A stretch of 64,000 bases of DNA from Heliocidaris erythrogramma (lineage: Eukaryota > Echinodermata > Echinoidea > Camarodonta > Echinometridae): the NCBI GenBank assembly GCA_025617745.1, contig CM046867.1, forward strand, positions 24,606,705 through 24,670,704. The letters run 5' to 3'. How positions within the stretch are numbered: position 1 is the first letter of the stretch; every line of letters starts with the position of its first letter. The notes below the pieces were generated by a model. It saw only the letters and a program-made list of their open reading frames with translations. It did not search any database and was not told the origin of the DNA. Shown in pieces: positions 1 through 64,000 of this stretch. The translations under genes were made by a program, and so were the position numbers.

Positions 1-2
1 TG

Positions 3-893
3 GAGGGTGCAAAATCGAAGACTTGTCCTGTCATTTCGGGCGTTCCCCAGTGTACTGTGCTCGGTCCCACGCTTTTCCTACTTTATATCAACGATCTTCC
101 CATGCAAGTTACTTCTAAATCCAGGCTTTTTGCGGATGATTGTATGCTGTATCGGGAAATCAACTGCAGTTCAGATGCTGAGATGTTGCAGAAAGATCTT
201 GATGCACTTCAGCAATGGGAGAGCACTTGGCTGATGTCTTTTAACCCTGGAAAATGCGTTGTCCTGAGGTTTTGCCCCTCTCGGTCTTTAGTAAACTCCA
301 GTTACTACATCCATAACACTGTTCTCCAAACCTGCAAGAGTGGAAAATATCTAGAAGTTACTCTATCAGATGATTTCAAGTGGTCACCTCATATTTCAAT
401 TATCTGCAAGAAAGCTTCCCAGCAGCTTGGTTTTGTCCGGCGAAACACAAGATTCTTACCCCAGGCATTCAGATAGGCTGCCTATAAGTCTCTAATACGT
501 CCTCACCTATAATACTGTTGCAGTGTATTGGACCCCCACACAATTTCAGATAGTCAGAAGCTGGAAAGGATCCAAAGGCAAGCGGCTCGTTACGTCTTAG
601 CAGATTATAGAAGAACAAGCAGTGTAACCAGCATGACCACCAAGCTTAAATGGCATAGCCTGTCCTCTAGACGCACTGTGAGCAGACTCAGCATGGTGTA
701 CAGGATCGTGAATGACCTCGTCGCTATATCACAAGACACATTCTTTAACCTGAGCGCTTTCAGTCATATCGTCCAAGAGGTAACATCGACAAGTTTGCCT
801 TTGCCCAACGTTCCATTCCTGAATGGAACAATCTTCCCATCACGGTGGTTAATGCAGTCTCACTTGAAAGTTTCCAGAACCTTGTGAGAAGCC
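3..893 (+). pseudogene. LINE reverse transcriptase fragment (LINE C), C-terminal half
   Basis: The reading frame enters from the left edge in the RT domain. The segment reads GVPQCTVLGPTLFLLYINDL, a copy of the usual GVPQGT-LGP block with G changed to C. It is followed by FADDC, the metal-binding F/Y-A-D-D box, near 138-152. Downstream is the LINE C-terminal region (KLERIQRQAARYVLADY and a PEWNNLPI-type ending). The frame is broken by a TAG at 474-476 and a TAA at 510-512, and it shifts around 770-790. The 5' part (endonuclease and early RT) lies outside the window or is lost. This is a dead APE-type LINE copy of the Jockey/CR1/L2 group. The exact clade cannot be set by eye. Confidence 0.85.
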
Positions 894-981
894 ATCTTGA
901 AAGTACCCCTCACTCCTCCTCATAACGTGCTCACAAATTGAGTTCATCTTCGTGATAGGCTGTAAAGCCCTTTGAAGATTA

Positions 982-1004
982 TGGAAGAAGAAGAAGAAGA
1001 AGAA
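982..1004. repeat. GAA microsatellite
   Basis: A short run of GAA triplets lies exactly at the junction between the LINE C fragment and a LINE A endonuclease fragment. It may be the remains of a LINE 3' tail or a slippage site. Confidence 0.8.
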
Positions 1005-1215
1005 TGGCTACAACTTTGTTCATTAAACGCACGCTCGGTTTGCAATAAAACAAATCTAATCCATGAATTCGTCTATGAAAATGATGTTGACCTAGTTACA
1101 CCAAAGAGTTATAACTCCTTGGTTACACTAACAGAAACCTGGTTAACTGACAGCGAATCCGCGGTCCAGCGTGAATTAACTCCCTGTGGTTTTCGCTTTC
1201 TTTTTAATAAATAGG
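1005..1215 (+). pseudogene. LINE A endonuclease fragment with intact TETWL box
   Basis: The translation begins LQLCSLNARSVCNKTNLIHE, matching LINE A at 17,375 and 34,735. This copy retains the VDLV...LTETWLTD segment, which contains the E of the APE endonuclease active site. The two larger LINE A copies have lost that segment. A 20-bp near-palindrome at 1102-1121, flanked by GTTACAC repeats, interrupts the region just before the TETWL box. The frame ends at TAG 1213-1215. It is a short relic of a LINE A relative that is more complete in this one region. Confidence 0.8.
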
Positions 1216-1430
1216 CATTTACTAATCTGGCAAAGGTTTTGTGTACAAGAACAGAACTTTCCTTTTGATGCGGAGTAAAATTTGAATTTAAATGTAAGCT
1301 GTCGCTTGTCTAGGAAAACGACCGCTAGCAAGAAAACAAGCTTCTGCTTCTTTTTGCAACCAACTACTTGGTTGGAATATCTGAAGTTGCAAGCAAAAGG
1401 TTAGGAAAAACATTTGCTAGGCCTTTACTT
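1216..1430. other. Duplicated non-coding segment (same as 16.41 kb and 33.95 kb)
   Basis: The stretch starting AATAGGCATTTACTAATCTGG and ending near CAAAAGGTTAG is also found upstream of LINE A at about 16,408-16,610 and 33,945-34,150. Here it sits directly beside the final-exon side of gene copy 1, so the left edge of copy 1 is a rearranged junction. It has no coding potential. Confidence 0.75.
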
Positions 1431-1590
1431 GTTTTATCGATACGAGCCATTGTTTTCATTTTCGTCACGTTGAATTGCATGACGAAAAAGTACTGAAAGG
1501 CGTGACGTTAATAGTAAGTGTTATTTGAATCAAGATTATCATATACTACCTGATAAGAGATGAAAAACAAAACAAAACAAGGGAACAAGA

Positions 1591-1703
1591 GATTGAGGCC
1601 CAGTGAATTCATTGGGACAAGTTCACGAGTACACCGGAGATGATTCTGTGTTACATCAGTGTTCCTCCGTATTCACGTGGATTAGAGCTGAAGTAAACAT
1701 GAA
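1591..1703 (-). pseudogene. Decayed final EGF exon, gene copy 1
   Basis: This aligns with the intact final exons at 29,414-29,571 and 54,754-54,899. Several EGF cysteines are lost: the NPC cysteine codon is CGT, and the GTC cysteine is lost in an indel followed by a stop. The C-terminal tail (DGYFPLFGRG in the other copies) is replaced by A-rich sequence. Gene copy 1 therefore cannot end like the other copies and is probably a pseudogene or uses another end. Confidence 0.8.
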
Positions 1704-1868
1704 CTACGAGTGAAGGTGCGAAGAAGAGATTACATATTTGACAAAAGATATTAACGATGAAAATCACAGTGATATTTTAAAGTTGACATTGGTGATCTGC
1801 ATTACTTTAATTTTAATACTCAATATTTACATCATAGTCTGAATAAAAAAGAATGAGGGTCATATTAA

Positions 1869-2764
1869 AGGAGAATTAACCCCTAATTACACATTTACTT
1901 ATATTGGAAGGTGTAATATGTTCCTACTTATTGGCCTAAATCATTTTCTAATAACATATCAGAAAAGGGTATAAATAAAGATATTCCAACACCCGGTATC
2001 GTCTCCTACTCATTTACATGGGGGTGCCATTTTCTTGCTGATTTGGAGTTGTACATGAACCATTGAGAAATGTTCCAGTCAAGAAGATATTCTGAATCCA
2101 AGACCTAAATTGCTTTTCTTCATTACCTAAAATCCCATATGTGACGAAAAATATAAAGTGGGTGTTTACATGTGTTATAAAAATTAAATCTTTATAATGA
2201 TATTTTTAAATTGTCTGGTTTTGCTTAACAAAAAAATCCATTTTCTTGGGTTTGCCAAACAGAGCAGAACATAATATATGCAGCATGCATTCTGACTTTT
2301 CAAGTCCATTATCCGAAAGCAGGTGAATGCATAGTTTGCCGCTATAGATGCTCAGGGAAGAAGCATCCATAAAATTTGAATTAATTTGCTCCGTCCCATA
2401 CGTCAGAGCATCGAGAAAATAGATTTCTATTAAGCGAATATCGATTTTCAACAGAATTATATAAGGAAATCTTCAGTTTAAAAATAAATTGACATATCTA
2501 TTCTAAATTTTGAATCTCAAATGGGTTTTTAATTTTGAAAAAGGCAATTGGGCATTTGGATTAAGAAAATATTCATGTACACATAAAAAAATGGCAGCCC
2601 CCATGTACTGCTAGCAGACGATACATATTGCTAGCAGATGATAAATTTTGCTCAGAAAATCTTGATTCGTATCGATCTCTGACGCGAAGCCATATAGTCT
2701 AACAAGTAGGAATAAATAACACCTTTGAACACTATCGTCTTTATTTTTTGAGGTTAATTCCCCT
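1869..2764. mobile_element. Non-autonomous TTAA-site DNA element, 896 bp
   Basis: The ends are AGGAGAATTAACCCC at left and, read on the other strand, AGGGGAATTAACCTC at right. They are flanked by TTAA at 1865-1868 and 2765-2768. Gene copy 2 has the empty site with one TTAA at about 29,723-29,727 (CATATTAAGAATAAA). TTAA duplication is typical of piggyBac and Kolobok superfamilies, and the termini do not decide between them. Inside are only short spurious ORFs. It lies in the last intron of gene copy 1. Confidence 0.8.
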
Positions 2765-3128
2765 TTAAGAATAAAAAAGGGTAGTTCTGTGACCTCAAAA
2801 GTAAACCTAGTCTGGCATACCTAAACTTCACACTGAATAATGTGCCTTATAATTTTGCCATCGACAGCAAATTTAGACCCCGAAAAGCACCGGGAAATGT
2901 GATATATTTTTTCTTCTGCCCCCCCCCCCCCAGAAGAGACTCCCGGATCTGCCAGTGACGCTACAGGTTATCTGTACCTTGAGGAAAGACGAGAATAGTG
3001 GCAACTATCGTTAACTTTTACCACCAATCATTCAACTGTGCCCCTTGCATGTTCCATCATGTACAATTATAGACGGTTTTTCTAATTTTATTAATTAATG
3101 ACCAACGGATTATTTATCAATTATTAAT
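2765..3128. other. Intron segment of gene copy 1
   Basis: It matches 29,727-30,120 of copy 2, including the block around GACGCTACAGGTTATC, and carries a poly-C run at 2,920-2,932. No exon is seen. Confidence 0.7.
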
Positions 3129-3439
3129 CAATTACCCAGTGGTGTAGTGGAGCGTATACGCTTGTATACGCCGTATACGTAAGAAAGAAATTGGACTTTT
3201 TTGGGTATACGCGCGTATACTTTAAAAAAAAATTATCAGGTTTTAAAATTTAAATATATATATATATATAGGAAAAAAAAGAAGAATTGTATGAAATTTA
3301 TGAAAAATCGTCGAAATTCATACTCTGTGAATTGTGTTCCACAGAAATAATTTGTGTTGGCGATCCATATACTCGACAAACTTTTGACAAATCAAACGTA
3401 CGTATTGCAGCATGATTGCGTATTATGTTTTTACGTACA

Positions 3440-3625
3440 TCCGATCCATATCCGGCCGGGCCCGCGGCGCGCGTGTGATGTGCATGTGGCGGATGTGCCC
3501 AGCCCGAGGCCCCTGGCCGGCGCGGCTAGGTATAGCAAGTGCGAGCCTAGCTGCCAGGCTATAGGCGCGAGCTGGCTATATCCTAGTATAGCCGCTAGGC
3601 CATCATCATGGCCCATGCGCCGTAC
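3440..3625. other. GC-rich patch inside the hAT-like element
   Basis: The sequence changes sharply to CpG-rich with repeated GGCTATA and GCCTAG motifs. Open frames exist on both strands only because stops are rare in such DNA. No protein family is recognised. Confidence 0.6.
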
Positions 3626-4309
3626 AAAATATACAATGTACAACTTCAAGGCCAAAGGAGGCGGAGCTGATTTCGTGCAGTGGCCAGGTCCCAGGATCAA
3701 CTAAGGAATTTCAGCCTTTGAAGTTTGAGGAAAATTGAGGCGAATTCAGGTCTCAAAAAGCACAACTCAGTTGTAGTTAACTGTTAAACAGTTCGTTGTG
3801 TTCAATTACCAAAACTGCACTGTTTGCACATCAAAAAAAAAAGTTTAAAAAAATGTTATTAACATTGGGTATGTATCTTCATGAATATTTTGCTCAAGCT
3901 CCCAACAAAATGTACAGGTGATGAGAATTTGCAGAAACTAGAACTAGAAAATCATTATTATGACAATGGTTTGATTATTTTTGGATTAGTTTGTCGAGTG
4001 CATTTTAGACATATGGTTGATGCAATGATTGGTCTGAAAATACGACTCACTAATGCTTGATGCCTTTTGCAAAAACTAAGATTTAATTATATTTTGATGT
4101 GATATTTATTGTGAAAAAGATGCTTTTGAAATCGTGTTTATAATCAGGGCACTGTGAATGTTACAATGTCTAAACTACAAACTTACTACTCGCATTCACT
4201 TCTATGCAGGCTTTAAAAAAACACAACCACTGGCGTAGACAGGGGGCACAAGGGGACCATCCCCCCCCCCCCCCCATTCAGCCATGAAAAAAAGCGAGAG
4301 CAAAAATCG

Positions 4310-5300
4310 GGAGAAGTGAGAGAAAAAGGATTAAAAAGGCGCTACAAGCCTTTATCTTTCTCTCAAAATTTGCAAAAACGTCAAAGGGAATGGGGAAATA
4401 ACTCTCCTCTCCCTGCACCAACCCCTGTCACATACAGTGCAGTATTATATAATAACTGAAAAGCAGTCATGGCGTCGAACTATAACTTTCCGCCTAAACA
4501 AATTGTTTGCTACAAGCCGTTTTCTTTCTCTTTTTGCTATAAAACGTCAGAGCTTTCGCGCTTCACGCGGGAAGGGGGAAACTCCCACTCCCTGCACCCA
4601 TTCTTGTTACAGTGCAGTATTACGTCCAAAATAACTGAAAAGCAGCCAGAGCTTTGAACTAACATTCCGCCTAAAAAAGGTGCTAAAACGTGAGAGCTTT
4701 CGCGCTTCGCGCGGGAAGGAGGGAAACTCCTCTTCCCTACACCCACCCCTGTTATATACCGTGCAATATTACTCCAAATAATTGAAAAGCAGTCGTTTCG
4801 TCGACCTATAACTTTCCGCCTAAAAGTTTGTTTGCTACAAGCCGTTATCTTTCTCTCAAATTTGCTAAAATGTCAGAGCTTTCGCGCTTCGCGCTGGAAG
4901 GGGGAAACCCTCCCCCCTCCCTGGACCCATCCCTGTTGCAGTGCAGTATTACGCCCAAATAACCGAAAAGCAGACCGGACGTCGAAATAACTTTCCACCT
5001 AAAAAGGTGCTCCGAGCCGTTATCTTTCTTTTAAATTTCCTATATAAAACATCAGAGCTTTAGCGCTCCGAGCGGGAAGGGGAAATTACCCCCTTCCTGA
5101 ACCCATCCTTGTTACATACAATGCCGTATTGCGTCCAAATAACCGTACAGTAGTCCTGAGCTCGAAATACCTTTTCCCCCAAAAAAGGGGGTGCTACGAG
5201 CAGTTATCTTTCTCTCAAATTTGCTATAAAACGTCAGAGCTTTCGCGCTTCGCACGGGAGGGGGAAACTTCCCCCAATTTCGCACTCTTCGCGTGCTCAC
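4310..5300 (+). repeat. About 180-bp tandem satellite, about six units
   Basis: The marker AGCTTTCGCGCTTC (or a close variant) recurs at 4551, 4695, 4877, 5056 and 5238. Spacing is close to 180 bp except one shorter unit. A diverged first unit precedes 4437. Each unit has a pyrimidine stretch, a CAGAGCTTTCGCGCTTCGCG core and a GGGGGAAAC...CCC segment. It is nested in the hAT-like element. Confidence 0.85.
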
Positions 5301-6659
5301 AAACGGCCCCTAAAATGACATCCTGACTGTGCGTTTGGATCCTTCACGTCTGCCCCCCCCCCCCCCTCCAGTGGGTGTCGATCCCGGGGGCGGTAGGGGT
5401 ATATCCCCCAAAATATGAGGTGGGGGTAATGGCCTGTTAATGCACTAAAAATCTAGTTTTTGAAGGTTTGAAATGCGATTTTTTTTTTGAAAGCTCGGTC
5501 GCTTTGCTCCCTCGCATAATTATTATCTTTCAAGATCTCGTAATTTCGCGCCCCCAGTAGGCCTATATTGTTCTTAAATAGCTTAAAGGGTTCAAAATTT
5601 GAAAAAATAAAGATGTAATTGCTTTGCTCGATACATCATCACTCCTGCTAAATACTGCGCCCCCGATATAGGATAAATAAAGTGTATAAAACAGCATTGC
5701 AAAGGTTCAACTTTTGCAAGAAATCTCAACCTCAGGTACCCTTGCTGAATTTCTGGACTCTTTCTCAAGCCTTTCAGGGTTTTCGTTAGTTTTGCTCCCG
5801 ATTGTAGAAGTGAGTGAATAGAAAACCGCTTATCAATGCATAAAATTCGAGCTTCTCTACCGCTCAATTGCAAAATTTCCTGGGTAAAATGCACAAGAAA
5901 TTGCGTTTTTTTAGGGTTAAAAATTTAAAAATTTGCCGCTCGGTCGCTTTGCTCCCTCGCTGAGGTAGATAGGTTTGGGCACTCGGGGGGGGGGGGGGGG
6001 GGGGGGGGGGGTTACTTCGTTTTTTTGCACCGGGTGCCATAATCCCTAGATACGCCACTGGCTTCGCTCCCTTGCGGTCAACCCCCCCCCCCCCCCCCTC
6101 CCCGATCATGAACACGGATCGACACCCCTGTGGCCCCCCTATTGAAAAATCCTGGCTACACCTGTGAGCACAACTCATTCTTATTTAATTGTTGAACAGG
6201 TGTCTTTAATCATATGAAAATTACACATACAAAAGTAAAACAGTGAATGTTATTAACAGTGGGTAAGTATCTTAAAGTATCTTAAAGTACATTTATTTCA
6301 AACTACACAAAACTATAAATATAATTATGGTACCGTATATTATTTTAGTTGCAGTACCAAACCATTTGGAGATCTATGACAGCGCGTCTTATAAAAATCT
6401 GTATCAGCAATTACATGTAAATGAGTGTTGCATAAACTAGAAATAAATATTATTATGACAACGGCTGGAATCATCTTGGATTATTTTTGTTCTTGGTGAT
6501 TTAGACATGTATAGATCTATAGGACTTATGCAAGGGTTGGTCTGAAAATATGACTTGATGTTTTTTTGTCTGAAAATATAACTCCCTAATGTGTTCAAAA
6601 TTTTTTTTCTTCAAATTTTGATGCTTTTTGCAAAACTTAATTTTAACATTGTGAGATGA

Positions 6660-6945
6660 TATTGTGACAGATGATTTGCGTGTGTGCGTGTGTGAGGATG
6701 TGTGTATTTACATAGATTCATTTTTGGGGTACAGAGAACAATAGAGCACAATGATGGCCTTTATTCCGTCATGCTTGTGGGGTACAAAATACAATAGAAG
6801 TGCTTGCGGGGTACAAAATACAGTAGGAGAAAACAAAGTTCCCCACAAATCAGTGTGTGAGGGTGTGTGTGGGTGTGAGGGTGGGTTTGTGTGTTTTCTT
6901 GTCAGGTCACGGGGGGGGGGGGGGGGGTTGTTGTGTTTGTGAATC
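6660..6945. repeat. GT-rich low-complexity DNA and GGGGTACAAAATA repeats
   Basis: Three copies of a GGGGTACAAAATA-like motif (one as GGGGTACAGAGAACA) and GTGTGTGAGGGTGTG runs end in a G-run at about 6,910-6,927. There is no coding evidence. Confidence 0.6.
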
Positions 6946-7234
6946 ATCACCACAGCACGGTGCATCGCCTCGTCGTTAGCTTGGTGCTCTGAGGATTGAG
7001 CTATTAGTATAAGGGAGTATACCCAAAAGAATATTTACCACTACAACACTGCAATTACCATTCATCAATTAATTGCTAATGTTCACGTATATATTCACTT
7101 ATATAATATTATCAATCTAGCATCCAAATCATGGAACAATAGGCATTCATTGATATATTTTTGTCCCATTTTGTATTCTTTCAAAACGAAACATATTTCT
7201 AAAGCAAAATTGTTTAGGAAGAAAGTGTGCATAC

Positions 7235-7366
7235 CAATATTGCAGTAGTCCCCTGTCCAAGACGGATCACATATACAAGAGAATGTAGCAGTAGCTGTTG
7301 ACTCATCAACACTGAACATACATTGTCCAGCATTCTGGCATGGGTTTATAGGCAAACAAGGATTGT
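7235..7366 (-). CDS. EGF exon A1, gene copy 1
   Basis: This is a 132-bp internal exon between an acceptor ending ACAG (minus strand) and a donor GTATGC, phase 1-1. It encodes one EGF domain with the six cysteines in the order NPC, NPC, GQC, FSC, IC, DYC. It is nearly identical to exon A2 at 8301-8432. The only difference is one base, which changes the penultimate codon (Ile here, Val there). Because the exon is symmetric, an extra copy adds one EGF domain without shifting the frame. EGF repeats of this kind occur in secreted or membrane adhesion and extracellular-matrix proteins. The parent gene is not identified. Confidence 0.8.
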
Positions 7367-7534
7367 CTGTGTACATAATAGATGATAGGTTGCTCGTCAG
7401 TAATTCCAATAGTTACTTATTTGGGGGAATATTTTAATATTTTCCTGCAAGTACCACTTTCTATCAGTTTTGACTGTAAATACATTTTATAAATATAATT
7501 ATTATAGACAATGTGTATATATGTGATCATATAC

Positions 7535-7572
<38 letters not shown>

Positions 7573-7576
<4 letters not shown>

Positions 7577-7998
7577 TCATAATGTTCCACGTATTGGCAT
7601 AGGCTATGATGATATCAAAATAAAGGATGACTGAATCCTGATGCTTCTGCGTCCTTCTTTACAGTGCTTTCAGACTTGATTCTAATTTCTATTATTTTGT
7701 TATGGTATGACCATTCTTCTTTTTTATGCCAAGTGCTTTGTCTCTGTCTCTGTACAGCTTTCGCAGTCTAAACGTCTTTTTCATTGTGACGTTTATTACG
7801 TCATAATGCCTAACTTTAACCCCAGCAACACTAGCGCATAATGCATTTGCAATATACGCTTAGACTGCGTTTGCTTTTATTTTATTATTGTTTGTTATCA
7901 GTCGAAATCACTTCACGTTTTCCCTGACGAAGGGGGAGGACCCCCGAAAATTTGGAGAATAAAATTTCTGTAATTGGCAATCAATGCATTTCAGTCAT
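7573..7998 (+). mobile_element. Insert in a TA repeat with a hammerhead-like 3' region
   Basis: The equivalent TA/CA repeats at 8.61 kb and 30.60 kb lack this roughly 425-bp block. Near its right side is TTTTCC-CTGACGA-A-GGGGG-AGGA-CCCCC-GAAA-ATTT-GGAGAA (7918-7959), which can pair as stem I and stem II of a hammerhead ribozyme, with one extra A after CTGACGA. Such minimal stem-III hammerheads are known from Penelope-like elements. The assignment to that group is inference only. Confidence 0.4.
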
Positions 7999-7999
7999 C

Positions 8000-8037
<38 letters not shown>

Positions 8038-8262
8038 TCATCTATTTCTCTTTTTTCCCCCTGGGCTTTCTATTTTCAAAACCCTCCCCCCCCCCCCCCA
8101 CTTTTCCCAGAGCCCTTCTTTTCTTTTCTCGGCCTCCCGATCCGTGTTTATTCTATATATCTCTCTCTCTCTCTCCCCTGTCGTTTTCACTCTTCCTCTC
8201 GTTCTTTCTCTTCTACTTTTTTATATTTTTCTTTATCATATTTATGTTTTTCGTCTTTGCTC
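8000..8262 (+). repeat. TA/CA microsatellite, poly-C and TC-rich tract (first copy)
   Basis: (TA)n, then ACACACAC, a C-run at about 8,086-8,099, and TCTCTC stretches. The same composite recurs at 8,608-8,915 and 30,602-30,890. All long open frames here are composition artefacts. Confidence 0.85.
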
Positions 8263-8300
8263 TTCTAAAGCAAAATTGTTTAAGAAGAAAGTATGCATAC

Positions 8301-8432
8301 CAACATTGCAGTAGTCCCCTGTCCAAGACGGATCACATATACAAGAGAATGTAGCAGTAGCTGTTGACTCATCAACACTGAACATACATTGTCCAGCATT
8401 CTGGCATGGGTTTATAGGCAAACAAGGATTGT
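8301..8432 (-). CDS. EGF exon A2, gene copy 1
   Basis: This 132-bp phase 1-1 exon has the same splice signals and protein as A1 and is identical in sequence to the single exon A of copy 2 (30,299-30,430). Its flanks are also duplicated, starting at CTAAAGCAAAATTGTTTA (7199 and 8264). An intragenic tandem duplication of about 1.07 kb produced A1 and A2, after or about the same time as the segmental duplication. It encodes one six-cysteine EGF domain. Confidence 0.8.
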
Positions 8433-8607
8433 CTGTGTACATAATAGATGATAGGTTGCTTGTCAGCAATTCCAATAGTTACTTATTTGGGGGAATATTT
8501 TAATATTTTCCTGCAAGTACCATTTTTTATCAGTTTTGACTGTAAATACATTTTATAAATATAATTATTATAGACAATGTGTATATGTGTGACCAGATAC
8601 ATGACGT

Positions 8608-8915
8608 GTATATATATATATATATATATACACTCATCTATTTCTCTTTTTTTCCCTGGGCTTTCTCTCTATTTTCAAAACCCTCCCCCCCCCCCCCACT
8701 TCTCCCAGAGCCCTTCTTTTCTTTTCTCGGCCTTCCGATCCGTGTTTATTCTCTATCTCTCCCTCTCTCTCTCCCCTGTCGTTTTCACACTTCCTCTCGT
8801 TCTGTCTCTTCTACTTTTTTCTATTTTTCTTTATCATATTTATGTTTTTCGTCTTTGCTCTTTGTGGATAGTCTTCCATCCTTCTCTCTCTCTCTCAACA
8901 TTTGTCTGAAGATTT
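8608..8915 (+). repeat. TA microsatellite, poly-C and TC-rich tract (second copy)
   Basis: Same layout as 8,000-8,262: (TA)n, C-run at about 8,684-8,698, CTCTCTCT blocks. It lies in the intron just 5' (in plus-strand order) of the tRNA-like sequence. Confidence 0.85.
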
Positions 8916-8963
8916 GTCAATCTGCCGATCAATTGAATCTGGCATCGCCGAAACCACTGGCCC

Positions 8964-9034
8964 GCCTCCGTGGTCTAGTGGTTAAAGCACTGGCGCTCTG
9001 AGCCAGTGACTTGGGTTAGATTCCCGGCGGAGAC
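8964..9034 (+). tRNA. tRNA-like sequence (copy 1), possible pol III unit
   Basis: This 71-nt sequence can fold with acceptor arms GCCTCCG/CGGAGAC (one mismatch), an A-box-like TGGTCTAGTGG, an anticodon arm CTGGC-GCTCTGA-GCCAG and a T arm. A T-rich stretch follows. The loop has C at position 33 instead of T, and the B-box is GGTTAGATTCC, mutated from GGTTCGA. The twin at 30,943-31,013 keeps TTCGATTCC. The apparent anticodon would be TCT but is unreliable. It is more likely a tRNA pseudogene or SINE head than a working tRNA. Confidence 0.5.
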
Positions 9035-9410
9035 ATTTTTTTCAACTTTTGCAAAAATTTCAAAAGTGATGACAGCTCTGGGGAACTATGATTTAAGCCA
9101 CGCAACCATTATTCTCTCACTTCTTTTCACATTATATACACTGTAAAAATAATTGACAAATTTATGTACTATATGTTTTATATAGTAATTTATATACGTT
9201 TTCTATATAAATCTATATGTTTTATAGTAATTTATATACTATATCCAGCACTGTAAGTCGGGAGTTTTTCGAAATGTCGGTCCATAAACTAAAAATTGGC
9301 GGGTTGTAGCAAATTCCCTGTCCGCCACTGATAATCATTTAACTTATGCCTGAAGAAAAGCTTTCTTAGGGGCGGCAATAAAGGGCAAAATAAAATCACA
9401 ATTTCCTTAC

Positions 9411-9533
9411 CGTATTCACAGTGATCTCCTATAAATCCATCAAGACAGATACATGTGTATGAATGATCAATGGTGGGGATACACGCTCCACCACTCAAGC
9501 AAGGCTGAGTCGGTCTCTCACATGGATGGAATA
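9411..9533 (-). CDS. EGF exon D, gene copy 1
   Basis: A 123-bp phase 1-1 exon with acceptor TTTTAG and donor GTAAGG on the minus strand. It encodes HPCERPTQPCLSGGACIPT, then a YTCICLDGFIGDHCEY segment, with all six EGF cysteines. Compared with copy 2 (31,387-31,509) it has Pro for Thr and Ile for Thr at two positions. Confidence 0.85.
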
Positions 9534-9838
9534 CTAAAAGATATCATAAAAGCCATTATTTTCACACAGCCGGGGTGTTAATGTTGTAAATAAACTAATA
9601 TGATATGATAAACTCAAACAGCATTTCTTCCGTTGTTCAAAGGAAACTTAAGTGATGGAAGCGCAAGGTGCAAAAAGAGAAATCCATCTAGAAATGCTGA
9701 CATTAAGTATAGTCCTATGAACTATACAACTGTACGTGTACAACTGTAACTCATGTTTATGATGTTCACGTAACCCTCCCCTAAACTAATCGATTTCTTC
9801 GAATTCGTCTTTCAGAAAATGAAATGAAATATTCTTAC

Positions 9839-9970
9839 CGTTCTCGCACCAATCACCTGAATAGTCAAATGAACACGTGCACTGAACTGTGGGAGCAGTC
9901 GTCCATCCACCACTATACGAGCAAGTCCCTCCATTTTGACAAGGACTCCTCGTTTGAAAGCAAGGGTCCT
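9839..9970 (-). CDS. EGF exon F, gene copy 1
   Basis: A 132-bp phase 1-1 exon with acceptor TTTACAG and donor GTAAGA. The domain runs DPCFQTRSPCQNGGTC and then VQCTCSFDYSGDWCEN, with six cysteines and the usual GGTC turn. Copy 2 has Thr in place of Phe after TCS. No calcium-binding D-x-D/N-E consensus is evident. Confidence 0.85.
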
Positions 9971-10439
9971 CTGTAAAATTACAAACGATAGAAAAGAGAA
10001 CGGTAAACCAAGCCAGATCATTTCACTTTATCTTGTTTTTTGCCCTCTTAAACGTTTCAAATAACTTTTCTCTTAAGCATCTTTACCTAAGTGAAGATGG
10101 TGAAGATTACATGAAATATTTACCCGATAGATACCCGTATTATGAGAAATGTTTATTTTGGATTAGTAAAAGTGAGAGGTGCAGCACCATTTCAAAGTTC
10201 CCTTCCTAAATACATGTACATTCCAGTAAATCTGCAAGATAAGATGGTAGAAACTGTCTCCAAATGGATTCAAACGTGGATATTTGGCTTTGATTCATTA
10301 ATGCCTGGAAAATTAACAAAATGAATAAGTAATAAATGAATAAATAAATAAATATGTAGAAGAAAGTAAATACATAAAAGAATAAATAGATTAATAAATG
10401 ATGCAAGCTCCCTCTACAACGATGTTTTGGGGGCATCTC

Positions 10440-11262
10440 GTTTTTCGGAAGGTTCGTATTTCCGAAACACTAATTTCCCATGCCTGGGGGTTCATAATTC
10501 CTAAAATGGAAAAGGGTTCGTAATTCCGAACATTTGTTGCATTATTCCGAAGGTTTGTTATTCGGAAGGTTCGTTTATCCGAAGGTTCCTTTATCCGAAG
10601 GTTCATAATTCCGAAAATGAAATAGGGTTCATATTTCCGAAAATGAAAAAGGGTTCGTAATTCGGAAGGTTCGTATTTCCGAAAATGAAAAAGGGTTCGT
10701 ATTTCCGAAAATGAAATAGGGTTCGTATTTCCGAAAATGAAATAGGGTTCGTATTTCCGAAAATGAAATAAGGTTCGTATTTCCGAAAAATGAAATAGGG
10801 TTCATATTTCCGAAAATGAAAAAGGGTTCGTATTTCCGAAAATGAAATAGGGTTCGTATTTCCGAAAATGAAATAGGGTTCGTATTTCCGAAAATGAAAT
10901 AGGGTTCGTATTTCCGAAAAATGAAATAGGGTTCATATTTCCGAAAATGAAAAAGGGTTCGTATTTCCGAAAAATGAAATAGGGTTCGTATTTCCGAAAA
11001 TGAAATAGGGTTCGTATTTCCGAAAATGAAATAGGGTTCGTATTTCCGAAAATGAAATAGGGTTCGTATTTCCGAAAATGAAATAAGGTTCGTATTTCCG
11101 AAAAATGAAATAGGGTTCATATTTCCGAAAATGAAAAAGGGTTCGTATTTCCGAAAATGAAATAGGGTTCGTATTTCCGAAAATGAAATAGGGTTCGTAT
11201 TTCCGAAAATGAAATAAGGTTCGTATTTCTGAAAAATGAAATAGGGTTCATAATTCCTGGTA
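10440..11262. repeat. Left arm minisatellite, about 25-bp units
   Basis: Roughly two dozen units of GGGTTCGTATTTCCGAAAA plus TGAAATA, with variants in the AAA(T/A)A(G/A) positions. Because the unit is 25-27 bp, reading frames pass through it, giving a long spurious frame rich in a YEPYFIF-like repeat. Confidence 0.95.
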
Positions 11263-11774
11263 AAAAAAAAAGCGAATTCATCAGGAGCAGAGGTGTAGCA
11301 ACGGGGGGGGGGGGGGGGGGAGGGCACGCCCCCCCCCCCCCCTCCCTCATCGGATGGTGAAAAAATAAGAAAAAAAGAAAGAAAATGGAATAGGAAAGAA
11401 GACGGTTGGACCCCTTCCGGCAACCCCCCTCCCCCCAACCCTCTTCCACCAGCGGCTTCTTAGATTAGCTTTAAGATTATTCCAAAAGATTTGTGCCTCC
11501 AATGGTGCCAGTGCCCCACAATGGCTAGACTGTTAAAGGGGAAATTTAGGGTCACGATAGGATATTATGGTTTTAATTGCCATCTTCAAAAAGCGGATCT
11601 CTTTTCGACTAAAAGCACCTCCCCCACCCCTGCAATGAATAAAAAAATGAAATGGAGACACAAAACTGGGAAGGTTTATAAAAGAGAAGAGGAGAAGAGA
11701 AAAGAGACGAAAATAAGAGGACGAGATTAGAAGAATCGAATAAGTGTTTATGTGTGTGTGTGTGCGTGTGTGGA

Positions 11775-11849
11775 GGTGTCGTAGTCGAACTGTTTACAGC
11801 GCTTGACTGGAAACGCGAAGGTTGGGGGTTTGATCCCTGGTACGGCACC
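11775..11849 (+). ncRNA. tRNA-like SINE head
   Basis: The ends GGTGTCG and CGGCACC can pair as an acceptor stem with one wobble. Internally there is an A-box-like TCGTAGTCGAACTG and a B-box-like GGTTTGATCCC. It is preceded by GTGTGTGTGT repeats. It resembles a diverged tRNA-derived SINE rather than a tRNA gene. The anticodon arm is not convincing. Confidence 0.4.
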
Positions 11850-12846
11850 TATGGCCTTTTTGTTGTAAAAAAAATGATAGCGACTTTCCTCATAAAAATA
11901 ACATATTTCGGCATATAATGACTGAAATATGAGGATATGCGGGCACCTCACTCCCTGAATATGAGGTGTGAGTTGCCGGAATATCGGTACTTTAAAAATC
12001 CGGGGGGGGGGGGTTGGCTGCAGCCCCCCCCCCCCCCCCCCTTCTCGTACGCCTATGCCTATGTTAAGTACACCGTTGCGATTGATTTTAACTTGCGAGT
12101 GGTTCAAATAAATCGCTTCAACTCGTTATAAGGCAGGACACTGGTTGATAAAAGCCATTAATTTAGGTCAGAATGTTTTCTTCTACATGTGTAATTCCTT
12201 ATTTCTATTTTTTACGATGAGGATTGTTTTACTCTCAATGTCTTTTAGTGTTTTGTAATTCGTTATGCTTGTAAAATAAAATAAGAACATAATACCTCTA
12301 AAATTGAAGATTTTCATCTGTTTTCAGAAATGTTAGTATATTATGCAAAGTTAATAAACACGTTCAATGATTTCAGTCTTGTCATGCTGCATACATTGTT
12401 AGAATTTCCTTACTTCATAATGATTATACTTTGGTTTCATTTTATGATAATAAGCCAGTTCGGGGTTAGCGCATGGTACAAATGACCCCAAATATCCACA
12501 GATATTTTAGACATGGAGGGTCCCTTTATGTGCACTTCAGAAAAATAACTCTGGGAGTGATAGAGGTGCCTCATGAATAGCTTTTGTTTCCCCCTTTAAA
12601 AAGAATACTTCCACCTGGATATCATGGAATGCACCATTAATGCATAATTGAATAATGATTACATGACATTCATGAGCACATATCGAATATTAGTGTCAGT
12701 GGGTTTTAGAATTTGGTACAGATGACCTTTATCTGCTCATGCTCAGATTGCATCTCCGAAGTGGCTTATTATATCAGCATGATAATAACACTCCTTCCTT
12801 AACTTGTTACGATCCATCTTTCTTCGGATTTGGTTGTTTATGGTAT

Positions 12847-13055
12847 CTATTTATTTATTTATTATTATTACTAATATTATTTGTATTATTATTATTGTTA
12901 TTATTATAATTATCATTATTAGTAGTAGTATTATCTGTATTATCATTTTTATTATTATTATTACTAATATTATCAGTATTATAATTTTTATTATTGATAA
13001 TATTATTGTTGTTGTTGTTGTTATTGTTATTATTAGTAGTAGTATTGTTATTATG
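12847..13055. repeat. ATT/TTG microsatellite
   Basis: A long imperfect (TTA)n/(ATT)n tract with a TTG run and TAGTAG interruptions. Open frames through it are Ile/Val-rich artefacts. Confidence 0.95.
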
Positions 13056-13346
13056 AAGTGGACTACCCAGAATTACGATGACGATGTCATTTTGGATGGA
13101 GTTATGCGACCAGACTTAGATATTGCATCGGCTACTCTACTATTGCTTCTTTTATTTCCCATGTCATTATCGTATAATTGGCCTATAGCCTATACGTATC
13201 AATAATATGCTTGTTATAATATGTTGTGCTACTTGCCAGGCTATTTATTAAACATAGCAGTGACTCCTTGATGAACTCTCTGTAATATTATGTTGTTGTT
13301 TTTATTGCTGTTGTTGTTTTGGGGACCGGAGGGGAGGGCTTGTATA

Positions 13347-13506
13347 GAGCCATCTACAGAGCCATATTACAGACTTCGGCCAACTCGGTTTATTTGGGCA
13401 CAACATGGCGTATATTCCTTTGTTTAGTGCTTGCCTAACAAAGCAACAAGCGCCATATTGCTACCTACATGGAGCCGAGTTGGCCAAACTCTGTAATAGA
13501 TGGCTC
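13347..13506. mobile_element. 160-bp palindromic MITE-like hairpin
   Basis: The left arm GAGCCATCTA...TTACAGACTTCGGCC pairs with the right arm read backwards, GAGCCATCTATTACAGAG. The arms differ by a short insertion on the left. Inner parts (CTTTGTTTAG and CTAACAAAG) also pair, so the whole unit can fold into one long hairpin. It lies inside the foldback element. Confidence 0.75.
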
Positions 13507-14339
13507 CGAGGGCTAGGGATGCAGGACGCCCCCACCTTATTTTTAGTATACACTTTGCATAGTATACTTTTTTAATCATAATTTATGTTGAATGTTGACG
13601 AAGTAATTACATCTTAAAGATAATAAAGTGTCAATGTTTGGCTCGCTGGAATCCAGCAGCGTGGTGCCCGAACATCCTTTTATTTTGGGAAGCAAGATGG
13701 TCGGCTATCCTTATCTGTGGGCGCGGAAGTACTCAAAATGTTATAATTGTTTGGATTATCTGGTAACAAAATCATTATTCTATAGACAATATCTCCTTTT
13801 TTTACTTGCTCACTAGCGCGTAAGATTTAGAAACGGAATAGTTTGGGACAGGGAACGCCCTTCATTAGGGCGAGTGAAGTGCCCAAATATTCCATATTCG
13901 GCAGTAGGGTTAAGTAATATTATTCATGGCTCATTATTACATGTTCTATATTTGTCTTTTGATGGCGAAATTGCATTTCCATTACAATTTTTAAAAAAGG
14001 GTTTTATTTTTTTTCTAACTCGCTTCGACCGCTTGCAAATTGTAGAAACGGGTAGTATTATTCTGACAAGAGGCATCGGCTCCCCTATCAAAAAAATTAC
14101 GTGGCCATGTTCTGCTTGTAAAGATCTACTTGGAACTTTGGTGTGTCTCATTTTCCAAAGCGGTATATACATTATATAAATAACTTCAAGCCAATTTCGT
14201 TGTAGCAAATTTAATCCGGAATCCGATCATTCACTTTCTTCAATACATCAGTATGTTTTTGTAAGCACCGAAACAATATCATTTTATGAGAAATGAAACA
14301 TGTATTCCTGAGGCGCTCGCTCTCTACGCTCGCTCACAA

Positions 14340-14500
14340 ATATTGGTTATTATAATAAGAACAATGATAATAATGATAATAATAATAATTATAATAATAA
14401 TAATCATAATAATAATAATGATAATATTGATAGGAATTACGATAATAATGGCTATTTCTCTGGATTTTATTATAATTGTTATCATCATTATGATTATTGA
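14340..14500. repeat. ATA/AAT microsatellite
   Basis: (ATA)n and (AAT)n with GATAATAATGATAAT variants. Frames open on both strands with Ile-rich translations, which is expected from composition. Confidence 0.95.
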
Positions 14501-14579
14501 GTACAAAAATTAATATATTTACACTTGGCCGTCTTTCCCCTCCTCCTTATCCGAAATACGGATTGACGCCGTATTCTCT

Positions 14580-14905
14580 GAATTTACAACCCTTTTTCAT
14601 TTTCGGAAATACGAACCCTTTTTCATTTTCGGAAATACGAACCCTATTTCATTTTCGGAAATACGAACCCTTTTTCATTTTCGGAAATACGAACCCTTTT
14701 TCATTTTCGGAAATACGAACCCTATTTCAGTTTCGGAACTACGAACCTTCGGAATTATGAACCCTTTTTCATTTTCGGAAATACGAACCTTCGGAAAAAC
14801 GAACCTTCGGAGTAACGAACCTTCGGAATAACGAACTTTCGGAATTATGAACCTTCGGAAAAACGAACCTTCGGAAATACGAACCTTCGGAAAAACGACA
14901 TGTAA
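14580..14905. repeat. Right arm minisatellite of the foldback element
   Basis: The inverted counterpart of the left arm: units of TTTTTCATTTTCGGAAATAC followed by GAACCC, then shorter CCTTCGGAAAAACGAA units toward the end. The outer edge degenerates into ACGACATGTAAC before the 9-bp duplication. Confidence 0.95.
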
Positions 14906-15282
14906 CCGATGTTTTATTGTAGACACATATAAGTGAATTCAAATATTCGAAAAGAAGATAAATACACTTATAAAAAATCTTGAATGCTTAATATATGACT
15001 TGCCGAAGATCAGTTATCTACCCTACATCCTCTTTGTGCATATTCTCCTGTCATGGATGAAGAACACAAAATAGACATGGAGGGGAAAGGAAACAAATTG
15101 CATTTATTAAAACTTTTATTTCTAGTTTGCTTTATGACACCAAAACAAAAGTTATCAAAGTGACTTAATTTTGTTTAATTCAAGCGCCTCTTAATAGGTA
15201 TTAAAGGATGTATATTTGAAATATTACATGTCCGCTTAAAAAAGCATTAGAAATAGCACACTTTAAAGTGTTGATAACTGAC

Positions 15283-15405
15283 CATATGCACATGAACGAC
15301 CAATGTACGATGAAGGGCAGTTACAAGTGTAGTCATATGGAGTTGTGTCCAGATTGTTGGTACATGTTCCTCTTCCCGAGCATTGCTGCAACGTGCAAGG
15401 ATAAG
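15283..15405 (-). CDS. EGF exon G, gene copy 1
   Basis: A 123-bp phase 1-1 exon with acceptor TTTACAG and donor GTCAGT. It encodes YPCTLQQCSGRGTC, then YTCNCPSSYIGRSCAY, with six cysteines. The exon at 32,790-32,912 is its copy-2 twin with the same splice sites. Confidence 0.85.
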
Positions 15406-15644
15406 CTGTAAATTGCAATTAGGAAAATAGAAAGCATTTGATTAATCAGTTATTCATATTTTCTATAACTATCGATAGAAATTCACAAGTAGTAATCATC
15501 ATTCGCTAACGCCTGCATAATAATTATTATGAATACTGCAGTCAGAAATAACGGAATCGAAACACATTTGATTATTGGTAAAAACATACAATTATTCATT
15601 CAATTATCAGAATCAGTCGATGTGAGAACAATTTAGAAACTCAC

Positions 15645-15764
15645 CATTTTCGCAATTCGAGCCATAATACTCAGAGGTGCACAGGCACGAAATAAAGTTT
15701 CCGGTAACGGGATTATTTATACAGGTCCCTCCGTTATGACAAACGGAACCGAGGCATGCGATTG
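15645..15764 (-). CDS. EGF exon H, gene copy 1 (most 5' exon found)
   Basis: A 120-bp phase 1-1 exon with acceptor CTTACAG and donor GTGAGT. It encodes IACLGSVCHNGGTCINN, then SCLCTSEYYGSNCEN, with six cysteines. No further EGF exon, start codon with signal peptide or promoter is seen between here and LINE A, so the gene's 5' part is missing from this copy or lies farther away. Confidence 0.85.
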
Positions 15765-16907
15765 CTGTAAGTGTATATATAAAATAACGTCATGAACGAT
15801 ATCTAAAAGAAAGATACGTACTCTAAAAATATTTCATTATTAAATCAATTTTCTAATCGTCTCTAAAGAATCAGAAGGACTCTGTATTTTGAAGATACCG
15901 AGCCATACCTTCTGACTCCCAGGACATACTATTAAAATATCACATTGGCTGGTATCGAAGGAACAAATGCTTTTTCTAACCTTTTGCTTGTAGCTTCAAA
16001 ATAATTCAGCGTATAAGTAATGGGCCGCTGCTGTTGTTGTAGGGTTATACACCTCAAGATCAGCTCAAGCTGCATTGAGGGAATCACAAAAGCGGTTTGT
16101 GCGACGAGGCATTATAGCTGAGTCTAAAGGGTTTTTTTTCTCCCTGCTCACTTTCCAAAGTGGCGGCAAAGGGCGCTGCTAAATCTTTCAAGACAGCTTT
16201 ATGCGTGATTAAATTCATGTTTCTTTCAAATCTCTGTAACTAAAGATAAATATCACTAGCTCTTGAAAAAATATGAGAACAGTGTTATATGCAGAAATAA
16301 CACCTTTCTAATTTTCATCAGGTCCATGCAAGTAAAAGCGTAAAGCTGGTTATAAAGGAGCTTACAAAATACCAAGTAAAAGCTTAATGAAAGAAATTAC
16401 TTCTTTTCAAATAGGCATTTACTAATCTGGCAGGGTTTTGTGTAAAAGAACAAAACATTTTCTTTTGATGAGATCCTAGATAAGCTTTCGCTTGTCTAGA
16501 AAAGCGACTGCTAGCAAGAAAACAAGCTTCTTCTTCTTTTTGCAACCATCTACTTGGTTGGAATATCTGAATTTGCAAACAAAAGGTTAGAAAAAAAAAA
16601 CATTTTGCTAGGCCTGTACATGTGTATGCTCCTGCTCCTCTCCAACAAAGAGCTCCTAATTGCATGATTTTGACTTATTTAGTCATTTTTATTATTGATA
16701 TCTGATTTTGTAAGTTGCATGGCATTAGCTGGTCAATTTTGTAAGTTTCATATTTGATGATTTTGGTTGTAACATTTTGGATAGCTCTGTGTTGTAGTAC
16801 AGTACAGTATGTAGGAGTCCATGTTCTATGTACTCCTATGTGCATTACTGTGCATTACTGTACTCTGTTGTGTAGCTTTTGAGCATTGTTCACTTCAACG
16901 ACTCTGA
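15765..16907. other. Duplicated non-coding flank between gene copy 1 and LINE A
   Basis: It is nearly identical to 33,295-34,399 of copy 2. It contains AT-rich intron-like DNA and the AATAGGCATTTACTAATCTGG block. No exon, RNA gene or promoter motif could be supported. The LINE A 5' end must lie within its right part. Confidence 0.6.
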
Positions 16908-18482
16908 ATGCCTGGACTCAAGAGAAACACAATGCATCCTTTTCATGTGGGACTATTCATCCTCCTGTGCTGCTATGCCAGTGCTATTGACTTCATTCAA
17001 TTCAGCAGAAAATATTCCATCAAAAGAAGGATTCTTTACAGTGCTAACAGCAATGCTTCATTCCAGTTAGAACTTCTTCATGATGGTGATGTCCACCCTA
17101 ATCCCGGCCCAGACAACAGACATGATGACACTTTATCTACTTCAAGACGTTCTGTTGATCATTATACAGCTGTTAACAAGTATACTCCAGCCGAACTTCG
17201 TCAGCGGAAAGATGTCACTGCGCCTCTTCCACTGCATGTTTGTGAAAACATTATATCATATGGAATACCACAGACACTGCCAAAGAATACGAGGCGGTGT
17301 ATTCGAGGTGGAAAGAGAAAGAACAGTCTTCTACATGTTAGTCAGGCATCCGATAAAACTTTATCACATCCAGAATGTCTACAACTTTGTTCATTAAACG
17401 CACGCTCGGTTTGCAATAAAACAAATCTCATCCATGAATCTCATCCTGCAGTCCAGCGTGAATTAACTCCCTGTAGTTTTCGCTTTCTTCATCAATCAAG
17501 GACTGGTCGCCGTGGAGGTGGAACTGGTCTTATTTTTAAGGAATCCATCGACGCTCGTCAAGCTGCTGCTGGTCGAACGGAATCATTTGAGTATGATGAA
17601 TATGTTGTATATAAATCATTTCATCTTCTGTTAATCAATGTATACAGACCGCCATATTCAGAATCTCATCCTGTGTCTTTTTCAGTATTTCTTTCACACT
17701 TTACTGAATACATTCAAGACCACCTGCTCTCTAATGTTCGATTATTGATTACTGGTGATTTTAATATTACAGTTGATGAAAACTCTTCAGAATGGAGGAC
17801 CTTCAAAAATCTTTTAGATTCACTGTGTTGTAAGCAATTTGTTAATTTTGCTACTCATTCACATGGTCACCCACTTGACCTTCTAATCTGTCGTGAGTCT
17901 GATAATATAATTGTAGGCCAACCGTAGCCATGTGAGGTTCCCATATCAGATCACACACCAGTTATGTGTCATCTCAATACGTCTAAACCAGTATTAGCTG
18001 ACATTTTGACTTATCAAAAATATTCCCGTATTGATACTATAATGTTTAGTAGAGATATTGCAGAGAGTATACTTTGCCAGGATATATCAAGTGACATCTC
18101 TGAACTTGCTTCCTTGTATGATATTACACTTAGAAATATCTCAGATAAATATGCTCCTATTGTCTCAAAACGAGTGGTAGCTCGTCCTCATGCGCCATGG
18201 TACACAGACGAGGTACGGGCAGCAAAGAGGCAAAGACGAAAAGCAGAGAAACAGTAGCTTAGAACAAGATCTGAGCACGATTTGGATAGTTACAGGAAAT
18301 CCTTACATGTTTGGAATGTGGCTCACAGAAATTATCACAAAGATTTAGTCACACGTAATAAAGATGACTTGAAAGGTTTGTTTACTGTCATTAAATCTCT
18401 GCTTAATGTATCAAATAAACAACCAGTGATGCCATGTGACACTGATAGGTAAAGATATTGTGAACGGCTTGGGGATAACGTC
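16908..18482 (+). pseudogene. LINE A 5' part: N-terminus and APE endonuclease (copy 1)
   Basis: One frame runs from ATG 16,908 and is broken by TAG at 17,925, TAG at 18,255 and a later TAA near 18,450. The N-terminus has a hydrophobic stretch GLFILLCCYASAID, then a 2A-like GDVHPNPGP at residues 60-68, a basic linker, and an APE-type endonuclease with LCSLNARSVCNK, YRPPY, LLITGDFNI and SDHTPV boxes. The box with the catalytic E (TETWL) is deleted between HES and HPAVQRE. A fragment at 1,005 keeps it. The element then stops at a TTAA where a DNA element is inserted. Its RT half is missing here but survives at 52,878. It is an L2/CR1/Crack-like APE LINE, now inactive. Confidence 0.85.
17085..17111 (+). 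other. 2A-like translational recoding motif in LINE A
   Basis: Codons read G-D-V-H-P-N-P-G-P. The 2A consensus is D-V/I-E-x-N-P-G-P, at which ribosomes can skip the G-P bond. Here E is replaced by H, so activity is uncertain. 2A-like sequences at the N-terminus of APE-type LINE ORFs are known from sea urchins and other invertebrates. In copy 2 a deletion changes the residues just before it to LYCDVYPNPGP. Confidence 0.75.
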
Positions 18483-18929
18483 TTAAGAGCTACTCTCTGA
18501 GAGAATCAGGCAGGGGTCGGAAGATGGGGGTCTGCAAATTGGACTCATATTTTAAAGTTTGATCAAGTCCTTTGAAGCATTTTCAAAAATAGCTATGAAA
18601 CCGCTCCACCATTCCTATCTGTGATTTTACCGCCCCACCCCAAAATGCGCCCTCTGTAGCCTAATTTTACACTTTTAATTTACGAAAAACGCCCAATTTT
18701 ACGTAAATTTTTCACCTAGGTAAAATGACCCGATCATCTTTGAAATTTTAGCCACAAACTATCTTTACGTTGTTGGTGCTTCTGATATAAAATTGAATGA
18801 TGAATGATTAGATTAAATGGTGATATTTTTACTTGGAAAGTAGTATTTTTTTTATTTTTGAGAAATTTTAAAAAATGCAATTTTATGGTAAATTCAACAG
18901 AGTATAACAAAAAATGGCCAAACTTTTTA

Positions 18930-20520
18930 TGAGCTAATATTTGGTCAGGAAGTGTCTTCACGTGTCTACTTTTGATTTATGATTTCAAAAATGTGGAGTG
19001 TCTTACACTTTTTATGCACATGTCTGTTAAAAAGTACCATTTTTAACTTCTGACAAATGTCTAAAAATAGTGTTTTTCAATGCTAACGTTGACAAACAAA
19101 ATATTACGTGACCAAATGTATTTTCAAATCATACTTGGGCATGTTGGGCCATTATAGCGCTATGTTCGATATCTGAATTTTAAAATTGTTGGGTATTTTT
19201 TTGTATTTATGTCAAAGTAGCCTTACAGTATGTTTTCACATTTTTGAAAAGTTGAAAGTAAAAGACAATAACTTTAACATTAATTCGTCTTAGGCTAATA
19301 CCAATGACCAAACCTATATTTAATCAATACTTGGTCACAGAATGCCTTCACGGTGTTCTTTCAATAACTGATTTCAAAAGTGTCGAGTAATGTGTACTTG
19401 TAATGCAAAAGTAAACCTAAGATATGCCATCTTTCACATTTTCTTTGAAAACTGAAATAAAAAAAAAAAACGCTAATTGAAACCTAAATTCATATTGGGC
19501 TAATGTCAAGGAGCTAGCATATTTTCAATCAATAATAGGTCGCATAGTGCATCCATGGTACAAATTTCAATATCCGATTTCGAGAGTGTGGACTAGTGTG
19601 TGCTTAATATATAAAAATAAACCTAAAATATCATAAATTTTCCCCCTTTTTGAGACATTGAAGAAAAAAAACACGGTAATTTAATCTAAAATTCATCTCA
19701 CGCCAAAATCAAAGACTGACGTATATTTTGATTTGATAGTTGATTACAGAGTGTCTGCAGAATGCTACTTCCAATACCTCACCTGATTTCAAGAGGGTGG
19801 AGTAATTTGTACCTTGTAAAAATTTCCCTAAATTCATATTGGGCTAATGTCACGGACCTAGCCTATTTTCAATCAATAGTTGGTCGCATAGTGCGTCCAT
19901 GGTGCAAATTTCAATATCCGATTTCGAGAGTGTGGAGTAGTATGTGTTTTATATATAAACATAAACCTAAAAACTCATAAATTTTCCCCCTTTTTGAGAA
20001 ATTGAAGGGGAAAAAAAAACAAAAAACACGGTAATTTAATCTAATATTCATCTCACGCCAAAATCAAAGACTGACGTACATTTTGATTTGATAGTTGATT
20101 ACAGAGTGTCTGCATAATGCTACTTCCAATACCTCACCTGATTCCAAGAGGGTGGAGTAATTTGTACCTTGTAAAAAATTTCCTAAGCAAGATGTGCTTT
20201 AATTATGCCAAGTTTAATATTTTTGCGTAAAATTAGAGATAATCAAGATTTAAGCTCTGATAATTCATTAAATCCCAATATCAATGACCTAACTCCTGAT
20301 CACAGGATGCCTCAATAATTACTCATTTTGATATTTTATTCTTTTAAGAATTGAGTAATCATCTCTACCTATGTGAAGATGCGCTTTAAAACATGCCTGT
20401 GGTCGCATTTTGAACAAAGAAAGTTTAACCTAATAATTATAGCAACCTAAATGCATAACTCCACAATGATTTACCCAATACTTGGTCATAGAGTGCCTTC
20501 GCAATTTCACTTTCGGAATA
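18930..20520. repeat. Degenerate tandem repeats inside the TTAA element
   Basis: A theme of GGTCaCAgAaTGcCTtcaC followed by a GATTTCAAAAGTGTGGAGTA-like block recurs about every 170-200 bp. One recent larger duplication has a period of about 351 bp (GCTAATGTCAAGGAGCTAGC at 19,497 and its variant at 19,848). The copy-2 segments at 36.3-36.9 and 47.06-48.0 kb share it. Confidence 0.7.
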
Positions 20521-21536
20521 ATGCTGCGCATATTATATATAAATAAGAGTTTCACATTGTCCATTTATCAATATGATAAATGGGGGACAAATAATAATAC
20601 AGTAGTTTTAACCGTATTCCACCAAACCTGTGCAAAACTGGACAGAAAGCGTAATTTATGCATTGGTGAAATATTAATGCAATTCAATTTTTACGAAAGG
20701 AAATGGAGTTCCCAATTCCGTAAATGAAACAAACCCTAATATCATTTTCCACCAGTACGAACATTGCGATAAAAACGTCAAATTTCAAACTAATGGGTTA
20801 TAAATCATTTTATCAGACCAGAAAATATGTATAAATGTAGCAATAAGATAAAACAGAAAGAAGTGTGTACTTGGAAAGACGGTTTTTGCATTACGTGTTG
20901 GGAAACGGTAAACGTTTCGTCATCATTTACCCTACCAATTGAAAAAAGTAAGTTCCCCTGAAACTTTTTAATATATCTCGAGAAATGTTTGAATAAATCT
21001 GTTCATTCAAAGATCAAAGTATGCAGATTTTTTGTTTAACCTACATTTTGATTGGTTATGTGTGATCAATCAATTGTGTTGTAAATGAAATTATGGTTTT
21101 TATTCCCGTCGGTACAAAGAAAATATGTAGCACTTTGTGTTTTATAATGCAATGCATGGTTTATGTGTATACTATTTTCAATTATTTTCATCTTTAATCT
21201 TATTATAGTTTTTCATGGAGGTTCATGAAACTGCGGTCAAAATCACAATTTTCTAATAATTTTGTCTATATTGTGTAGGGCAGAAAAGAAGAATTTAGAA
21301 TAAAGGTCTAATTTAAAGGGGATGGGCACAATCAAACAAAAAATAAACAATATAAAAGCCTAGGGGAAATTCTTAATCTAATTGTTTCATATTGAAATTG
21401 TAAATCATTCAAGCAACACCCATGCTAAAGAAAAAGATTGAAACAAGAGCAAATAGTCAGGGTCCTCCGTTGAAAATAGCGATGCATACTAAAGAATCTA
21501 ACTTTCTAGTTTTCCCAATATTCAGCAGTACTGCTA

Positions 21537-21994
21537 TAGGTTTTCCAGGTCAAATGTCCGCCGAGCCAGATCAAATGTCATATAGGTAATTGAAATGTCC
21601 GAGGGGGAAATCAAATGTCCTGTTAGCAAAATAAACATCCGAATAAGTACGTAAGGTGTCCATAGAGAATTCAAATATCCGCACAATAGAAATAGGGGAA
21701 ACAAATGTCCACATTGCAAAACGAATGTCCCGATAGAAAAATAAGACTTCCATAGGGAATTTAAATGTCCGCATAATAGAAATTCCTGCTTATCCATGCA
21801 TGAATTAGAGGATTAAGTCTTACATAGGTAAATCGAATGTCGTATAGGTAGTTCATATGTCCAAGTAGTCACACACTTGTCAGTTGAACGTTTCATTGAC
21901 ACAAAAAAACCATAGCAAAATAACATTTTGCAAAATGTGTATTGTTGTCTCTTTTTTTGGGGGGGGGGAGGGGGGGTGGACATTTGTTTGTGAA

Positions 21995-22030
<36 letters not shown>

Positions 22031-22692
22031 CGTGCGTGCGTTGAATGATGCACATAACTTGATGTCAGTATGGGTGTGCTTCGGACTGTGTAATTACGAG
22101 AGACTTTCCTTGTGAAATGGTGGATAGGACTGATATCTCTTCTGTGCGTTTTGTTTTTATTTAGGGACCGTTCATTATTTATGCCAGGGGGGGGGGTGGG
22201 GGGGGGGTAAAATTCATGTCTCGTCAAAGAAAGTTACATGATCCCCCCTCCCCGCCAACCCTACACGAACAAGCAAACGTTACATCCCCCCTATTTTTAC
22301 CCCCCCCCCCCCCTGGCATGAATTATGAACGGTCCCTTAGCTTAAATAATGTATAATTAAACATATTGTTCTTAATCTTAACTGTGGACAGTTGATATCA
22401 CTATGTGACATTTGTTTTCCCGGTTTGGATAGAAGTCCCTCTACAAGGAAATTTGGTTCACTATATGATATTTGGTTTCCCTTATCGGATTTTAAAAATG
22501 CAAATATGGACACTTCGTACTATATGGACATTTTTAAATGCAAATATGGACACTTCGTTCGTACATGGACATTTGAAAATCCTTTCATGGATCTCCACAA
22601 TCAAATGTGGACTTTTAAAAATATCCATGGATATTTCAATTACCTATATGACACTTTCCTGCAGTCGACGGATATTTGATCTGGAAAACCTA
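21537..22692. mobile_element. TAGG-ended DNA element with AAATGTCC-repeat arms
   Basis: The ends are TAGGTTTTCCAGGTCAAATG and, on the other strand, TAGGTTTTCCAGATCAAATA, flanked by TA. Copy 2 shows the empty site CTGCTATAAACAT at about 51,040-51,055. Both arms contain many spaced copies of AAATGTCC (left) or GGACATTT (right). A TA duplication suggests the Tc1/mariner-IS630 group. There is no transposase. It carries (TG)n and an inserted Harbinger-like MITE. Confidence 0.8.
22164..22336. mobile_element. Harbinger-like MITE, 173 bp
   Basis: Terminal inverted repeats GGGACCGTTCAT...ATGCCAGGGGG, with TTA on both sides (22,161-22,163 and 22,337-22,339). A 3-bp TTA/TAA duplication is typical of PIF/Harbinger. 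It is nested in the TAGG-ended element. Confidence 0.75.
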
Positions 22693-23396
22693 TATAAACA
22701 TGCCACAATTAATGAATTTATTGTTGTTTTTTTGCAGAGAAGATTTTACAGACTTCAAAATGATACCAAATGTTCAGCTTAGATTCTATAACATTAACAT
22801 TATGGTTTTGATTAAACTTGAAAACAGGTCAAAGGGAAGTCATTGGAACAAAGAATATTTTTGACGATAGATAATTTCAGTTATAAACTCATAGCAAATT
22901 TACATAACCAATGATAGGGTAAACAAGTAAAGGGATTCTCTAATGATTCTAAATAAAATGATAATAATTAAGTAATTCCAGAAACATATTCAATCAAACT
23001 CTATTTTCCGATTTTTTTTTCAGGTTTATAGAAAATAAACATATGAGAAAATGAACAATTGTGTATTCCTATCCTAATATTCCTGATAATTTGACCCCTC
23101 TCGCCCAATTTATTCAAATGTCTCTAGCTTAGTCCATTACCGAAAATATTAAAAGGGACTGATACACATTAGTTCATATCTTTTGTACAATTCCTTGGCA
23201 AATGACCTTCTCTGTTATAAATACATGTGACCATCTCTCCCTTGGGTTCGTCCATTGAGTACTCTAGGTATGTTTCCATGTACAGATGTGAGCAAATGTG
23301 AAGAAATAACATATAGATAACCTTTCCGACAATAAATCGATTTTTTTACAGTAGTTCCATTGCTTTCCGGTCGAGTATTCACAAATGAACAAGAAA

Positions 23397-23735
23397 TTGT
23401 AAAATCAGCACTGATTTTCTTATTTACTATATAAATCTATATACCTACCTATTATGCTAGTAGTCTTGACTACGCGACTTTAACACAGATGAGTCACAAT
23501 ATTGTGCGCACCCCCCGTAATCCTATTGTTCCCCTTCGCCACTCACGTGCGGCAACACGCAACGGCCATCTTCCTCTTTTGCGAGCAGCCCCAAGTAGAA
23601 ACATGTTGCTTGCAAGGTGAGGGGAAGGAGGGAGGGTCATAGGTAGGTATATAGATTTATATAGTAAATAAGAAAAATCAGTGCTGATTTTACAAATTTA
23701 CGGCAATAAATCATATATACCTACCTATTATGCTA
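23397..23735. repeat. DIRS terminal inverted repeat structure
   Basis: A segment containing AAATCAGCACTGATTTTCTT and TATATACCTACCTATTATGC at 23,397-23,460 is repeated inverted at 23,638-23,697, with about 180 bp between. Part of it is repeated directly at 23,708-23,735. DIRS elements carry inverted terminal repeats and an internal complementary region used to circularise. I found no matching copy at the 28.2-kb end. Confidence 0.6.
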
Positions 23736-23791
23736 GACCAGCGCCAACTCAAAGACCGGGAGGCATGTTTCAAGAGGAGAAGGGAACAGGA

Positions 23792-25063
23792 TTACAAAGA
23801 AGACACAGCGGCCTTCAAGGTAGCTGACGCAAAAATAGCCTCACCTGCAGGGACATCCCTAAGGTAGCAAGAAATGAAGGAATTGGACGAACGCCAATAA
23901 GCAGTCTTCAAAATATCATCAAGCGTCACACTGGGCGTTGTGGGCGTGCGCCTGTAATCCAGCTACCAGTGGAAGTTATAAACTGATTCAGCGGACCCTG
24001 GTTCGAGACTGAGTCACGTCTTTCGGATGGTGACGTTAAAGGTCGGTCCCAGACGTAAATAATCATATCTGATTGATACACGTCTGTAAAAACCCAATTA
24101 CACACACACACACACACACCTTGAAAAAGAGCCCAAGAAGTGCTCACACTACGAGTGTCATGAGCATGAGGCTTACTGTCAGACAAAAGAGCCTCTGTGC
24201 CAGCAGCCCTAATAGCCTCGACAATCCATCTAGAAATGAAATCAAGAGAAGCAGGAGAAAAAGACTCTCGAGTGATCAGGAACAACTGATCATCTTTACG
24301 ATAAGACTTAGTCTTATCAATATACCATTTGAGAGCTCTAACAGGACACCAAACCTTGTCCTCCCGCACTGACGAAAATTCAGAAAGCGGGCAAAGAAAA
24401 ATCTCAACAGGGCCAGATTCTTGGCAATAAAAGCCTTAGGAATCAATCTAACACCTTTTCTCTCCCAGCGAACATGACCAGGAGTAAGACAGAGGGCATG
24501 CGCCTCTGCCCAGAGGCAATGGCTACCAAGAAGAGCGTCTTAACCGTAAGATGGTGATGCGAAGCTTCACCCAACGGCTCAAAAGGAGGCTTTCCCAGAG
24601 CTTCTAAGACCTTAGGCAGACTCCAAGACGGGACTAACTTAGAACGAGGAGGACGTTTCAGAAAGAACGACCGAATCAAACCACTCAACAGCGGGGAATT
24701 AGAAATCCCCGAACCATCTGAGAACCCCGAATGAATGGCCCCGATCGCCGATCGGTAGCCTTGGATAGTAGAGATGAATCTCCCTTTGTCAAATAGCGAG
24801 ATTAGAAAATCCGCAATTGGACCAATATAAGCCTAAGACGGGGTTTGATTTCGCTCTTTACACCACAGGAAAAAGACCGAAAGACGGGAATTATAAATTT
24901 CCCTAGTAGAAACTCTACGACTGGACATTAAAAAGTCCGCGGCTCTATCCGAGAGACCCGACTGTCTTGCAGATTCCCCAACATGGGCCAAGCAGTCAAA
25001 TGAAGGGACGGTTGAGCCACCAGAAGGCTCATTAGCTCCGGAAACCAAAACCTCCTGGGCCAA
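23792..25063 (-). pseudogene. DIRS tyrosine recombinase (broken)
   Basis: The N-terminal core-binding part at about 24,833-25,063 has SSRRVSTREIYNSRLSVFFL. The middle is at 24,443-24,688. The catalytic part contains PHAHDTRSVSTSWALFQG (HxxR motif), followed beyond an inserted SINE by WRSSNSFISCYLRDV, which carries the candidate nucleophilic Tyr. The frame ends at TAA 23,792-23,794. Frame shifts separate the pieces. The enzyme would integrate the circular DNA copy of the element without an integrase. Confidence 0.85.
23932..24119 (+). mobile_element. SINE with 7SL RNA (Alu-domain)-like head
   Basis: It is inserted inside the recombinase gene, which resumes exactly on either side (GCGTCACAC ... 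CTTGAAAAAG). The head reads GGGCGTTGTGGGCGTGCG then CCTGTAATCCAGCTAC, matching the SRP RNA Alu domain. A pol III B box GGTTCGAGACT follows at 24,000-24,010, as in Alu. The tail has TCTTTCGGATGGTGACGTTA, a segment type common in invertebrate SINE tails, and ends in (CA)n. A CACAC target duplication would merge with the tail. A tRNA origin cannot be fully excluded. Confidence 0.65.
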
Positions 25064-25150
25064 AACGGAGCTATCACAAGCACCCGAGCCGATCTTCCAC
25101 GAGACTCGCGGAATCAGCTGGAATCAACTGAACGACTGAGAAGCCGACTT

Positions 25151-26240
25151 CTAAAGTTGAGCAGGGTTAAAAGAACTGCCATAAACTCCAGAACATTGAT
25201 ATCGGGAAGAGTCCCAAGATGAGGCCAATCCCCCGCGACCGTGCTGCCATTGCAATGTCCGCCCCACCCCAACCGAGAGGCGTCCGTCGAAAAACGGAAG
25301 GGGGGTACGGAAGGACTTGCCTCGCGCGAGAAACTCCTCGTTCGTCCAACGGGAGAGAAGAGACTTGATTCCTATTGGAACTGGAACCCGGACCAACAGA
25401 ATCCTTGCCTGGTTTGTAAAACCTGAGGAGATGTCTCTGAAAAGGTCTCATAAGGAGCCGGCAAACCTCAAGAACATCTAGACTGGCACGATAACCCCAA
25501 AACTGAAGCCACTGTCTGGCCTTGAGCTTGCGAGCCGCCGAGACAAAAAGTGAGAATCCTGTCTCGTCGACTGGGCCGAGCCAACTGATTCCGAATGTCT
25601 CACACAGCCCCCAGAAAAACTGGGCTGCGAGTAGGAACTAACTCTGACTTTTCCCAATTTATTAGGAAACCTAATTCTTGAGTAAGATTGACGAGCAAAC
25701 GAGTCTCGTCCAACAAACGATCGTGCGACTCCACTAGGAGAAGCCAGTCGTCCAGGTAGCAAAATAGCCGAAGACCGCGGCGCCTCAGTGAGGCTGCCAG
25801 CACGGCTACGACCTGAGTAAAAACCCGAGGGGCTGGGCGCAGCCCGAAGGGGAAGAGCGCGAAAGCGAAAAGTCTCTGAGAGGAAGAAAAACTGCAGAAG
25901 ATCGCGCGAAGCGCGATGAATGGGAACATGGAAATACGCATCCTTGAGATTTATCAAGACCGCGTATTCCTTCCTGTTGATCAACGGGAGAATGGAGGCG
26001 AGAGTCTCCATTCGAAAATATACTGAAGGAATGAATTTGTTTATTCTTTAAGTTCAGTATCCAACGAAGTTTTCCCGAGCGCTTGGGAATAACAAAAGTC
26101 GGAGAAAGGGAAAAAGACAGCCGGTCTCTTACCCTTTCTATAGCCCTCTTTTTCAACAGAGATTCGATCTCCGATGAGGCACGAGAACGAGCGAGGGCAG
26201 ACATGTGAGGTGACCGAGTTCTTATAGCCCCTCCGGGGAG
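25151..26240 (-). pseudogene. DIRS reverse transcriptase and RNase H (frameshifted)
   Basis: The N-terminal part has SLSPTFVIPKRSGKLRWILN. After a shift near 26,040 comes YAVLINLKDAYFHVPIHRAS (first catalytic Asp), then after a shift near 25,870 PFGLRPAPRVFTQ and the YLDDWLLL catalytic box. Farther on, a DAS...GWGG and INVLEFMAV segment (about 25,170-25,300) fits RNase H. This RT type (YLDD, KDAYFHVPI) is that of DIRS and related LTR-class elements, not LINEs. Confidence 0.88.
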
Positions 26241-26401
26241 CGGGGCGGACAGATCTATGAAGAATCCGTCTCGCCCGACAAAGAGAACAAAAGCGTCCCC
26301 GGAGATGGCCTTCCAAGCGGGGAGAAAGGAACGAAGACGGCCACCTACCAAGTCGCGGACAGACGCCCGCGGCGACTTAGAGTGAGCGCGAAACTGCGTA
26401 A

Positions 26402-27442
26402 TCAAGACAGAGACCTGTTTTCGCGCATCGATTTCTCTTTGAAAAACCGTAGCAAATTGACCACCAAAAAGCGAAGGACCCCGAGACGAAACATCCCGGA
26501 GAAGCGGTGCGATGTCCGACTCGTTAACCCCAAGGGCCGTAAGAACCAAGACTCCGCGACGGTCATGACCGAGGCAGCTACAGTGGAAAGCTGTGACCAC
26601 TGCAAACTAAAAAGAGTATGCAGCAGGTCATCGATAACCAGTTTGTCACCATCAGTAACATTCAACTCCTCCGCCCTAGACCTGAGGTCGGAGAGAAAAC
26701 CTTGAAAAGCAGCCAAACGCATACCTGCTCTGACCTGGCTTTCAACACTACTCCAACGCTTATCCTCAGACCTAAAAGCGACAGAGGTTAGCGGATTGAT
26801 CGCCCGCAAGCGACGACCCACCGCTAAAACCTCCGGAGAGAGAGACTTAGCTTTGAAAAAGCTGTCTTGATCTTGGGAAACAAAGGCATAGGCCTTACCC
26901 CTAACCGCAACAGGGCGCTTAACTAAAAGCGCTGCTTCAATGCGGTCATACTCCAGCTTGAAATCCCCCGCAAGAGAAATACCCTCGGAGGAATCTTGCT
27001 GCCTGAACCAACGCGAAGTCGAACCCTGCGCGCGGGCTGACTGAAATTCAGGGAGATATTTGGACAACAAAGCAATCGCTTCTACCCCACAAAGGGCGAG
27101 CGACTGAGGCTCTGCCTGCCCAAACGATTCGGAAACCGAAGCTTGAGAGGCCGCCTCTAAATCTGGTTCCGCCTGAATAGATTGGGACAAAGGACCGCCA
27201 ACAAAGGACGAAACAGGCGGACCTTCCCATGGACCACCATAAGTCTCCTCGCCCGGTGGGGCCCCAAGGGCCGCGGGAATAGGAGGCGCATGCGATCCCG
27301 TCTCAGACAATGAAAAATCAACCATAAAAGGCTGATTAGTCTCAATGTCAGACCCTAGAATAGGGACAGCAGCAGGGGTTGCGGTGCCCGGTACAAGGGA
27401 CCAACCCTGACTCTGAGCAAACGTCCGCATCATGCTGAACAT
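26402..27442 (-). pseudogene. DIRS gag-like ORF, 346 residues
   Basis: The frame starts MFSMMRTFAQSQGW, is Ser/Pro/Gly-rich for its first third and Ala/Leu-rich later (SQVRAGMRLAAFQGFLSDLR, LFSLQWSQLSTVAASVMTVA). Position and composition match the first ORF of DIRS elements, which codes for the particle protein. The 3' end overlaps the RT frame, as usual in the group. No zinc knuckle is seen. It is classed as a pseudogene because the element is broken overall, although this frame itself is open. Confidence 0.65.
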
Positions 27443-27458
27443 CTCAGATTGAGAGGAT

Positions 27459-28100
27459 CTAGGCGGATAAGTCAGGCCAGACGGGCAAGAGAAGGCAAAG
27501 CCTTGCCCCTTTTAGCCCCTTTCTTATGCTTCTTTTTGGCTGGCTCAACAAGAGTCGCAGCCGAAACCCGATTTTTAGAGCGCTTATTCGGTTTCGTTCG
27601 GATCCCCAAAGCCGCTTCGGAAACACGAACCGAACCCTCCGTGGAGGACGCTCACCTCCCTCAACGGGAGAAGTGCGCTGAGGGTATGAACCCAAAGTCT
27701 CGCACAAATTACCCATACTGGCTGAGCAAGAAGATGCAACAGCCATGGGCCGGGTGCTCAAGGCACCCAGTGCGAGGGCGGACCGAGATGACCCGGTATT
27801 TGCCCACCGACTACTAAAGGCAAGTGAACTCGCTATTGAACCACTAGAGAGCGGCAATAGGAGAGCACTAGTAGTCGCGCAATCAGGTGATAACACCTGT
27901 TGCTCCGTAGAGCGCCCATAATTGTTAGCTAGAGCCTCCCCATCAGCTGACAATATAGACAGCCCGGGCAGTACTCGTTCCCCCACTTGGCATCGGCCGG
28001 GGGCTAGGGTTTGAGAACCCAGACCAACATGGGCTGAGCCCGTGAGCTGCCCTGCAGTAGTGGCACGCGTCTCCTCCCCTAACGGATTTAAGCGAGTCAT
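27459..28100 (-). pseudogene. DIRS leader/gag N-terminal region, frame uncertain
   Basis: There is an open frame of 213 codons, and an overlapping frame carries a basic KKKHKKGAKRGK cluster that could be a nuclear or RNA-binding signal of the gag protein. A stop and a frame change separate it from the 346-codon ORF. Which frame was original cannot be decided here. Confidence 0.4.
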
Positions 28101-28207
28101 CGCTACCGTGCGGGAAACAGACGTCCCCCTTCTGGTCTTAACGACCGGGGGATTGGATTCGAGATATCCAAACCACTAGAACCTGACTCCACCCACCCCG
28201 AAGCCAC

Positions 28208-28615
28208 GGTTGTAATTCGGAATGCCTTTGTCACTAGGTTACAAAGAGTTCAGAATGCATGTGCAAGACTTCCAAAATTCACTTCGAGTGCACCTCTTCT
28301 GAGAAGGCTCCATTGGTTGATAGTTCGTCAAAGAATTTCATTTAAAATTTTGTTGTTTATAAATCTTTGACTGGTCAAGCTCCCAGTTATATTACCGAAT
28401 TACTTAAACCCAAAGTCCAGTCACACAGTCATAGCCTGCGCAGTTCCAGAGATGCATTCATACTCCACATACCCCATATTAAAACCGATATCACCCTTGG
28501 TGACCAAGCATTTGCCATTGCTGCTCCAAAACTTGGAACAGCCTACCTATTGAAATAAGAAGCTCTAAATCTGTAAATGTCTTCAAATCAAAATTAAAAT
28601 ATTTGTTTTGTTGAT
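28208..28615 (+). pseudogene. LINE A 3' end (C-terminal RT region), next to gene copy 2
   Basis: It matches 54,090-54,515: RRLHWL..., LTGQAPSYITELLKP, SLGDQAFAIAAPKL, SKLKYLFC-type ending. Small deletions and frameshifts distinguish it (for example loss of TTTATCATCAACC near 28,270). It is the remainder of the LINE A RT half after the DIRS event. Confidence 0.85.
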
Positions 28616-28712
28616 GTAAAACATTTTTATAATTATTTTATAATTAAATATCATAATTGATAGGATTGAAGTAAATTGAATATATCATAAAGAAAATGTG
28701 AGAAAATTACAA

Positions 28713-28784
28713 TGCCCCGACCGGGATTCGAACCCGGGACCCTGGATTACATGACCAGTGCTCTACCAACTGAGCTATCCGGGC
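28713..28784 (-). tRNA. tRNA-Thr(UGU)-like unit, left arm
   Basis: It fits a 72-nt cloverleaf: acceptor GCCCGGA/TCGGGGC (one G-G mismatch), D arm GCTCAGTTGGTAGAGC, T arm CCGGGTTCGAATCCCGG, anticodon arm CTGGT-CATGTAA-TCCAG. The anticodon position reads TGT, but base 33 is A instead of the near-universal U and the stem base pair next to the loop is T-T. Together with the mobile context this favours a tRNA-derived SINE or pseudogene. Confidence 0.6.
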
Positions 28785-29103
28785 TCCCGTCGAAGCAAAG
28801 TAACAATCTCACATATAGCCCCTCTCTTTCCATCGAGCGTAGGGGGTACATCCATACCAATTTCCATCGTACGCTATAATGGCCTACCAATGAGACAGGT
28901 CTTCCCTCTAAAGTCGGGCAAATCCATGCCAACGAATTTCTATAGAGGACAATTTTTAAATTTGTAATTAAATATCATAATTGATAGGATTGAAGTAAAT
29001 TGAATATATCATAAATATATTCAATTACCCCTAGGAGCGTACCCCCTACGCTCGATGGAAAGAGAGGGGCTATATGTGAGATTGTTACTTTGCTTCGACG
29101 GGA

Positions 29104-29175
29104 GCCCGGATAGCTCAGTTGGTAGAGCACTAGTCATGTAATCCAGGGTCCCGGGTTCGAATCCCAGTCGGGGCA
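29104..29175 (+). tRNA. tRNA-Thr(UGU)-like unit, right arm
   Basis: An inverted twin of 28,713-28,784 with two visible changes (ACTAG for ACTGG in the anticodon stem, CCCAG for CCCGG in the T stem). Both weaken the fold, so this one is even less likely to be functional. A and B boxes (TAGCTCAGTTGG, GGTTCGAATCC) are intact. Confidence 0.55.
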
Positions 29176-29413
29176 TTGTAATTTTCTCACATTTTCTTTA
29201 TGATATATTCAATTATTTTATACTTATGCACATGTTTAGGAGCTCTCAAACAGCGCAACTGAATATATACCGTATAGTAGCTGCGCAATATAAGTCTATA
29301 CCTATTATTTATCGATTCGAGCCATTGTTTTCACTTTCGTCAAGTTGAATAGAATGACGAAAAACTACTGAAAGGCGTGACGTTAATAGTAAGCTTTATT
29401 TGAATCAAGATTA

Positions 29414-29571
29414 TCATATTACAAATTCACCCCTTCCGAATAATGGGAAATAACCATCTTGACATTGAGGCCTAGTGAATTCATGGGGACAAATACACGA
29501 GTACAGCTGAGATGATCCTGCGTTACATGTTCCACCGTTTTCACATGGATTAGAGCTGAAGCAAATATGAA
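29414..29571 (-). CDS. Final EGF exon, gene copy 2 (with stop codon)
   Basis: I chose the acceptor ATTCGTAG because it gives phase 1, matching every upstream exon. The nearer TTCAG would break the frame. The exon encodes VHICFSSNPCENGGTC, then LYSCICPHEFTRPQC and a short tail DGYFPLFGRGEFVI before TGA (29,414-29,416). It holds the six EGF cysteines. The tail lacks any transmembrane segment or GPI signal, so a protein ending here would be soluble. Copy 3 has Gly for Arg in FTGPQC and one extra C, giving a stop four codons earlier. Confidence 0.85.
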
Positions 29572-30298
29572 CTACGAATAAAGGTGTGAAGAAGAGATAA
29601 CATATTTGACAAAATATATTAACGATGAATATCGAAGTGATAAGTTGACTTGGGTGATCTGCGTTACTTTAATTTTAATACTTAATACTTACATCATAGT
29701 CTAAATTCAAAAGAATGAGGGTCATATTAAGAATAAAAAAGGGTAGTTCTGTGACCTCAAAAGTAAACCTAGTCTGGCATACCTAAACTTCACACATAAA
29801 AATGTGCCTTATAATTTTGCCATCGACAGCAAATTTAGACCCCAAAAAGCACCGGGAAATGTGATATATTTTTCTTGTGCCTCCCCCTCCTATATTTTTC
29901 TTGTACCCCTCCCCCCTCCCCCTGGAAGAGACTCATAGATCTGCCAGTGACGCTACAGGTTATCTGTACCTTGAGGAAAGACGAGAATAGCGGCAACTAT
30001 TGTGACCTTTTTACCATCAATCATTCAACTATGCCCCTTGCATGTTCCATCACTCCAATTATAGACGGTTTTCTAATTTTATTAATTAATGACCAACTGA
30101 TTATTTATAAATTACTAATCAATTATCAATTAATTGCTAATAATGTTCATGTATACATTCACTTATATAATATTATCAATCTAGCATCGAAATCATGGAA
30201 CAATATGTATTCATTGATATATTTTTGTCCCATTTTGTATTCTTTAAAAACAAAACATATTTCTAAAGCAAAATTGTTTAGGAAGAAAGTGTGCATAC

Positions 30299-30430
30299 CA
30301 ACATTGCAGTAGTCCCCTGTCCAAGACGGATCACATATACAAGAGAATGTAGCAGTAGCTGTTGACTCATCAACACTGAACATACATTGTCCAGCATTCT
30401 GGCATGGGTTTATAGGCAAACAAGGATTGT
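30299..30430 (-). CDS. EGF exon A, gene copy 2
   Basis: A single exon of 132 bp here, where copy 1 has two (A1, A2). It is identical to A2 over the exon. Acceptor ACAG, donor GTATGC, phase 1-1, one EGF domain with long C3-C4 loop (SVDESTATATF). Confidence 0.85.
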
Positions 30431-30601
30431 CTGTGTACATAATAGATGATAGGTTGCTCGTCAGTAATTCCAATAGTTACTTATTTGGGGGAATATTTTA
30501 ATATTTTCCTGCAAGTACCACTTTCTATCAGTTTTGACTGTAAATACATTTTATAAATATAATTATTATAGACAATGTGTATATGTGTGATCATATACAT
30601 G

Positions 30602-30890
30602 TGTATATATATATATATATATATACACACTCATCTATTTCTCTTTTTTCCCCCTGGGCTTTCTATTTTCAAAACCCTCCCCCCCCCCCCCCCCCCCCCA
30701 CTTCTCCCAGAGCCCTTCTTTTCTTTTCTCGGCAGGCCGAGAAAAGAAAAGAAGGGCTCCCGATCCGTGTTTATTCTCTATCTCTCCCTCTCTCTCTCCC
30801 CTGTCGTTTTCACTCTTCCTCTCGTTCTGTCTCTTCTACTTTTTTCTATTTTTCTTCCATCCTTCTCTCTCTCTCAACATTTGTCTGAAG
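30602..30890 (+). repeat. TA/CA, poly-C and TC-rich tract (copy 2) with a 24-bp palindrome
   Basis: Same composite as 8.0 and 8.6 kb, but the poly-C run is longer (about 30,679-30,699). The block GAGCCCTTCTTTTC... at 30,710-30,733 is followed after AG by its exact reverse complement at 30,736-30,759. Copy 1 lacks this inverted repeat. Confidence 0.9.
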
Positions 30891-30942
30891 ATTTGTCAAT
30901 CTGCCGATCAATTGAATCTGGCATCGCCGAAACCACTGGCCC

Positions 30943-31013
30943 GCCTCCGTGGTCTAGTGGTTAAAGCACTGGCGCTCTGAGCCAGTGACTTGGATTCGAT
31001 TCCCGGCGGAGAC
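30943..31013 (+). tRNA. tRNA-like sequence (copy 2)
   Basis: A twin of 8,964-9,034 in the same intron. Its T loop (TTCGATT) is intact, followed by a T-run that could end pol III transcription. The anticodon loop GCTCTGA has C33, so decoding function is doubtful. Confidence 0.5.
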
Positions 31014-31386
31014 ATTTTTTTCAACTTTTGCAAAAATTTCAAAAGTGATGACAGCTCTGGGGAACTATGATTTAAGCCACGCAACCATTATTCTCTCACT
31101 TCTTTTCACATTATATACACTGTAAAAATAATTGACAAATTTATGTACTATATGTTTTATATAGTAATTTATATACGTTTTCTATATAAATCTATATGTT
31201 TTATAGTAATTTATATACTATATCCAGCACTGTAAGTCGGGAGTTTTTCGAAGTGTCGGTCCATAAACTAACAAATTGGCGGGTTGTAGCAAATTCCCTG
31301 CCACTGATAATCATTTAGCTTATGCCTGAAGAAAAGGTTTCTTAGGGGCAGCAATAAAGGGCAAAATAAAATCACAATTTCCTTAC

Positions 31387-31509
31387 CGTATTCACAGTGA
31401 TCTCCTATAAATCCATCAAGACAGGTACATGTGTATGAATGATCAATGGTGGTGATACACGCTCCACCACTCAAGCAAGGCTGAGTCGGTCTCTCACATG
31501 GATGGAATA
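31387..31509 (-). CDS. EGF exon D, gene copy 2
   Basis: A 123-bp phase 1-1 exon. Splice sites match copy 1 and all six cysteines are present. It reads GGACITTIDHSYTCTCLDGF, differing from copy 1 at two residues (Thr for Pro and Thr for Ile). Confidence 0.85.
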
Positions 31510-31819
31510 CTAAAAGATATCATAAAAGCCATTATTTTCACACAGCCGGGGTGCTAATGTTGTAAATAAACTAATATCATATGATAACTCAAACAGCATT
31601 TCTTCCGTTGTTCAAAGGAAACTTAAGTGATGGAAACGCAAGGTACAAAAAGAGAAATCCATCTTCACCAATAGAAATGCTGACATTAAGTATAGTCCTA
31701 TGAACTATAACTGTACGTGTACAACTGTAACTCATGTTTATGATGTTCACGTAACCCTCCCCTAAACTAATCGATTTCTTCGAATTCGTCTTTCAGAAAA
31801 TGAAATGAAATATTCTTAC

Positions 31820-31951
31820 CGTTCTCGCACCAATCACCTGAATAGTCAGTTGAACACGTGCACTGAACTGTGGGAGCAGTCGTCCAACCACCACTATACG
31901 AGCAAGTCCCTCCATTTTGACAAGGACTCCTCGTTTGAAAGCAAGGGTCCT
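31820..31951 (-). CDS. EGF exon F, gene copy 2
   Basis: A 132-bp phase 1-1 exon. It has Thr instead of Phe after CTCS. The splice sites and the GGTC and GDWCEN blocks match copy 1. Confidence 0.85.
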
Positions 31952-32789
31952 CTGTAAAATTACAAACGATAGAAAAGAGAACGGTAAACCAAGCCAGATC
32001 ATTTCACTTTATCTTGTTTTTTGCCCTCTTAAACGTTTCAAATAACTTTTCTCTTAAGCATCTTTACCTAAGTGAAGATGGTGAAGATTACATGAAATAT
32101 TTACCCGATAGATACCGGTATTATGAGAAATGCTTTATTGGATTAGTAAAAATGAGTGGTGCAGCGCCATTTCAAAGTTCCCTTCCTAAATACATGTAAA
32201 TTCCAGTAAATCTGCAAGATAAGATGGTAGAAACTGTTCCCAAATGGATTCAAACCCGGATATTTGGCTTTGATTCATTAATGCCTGGAAAATTAACAAA
32301 AAAGAATAAGTAATAAATGAATGAATAAATAAATAGGTACCGATAATAAATAGAAGAAAGTAAATACATAAAAGAATAAATAGATTAATAAATGATGCAA
32401 GCTCCCTCTACAACGATGTTTTATTGTAGACACATATAAGTGAATTCAAATATTCGAAAAGAAGATAAATACACGCATAAAAAATCTTGAATGCTTAATG
32501 TATGACTTGCCGAAGATCAGTTATCTACCCTACATCCTCTTTGTGCATATTCTCCTGTCATGGATGAAGAACACAAAATAGACATGGAGGGGAAAGGAAA
32601 CAAATTGCATTTATTAAAACTTTTATTTCTAGTTTGCTTTATGACACCAAAACAAAAGTTATCAAAGTGACTCAATTTTGTTTAATTCAAGCGCCTCTTA
32701 AAATGTATTACAGGATGTATATTTGAAATATTACATGTCCGCTTAAAAAAGCATTAGAAATAGAACACTTTAAAGTGTTGATAACTGAC

Positions 32790-32912
32790 CATATGCACAT
32801 GAACGACCAATGTACGATGAAGGGCAGTTACAAGTGTAGTCATATGGAGTTGTGTCCAGATTGTTGGTACATGTTCCTCTTCCCGAGCATTGCTGCAACG
32901 TGCAAGGATAAG
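32790..32912 (-). CDS. EGF exon G, gene copy 2
   Basis: A 123-bp phase 1-1 exon with donor GTCAGT and acceptor TTTACAG, identical in protein to copy 1 as far as I can read. The intron between G and F lacks the 4.5-kb foldback insert of copy 1. Confidence 0.85.
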
Positions 32913-33174
32913 CTGTAAATTGCAATTAGGAAAATAGTAAGCATATGATTAATCAGTTATTCATATTTTCTATAACTATCGATAGAAATTCACAAGTAGT
33001 AATCAACATTCGCTAACGCCTGCATAATAATTATTATGAATACTGCAGTCAGAAATAACGGAGTCGAAACACATTTGATTATTGGTAAAAACATACAATG
33101 TTATCTGCTACCAAAAAGGAATAGTTCATTCAATTATCAGAATCAGTCGATGTGAGAACAATTTAGAAACTCAC

Positions 33175-33294
33175 CATTTTCGCAATTCGAGCCATAATAC
33201 TCAGAGGTGCACAGGCACGAAATAAAGTTTCCAGTAACGGGATTATTTATACAGGTCCCTCCGTTATGACAAACGGAACCGAGGCATGCGATTG
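33175..33294 (-). CDS. EGF exon H, gene copy 2
   Basis: A 120-bp phase 1-1 exon. The only change noticed against copy 1 is silent (CCAGTAACG vs CCGGTAACG on the plus strand). It is again the most upstream exon of its copy. Confidence 0.85.
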
Positions 33295-34399
33295 CTGTAA
33301 GTGTATATATAAAATAACGTCATGAACGATATCTGAAAGAAAGATACGTACTCTAAAAATATTTCATTATTAAATCAATTTTCTAATCGTCTCTAAAGAA
33401 TCAGAAGGACTCTGTATTTTGAAGATACCCAGCCATACCTTCTGACTCCCAGTTCATAATATACTATTAAAATATCACATTGGCTGGTATCGAAGGAACA
33501 AATGCTTTTTCTAACCTTTTGCTTGTAGCTTCAAAATAATTCAGCGTATAAGTAATGGGCCGCTGCTGTTGTTGTAGAGTTATACACCTCAAGATCAACT
33601 CAAGCTGCATTGAGGGAATCACAAAAGCGGTTTGTGCGACGAGGCATTATAGCTGAGTCTAAAGGGGTTTTTTTCTCCCTGCTTACTTTCCAAAGTGGCG
33701 GCAAAGGGCGCTGCTAAATCTTTCAAGACAGCTTTATGCGTGATTAAATTCATGTTTCTTTCAAATCTCTGTAACTAAAGATAAATATCACTAGCTCTTG
33801 AAAAAATATGAGAACAGTGTTATATGCAGAAATAACACCTTTCTAATTTTCATCAGGTCCATGCAAGTAAAAGCGTAAAGCTGGTTATAAAGGAGCTTAC
33901 AAAATACCAAGTAAAAGCTTAATGAAAGAAATTACTTCTTTTCAAATAGGTATTTACTAATCTGGCAGGGTTTTGTGTAAAAGAACAAAACATTTTCTTT
34001 TGATGAGATCCTAGATAAGCTTTCGCTTGTCTAGAAAACGACTGCTAGCAAGAAAACAAGCTTCTGCTTCTTTTTGCAACCATCTACTTGGTTGGAATAT
34101 CTGAATTTGCAAGCAAAAGGTTAGAAAAAAAAACCATTTTGCTAGGCCTTTACTAGTTTTTGCTTGGATGAGCGCAAGAGCATGTACATGTGTATGCTCC
34201 TGCTCCTCTCCAACAAAGAGCTCCTAATTGCATGATTTTGACTTATTTAGTCATTTTTATTATTGATATCTGATTTTGTAAGTTGCATGGCATTAGCTGG
34301 TCAATTTTGTAAGTTTCATATTTGATGATTTCATATGTATTTTGGTTGTAACATTTTGGATAGCTCTGTGTTGTAGTACAGTACAATATGTAGGAGTCC

Positions 34400-35846
34400 A
34401 TGTTCTATGTACTCCTATGTGCATTACTGTGCATTACTGTACTCTATTGTGATGTCTACCCTAATCCCGGCCCAGACAACAGACATGATGACACTTTATC
34501 TACTTCAAGACGTTCTGTTGATCATCATACAGCTGTTATCAAGTATACTCCACCCGAACTTCGTCAGCGGAAAGATGTCACTGCACCTCTTCCACTGCAT
34601 GTTTGTGAAAACATTATATCATATGGAATACGACAGACACTGCCAAAGAATACGAGGCGGTGTATTCGAGGTGGAAAGAGAAAGAACAGTCTTCTACATG
34701 TTAGTCAGGCATCCGATAAAACTTTATCACATCCAGAATGTCTACAACTATGTTCATTAAACGCACACTCGGTTTGCAATAAAACAAATCTCATCCATGA
34801 ATCTCATCCTGCAGTCCAGCGTGAATTAACTCCTTGTAGTTTTCGCTTTCTTCATCAATCAAGGACTGGTCGCCGTGGAGGTGGAACTGGTCTTATTTTT
34901 AAGGAATCCATCGACGCTCGTCAAGCTGCTGCTGGTCGAAAGGAATCATTTGAGTATGCTGAATATGTTGTATATAAATCATTTCATCTTCTGTTAATCA
35001 ATGTATACAGACCGCCATATTCAGAATCTCATCCTGTGTCTTTTTCAGTATTTCTTTCACACTTTACTGAATACATTCAAGACCACCTGCTCTCTAATGT
35101 TCGATTATTGATTACTGGTGATTTTAATATTAAAGTTGATGAAAACTCTTGAGAATCGAGGGCCTTCAAAGATCTTTTAGATTCACTGTGTTGTAAGCAA
35201 TTTGTTAATTTTGCTACTCATTCACATGGTCACACACTTGACCTTCTAATCTGTCGTGAGTCTGATAATATAATTGTAGGCCAACCGTAGCCATGTGAGG
35301 TTCCCATATCAGATCACACACCAGTTATGTGTCATCTCAATACGTCTAAACCAGTATTAGCTGACATTTTGACTTATCAAAAATATTCCCGTATTGATAC
35401 TAGAATGTTTAGTAGAGATATTGCAGAGAGTATACTTTGCCAGGATATATCAAGTGACATCTCTGAACTTGCTTCCTTGTATGATATTACACTTAGAAAT
35501 ATCTTAGATAAATATGCTCCTATTGTCTCAAAACGAGTGGTAGCTCGTCCTCATGCGCCATGGTACACAGACGAGGTACGGGCAGCAAAGAGGCAAAGAC
35601 GAAAAGCAGAGAAACACTAGCTTAGAACAAGATCTGAGCACGATTTGGATAGTTACAGGAAATCCTTACATGTTTGGAATGTGGCTCACAGAAATTATCA
35701 CAAAGATTTAGTCACACGTAATAAAGATGACTTGAAAGGTTTGTTCACTGTCATTAAATCTCTGCTTAATGTATCAAATAAACAACCAGTGATGCCATGT
35801 GACACTGATAGGAAAAAGATATTGTGAACGGCTTGGGGATAACGTC
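34400..35846 (+). pseudogene. LINE A 5' part (copy 2), N-terminus deleted
   Basis: Its frame is the same as copy 1 but broken by TGA 35,150, TAG 35,288 and TAG 35,618. About 225 bp upstream of the 2A-like motif is deleted, so the frame now starts MFYVLLCALLCITVLYCDVY followed by PNPGP. The APE endonuclease again lacks the TETWL segment, showing that this loss predates the duplication. It ends at TTAA 35,847-35,850, where the DNA element is inserted. The RT half continues at 52,878. Confidence 0.85.
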
Positions 35847-37043
35847 TTAAGAGCTACTGTCTGAGAGAATCAGGCAGGGGTCGGAAGATGGGGGTCTGCA
35901 AATTGGACTCATATTTTAAAGTTTGATCAAGTCCTTTGAAGCATTTTCAAAAATAGCTATGAAACCGCTCCACCATTCCTATCTGTGATTTTACCGCCCC
36001 ACCCCAAAATGCGCCCTCTGTAGCCTAATTTTACACTTTTAATTTACGAAAAACGCCCAATTTTACGTAAATTTTTCACCTAGGTAAAATGACCCGATCA
36101 TCTTTGAAATTTTAGCCACGAACTATATTTACGTTGTTGGTGCTTCTGATATAAAATTGAATGATGAATGATTAGACTAAATGGTGCATGCTATTTTTAC
36201 TTGGAAAGTAGTATTTTTTTTTATTTTTGAGAAATTTTTAAAAATGCAATTTTATGGTATAACAAAAATGGCCCAACTTTTTATGAGCTAATATTTGGTC
36301 AGGAAGTGTCTTCACGTGTCTACTTTTGATTTATGATTTCAAAAATGTGGAGTGTCTTACACTTTTTATGCACATGTCTGTTAGAAACTACCATTTTTTA
36401 ACTCCTGACAAATGTCTAAAAATAGTGTTTTTCAATGCTAACGTTGACAAACAAAATATTACGTGACCAAATGTATTTTCAAATCATACTTGGGCATGTT
36501 GGGCCATCATAGCGCTATGTTCGATATCTGAATTTTAAAATTGTTGGGTATTTTTTTGTATTTATGTCAAAGTAGCCTTACAGTATGTATATGCCTATTT
36601 TCACATTTTTGAAAAGTTGCAAGAAAAAGACAATAACTTTAACATTAATTCGTCTTAGGCTAATACCAATGACCAAACCAATATTTAATCAATACTTGGT
36701 CACAGAGTGCCTTCACGGTGTTCTTTCAATAACTGATTTCAAATGTGTACTTGTAATGCAAAAGTAAACCTAAGATAGGCCATCTTTCACATTTTCTTTG
36801 AAAACTGAAATTTAAAAAAAAAACGTTAACTGAAACCTAAATTCATATTGGGCTAATGTCAAGGAGCTAGCATATTTTCAATCAATAATCGGTCGCATAG
36901 TGCATCCATGGAATAGTCACGTGATAGCAATGGAGTGCGGTTGTGATTTTGTGAAGACGAGCTAACCTAACTTTTCTGGGTCCTGGATCACCTTGACTCA
37001 TAATGTACGTTATTCTAAACCTTCTTTAAATGATTCTTTGAAT

Positions 37044-37990
37044 ATGTCAGACAACCTAACAACTGATAGACACTCATATAATTTACGTCGAAAAGAGGAA
37101 AAAGGAAAGAAATCTCCGATAGCGACACCGCATGAATCAATGCCCACTGCTGCATGTGCACGTAACGATACATCGACGAGTGAAGACGCCGCAACTACCG
37201 AACCCCTACATGCTGACACCTCGCTTCCTACAGCCATGCTGACATTGACAATGATCTGGTAAGCCGCTCAGAATTTCAAGAAACCTCCAATAAAATCTTA
37301 GATAAACTTGAGTCGGTTAGTTCTAACATTTTAGCTATGCGTGCAGAAATACGAGAGGTCCGCACGGTTGTCACCGACCTGGAGGCAGCCACTGCCGACG
37401 CCCAGGCTCGCCTGACTAAATTAGAGTCAGAAGAGATACCTAAGTTACAAAGCGAGGCGAAGAAGCGTGATATGCTGGTAGATGACAAGCTTTTGGCACT
37501 AGAAATTCATGATCGAAAAATGAACTTATTTTTTTATGGTATGCGACAAGTAAAAGGAGAGAATACCGTGAGTGTTGTGAGAGAGATTTTCAACGACCTC
37601 GGTATCACGACAAAGGATATCCCCCTTGTTAACGCACATCGTTTGCCTCGCGCTGTGAAAGAAAATGCTCAGCCGGATCCAATCATAGTCCGCTTCGTGT
37701 CGATGATCGACAGAGATGCAGTATTTAACGCCTATCAACAGAGGTTGATAAAGAAAGCTGTAACCGATGGAGATCAGTCATCAGGTCCCCCGCCTACTTT
37801 TGTGCATCTCAGGATCGCGACAGACCTGCCCGCAATATTGAAGCGCAAGAGATATCTGCTGGAAAAGCAAGCATATACTCTTCGAAAAGAGGAAAATAAA
37901 GCAACAAGAATCAAACTACTTGGCGTAAAGCTTTGCCTACAAGTAAAGGAGAAGGGATCACAAGGAGGTTGGAAAAATGTAGCTGAATGA
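37044..37990 (+). pseudogene. LINE B ORF1: coiled coil and RRM-like RNA-binding protein, one frameshift
   Basis: I start at ATG 37,044 (MSDNLTTDRHSYNLRR). The basic N-terminus is followed, after one frameshift near 37,235-37,262, by a heptad-rich segment (SNILAMRAEIREVRTVVTDL) predicted to form a coiled coil. A domain beginning MNLFFYGMRQ then carries an NAHRLP motif and PIIVRFVS, like the RRM of L1-type ORF1 proteins. Such proteins trimerise and bind the LINE RNA. The single shift could be a real mutation or a sequencing error. Confidence 0.75.
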
Positions 37991-38119
37991 ATCTTCGTAA
38001 GAGAATGGAGTACCAATGGTAAGTCTTAGTTGGAGCGTTAACAAGCGCATACACCACAAGTTTTGCATGTTAACCTGGATAAGACTGCAGTGATATTCAG
38101 TGAACCTAAAGGATCTATT

Positions 38120-40505
38120 TTATTTTAGTATGGATATTCCATCTGCCTAGATGCTTCTATGGAGATTCTTTCTTACCTTCAGTTGAAATGAGAGGAACAG
38201 TAATCAAATTACAGCAGACAAAAGAGAGAGAGAGGGGAAAAAAAAGAAAGAAAGAGAGCAAAGGAGACAAGGAAAGATCAAAACTGGAAGAAAATAAGTA
38301 ACTGACAGGAAAAAGTGGTAAAAACATAACTGTTTATATTTTTCTCCTTTCCCAAGTAAATTATTGAACCACTTTATACCTACAAGCTGTCTTGCTCTTC
38401 TGTGGTATGTACATAAGCAATGCATGTTGTAATGTATTACCTTGACTTTATTGCATTTATCTGAGTGGTTTTCTGTACAACCTCTTTCAACCTGGGAATC
38501 TTGATTTTTCTTTTTTCTAAACTAGAGTAAGTCCATTAGAGTGATATAACTAATGGAAAAAAGGATAATAATAATAAATTTAAAAAAAAAATATCTAAGT
38601 TTAAATTTGATTCTTGTACTGGGGAAACTAGAGATGGTAATATTCCATTTGCCCACATGCTTCTATAGAGATTTCTTCTTCTTTCTTTGAATCGAAACGA
38701 GAGGAACAGCAACCAAATTGCAGCTGACAAAGAGAAAAAAGAAGGATAGAGAGAGAGAAAAGGTGAAAAGGAAAGATCAAAACTGGAAGAAAATAAGAAA
38801 CCAACAGGGAGAAAAAAGTGGTAAAAACATAACTGCTTATTTTTTTTTATTTATTATTTTTTTTTTTATTTACTCCTCTCCCAAGCCAAATATTGAACCA
38901 TTACATATCTGCAAGCTCTCTTGCTCTGTTAGTGGTATGTACGTAAGCATGCATGTTGTAATGCATTACCTTGACTATATTGCATTTATCTATTTATTTG
39001 AGTGGTTTTCTACACTACCTCTATTACCATCTCTAGTTTCCCCAGTACAAGAATCAAATTTAAACTTAGATATTTTTTTTTAAAATATTTTTCTCCTTTC
39101 CCAAGTAAATTATTGAACCACTTTATACCTACAAGCTGTCTTGCTCTTCTGTGGTATGTACATAAGCAATGCATGTTGTAATGTATTACCTTGACTTTAT
39201 TGCATTTATCTGAGTGGTTTTCTGTACAACCTCTTTCAACCTGGGAATCTTGATTTTTCTTTTTTCTAAACTAGAGTAAGTCCATTAGAGTGATATAACT
39301 AATGGAAAAAAGGATAATAATAATAAATTTTAAAAAAAAATATCTAAGTTTAAATTTGATTCTTGTACTGGGGAAACTAGAGATGGTAATATTCCATTTG
39401 CCCACATGCTTCTATAGAGATTTCTTCTTCTTTCTTTGAATCGAAACGAGAGGAACAGCAACCAAATTGCAGCTGACAAAGAGAAAAAAGAAGGATAGAG
39501 AGAGAGAAAAGGTGAAAAGGAAAGATCAAAACTGGAAGAAAATAAGAAACCAACAGGAAGAAAAAAGTGGTAAAAACATAACTGCTTATTTTTTTTTATT
39601 TATTATTTTTTTTTTTATTTACTCCTCTCCCAAGCCAAATATTGAACCATTACATATCTGCAAGCTCTCTTGCTCTGTTAGTGGTATGTACGTAAGCATG
39701 CATGTTGTAATGCATTACCTTGACTATATTGCATTTATCTATTTATTTGAGTGGTTTTCTACACTACCTCTATTACCATCTCTAGTTTCCCCAGTACAAG
39801 AATCAAATTTAAACTTAGATATTTTTTTTAAAAATATTTTTCTCCTTTCCCAAGTAAATTATTGAACCACTTTATACCTACAAGCTGTCTTGCTCTTCTG
39901 TGGTATGTACATAAGCAATGCATGTTGTAATGTATTACCTTGACTTTATTGCATTTATCTGAGTGGTTTTCTGTACAACCTCTTTCAACCTGGGAATCTT
40001 GATTTTTCTTTTTTCTAAACTAGAGTAAGTCCATTAGAGTGATATAACTAATGGAAAAAAGGATAATAATAATAAATTTTAAAAAAAAATATCTAAGTTT
40101 AAATTTGATTCTTGTACTGGGGAAACTAGAGATGGTAATATTCCATTTGCCCACATGCTTCTATAGAGATTTCTTCTTCTTTCTTTGAATCGAAACGAGA
40201 GGAACAGCAACCAAATTGCAGCTGACAAAGAGAAAAAAGAAGGATAGAGAGAGAGAAAAGGTGAAAAGGAAAGATCAAAACTGGAAGAAAATAAGAAACC
40301 AACAGGAAGAAAAAAGTGGTAAAAACATAACTGCTTATTTTTTTTTATTATTTTTTTTTTTTTTTATTTACTCCTCTCCCAAGCCAAATATTGAACCATT
40401 ACATATCTGCAAGCTCTCTTGCTCTGTTAGTGGTATGTACGTAAGCATGCATGTTGTAATGCATTACCTTGACTATATTGCATTTATCTATTTATTTGAG
40501 TGGTT
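38120..40505 (+). repeat. 749-bp tandem repeats in the LINE B spacer
   Basis: The marker TTCTCCTTTCCCAAGTAAAT occurs at 38,342, 39,091 and 39,840, a period of exactly 749 bp. A diverged part-unit precedes (38,120-38,341) and the third unit is cut short. Units are almost identical. Each of the first two contains an inverted pair, ATATCTAAGTTTAAATTTGA and its complement, about 440 bp apart (for example 38,590-38,637 and 39,026-39,073). K-rich open frames here are repeat artefacts. Confidence 0.95.
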
Positions 40506-42716
40506 TTCTACACTACCTCTTTCAACCTGAGGAATCTTAAAAGATTGTTCTTTTTTCCTCTTAACTAGAGTATAGTCCATTAGTGAGATATACTCATGGA
40601 AAAAGGATAATAAGAAATCTAAAAAAAAAAAATATCTGAGTTTAAATTTGATTTTGTACAGGGAAAACTAGAGATGGTAATATAATCACTTCCATTTATG
40701 CTTGCATGATATTTATGCAAAAGAGAGAATGAAGAATTGAAATAATAATAATAAACTACTTACCGATTTTGTTTCACTTGTATACTCATCTCTTCGATTG
40801 GAGAACCAGTAAAAGTTCTGTTAAAATGTTGATTAACCATAACTGGTGTAACCCTTTTTGTATTATCATATGTCTCCAAGTTTATATTATCACATGTCTC
40901 CAAATTTAAATAGCAGTCTTCTGGAGAATGTTAATTTGTCAACGGTTGTTGCCATCTTTACATGTACACCTTCTTCAACTCGCATGATTTTCCATATGAA
41001 TCTCAAGCTCCCTCTTTTGTTGTTGTTTACACTTGTAATGGTATAAACTCATAATTCATGATGAGTTGTCTGGACAACATTACATGTACCTTTGTCTGTT
41101 GTTTGTTCTTACTGATCCAACCTGAAGAATCCTAAAGAGCCTTTTTTTCTGTCAGAAGAGGAAAGTTCTTTGAATCTAAATTGTGTGATGTAGTACGATC
41201 ACTTCAGGTATTGTCTTTATGGCATCTTTTATAAAGAAGCGAATTGCTGATTTTCCATTTTCTTGTGTTTTTTTTTCACAAATGATCAAAGTGAACAAGG
41301 AAAATAATTTGTGAAAAGTGTTGAATACTCATTTTTTCTTGTACCACCTGTCCGAATTAAGGGCAGGTTTATTGCCATCTCTGGAATAATGGCCTTCTCT
41401 TACTGCCTTACTTTCTTTTAACTTCTTGTCAATAAAACTTAAAGATTTCTTTTGGAATAGCTTCATCCCTATAAAGACTGTAACTCCAAATTAATTTTTT
41501 GGTCTATATTGCTAATCTACTCGTTTGTTCTCTTTTACTACCCGTACTTGTATGCAAGAATAACTGTCCAATATATATTGTTTATGTATAAACAAAAAAT
41601 ATTTACTGGTGCTGTTATTTTCTAATTATGTAGAAAGCTGCATTAGCACTTGCAAAACTCGATTGTGGGTACCTCATTTGTCTCTTGCTCTTACCTCTTA
41701 ACAGCAAGGAAAAAGTGGTAAAAACATAACTGCTAATTTTTTTTTTTTTTTTTTTACTCCTCTCCCAAGCCAAATATTGAACCATTATATATCTGCAAGC
41801 TCTCTTGCTCTGTTAGTGGTATGTACGTAAGCGTGCATGTTGTAATGCATTACCTTGACTATATTGCATTTATCTATTTATTTGAGTGGTTTTCTACTAC
41901 CTCTTTCAACCTGAGGAATCTTAAAAGATTGTTCTTTTTTCTTCTTAACTAGAGTATAGTCCATTAATGAGATATACTAATGGAAAAAGGAAAATAAGAA
42001 ATTAAAAAGAAAAATATCTGAGTTTAAATTTGATTTTGTACAGGGAAAACTAGAGATGGTAATATAATCACTTCCATTTATGCTTGCATGATATCTATGT
42101 AAAAGAGAGAATAAAGAATTGAAATAATAATAATAAAGTGCCTACCGATTTTTTTTTCACTTGTATACTCATCTCTTCGATTGGAGAACCAGTAAAAGTA
42201 CTGTTAAAATGCTGATTATCCATGACTGGTGTAACCCTTTTTGTATTATCATATATCTCCAAGTTAATATTATCACATGTCTCCAAATTTAAATAGCAGT
42301 CTTCTGGAGAATGATAATTTGTCAACGGTTGTTGTCGTCTTATACATGTACACCTTCTTCAACTCGCATGATTTTCCACATGAATCTCAAGCTCCCTCTT
42401 TTGTTGTTGTTTACACTTGTAATGGTATAAACTCATAATTCATGATGAGTTGTCTGGACAACATTACATTTGTCTGTTTGTTCTTACTGATCCAACCTGA
42501 AGAATCCTAAAGAGCCTTTTTTCTGTCAGAAGAGGAAAGTTCTTTGAACCTAAATTGTGTGATGTAGTACGATCACTTCAGGTATTGTCTTTATGGCATC
42601 TTTTATAAAGAAGCGAATTGCTGATTTTCCATTTTCTTGTGTTTTTTTCACAAATGATCAAAGTGAACAAGGAAAATAATTTGTAAAAAGTGTTGAATAC
42701 TCATTTTTTCATCTCA
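40310..42716 (+). repeat. About 1.4-kb tandem duplication in the LINE B spacer
   Basis: The segment from AAAAAGTGGTAAAAACATAA at about 40,311 to CTCATTTTTTC at about 41,340 recurs at about 41,708-42,716, with small indels (for example ACCAGTAAAAGT(T/A)CTG). Together with the 749-bp repeats it separates ORF1 and ORF2 by over 5 kb. Confidence 0.9.
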
Positions 42717-43443
42717 TATGCATTATGTTTACAAAAATCTGGATTCTAGATCACTTGTTTGGTCTGTCATTTTTTTTCAAATTGATTTTTGGTCTGGCGC
42801 AATTGTCACCCTACTCGTTTATTCATTTTTCACTACTTGTATATTTACGCAAAAATAACTTTTTTCTGGTTCTGTGGTCTTTAGCAAAGTCTTTGTGCGA
42901 GATCCTATTTTATTCTGCTATGCATACCAGGTAATACATGTATGTACTATACGGTGCTCATCTCATTTGCATTATATTTACACAAGCTGGATTTTCGCTC
43001 ACTTATCTTTTGTATCTGGACAGTTTCCTTCTTAACTGGTAATGACTTTTTGTCGATTTCCAAATTCTTACCTCCACATTGTATCGTGAAACTGCTATTC
43101 TATTTTTTCCTTAATCTTAAGGTTATTCACATTTTCTTTTTTTTAATTGAATCCAGGACCCGGAGATAATCTAAACTGAAATGGAATTGCCTCCCTCCCG
43201 TAGAACGCTATATCAAGCCCAGCACTACCCTTCTAATCATCTTTATGTTTATTTTTATCTTATACTCAATCTTTGTGTGCTTTATCCTCCTTCTACTGTT
43301 TATCTTGTGTTTTCGTGTTTGTTGTTTATCTGTCTCCGTCCTTCACTTTCCTTCTTTATCTCCTTGAGCAGGTCTCTCTTAGCGTATTGGACCATTGTTA
43401 TGTTTCTGTATGGCTCAGTCTGAATTGCTTTTCAGCTCGCTTG

Positions 43444-46400
43444 ATGAAGATGAATTCCAGAACTGTTTTTTTTAATTACACTCCTCATTCTCCTCCCCGA
43501 CATGCAGGTGGATCACGCTCCTATGAGGACTCTATAATAACGAAACTCAACGAGAAAACTCAGAAACTTAATCTTGATTCAGATTCTGATTTAACTCCTA
43601 ATCACACCCCATCCAAATACTTTACTGTAAACCAGTTTCATTCTTACTCATCCGAAAAATTTAAAGACGAATTCTCTTTACTCCACTGTAATATAAGAAG
43701 TATGAACAGAAACTTTGAGTCACTGAAAATTTTACTTGATAACTCTGCTATACCACTCTCAATCATTGGAATAACCGAAACATGGATTACCGATTACCAA
43801 GATCAAAATTTATTCTCGTTGCCACATTACAAATTCGAATCCAATCATAGGATTAACAGACATGTGGGTGGAGTTGCATGTTTTATATCCAACAAACATG
43901 AGTACTCTGTTATTCATGAGCTCTCTCTTTTAACAGAGTGCGTTGAATTACTTTTTATTCATATAAAAAATAATGGAACCAAAGATATTGTTGTTGGCAT
44001 AATTTATAGACCTCCCAATTCAAATCTAGATTTTTTCTCTCATTACAAGATATTATTCATGATCCTCGATTGAGCAATAAAAATTGTTTTATCATGGGCG
44101 ATTTTAATATCAATTTGTTAAACATGCCTGACGGTCACTCTTCCTCGCACCGATTTCTTGATAATCTTTTAACAGCTTCTTTCTTGCCACTTATCTCCAG
44201 GCCTACCCGATTGACAGACACTTCCGCCACACTCATTGACAATATTTTCTCAAATGTTAACCCGTCACCAAAAACTGGTATTATTATCTCCGATATTTCA
44301 GACCATTCCCCCATATTTGGACATTTCTCGTCATTGAAAAATGTTGATAAATCATTTGATTCTAGATATGCCCCCTCTTCAAGACGACACACTACAGAAA
44401 ATAATATGAACAAACTAGCATTATCGTTAAATAAGGAAAATTGGGCCAATGTTTTTAGCTCAAAAAATGTTGACGATTCATTCGATAATTTCACGAATAT
44501 CTTCCATAAACATCTTGATAAAACAATTCCTTTGTCTAAAAACAAGCCTAAATATAAGAAGAACCCCAAATTACCCTGGATCACAAAATCTCTCTTACGA
44601 TCAATTAATAGGAAAAACAATCTTTTTTATAAATATAAGTCTAACCCTTGTGACAAAACTCGTAATAAGTATACATCTTACAAAAATGTTTTGACTAATC
44701 TGATACGAAATGCCAAAAAATCTTATTATTGCAATCAGTTGGATCTTTTTAGAAACAACATCCAAATGACTTGGAAAGTAATTAACAATGTCCTTAATAA
44801 ACAGAAAAAGAATAATCAAACCATTAATAAGATTTGCCACATGAATAGGGAAATAACCAGTTACAATGAGATTTGTCATGTTTTTAATAAATACTTTTCT
44901 AACATTGGTTCAGATTTAGCAGAAAAGATCCCTGCAACTGACATACCTTTTACGAGATTTTTGAAAAATCCCGTCCCTAATTCGTTATTTCTATTTCCAA
45001 CTACTACAAAAGAGGTATTTGAAATTGTAAATAAATTACCTAGCAAAAAGAGTTCGGGATTTGACGAAATTGATAATATATTGTTGAAAAATATCATTCC
45101 ACAAATCGCGCAACCTCTTGTTCACATATTTAACCTTTCACTCACATCTGGAATTGTACCGAAAAATATGAAGATAGCGAAGGTTGTCCCCATATATAAG
45201 AAAGGCGACCAAACAAAATTAGGTAATTATAGGCCGATATCACTCCTGACCTCTTTTTCAAAAGTTTTAGAAAAAATTGTGTATTCTCGAACTATAAGAT
45301 TTGTCCGCAATAATGATATCTTTTCTGATAATCAATTTGGTTTCCGTGAGAAGCATAGTATAATACACGCAACTCTAACGTTTATTCATAAAGTAGCAAC
45401 TGCAATTGACAACCACTTCCATACAATTGGTATTTTCTTAGACTTCTCCAAGGCCTTTGATACAATTAATCATAAAATATTATCAAAAAAATTATCTCAC
45501 TATGGGATAAGAGGTAAGGCCTTGGAGTGGTTTCAAGACTACCTTTTAGATAGAAAACAATTTGTTATTTTGAATGGCGAAAGGTCATCAATGCAAAGTC
45601 TTAACTGTGGAGTTCCACAAGGCAGTTTACTTGGACCTTTGCTTTTCTTAATTTATATCAATGACATTCAGCATTGCTCTCACTTTTTTTCCTTCATTTT
45701 ATTTGCAGACGACTCCAACATCTTCTTGTCAGATCCCGACCCACATAAACTTCTCAGAGCTGCAAACTGCGAATTGGAAAATGTTTCTCAATGGATTAAA
45801 TCTAACAAATTGTCAATTAATCTACAAAAAACAAAGTTTATGTTATTTAGCAACACTCTTCATAATCTTCCTGGTGACTTGACAATTGATAATACCACTC
45901 TTGAGAAAGTCAGCTCTACTAAATTTTTAGGTATAATAATTGACGAAAAACTATCTTGGAGAATTCATATAAACGAAGTGTGTAAAACAATTTCCCGTAA
46001 TGTTGGAACTATAAATAAATTAAAACATGTATTTCCACCTTCCACCCTTCTCATGCTCTATTCTACACTAATCCTACCACATCTTACGTATGGTATTTTA
46101 GCTTGGGGCAACGCTTCGAAAGTTCAGCTTGAGAGACTTTATCTACTGCAGAAGAAAACGCTTCGTATCATATTTAATAAAAGTTTCCTTACTCATTCCA
46201 ATCCAATGTTTTATGATAACAAAATATTGAAAATTCATGACGTATATCTTTTTCATCTTGCACAGTTTATGCATAAATACAATAATCACGAATTGCCAAA
46301 TATATTTACAAATTTGTTTACTAGAAATAGCGCCATTCACAAGTATCCAACAAAACAATCAAATTTCTTCCATACACCTCTTACCCGAACACTATTTGCC

Positions 46401-46538
46401 AAAAAAATATTTACCTTTGCCGGCACTAAGCTCTGGAATTCATTGGATGATAGTTTAAAGCTGCCACAAAGTCTTTTCAGTTTTAAACAAAAAATGAAGA
46501 AAATGTTGATTAATAACTATAAAAGTTCCTTATATTGA
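43444..46538 (+). pseudogene. LINE B ORF2: APE endonuclease plus reverse transcriptase, one frameshift
   Basis: Start ATG 43,444 (MKMNSRTVFF). Endonuclease boxes: LLHCNIRSMNRN, ITETWITD (catalytic E), IIYRPPN, FIMGDFNINLL (D and N), ISDHSPIFG (H). RT boxes: YRPISLLTSFSKVLEKIVY, FLDFSKAFDTINHKIL (Asp), GVPQGSLLGPLLFLIYIND, ILFADDSNIF (FADD), TKFLGIIIDEKLSW. The C-terminus has LYSTLILPHLTYGILAWGNA and a GTKLWNSLDDSLK ending. One indel in the T-run at about 44,031-44,036 joins the two frames. All catalytic motifs are present, so the element was recently active. Confidence 0.92.
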
Positions 46539-47052
46539 TTGACCTGCTCACTCCCCTTCTCCCTCCTTTCTTTCCCCCCTCTCTCTCTCTCCCTCCCTGC
46601 TTCTTTTTGCATTTCATTGTATGTGTGTGTTGTCCTGTACCTTCTTTACTTTTTGTATACGTTGTCAACCAGTGCTGGGCTAATCTCATATTTTGTGTTA
46701 AACAAATTTGCTAGTATAAATGCATAATCGTATTTTTGGGACCTAAGTAATACAAGCTTTGCTTTTAATTTAGGTTCCACCACTTTTGTTTTATTATAAG
46801 TTCCTCCACAATCTTTGTGAATATCTCATTGAATCTTTGCACTGTACTTATGATCTAGTTTGTATAGTTATTATGTTTTACCTTCGTGTTATATTCTTTA
46901 CAAACATTGTAATTATGTCATTTTTGTATTATCTTTCTTACTTTGTACTTTATTGATATTCATTTATGATTGTCATGTATATTGTATTTCAATTTGTTGA
47001 AGAAAAAAAAAACAAAAGTGGAAAAAATAAATTCAAATCAAATTCAAATCAA
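46539..47052 (+). other. LINE B 3' UTR and tail
   Basis: CT-rich then T-rich sequence ending in AAATAAATTCAAATCAAATT repeats, the likely recognition end for its own RT. No gene. Confidence 0.8.
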
Positions 47053-48193
47053 ATGGTACAAATTTCAATAGCCGATTTCGAGAGTGTGGACTAGTGTGTG
47101 TTTAATATATAAAAATAAACCTAAAATATCATAAATTTTCCCCCTTTTTGAGACATTGAAGAAAAAAACACGGTAATTTAATCTAAAATTCATCTCACGC
47201 CAAAATCAAAGACTGACGTATATTTTGATTTGATAGTTGATTACAGAGTGTCTGCATAATGCTACTTCCAATAACTCACCTGATTTCAAGAGGGTGGAGT
47301 AATTTGTACCTTGTAAAAATTTCCCTAAATTCATATTGGGCTAATGTCACGGACTTAGCCTATTTTCAATCAATAGTCGGTCGCATAGTGCATCCATGGT
47401 GCAAATTTCAATATCCGATTTCGAGAGTGTGGAGTAGTATGTGTTTAATATATAAAAATAAACCTAAAAACTCATAAATTTTCCCCCTTTTGAGAAATTG
47501 AAGGGGGAAAAAAAAAACACGGTAATTTAATCTAACATTCATCTCACGCCCAAATCAAAGAATGACGTACATTTTGATTTGATAGTTGATTACAGAGTGT
47601 CTGCATAAGGCTACTTCCAATACCTCACCTGATTCCAAGAGGGTGGAGTAATTTGTACCTTGTAAAAAATTTCCTAAGCAAGATGTGCTTTAATTATGCA
47701 AAGTTTAATATTTTTGCGTAAAATTAGAGATAATCAAGTTTTAAGCTCTGATAATTCATTAAATCCCAATATCAATGACCTAACTCCTGATCACAGGATG
47801 CCTCAAGAATTACTCATGTTGATATTTTATTCTTTTAAGAATTGATCATCTTTACCTATGTGAAGATGCGCTTTAAAACATGCCTGTGTTCGCATTTTGA
47901 ACAAAGAAAGTTTAACCTAATAATTATAGCAACCTAAATTTAATGCATAACTCCACATTGATTTACCCAATACTTGGTCATAGAGTGCCTTCGCAATTTC
48001 ACTTTCGGTAGCTTGATACGGAATTATGCTGCGCATCTTATTTATAAATAAGAGTTTCACATTGTCACATTTATCAATATGATAAATGGGGGACAAATAA
48101 TAATACAGTAGTTTTAACCGTATTCCACCAAAGCTGTGCAAAACTGGACAGAAAGTATAATTTATGCAATGGTGAAATATTAATGCAATTCAA

Positions 48194-48310
48194 GTGGACG
48201 ACGATGTCGTTTATCCAGTTTTTCTAATTCCAAAGGTTCGTTGATCCAAAAGTTCATTAAATCAAAATTCGATAATTCCGAAGGTTCGATAATCCAAAGT
48301 TTTGTAATAA
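48194..48310. mobile_element. 117-bp GGTTCG-repeat insert, copy 2 only
   Basis: Copy 1 runs GCAATTCAATTTTTACG at about 20,677, while copy 2 has this block between CAATTCAA and TTTTTACG. It contains AAAGGTTCGTTGATCC and CCGAAGGTTCGATAATCC, clearly related to the arm motif of the foldback element at 10.4 kb. A mini-element of that family is the simplest reading. No clear target duplication was found. Confidence 0.55.
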
Positions 48311-48493
48311 TTTTTACGAAAGGAAATGGAGTTCCCAATTCCGTAAATGAAACAAACCCTAATATCATTTTCCACCAGTACGAACATTGGGATAAAAACG
48401 TCAAATTTCAAACTAATGGGTTATAAATCATTTTATCGGACCAGAAAATATGTATAAATGTAGCAAAATGATAAAACAGAAAGAAGTGTGTAC

Positions 48494-50379
48494 CCAAGTC
48501 GAAATGAAATAGGGTAAAAATAGGAAAAAAATACAAAAAAATTACCAACGGAAATATATTTTTTTCCTATTTTTTTCCTATTTTGTATAGCGTAGAGATA
48601 GCTACTTGTAATAGGATAAAAATAGGATTGAAACACATTTTTCCTATTTTTTCCCCTATTTTTCCCTATTTTTATTCCAAGAAAATAGGATAAAACCAGA
48701 AAGAAAATAGTCCTTCGAAATTATTCCGGAAATAGGAAAAAAACAAAAATAGGATGGAAATAGGATTAAATTAGGTGAAAACTAAGTAGAAAATAGGGGA
48801 AAACACGTTGAAGAAAATAGTGGGAGATGGAAAATAGGAAAAATATAGAAATAAAATAGTGGAAAACTAGGCAGAAAATAGGATAAAATTTGATTGAGAA
48901 ATAGGATAAAATAGGATAAAATAGGAGGAAATAGGAATTGAATAATGGGAAACTACAGAAAAAATAGGACAAAAACAGGAATACAATAGTGGAAAACTAA
49001 GCAGAAAATAGATTGAATCTAATTGAGAAAATGCAATGTAATAGGGAAAAACTAGGGAGAAAATAGGAAAAATCTACAAAACCAATAAGAAAATAATTAA
49101 CTATAAGATTAATATAAGAAGAAATGCTGTGGGTGTCTACAGGAACAATCACATGACATTATTGATTATCATTTTATTAATACTATCTTGTAATCATATC
49201 CTATCCTATCCTAGCCTACATCCTATGTCCTATACCTAGCTACTAAGCAATTGTATCACATTCATTATATATAGGGACATAGTTGTAGTGCTATAAAAAA
49301 ATGGTTACTGACTAGATTACACTTTTATTATTAAAACTGATTTACACTTTTATTAATGAAATATGAAAATGCCTTTTGAAATTGTGTACAACATTACAAT
49401 AGTTTAATGTAAGTAAAATTTCTATCAAAGTTCAAATCTTAATCCCAAATCTAAATGTATTTATCTATTTCCACTAGTTTTCATATTTTAGATTGTTATT
49501 CATGAATATTCATGATTGATTAGGACCTATAGAAACCAATAGTTGGGAAACTAGAATAAAACTAGTGCTGGAAAAGATAAAGTTTGGAAAATAGTATAAA
49601 ACTAGTGCTGGAAAAGATAAAGTTTGGAAAATATGATAAAACTAGTGTTAGCAAAAGTACAGAAGTCAGGAAACTAGAATAAAACTATAGTGCTGGAAAA
49701 AAATAAAGTTTGGAAAATAGGATAAAACTAGTGCTGGATCATGGGGAAAGATAAAAGTTTGGAAAATAGTACAAAACTAGTTTTAGAATAATGAGAAAAC
49801 TAGGATAAACTAGAGCTAGTCTGAAAAATAGGATAAAACTATTTTTTTGACAAAAATGAAAAGTGCAAAAACTAGGGAAAAAATAGTCCGGAGAGAAATG
49901 AGGTCTAAAAAATAGGAAAAAATCAGAAAATAGCCTCAAAATAGGCCTATTTCTATTATATTTTCCATGGGAAATACAATAAAAATAGGCCTATTTTCCT
50001 GAAATAGGAAGAAAATAGGTGAAAAATAAAAAAATAGCCTAAAATTACTTCTATTTTCTTCCTATTTCCGAGGGAAATACAATAAAAATAGGCCTATTTT
50101 CCTTAGAATAGGAAGAAAATAGGTGAAAAATTAAAAAAATAGCCTAAAATTACTTCTATTTTCTTCCTACTTCCGAGGGAAATACAATAAAAATAGGCCT
50201 ATTTTCCTTAGAATAGCAATTAAATAGGGGAAAAATAAAAAATAGCCAAAAAATAGATCTAATTTTTTCATATTTTCCAAAGAAAATAGGAAAAAAATAG
50301 GCCTTTTTTCGTTTAAATAGGAATAAAATAGGGAAAAAATAGGGAAAAATATATTTTCACACTTCCGAAAACTACTGGG
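48494..50379. mobile_element. AAAATAGG-repeat element, 1.9 kb, copy 2 only
   Basis: Copy 1 has the empty site GTGTGTACTTGGAAAG (about 20,865-20,880). Here GTAC (or TA) is duplicated at 48,490-48,493 and 50,380-50,383. Termini CCAAGTCG and, read backwards, CCCAGTAG are loosely inverted. Most of the interior is irregular AAAATAGG/CCTATTTT, with both orientations, plus a central part with AAACTAGTGCTGGAAAAGAT repeats (49,560-49,740). No coding region. Confidence 0.75.
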
Positions 50380-51539
50380 GTACTTGGAAAGACGGTTTTT
50401 GCATTACGTGTTGGGAAACGGTAAACGTTTCGTCATCATTTACCCTACCAATTGAAAAAAGTAAGTTCCCCTGAAACTTTTTAATATATCTCGAGAAATA
50501 TTTGAATTAATCTGTTCATTCAAAGATCAAAGTATGCAGATTTTTTGTTTAACCTACATTTTGATTGATTATGTGTGATCAATCGATTGTGTTGTAAATG
50601 AAATTATGGTTTTTATTCCCGTCGGTACAAGAAAAAATGTAGCACTTTGTATTTTATAATGCAATGCATGGTTTATGTGTATACTATTTTCAATTATTTT
50701 CATCTTTAATCTTATTATACTTTCTCATGGAGGTTCATGAAACTGCGGTCAAAATCACAATTTTCTAATAATTTTGTCTATATTGTGTAGGGCAAAAAAG
50801 AAGAATTTAGAATAAAGGTATAATTTAAAGGGGATGGGCACAATCAAACAAAAAATAAACAATATAAAAGCCAAGGGGAAATTCTTAATCTAATTGTTTC
50901 ATATTGAAATTGTAAATCATTCAAGCAACACCCATGCTAAAGAAAAAGATTGAAACAAGAGCAAATAGTCAGGGTCCTCCGTTGAAAATAGCGATGCATA
51001 TTAAAGAATCTAACTTGCTAGTTTTCCCAATATTCAGCAGTACTGCTATAAACATCCCAAAATTAATGAATTTGTTGTTTTTTTCAGAGAAGATTTTACA
51101 GACTTCAAAATGATACCAAATGTTCAGCTTAGATTCTATAACATTAACATTATGGTTTTGATTAAACTTGAAAACAGGGCAAAGGGAAGTCATTGGAACA
51201 AAGAATATTTTTGACGATAGCAAGATTTCAGTTATAAACTCATAGCAAATTTACATAACCAATGATAGGATAAACAAGTAAAGGGATTCTCTAATGATTC
51301 TAAATAAAATTATAATTAAGTATTTCCAGAAACATTTTCAATCAAACTCTATTTTCCGATTTTTTTTTCAGGTTTATAGAAAATAAACATATGAGAAAAT
51401 GAAGAAGAATTGTGTATTCCTATCCTAATATTCCTGATAATTTGACACCTCTCCCCCAATTTATTCAAATGTCTCTAGCTTAGTCCATTACCCAAAATAT
51501 TAAAAGGGACTGATACACATTAGTTCATATCTTTTGTAC

Positions 51540-52480
51540 AATTCCTTGGCAAATGACCTTCTCTGTTATAAATACATGTGACCATCTTTCCCTTGGGTTC
51601 GTCCATTGGGTACTCTAGGTATGTTTCCATGTACAGATGTGAGCAAATGTGAAGAAATAACATATAGATAACCTTTCCGACAATAAAACGATTTTTTACA
51701 GTAGTTCCATTGCTTTCCGGTAGAGTATTCACAAATGAACAGCTTTTCGCTAGAATGACCTATTTCAAGCGGCTCGGGACAAAAAAGTAAAATACACTCC
51801 ACGAAATGAAACCTGGTATGGATTGACCTAGGTTTGGCCCACATACAATAGCAAAACCAACTTTAAAAACCTTAGGCCTTTTGAGACGCTACTTCAAAAG
51901 TGATCTTCAATTGGCATTTTACAATTTTCTTGAAAATGGGAAAACTGACATTACCCTATAGTAATAATGGAATGATCCAAGAATATATTTTAATATTGTC
52001 TATATAGATCTTAGGAAGAAGGATGGAAGGAAAAATAAAGAAAGTTTCGTTTGAATGGCATAATCATAAATACATGTTTACTTTGAATGAAAATGCATAC
52101 ATATTACTATAGGGTCTACATGGAACCATTTTCCGCTTGGAGCGGTCCATTGAGTACTCTAGGTATGTTTACATGTACAAATGTGAGCAAATGTGAAGAA
52201 ATAACATATGAATAACCTTTCCGACAATAAAATGACTTTTTACAGTAGTTCCATTGCTTTCCTGTATAATATTTATAAATGTACAAGAAATGTACCACTC
52301 ACTAAAAAACGATATTTTTTCAGCTTTTCACTGGAATGACCTATTTCAAGCGGCTCGGGACAAAAAAGTAAAAGACACTGCACGAATTTGAAACCTGGAA
52401 TGGATTGACCTAGGTTTGGCCCACATCCAATGGCAAAACCAACTTTTAAAAAGTCGGGCCATTTGATATACACCACTTCA
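51540..52480. repeat. Direct repeat of about 550 bp near the right end of the TTAA element
   Basis: TACTCTAGGTATGTTT(C/A)CATG, the AACCTTTCCGACAATAAAA block and the GACCTATTTCAAGCGGCTCG block occur at about 51,609-51,840 and again at about 52,154-52,440. Copy 1 keeps only the first part (23,240-23,395). Confidence 0.8.
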
Positions 52481-52877
52481 AAAATGACCCAAAATGGGCA
52501 TTTTTCAATTTTCTTAAAAATCGGAAAATTGGCATCACCCCTATAGTAATAATGGAATGATCCAACACTTTATTTTAAATTATTGTCTATACAACTTGTA
52601 AGAAGAAATCCAGTAAGTTTCGTTTGAATGGTATAATCCTAATTGTATTTTTACTCTGAATGAATATTGCACTAAATTTTAAAATTCATGTCCTTGATGG
52701 GTACCGAAAGGGGCTATTTTTAGGGGGTAGGGATAATTATGAACAGAAAGTTTTAACATCATTTTCGTAGGATATACCCTGTATATACCACAACTTCAAA
52801 ATATAAAAGAAATCCGCCGACCCCCATCTTCCGACTTTTTTCAAATCTGCCTGATTGTCTCAGACAGTAGCTCTTAA

Positions 52878-54515
52878 ATATTAATAATGAAATTCGAGTA
52901 TAGATTCGTTGGATGGAACTGATATTGATCCATCAAGTCTTTATCCAGGACTTAGACTCTTGTCTCAACATGAAGTAAGAAAGCTTATCATGAATCTCAG
53001 CATGAAGTCCTGCTCTGCTGATCCAATTCCAACAAAGATTATTTTGCAACATATTGATGTATTATTGCCTGTGTTCACATCTATCATTAATACTTCCTTA
53101 TCTACTGGCATTTTCCATAAAGAATGGAAAGTCGCCCTTGTTTCACCATTGTTGAAAAGGCCAGGTCTTGATGTTGAATTTAGCAATCTCAGACCTGTAA
53201 GTAATTTACAATACATTTCTAAATTGGCAGAAGGAGCAGCTACTCAACAAATTATTCAGTTTCTTAATATCAATTCACTCCTTCCATTCAACCAGTCTGC
53301 ATATAGACAGTTCCATAGTAACGAAACAGCACTACTCAGGATCAAGAGTGACATTGTGATGGTAATGGATAAACAGAAAGTTCTTCTACTAGTACTACTC
53401 GACTTGAGTAGTGCTTTTGACACTATTGAACATTCAAGGTTAACTGAAATATTACAGATATGTTTTGGTATAGATGAGATTGCTCTCTGCTGGATCAAGT
53501 CCTACTTGTCTGCTAGGTATCAAAAAGTTACATTAGATGGTATCGTTTCTGATTCTCTTCCAGTGCCTTTCGGTGTGCCCCAGGACTCACGACTCGACCC
53601 GTTGCTGTTCACGTTATATACAAGTAGTTTAATCATTCATGATAAATTTCCCTAAGTTGCTTGTCATTGTTACGCAGATGATACAGAACTATATTTATCC
53701 TTTAAACCAGCCCCTGGTACTCAAGATGTAAGTGTTTCGTTGTTGGAGAAATGCATTAACTTCATTCGTAGCTGGATGCTCAATAACAATCTCAAATTGA
53801 ACGATAGTAAGAGTGAATTTTTAATTATTGGTACTTAACAACAGATTTCAAAAATTAACATTGAAAATGTAAAAGTAGGATTATCTGACGTTAAACCCTC
53901 TGATTCTGCAAGAAGGTTAGGGGTATATTTTGATACAAACTTGAACATGGAAAGACAAGTAAAAAATATTTGCAAATCAACATACTATCTTCTGTACAAT
54001 CTCAGACGTGTCCGCAAATACTTTGATCATGAAAGCATGAAAGTGGTCATACATGCCATCATTACAAGTAAGCTCGATTATTGTAATGGGTTGTAATTCG
54101 GAATGCCTTTGTCACTAGGTTACAAAGAGTTCAGAATGCATGTGCAAGACTTGTTTATCATCAACCAAAATTCACTTCAAGTGCACCTCTTCTGAGAAGG
54201 CTCCATTGGTTGACAGTTCGTCAAAGAATTTCATTTAAAGTTTTGTTAATTGTTTATAAATCTTTGACTGGTCAAGCTCCCAGTTATATTACCGAATTAC
54301 TTAAACACAATGTCCAGTCACACAGTCATAGCCTGCGCAGTTCCAGAGATGCATTCATACTCCACATACCCCATATTAAAACCAAAATCTCCCTTGGTGA
54401 CCAAGCATTTGCCATTGCTGCTCCAAAACTTTGGAACAGCCTACCTATTGAAATAAGAAGCTCTAAATCTGTAAATGTCTTCAAATCAAAATTAAAATAT
54501 TTGTTTTGTTGAAGT
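52878..54515 (+). pseudogene. LINE A 3' part: reverse transcriptase (copy 2)
   Basis: LINE A continues here after the 17-kb insertion. RT boxes: LRPVSNLQYISKLAE, LLDLSSAFDTIEHSRL (Asp), FGVPQDSRLDPLLFTLYTSS (GS changed to DS), CYADDTELYLS (YADD) after a TAA/frame break at 53,653, RRLGVYFDTNLNMERQ, then the C-terminal QAPSYITELLKHN and APKLWNSLPIEIRSS. Stops at 53,653 and 53,836 and a small deletion near 54,095 show it is dead. Together with 34,400-35,846 this is one LINE split by the TTAA element. Confidence 0.9.
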
Positions 54516-54753
54516 AAAACATTTTATAATTATGCACATGTTTAGGAGCTCTCAAACAGCGCAACTGAATATATACCGTATAGTAGATGCGCAATATAAG
54601 TCTATACTTATTATTATTAAGTCTATACCTATTATTTATCGATTCGAGCCATTGTTTTCACTTTCGTCAAGTTGAATTGCATGACGAAAAACTACTGAAA
54701 GGTGTGACGTTAATAGTAAGCTTTATTTGAATCAAGATTATCATATTACAAAT

Positions 54754-54899
54754 TCACCCCCTTCCGAATAATGGGAAATAACCATCTTGACATTGAGGCC
54801 CAGTGAATTCATGGGGACAAATACACGAGTACAGCTGAGATGATCCTGCGTTACATGTTCCTCCGTTTTCACATGGATTAGAGCTGAAGCAAATATGAA
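54754..54899 (-). CDS. Final EGF exon, gene copy 3 (isolated)
   Basis: Same acceptor ATTCGTAG, phase 1, six-cysteine EGF domain NPCENGGTC ... CICPHEFTGPQC, tail DGYFPLFGRG, TGA at 54,754. One extra C relative to copy 2 shortens the tail by four residues. Homology to copy 2 ends at about 54,980 and no other EGF exon follows up to 64 kb, so this exon is probably a stranded fragment. Confidence 0.75.
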
Positions 54900-54980
54900 C
54901 TACGAATAAAGGTGTGAAGAAGAGATAGCATATTTGACAAAATATATTAACGATGAAAGTCGAAGTGATAAGTTGACTTG

Positions 54981-55267
54981 GGCCAGCAAGTCGGCGAATT
55001 TTTGTCAACAAAATCGGTGTGTGGCAGTTTGGACAATGATTGATTTCACATCGCCGTCTAGTTCGACTTGTGGGTGTAAATTTAATGTTTTTTCATGGTA
55101 TTGTTCTGAGAATCTGATCGATATAAGCGGGTATTCGACCTACAGAATTCGATTTGTACAAAGGATTAACACACGTAAGTCTATGAGGATAAATTGGGAC
55201 TTTTTATTTTCATCGACTTGAGCGACTATTCGACACATGCGACGTCGACTTAAGCGAGGTTGACTGT
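54981..55267. mobile_element. Possible Tigger/pogo-like end
   Basis: The right end reads GTCGACTTAAGCGAGGTTGACTGTA, which backwards begins TACAGTCAACCTCGC as in pogo/Tigger-type termini with TA. I could not find a matching left terminus, so only half an element may be present. It disrupts gene copy 3. Confidence 0.35.
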
Positions 55268-57031
55268 ATAGGATTTATAGCAGTAAATAATCATAATAGT
55301 TACGTACTCTTTCTTCTTCTTTCTTCTTCTTCCTTTTTCCGTGTTTCCTCTCTCTCTCTTTATCTCTCTCTTTTTGGTAACTTGAAAAATCATAGGGGGC
55401 AACCGCCTCCTGCTCCCCCCCCCCCCCCCCTGTAGCGCCGCCCCTGAAAATAGCAGTTTGCATAGCTCAAAAGAATCAGAGAAGCTTAATGGCAGAATAT
55501 TTAGTTCTTGATATGACAACAGTGTAACACCTTTGAGCAGGAACTTAGCGAGAGCTGGGGTCACATTGCCGAAAATTTAACAATATTGCAGCAATTAAGA
55601 TATCCCCAGTCCGAAGTTTGCTCGTTACGCTCGCTCGCACTCACTTACTCATGGCAGTAACATGAAGTCCTATCTCTTTTATTTGAGAGATTGTGCTTGA
55701 AATTAAACGCTTTTGCGGCATCTTCGTCATGAAATCACTGTGTAATGCAAGCACCATGCATGACCTTCAACAAGAACATAGTATTTTTGGTTGCTTGCTT
55801 AAAAGTTAGAAGTGTAGAATTGCATATTATGCAAAGATTAGAAAATATATCCTTAAAATCCTTTTTTTTTGGGGGGGGGGGGGGGGCAAAGCGTTGTCGA
55901 TTAGTACTTTGGGGTATTTAATTTCTTGGGGTCTGACACTCCCTTCCCGATGGACAATTTTGTCAGTTTTTATACTTTTTGGAACATAGTATTTTTGTGG
56001 GTCAAGCCATATGAATGAGTTACTTTAGTCTCGAATCATTTTAAAAGTTGAATTCTCCTTTGTAATTTAATGCTACATTGTATAGAATTGGTCCAGTTTA
56101 TCTTAGCTTTCAGATGACCTTGTTTCAATCCATATGATAATCTTTAATTTATTTTAACAGCCTTCTAACTTCTTGTCTCGTGATAACTAAAATATCTTTG
56201 CCTCATTTGTCCGTTGCACCATTTCACCTGCATAAGGTGCACACGGTGTTTATCGCGAATAGCACATGAACTCGAAGGTTTACTGACCTTAAAGCCTAAA
56301 AATAAGAAAAAGAAGGATATTTGTGTTGAAAATTACCAACATAGGTTGATAATAGACTTTCAAGAAATAACAAGTTTCCCCAATAAATATTGACAATTTT
56401 GAATAACTCAGTAAAATGGCTTAGCTTAAAAAAGGGATGCTGATGAAGCCAAGATTGTTTTATCGTGGCAAATAAGATATCACAAATTTAGCTTGTAACA
56501 AGCCTTGTAACAAACAAACAAACATAGCGGTTATAACTTTTTAGCTAAAAGCTACCAAAGTTGGGTATACTTTTTATACGCACTGTATACCAGAATATAA
56601 TATTAATGTAAGTAAAGAATTTTGGGTATGAAAGAGTTCAGGTGAAAGAATGAGTACAAAATTCTGCAGATTATTACATGGTAGGAAGGGGATCAAATCA
56701 CAAAAATTAGTGCACAAACTCCAAAAATGTGAGTAAAAAATCTCTAATTTGTAATTCCGTTACCGTGGAAGTGCCAACAATTTGGTCCCTGTGCTTCAAG
56801 GGGAAAATTTTACCCCAATTTTTAGGGGCCGTCTGACACCCCATCCCGACGGAAATTTTTGTCATTTTTGGGGGGTCTTTTTTAATGACCAGTCATACCG
56901 ATTCCCACTGACGAAGTCTGGTGGATGGGGGAGATGGGGTGAAATCGACCCGACTTTGGGGTCTCTTTTATTGGGCTCTGGGGGCTTAAACCCAGCGGCT
57001 CCGTTCAGGGTAAAATGGGGCGACTATAGCG
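55268..57031. other. Intergenic DNA with low-complexity runs, no gene seen
   Basis: A TTCTTC/CTCTCT tract (55,307-55,375), C-run (55,417-55,431), G-run (55,870-55,887) and unique AT-rich sequence. No motif-bearing ORF, RNA gene or inverted repeat was found by eye. Confidence 0.5.
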
Positions 57032-57952
57032 TAGGTCACAACCCGCCGTACTTGCAAGTGCGTGCTGTCTGCGTGCAAAAACGTGGGCAAAATCTGTGGA
57101 TCCGTACGTGGTGAGTACTGCCTCCGTATGGATTTGGGGCACGCAGACAAGACGTAGAATTTTTAGTGCAGGAGGAACTTTCGCTGCTTTCAGGCTGCGG
57201 GCGGTCTACGGATTCACCCCAGTACGGGGGACGTGCTTTGACGTGCGTGCCCTCTGCTGCTAATGAGCGCACAACGCACGGACTCCGTGAGTTTTTGAAA
57301 AAAGTTACTTGCTCTACGAACGACGCACCTAGCACGTGCGTGCTCCGCACGTGATAAGTGCAGGGTCCGTGCTTATTCGGCGCTTCTCCAGTTCAATTGT
57401 CCAGAGAGCACGCAGAACTCACGTAAACCGCACCGAGGAAGTACGTGCTATGGACTTACAACGCACGTTGTGCGCGCTGATTTCTGCAGGATATATAAAA
57501 GCCGAGCCGACTGACGGGTATAATCAGCAGCAGCTTTGACTTCTAGTGAACGTCGAAAGTTTTTATAATGTGCCCAACGACATAGGGCGGGAAAAACCTT
57601 TATCGCACTTGCACGCACTTACTCCCTGCAAGTCAGTAAGGACACCGTACGTGAAAGTACGGCCTCCGTATGATAACAAGGCAACCGCACGGCGATCGTA
57701 CGTTGTAAGCACGTTGTAAGCACGTACAACTCACTTACCAGGTGCGCAACGTACGATGCACGCAACCACTCACGTCCAGGCGTGGCGTGCGGGCCACGTA
57801 TTTACACCTTGCGTTGCAGTGCGTGTGAACTGCGTTGACGTACTCCTTCCCTGCTCTTGCTACTTCCTCCCCACGTTTCCAGAAAAACGTGGCGGACGTG
57901 GCCTCCGCAGAACACTTACGGTCTAAAAACACGCACGGCGGGTTGTGACCTA
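57032..57952. mobile_element. CpG-rich TIR element, about 920 bp
   Basis: The ends TAGGTCACAACCCGCCGT and, on the other strand, TAGGTCACAACCCGCCGT are perfect inverted repeats. The interior is dense in ACGTGC, GTACGT and GTGCGTGC words in both orientations, making it far more CpG-rich than its flanks. A TA duplication is possible if the element starts at GGTCAC. No coding region is supported and the family is unknown. Confidence 0.75.
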
Positions 57953-58680
57953 GGCTTATTTCGGGACAGGTTCCTGGCCTATGTCTTTTCAATCATAAGA
58001 AACCTTTCTGCGATATCGAAGATGAAACCGACATCTTTGATGCGGTACAAATGGTTGCCTATCAAATTTTGCAAATTTCGCGAAGCGTGCTCCCCAGGGG
58101 GTGAGGTCAAGTCAAGTCAAGTCACAATTTAAGTTATCATTACCACACAATGTCTGGTGAGCATGCATATGGAGCTAAATTGCATGAATCTTGCTACTGG
58201 TGGTCACTGGTCATATTCGTGTTTGAATAGCTTGAATCTTGTTAGTTTTCAGTAATCATTCATTTGTAGTATGAACAAAATTTTGTCACGTTGAAAGTTA
58301 TCACAGCCTAAAAGGTACATGTATGTAAATTGTATAAAAAATGGTTTTATTCCATTCGCAATGTACTGTACAAGTGTACAGTGTAGGCCTACAATGTGTA
58401 TGTATTTGTTTCGTGCAATCTACACCTATTTTTATTCAGCTACCACATCTGCGTTTTGGTAAAGATGAAACACAGATTTTATGCATAAATTTTTTTTTTT
58501 TTTTAATTAGCTTACTTGTATTGCTTTTAACAATAGGTTAACTTTGCTGGGCAAAGCTATATAATATCATTTTGAACTGGATTTTCTGATCTTTGTAATT
58601 CTTATAATTATTGGTATTGTAAAGGACCATAAAAATAATTTTTGTATCTGCTCGTTATCATGTATAAATATGTTTTAATA
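57953..58680. other. Unassigned AT-rich DNA with a short AAGTC repeat
   Basis: (AAGTC)n at about 58,107-58,126 and a T-run at about 58,491-58,504. Nothing else recognised. Confidence 0.5.
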
Positions 58681-59172
58681 TAGGGTTTTGCAGTCAATTT
58701 CGGACTTTTTCATTCAATTTGATATAAGAGTCATTCAAATTAGCGAAAGAAATCAGCACCGTAAAATTCATCATTCAACTTGGTATTTCGGTCATTCAAA
58801 TTCGCACTTAGATTAAACAAGTTAACACTTTTCTCATTCAAAATAAAAAGTCGGTTGGGAGCATTCAAATTCGCCACCATGCCGGAAAGCGTCTCTGCCA
58901 GCATTCAAATTCGCACGAGGGCATTCGAATTCGTAATAAGCCCATTCAATTTAGCATGTTTAAGGTATTTGGACTTTTAATTAATTTACTTTGAAATAAA
59001 TTGTTTTGTAATGCGTGGTTAGGCTTCCTTTTCATTACTCAGTCCGATTCCATAGGCCTTATAGCTTGTATATTCAGGTAATAAAAGTTTACACCACTCA
59101 AATTACGCTTCCATTTACGCTTCCATTTGAGACGCACTCTCAGTTGATTGCTCTCCGCTGTCTATCTCTATT

Positions 59173-59890
59173 ATGGAACCACGGGTTAGATATAGACGCA
59201 TATCGAACGAAGATTGAGAGAGGCTTATAGATGTATTTTGAAGGGGAGCACACAGACTATCTTGAACTTGCAGACACCCTTGGCATTAAAAAGAGCACCG
59301 CAAGATCCATAGTGGCCACCTATCTGCGGTCAGGAAGGCGCCATAAGTTGCCGCGAGAAGGGGCCAACCACGTTAAGCTGGACGACGATATGCGAACGCG
59401 ACTGCAACACATAGTTGCAGGGATTGGCGTTCACCACACAATTTCGAATGAGGCGGTGACCAGTGCCTCTTTCGAAGAGTTTTTGGCTGCAACCGCTATC
59501 GAATGTGCCGACCTCTTTCCATCAAATGAGCCAATTTTCTTGGTCTTTGACAACACGAGACCGCATATTCGTGCCCAGCTACCAGTTGACGCCGACCCTC
59601 GCATCAGTCTAAAGCGCTTACCTCCCTACTCTCCCTTTTTCAATTTCACAGAAATGGTCCATTCTGCCTTCAAGGCGGCCGTCAAGGGCGACCTTGCACG
59701 TGCTGAGTGGCAGCAGAGAGTGGGTGACAGGACAGCTGCAGAAGAAGAGGGGATGACGATGGGAGAATGGAGAACCTATCTTGTGCAGCAAGTGGCAAGA
59801 CGCAACATCGACGCCATCACCCCACACAAGCGCATGCGCTGGTATTGTCACACCCAAACGTATATTCCGAGATGCCTGGATCGCGTGGAA
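59173..59890 (+). pseudogene. IS630/Tc1-like DDE transposase remnant
   Basis: From ATG 59,173 the frame begins MEPRVRYRRISNED, meets a TGA, and shifts near 59,238 into LELADTLGIKKSTARSIVAT, a helix-turn-helix of the HTH type found in IS630 transposases. A deletion after about 59,415 removes the first catalytic Asp region. The rest keeps FLVFDNTRPHIRAQL (second Asp), then LPPYSPFFNFTEMVHSAFK, where the E of NFTE is the third acidic residue. It is a dead copy but shows that the element family encoded its own transposase. Confidence 0.8.
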
Positions 59891-60036
59891 ATAACATTAA
59901 CTTTCAAAATCATGGACTTAAACTTAATACCCCAACCCTCCCCAATAAAAAAAAAACACAGATACGTTTATGAAAGAAATAATTTTCCTAAATAACTTTA
60001 TTAGTTATTACACCCACTTACATACATTTAACAATA

Positions 60037-60525
60037 TAACATTATGAAATAGATCTTCACTTGAAAGTATGAACAATAATTATTGTGTAAACCATAAATT
60101 AGAGAAAAGTAAGTCAATGTTATAAAAAATTGCTAAAATATATGTAGATGAGATAAACATGAATTCATTAAAAGAAGCTTATATGAATAAAAGAATACAT
60201 AAAAGCTCATATGCAATTCGAAACCAATATATCAAAATTAATAAAGAATAACAACCAAGAAAAATGTGTTAGACGTAAATTACGATTTCGAATGTTCAAT
60301 GTGAGAAAAAGAATGCTCTGAAATGAATGCTGGAATAACGGTATTGCGCAATCGCAGCACCTCCCCGGCCGTTCTAAATTGAATGACCGTTTCACGAACT
60401 TGATGCATTATAACATTATGAAATAGATCTTCACTTCAAAGTACGAACAATAATTATTGTGTAAACCATAAATTAGAGAAAAGTAAGTCAATAATGTTAT
60501 AAAAAATTGCTAAAATATATGTAGA
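60037..60525. repeat. Tandem duplication of about 370 bp in the transposon's right half
   Basis: ACATTATGAAATAGATCTTC at about 60,039 recurs at about 60,412, and the following block (60,148-60,410) recurs at 61,977-62,235 after the Helitron. The first copy therefore shows the Helitron's empty site GTAGATGAGATAAAC. Confidence 0.85.
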
Positions 60526-61976
60526 CTAGCAGAAGCAGCCCGTGGACATCCACGGGCGCTAGCTGTGTTTATGATTAATCACCGTACCGTATATTTGTTA
60601 CAATAATCAAGTGAATAAATAAAAAAGTCGGGTAAAGTTATTTTTACCAAGAAGTATTTACATCATGTCCATTGGCGGACCCGGGGGGGGGGGGGGGTGT
60701 TTCTGGCCCGTGTCTTCCCCACCCCCCCCCCCCCCCCGTTCAATGGCAGGAAAGTATGCATTTTGACCATAGAAGATCCGCCCTTTTGTTGATTGTGCCC
60801 CCGCCCCCTTTTAGAATGAAACCTTCTTTTTTTTGCTTGTCAGAGAATTATGGAGGGACCCCCATAACCACCCCCACCTGAGCAAATTTTCTAGGTCTGA
60901 CGAAAAAAAAATTCTCGCCACCCCCCCCCCCCCCCCCTCCCCAGGTCTGCCTTTTCCAAAAGTTGACAAACATGCACTTGTTTTCCCCGCCTTATACTAA
61001 ATTCTGGATCCGCCCCTGATCATGTGAATATGTCTTATTTATACAAAGCTTGCATGAGTTCTGAAGAAAATTCCTTTTAATCTTGATGAAAATTGATGAT
61101 ATGGATATAATAATGTTCGAGTAGAATATCCATGCATAGACCTAGAGGGAGCGATTTCATCTTGCCATGTTTCTGTGGTTTATTAATACTCAGAGTAACA
61201 TCCATAATTAGCGGTACGTCCCCTGTAAAGGATGCAATAATGAGAAAAAATGAATTTGTCATTTTATTTTCAGGGGGATTATGGCCTCCTTATATGGGTC
61301 TTGGGAGGACCGACGGATTGACTTCCCCCCTACTACCCCCCCCCCCCCCCCCTACAGCTCCCCCCATTCCATTGTCATCCCATCACCCCCAGGGCGAGGG
61401 GAGAAGGGATTAATATCATTATACGTATTCATAATCATTATGGAAATATTTTCGAAGGAATTTTCTTCTTATCAGATTTTCTGATAAAGTGTCAAATTAC
61501 CGGTAGCGAACGTCGTGAAACATACACACTAAACTGTGTGTGTGACCATGAAGCTTCAAATGATGTAACTCTATACCTGTATGATGACCTGTACACGTAC
61601 GTGCGAACGATCTATTAACACGTGTGTATAATACTGTACTGTACACTGTACTGAAGCCATGCGGATATATGGCCATGCTGTTCTTTGGCATAGCTCCCCT
61701 TCACAGGGAAAGGTATATGGGTTGGCTGGGCCTGAAGCTACAAACCCGCTTCATGGGTTGGTGGAATTATTAGGCCTACTCCCTGCGGAAATTCAATGAT
61801 TAAAAATGAATTTATGAAATATGGACGGGACGTCAGCCCTCAAGAAGTGCCTCCCACCACCCTAAGAACCCTTCCCCACCCGTGGGTACCAAAAGGCGGG
61901 GACCGAAAGGGCCAGGGGAGGAGCCTATTTGAACCAAAAAAAGAGCCCGAAATCCTTAGTGTATTATATTATAAGA
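60526..61976 (-). mobile_element. Non-autonomous Helitron, 1.45 kb
   Basis: On the minus strand it starts with TC (TCTTATAATATAATACAC) after host A and ends with CTAG before host T. A perfect hairpin GCCCGTGGATGTCCACGGGC lies 12 nt before the CTAG end. There is no target duplication, and the neighbouring tandem copy gives the intact A-T site. These are all the defining Helitron terminal features. No Rep or helicase coding region is present. It carries a nested hAT-like MITE and poly-C runs. Confidence 0.9.
60670..61018. mobile_element. hAT-like MITE, 349 bp, inside the Helitron
   Basis: The ends are CATTGGCGGACCC and, backwards, CAGGGGCGGATCC. The 8-bp flanks ATCATGTC (60,662-60,669) and ATCATGTG (61,019-61,026) differ at one base. 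The interior is poly-G/poly-C rich. Confidence 0.65.
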
Positions 61977-62409
61977 TGAGATAAACATGAATTCATTAAA
62001 AGAAGCTTATATGAATAAAAGAATACATAAAAGCTCATATTGCAATTCGAAACCAATATATCAAAATTAATAAAGAATAACAACCAAGAAAAATGTGTTC
62101 GACGTAAATTACGAATTCGAATGCTCAATGTGCGAAAAGAATGCTCTGAAATGACTTTGAATGCTGGAATAACGGTATTGCGCATCGCATCACCTCCCGT
62201 TCTAAATTGAATGACCGTTTCACGAACTTGATGCATTTTGTTGCGAATTCGAATGAAATTAGTCTAAATTGGATTGATAAAAGTGCTAATACGAATGCAT
62301 GAAATATTAATTTGAATGCTTAAATGCTTGTACACAGCCAAATTCTTCTAAATTGAATGCACGTAGTATGAATTGACCGCAAAAACCTATATATAAATAA
62401 ATTAATAAT

Positions 62410-62660
62410 ATTTCAATATGGCACGAAAAAAAAAACATGATAACGAAGCTTTTCGACCTGCACTCATCAGGTTATCACGCAGGTATATAACAAATTACTT
62501 GAAATCAACTATATTATACTCGGTGAACCAGGACGCAACCTAGACGCCGTAATTTCAGAACAATCGCAAAGCTTGGACGAACTCCTTTTGTCTGCACAGA
62601 ATGATGAGTGCAGGTCGAAAAGCTTCGTTATCATGTCTCTTTTTCGTGCCATATTGAAAT
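62410..62660. mobile_element. 250-bp inverted-repeat element with hammerhead-like words
   Basis: Arms of about 55-60 bp: ATTTCAATATGGCACGAAAA ... AACGAAGCTTTTCGACCTGC on the left and the inverse on the right (62,604-62,660). On the minus strand the left arm reads GATAAC-CTGATGA-GTGCAGGTC-GAAA-AGCTTC-GTTATC, which has hammerhead core words and a 6-bp stem I, but stem II does not pair. No clear target duplication. Origin uncertain. Confidence 0.65.
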
Positions 62661-63720
62661 TTTGCAGTACCAAGAAATTAAATGAATAATAAGTAATAAA
62701 ACATGTTTTGTAAAATTTACTGAAGTTAGAAATGCACTTTGGTCAAATTTATGACTGAATGAGGAAATATTTTACTCTGTGTAAAATGCCATGTACATTT
62801 TTATTGTACCTTAAAGCTATTATAATGAGCTTACAGATACACTTTGTTGTCTTTTTCTTGTTTGATTAAAGAATTTTCAGATTTAATAAATGGATATGGA
62901 ATATCATCAGCTACAAACTTTTAATGTTTCTTTGCTCGTTTTTAGGATACTCGAAAAATTACAGCCTATGGCAATTAAAAGTTTTAAAAGCATTAAAAAA
63001 ACAATGCAGGACAGGGAAAACTAACAAGGGGAAATGACGCTAACTTGAAGTCATACAATCTCTCTGTGGTGCCTGTAGAGATGCAGAGAGTTGATCATCA
63101 ATTGCACAAAGTTCTGACCATTGTATGCACCAGCCACCAGTGAAGCTACATGAACCATATGAAAAACTGCATTTTCTTGACATACAGATGATTCTGCCAT
63201 TTTTATAAAGATGACAATGTAATCCCACGTGCCTTTTCCCTCTGGGACCCAATGGGACCACCCTCTGAACTGTAAGGAACAACTTTCATTATTCATCGGC
63301 AGAGCCCCCACCCCCACCTCCCCCCCCCCCCCAATTGTCATCCCCATCAGGGCCCAAATAGGGCCACCCTGGGCACTGTCGATGAGGAACAATCATTCTT
63401 CGCCTACAAAGGTATCAACACACAATTGTAGATTGTGACTTGTTTAAACGGTTTTACATCTGTGCCAAACTTCAGAGCAATCGGATGAAAATTCTGGAAA
63501 TTATGGAGGGGGCACAAATTATCACCCGGGGGGGGGGGGGGGGGGGTGGGGTCACGAAGAGCTTAACTTGAATAGCTTGGGCTTTTTCGGGTTACGATAA
63601 ACTCTTCATTTAACTTCTAAAAAATTGGAATTGTGTATCCAAAAAAAAATTAAAATTGTTATGCAGTTTGTATGCTTTAACTTAAAACACTTTTAGGTTA
63701 TATTTCCAAAAATGTGGGCG
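62661..63720. other. Unassigned DNA, no gene supported
   Basis: Open frames on the minus strand near 63,040-63,392 have no recognisable motif or splice context. Poly-C (63,320-63,332) and poly-G (63,530-63,546) runs are present. Confidence 0.45.
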
Positions 63721-64000
63721 CGCCGTTCGTATATATTGAGATCAGTGTATATACAGTTTATACAGTTAAGGGGATACTCAACCGCAGATTGTATCACGTT
63801 TTTATGCCGCGAGAGGGCCGTGATCGTTACCTGATCATGCCGTTGCCCCGCGGGGCGCAAACTTCGGACAGACTACATGGTCGCCGCGCAACATGCACGT
63901 TCCGCCTGAGCTCAAGCTCTCGTGCGAGATTCCGTCGGCTTTGTTCAGTGCGAAATGTAATCCCAGTAGTCCTACTGACGCGTTCGACGCACAAACTTTG
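63721..64000. other. CpG-rich end of the window
   Basis: After AT-rich DNA the sequence turns to CGCGAGAGGGCCGTGATCG, CCCCGCGGGGCGCAAAC and GTCGCCGCGC. It could be the start of a CpG island or another CpG-rich repeat. The window ends before this can be judged. Confidence 0.3.

Follow-up and report, generated by a model that had tools for sequence, protein, structure and literature searches.

SINEs with a 5′ part derived from 7SL RNA (SINE1) are rare and are reported only from mammals and hagfish in the literature that we found, with putative cases in marsupials and the guinea pig (available portions of PMC7245038, PMC9599045, and PMC10886601). The accessible text of PMC7245038 treats the marsupial and guinea pig repeats as not yet established SINEs and describes the hagfish family as the first clear case of SINE1 beyond Euarchontoglires. 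As described there, Alu and B1, the SINE1 elements of Euarchontoglires, consist solely of 7SL sequence, carry a poly(A) tail, and have L1 as their partner, and the hagfish family SINE1-1_EBu (Kojima 2020) has a 282-bp consensus with ~140 nt of 7SL sequence (5′ and 3′ parts), an RTE tail, and AAC repeats. No invertebrate 7SL SINE was found among the literature matches listed, which covered titles and abstract starts of openly accessible papers.

Here we analyze a short element within a 64-kb stretch of DNA (the window). We interpret it, with a probability of roughly 0.8, as one copy of a multi-copy chimeric SINE in which the 7SL 5′ domain opens the head; a B-box half, a body, a hairpin tail, and (CA)n come after it.

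Results

The element interrupts a recombinase-like reading frame on the opposite strand (Table 1). An earlier note, made from the letters of the sequence, had proposed that the insertion splits this frame cleanly and ends in (CA)n, and both proposals held: the minus-strand frame at 24369-24120 runs in frame into 23931 and beyond, and a (CA)n run closes the element. Joining the flanks (23931 to 24120, for example) gives an in-frame empty site that reads SWALFQG followed directly by VTLDDILKTAYW (SWALFQG-VTLDDILKTAYWRSSNSFIS). Because of the CA runs, shifting the join by a few bases leaves the reading unchanged or nearly so; the other copies of the element, described below, start to differ immediately upstream of GGC. 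CACAC closes the left flank, and the right flank begins with CTTGAAAAAG. No target-site duplication is visible, and any exact one would measure no more than 5 bp, the CACAC that the CA tail could conceal.

Table 1. Features of the element and of the frame that it interrupts, in window coordinates
Feature	Position	Strand	Remarks
Whole SINE copy	23932..24119	+	~188 bp, tail included; either end may be off by a few bases; basis, in-frame flank joins; order 5′ to 3′: TGGGCGTTGTGGGCGTGCGCCTGTAATCCAGCTAC..., B box, body, hairpin, (CA)n
5′ domain of the SRP Alu domain, derived from 7SL RNA (helices 2-4 with CUGUAAU motif)	23933..23976	+	cmscan, Metazoa_SRP
A box-like GGCGTTGTGG	23934..23943	+	At the position of the 7SL A box
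Distal head, including B box GGTTCGAGACT (24000-24010)	23977..24010	+	
Body, holding CACGTCTTTCGGATGGTGACGTTAAAGGTCGGTCC	24011..24050	+	Antisense peptide of the body recurs in database copies
Tail hairpin AGACGT...ACGTCT	24051..24085	+	Highest conservation in the alignment of the first six copies
(CA)n tail	24100..24119	+	Read from the sequence
Interrupted recombinase-like frame (DIRS type), + side of the SINE	24120..24369	-	SWALFQ end
Other part of the recombinase-like frame	23792..23931	-	VTLDDILKTAYWRSSNSFIS... to its stop

The joined peptide matched Pfam Phage_integrase weakly (E = 0.02; 15.1 bits, below the cut-off of 27.1) and gave no match in PDB, and the + side piece alone matched no Pfam family at E ≤ 1. 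A related-locus search of viral contigs with the recombinase piece returned 14 pattern matches, of which none was confirmed. Three more minus-strand open reading frames (ORFs) at 25478-27442, which matched no Pfam family, are ones that we take to resemble DIRS elements. The assignment of the interrupted frame to DIRS thus comes chiefly from resemblance of motifs and from the earlier note. A short inverted repeat (23394-23452 and 23639-23698, 97% over 60 nt) adjoins the DIRS-like remnant.

BLASTN of the window turned up CA runs and short matches but no second copy of the SINE. Pieces of three block pairs (7077-10024 and 30141-32005, 14907-18750 and 32414-36114, and 19665-23391 and 47162-51741; 288 to 703 nt compared) are duplicated at 96 to 100% identity, with offsets of about 22 to 23, 17.4 to 17.5, and 27.5 to 29.5 kb, respectively, a pattern expected of recent duplications or copies of repeats; the block at 19665-23391 stops at 23391, short of the SINE. 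A 26-bp minisatellite (ATTTTCGGAAATACGAACCCTTTTTC) forms two arrays in opposite orientation (10537-11388 and 14547-14796), and a 749-bp unit occurs as three tandem copies at 38336-40133, identical over the 300 nt compared. Two tRNA-Thr(TGT) genes (28674-28849 and 29039-29214) make up an inverted repeat with arms that are 99% complementary and lie 189 nt apart.

The central claim of the earlier note, a 7SL RNA-like head, was borne out. In a cmscan search of 23850-24200, Metazoa_SRP was the only Rfam family at E ≤ 10 (E = 8.3e-6), with a score of 28.6 bits that lies far below the Rfam gathering score for this family (70 bits). When the whole window was scanned, the head was recovered at E = 0.0015 as the sole SRP row among 81, and 23932-23980 given alone scored 17.8 bits (E = 0.0015). 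A plain alignment of the head with the Rfam SRP consensus scored 46 (aligned part, 23933-23966), a score reached by none of 5,000 dinucleotide shuffles (mean 13.0, standard deviation 2.1, maximum 30); the best score elsewhere in the window was 27 (12,782 pieces of 94 nt, sampled at 10-nt steps from both strands). The Alu-domain block CCTGTAATCCAGCTAC that the note had pointed out is present at 23951-23966, preceded by GGGCGTTGTGGGCGTGCG from 23933. The A box-like GGCGTTGTGG is identical at 8 of 10 positions to GGCGCGGTGG, which the available text of PMC7245038 gives as the A box of human 7SL.

This likeness is confined to ~45 nt (~23933-23976). The segment 23850-23988 alone scored 28.3 bits against Metazoa_SRP (model positions 1-44; match, 23930-23976), so the sequence past the 5′ domain adds 0.3 bits. 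The B box, which the earlier note had included in the 7SL-derived stretch, lies outside the 7SL match. The consensus 5′ domain has 14 base pairs, 12 of which are canonical in the head; two of these 12 use 23930-23931, and these two bases, the source of two helix-2 pairs, are probably target flank. The segment 23932-23979 folds as two hairpins at the positions of helix 3 and helix 4, with a stability that lends no support to 7SL (133 of 200 shuffles equally good). Extending it to 23930-23977 favors another fold (69 of 200 shuffles equally stable), and the element up to its tail (23932-24092) has a fold z score of −1.03.

Read down from 24117, one antisense frame stays open through the element, and copies in public contigs therefore show up as spurious ORFs. 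We queried a database of 5.8 billion proteins with the antisense translation of 23929-24105 (59 amino acids). All five candidates matched (E = 8.2e-25 to 1.9e-8, 63 to 89% identity), and a profile built from these five (A2) gave 27 matches at E ≤ 1, 22 of them at E ≤ 1e-3, among 7,990 candidates scored; the 27 include the same five first-round copies, and the other side of the stricter threshold holds 5 of the 27. All are single-contig ORFs of source "ena," degenerate antisense peptides perhaps from one species. The element is thus short, dispersed, and multi-copy, with copies counted among database ORFs, which disposes of the single-copy outcome that the earlier note had named as fatal to its proposal. 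Exact DNA words of the element had no match in viral contigs, where a related-locus search with profile A2 returned one pattern match and no confirmed locus. One exact-word match in genome contigs, in Nocardia, was rejected as chance, the rest of the element being absent around it. One database ORF with a SINE copy (P0133) also holds MAEWSKALVWGSEDRGSIPGTA in the same frame, which looks like an antisense tRNA-derived SINE.

Eight of the 27 matches extend into the head (P0121, P0122, P0123, P0124, P0126, P0127, P0128, and P0132) and carry WITGARHNA or a near variant. Upon back-translation, with codons picked to favor 7SL for matches and null alike, 25 of 27 nt were 7SL compatible in six copies, 24 in P0132, and 23 in P0128. 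The maximum was 21 among 106,067 other 9-mers (those with WI excluded) from 147 fetched proteins, 120 of which are LINE relatives. The remaining 19 matches leave the frame or are without the head part and are uninformative on the head. The window copy carries an extra G within 23942-23944; judging from their peptides, the eight head-reaching copies (H-N-A or H-N-D) would fit the 7SL length without it. Past H-N-A the residues vary (Q, L, P, or the end of the ORF; H-N-D-S in P0132), which places the 5′ end of the SINE at or beside GGC. Where the flanks of the copies can be seen they likewise differ, apart from those of P0122 and P0123, which have the same downstream flank and are therefore counted as one locus or related loci; by visible flank, the eight copies form seven groups. 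P0124 shows the upstream flank only, and P0132 shows no CA tail.

Conservation extends into the 3′ part of the element. DVYQSDMIIYVW is invariant in the six rows of alignment A1 and exact in 12 of the 27 database matches, and 19 of the 27 have, beside the tail peptide, a run of CVC or VCV such as a CA tail would encode. The tail hairpin has a fold z score of −2.88 (1 of 200 shuffles equally stable), for a stretch chosen after viewing the fold. Comparison of the tail with the rest of the window gave no convincing match, and no partner LINE was found. The window holds a long open LINE frame at 44070-46538 (822 amino acids, RVT_1), with 6,057 relatives at E ≤ 1e-30 among 7,989 scored; the closest among the 120 listed is 66% identical over 87%, and an Exaiptasia relative has 32% identity. 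The body presumably resembles the Nin domain of other SINEs, its CGTCTTTCGGATG-GACGTTAAA-GGTCC looking to us like that of Nin-DC SINEs; a literature text query with such body letters returned no match.

How far the 7SL-derived part reaches bears on the origin of the distal head. The whole head, B box included, might be an internally deleted 7SL Alu domain that joins the 5′ part to the 3′ end, like Alu, B1, and the hagfish SINE1, a possibility that we consider doubtful. cmscan threads 23930-24023 through model positions 1-299 with the S domain deleted, UGAUUCAG and CUGAGUCA can pair like helix 5, and the distance from A box to B box, start to start, is 66 nt versus 70 in human 7SL (quoted portion of PMC7245038). 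However, the gain from 28.3 to 28.6 bits is all that the distal part contributes, and its alignment does not rise above shuffles with either the printed consensus (2,557 of 5,000 equally good) or human 7SL 38-100 (2,531 of 3,000). The helix 5-like stem is also no better than shuffles (41 of 200 equally good), and 23967-24030 matched no Rfam family at E ≤ 10 in cmscan. The 5′ part is thus 7SL-like, as in SINE1, at a score under the Rfam gathering score, and the distal head does not display the internal deletion that joins 7SL 5′ and 3′ parts.

The B box is of tRNA type, and the distal head is weakly similar to the 3′ half of the two tRNA-Thr genes in the window (10 of 2,000 and 44 of 2,000 shuffles equally good), a likeness that was sought after the fact and is a lead only; tRNA-Thr also shares TGTAATCCAG with the head. 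Two tRNA-Arg genes gave nothing comparable (1,626 of 2,000 and 1,177 of 2,000 shuffles equally good). That the element is an ordinary tRNA-derived SINE (SINE2) whose head is 7SL-like by chance is nonetheless disfavored and very unlikely, given that no shuffle attained the 7SL score and that none of the four tRNAs detected by ARAGORN in the window lies at the SINE. The better tRNA or 5S match that the earlier note had held against a 7SL head was likewise not found by cmscan, in which neither model appeared at E ≤ 10. The 5′ part is therefore neither tRNA derived, the B-box half resembling tRNA weakly, nor 5S derived as in SINE3. We consider it extremely unlikely that the window holds an isolated chimera of 7SL and another element, whether an insertion or a product of template switching, with no SINE family behind it. 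Chimeras of 7SL and LINE-1 are known in mammals (accessible part of PMC13174262), but the same junction of 7SL and body recurs in the eight database ORFs, in seven flank groups, besides the window.

Discussion

A recurrent head-body-tail unit, an in-frame empty site, and a (CA)n end uphold the description of this locus as a SINE-like insertion. In the chimeric SINE that we favor, the start of the head would correspond to 7SL nt ~4-45, comprising the A box and the SRP9/14-binding fold, and the B-box half that follows may be tRNA-like or of uncertain origin. The two box-like sequences (Table 1) form a predicted RNA polymerase III promoter, and no TTTT lies within the element. By analogy with Alu and the hagfish family, RNA polymerase III would transcribe the SINE using an A box of 7SL type and a B box of tRNA type. 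The hairpin tail is presumably common to a partner LINE, the enzyme of which would recognize the hairpin/(CA)n end and copy the SINE into nicks at which a short GT-rich primer is exposed. On such a model, the (CA)n end would be primed at GTGTG of the target, which here holds CACAC. As has been proposed for Alu, the 7SL fold may also dock the RNA on ribosomes via SRP9/14, close to freshly synthesized LINE protein.

A further independent origin of 7SL SINEs, with a new architecture, is plausible and would follow from an invertebrate host. We put at even chances the more specific proposal that this is the first invertebrate 7SL-headed SINE family, which would bring the independent origins to three with those in Euarchontoglires and hagfish, and that an older SINE here exchanged its A-box half for the SRP9/14-binding 5′ domain alone, giving a minimal head. 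If true, the 7SL 5′ domain alone would be what SINEs repeatedly gain from 7SL. A further origin with the 5′ domain only would provide a direct test of which part of 7SL helps a SINE to spread, and would also test ribosome docking via SRP9/14 as a general route for LINEs beyond mammalian L1.

The CUGUAAU motif is common to Alu, B1, and the head of the window SINE. Among described families, the Nin-DC SINEs include a Lottia family filed as SINE2/tRNA (available text of PMC11121367, citing Piskurek and Jackson 2011). Tree shrew Tu-type SINEs and GarnAlu, which the accessible part of PMC7245038 presents as chimeras of 7SL- and tRNA-derived parts, resemble the proposed structure of the window SINE; they differ in belonging to the mammalian SINE1 lineage. 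With Alu and B1, as portrayed in the same text, the window SINE shares the 7SL 5′ domain with its A box, whereas its body and tail are unrelated to 7SL. The resemblance to SINE1-1_EBu extends to overall design: a 7SL 5′ head, a body of unrelated sequence, and a tail, presumably of LINE type in the window SINE, that ends in a microsatellite. In contrast to the portion of 7SL given for the hagfish family in that source, however, ~45 nt of the window SINE are demonstrably 7SL, and its tail consists of a hairpin and CA repeats.
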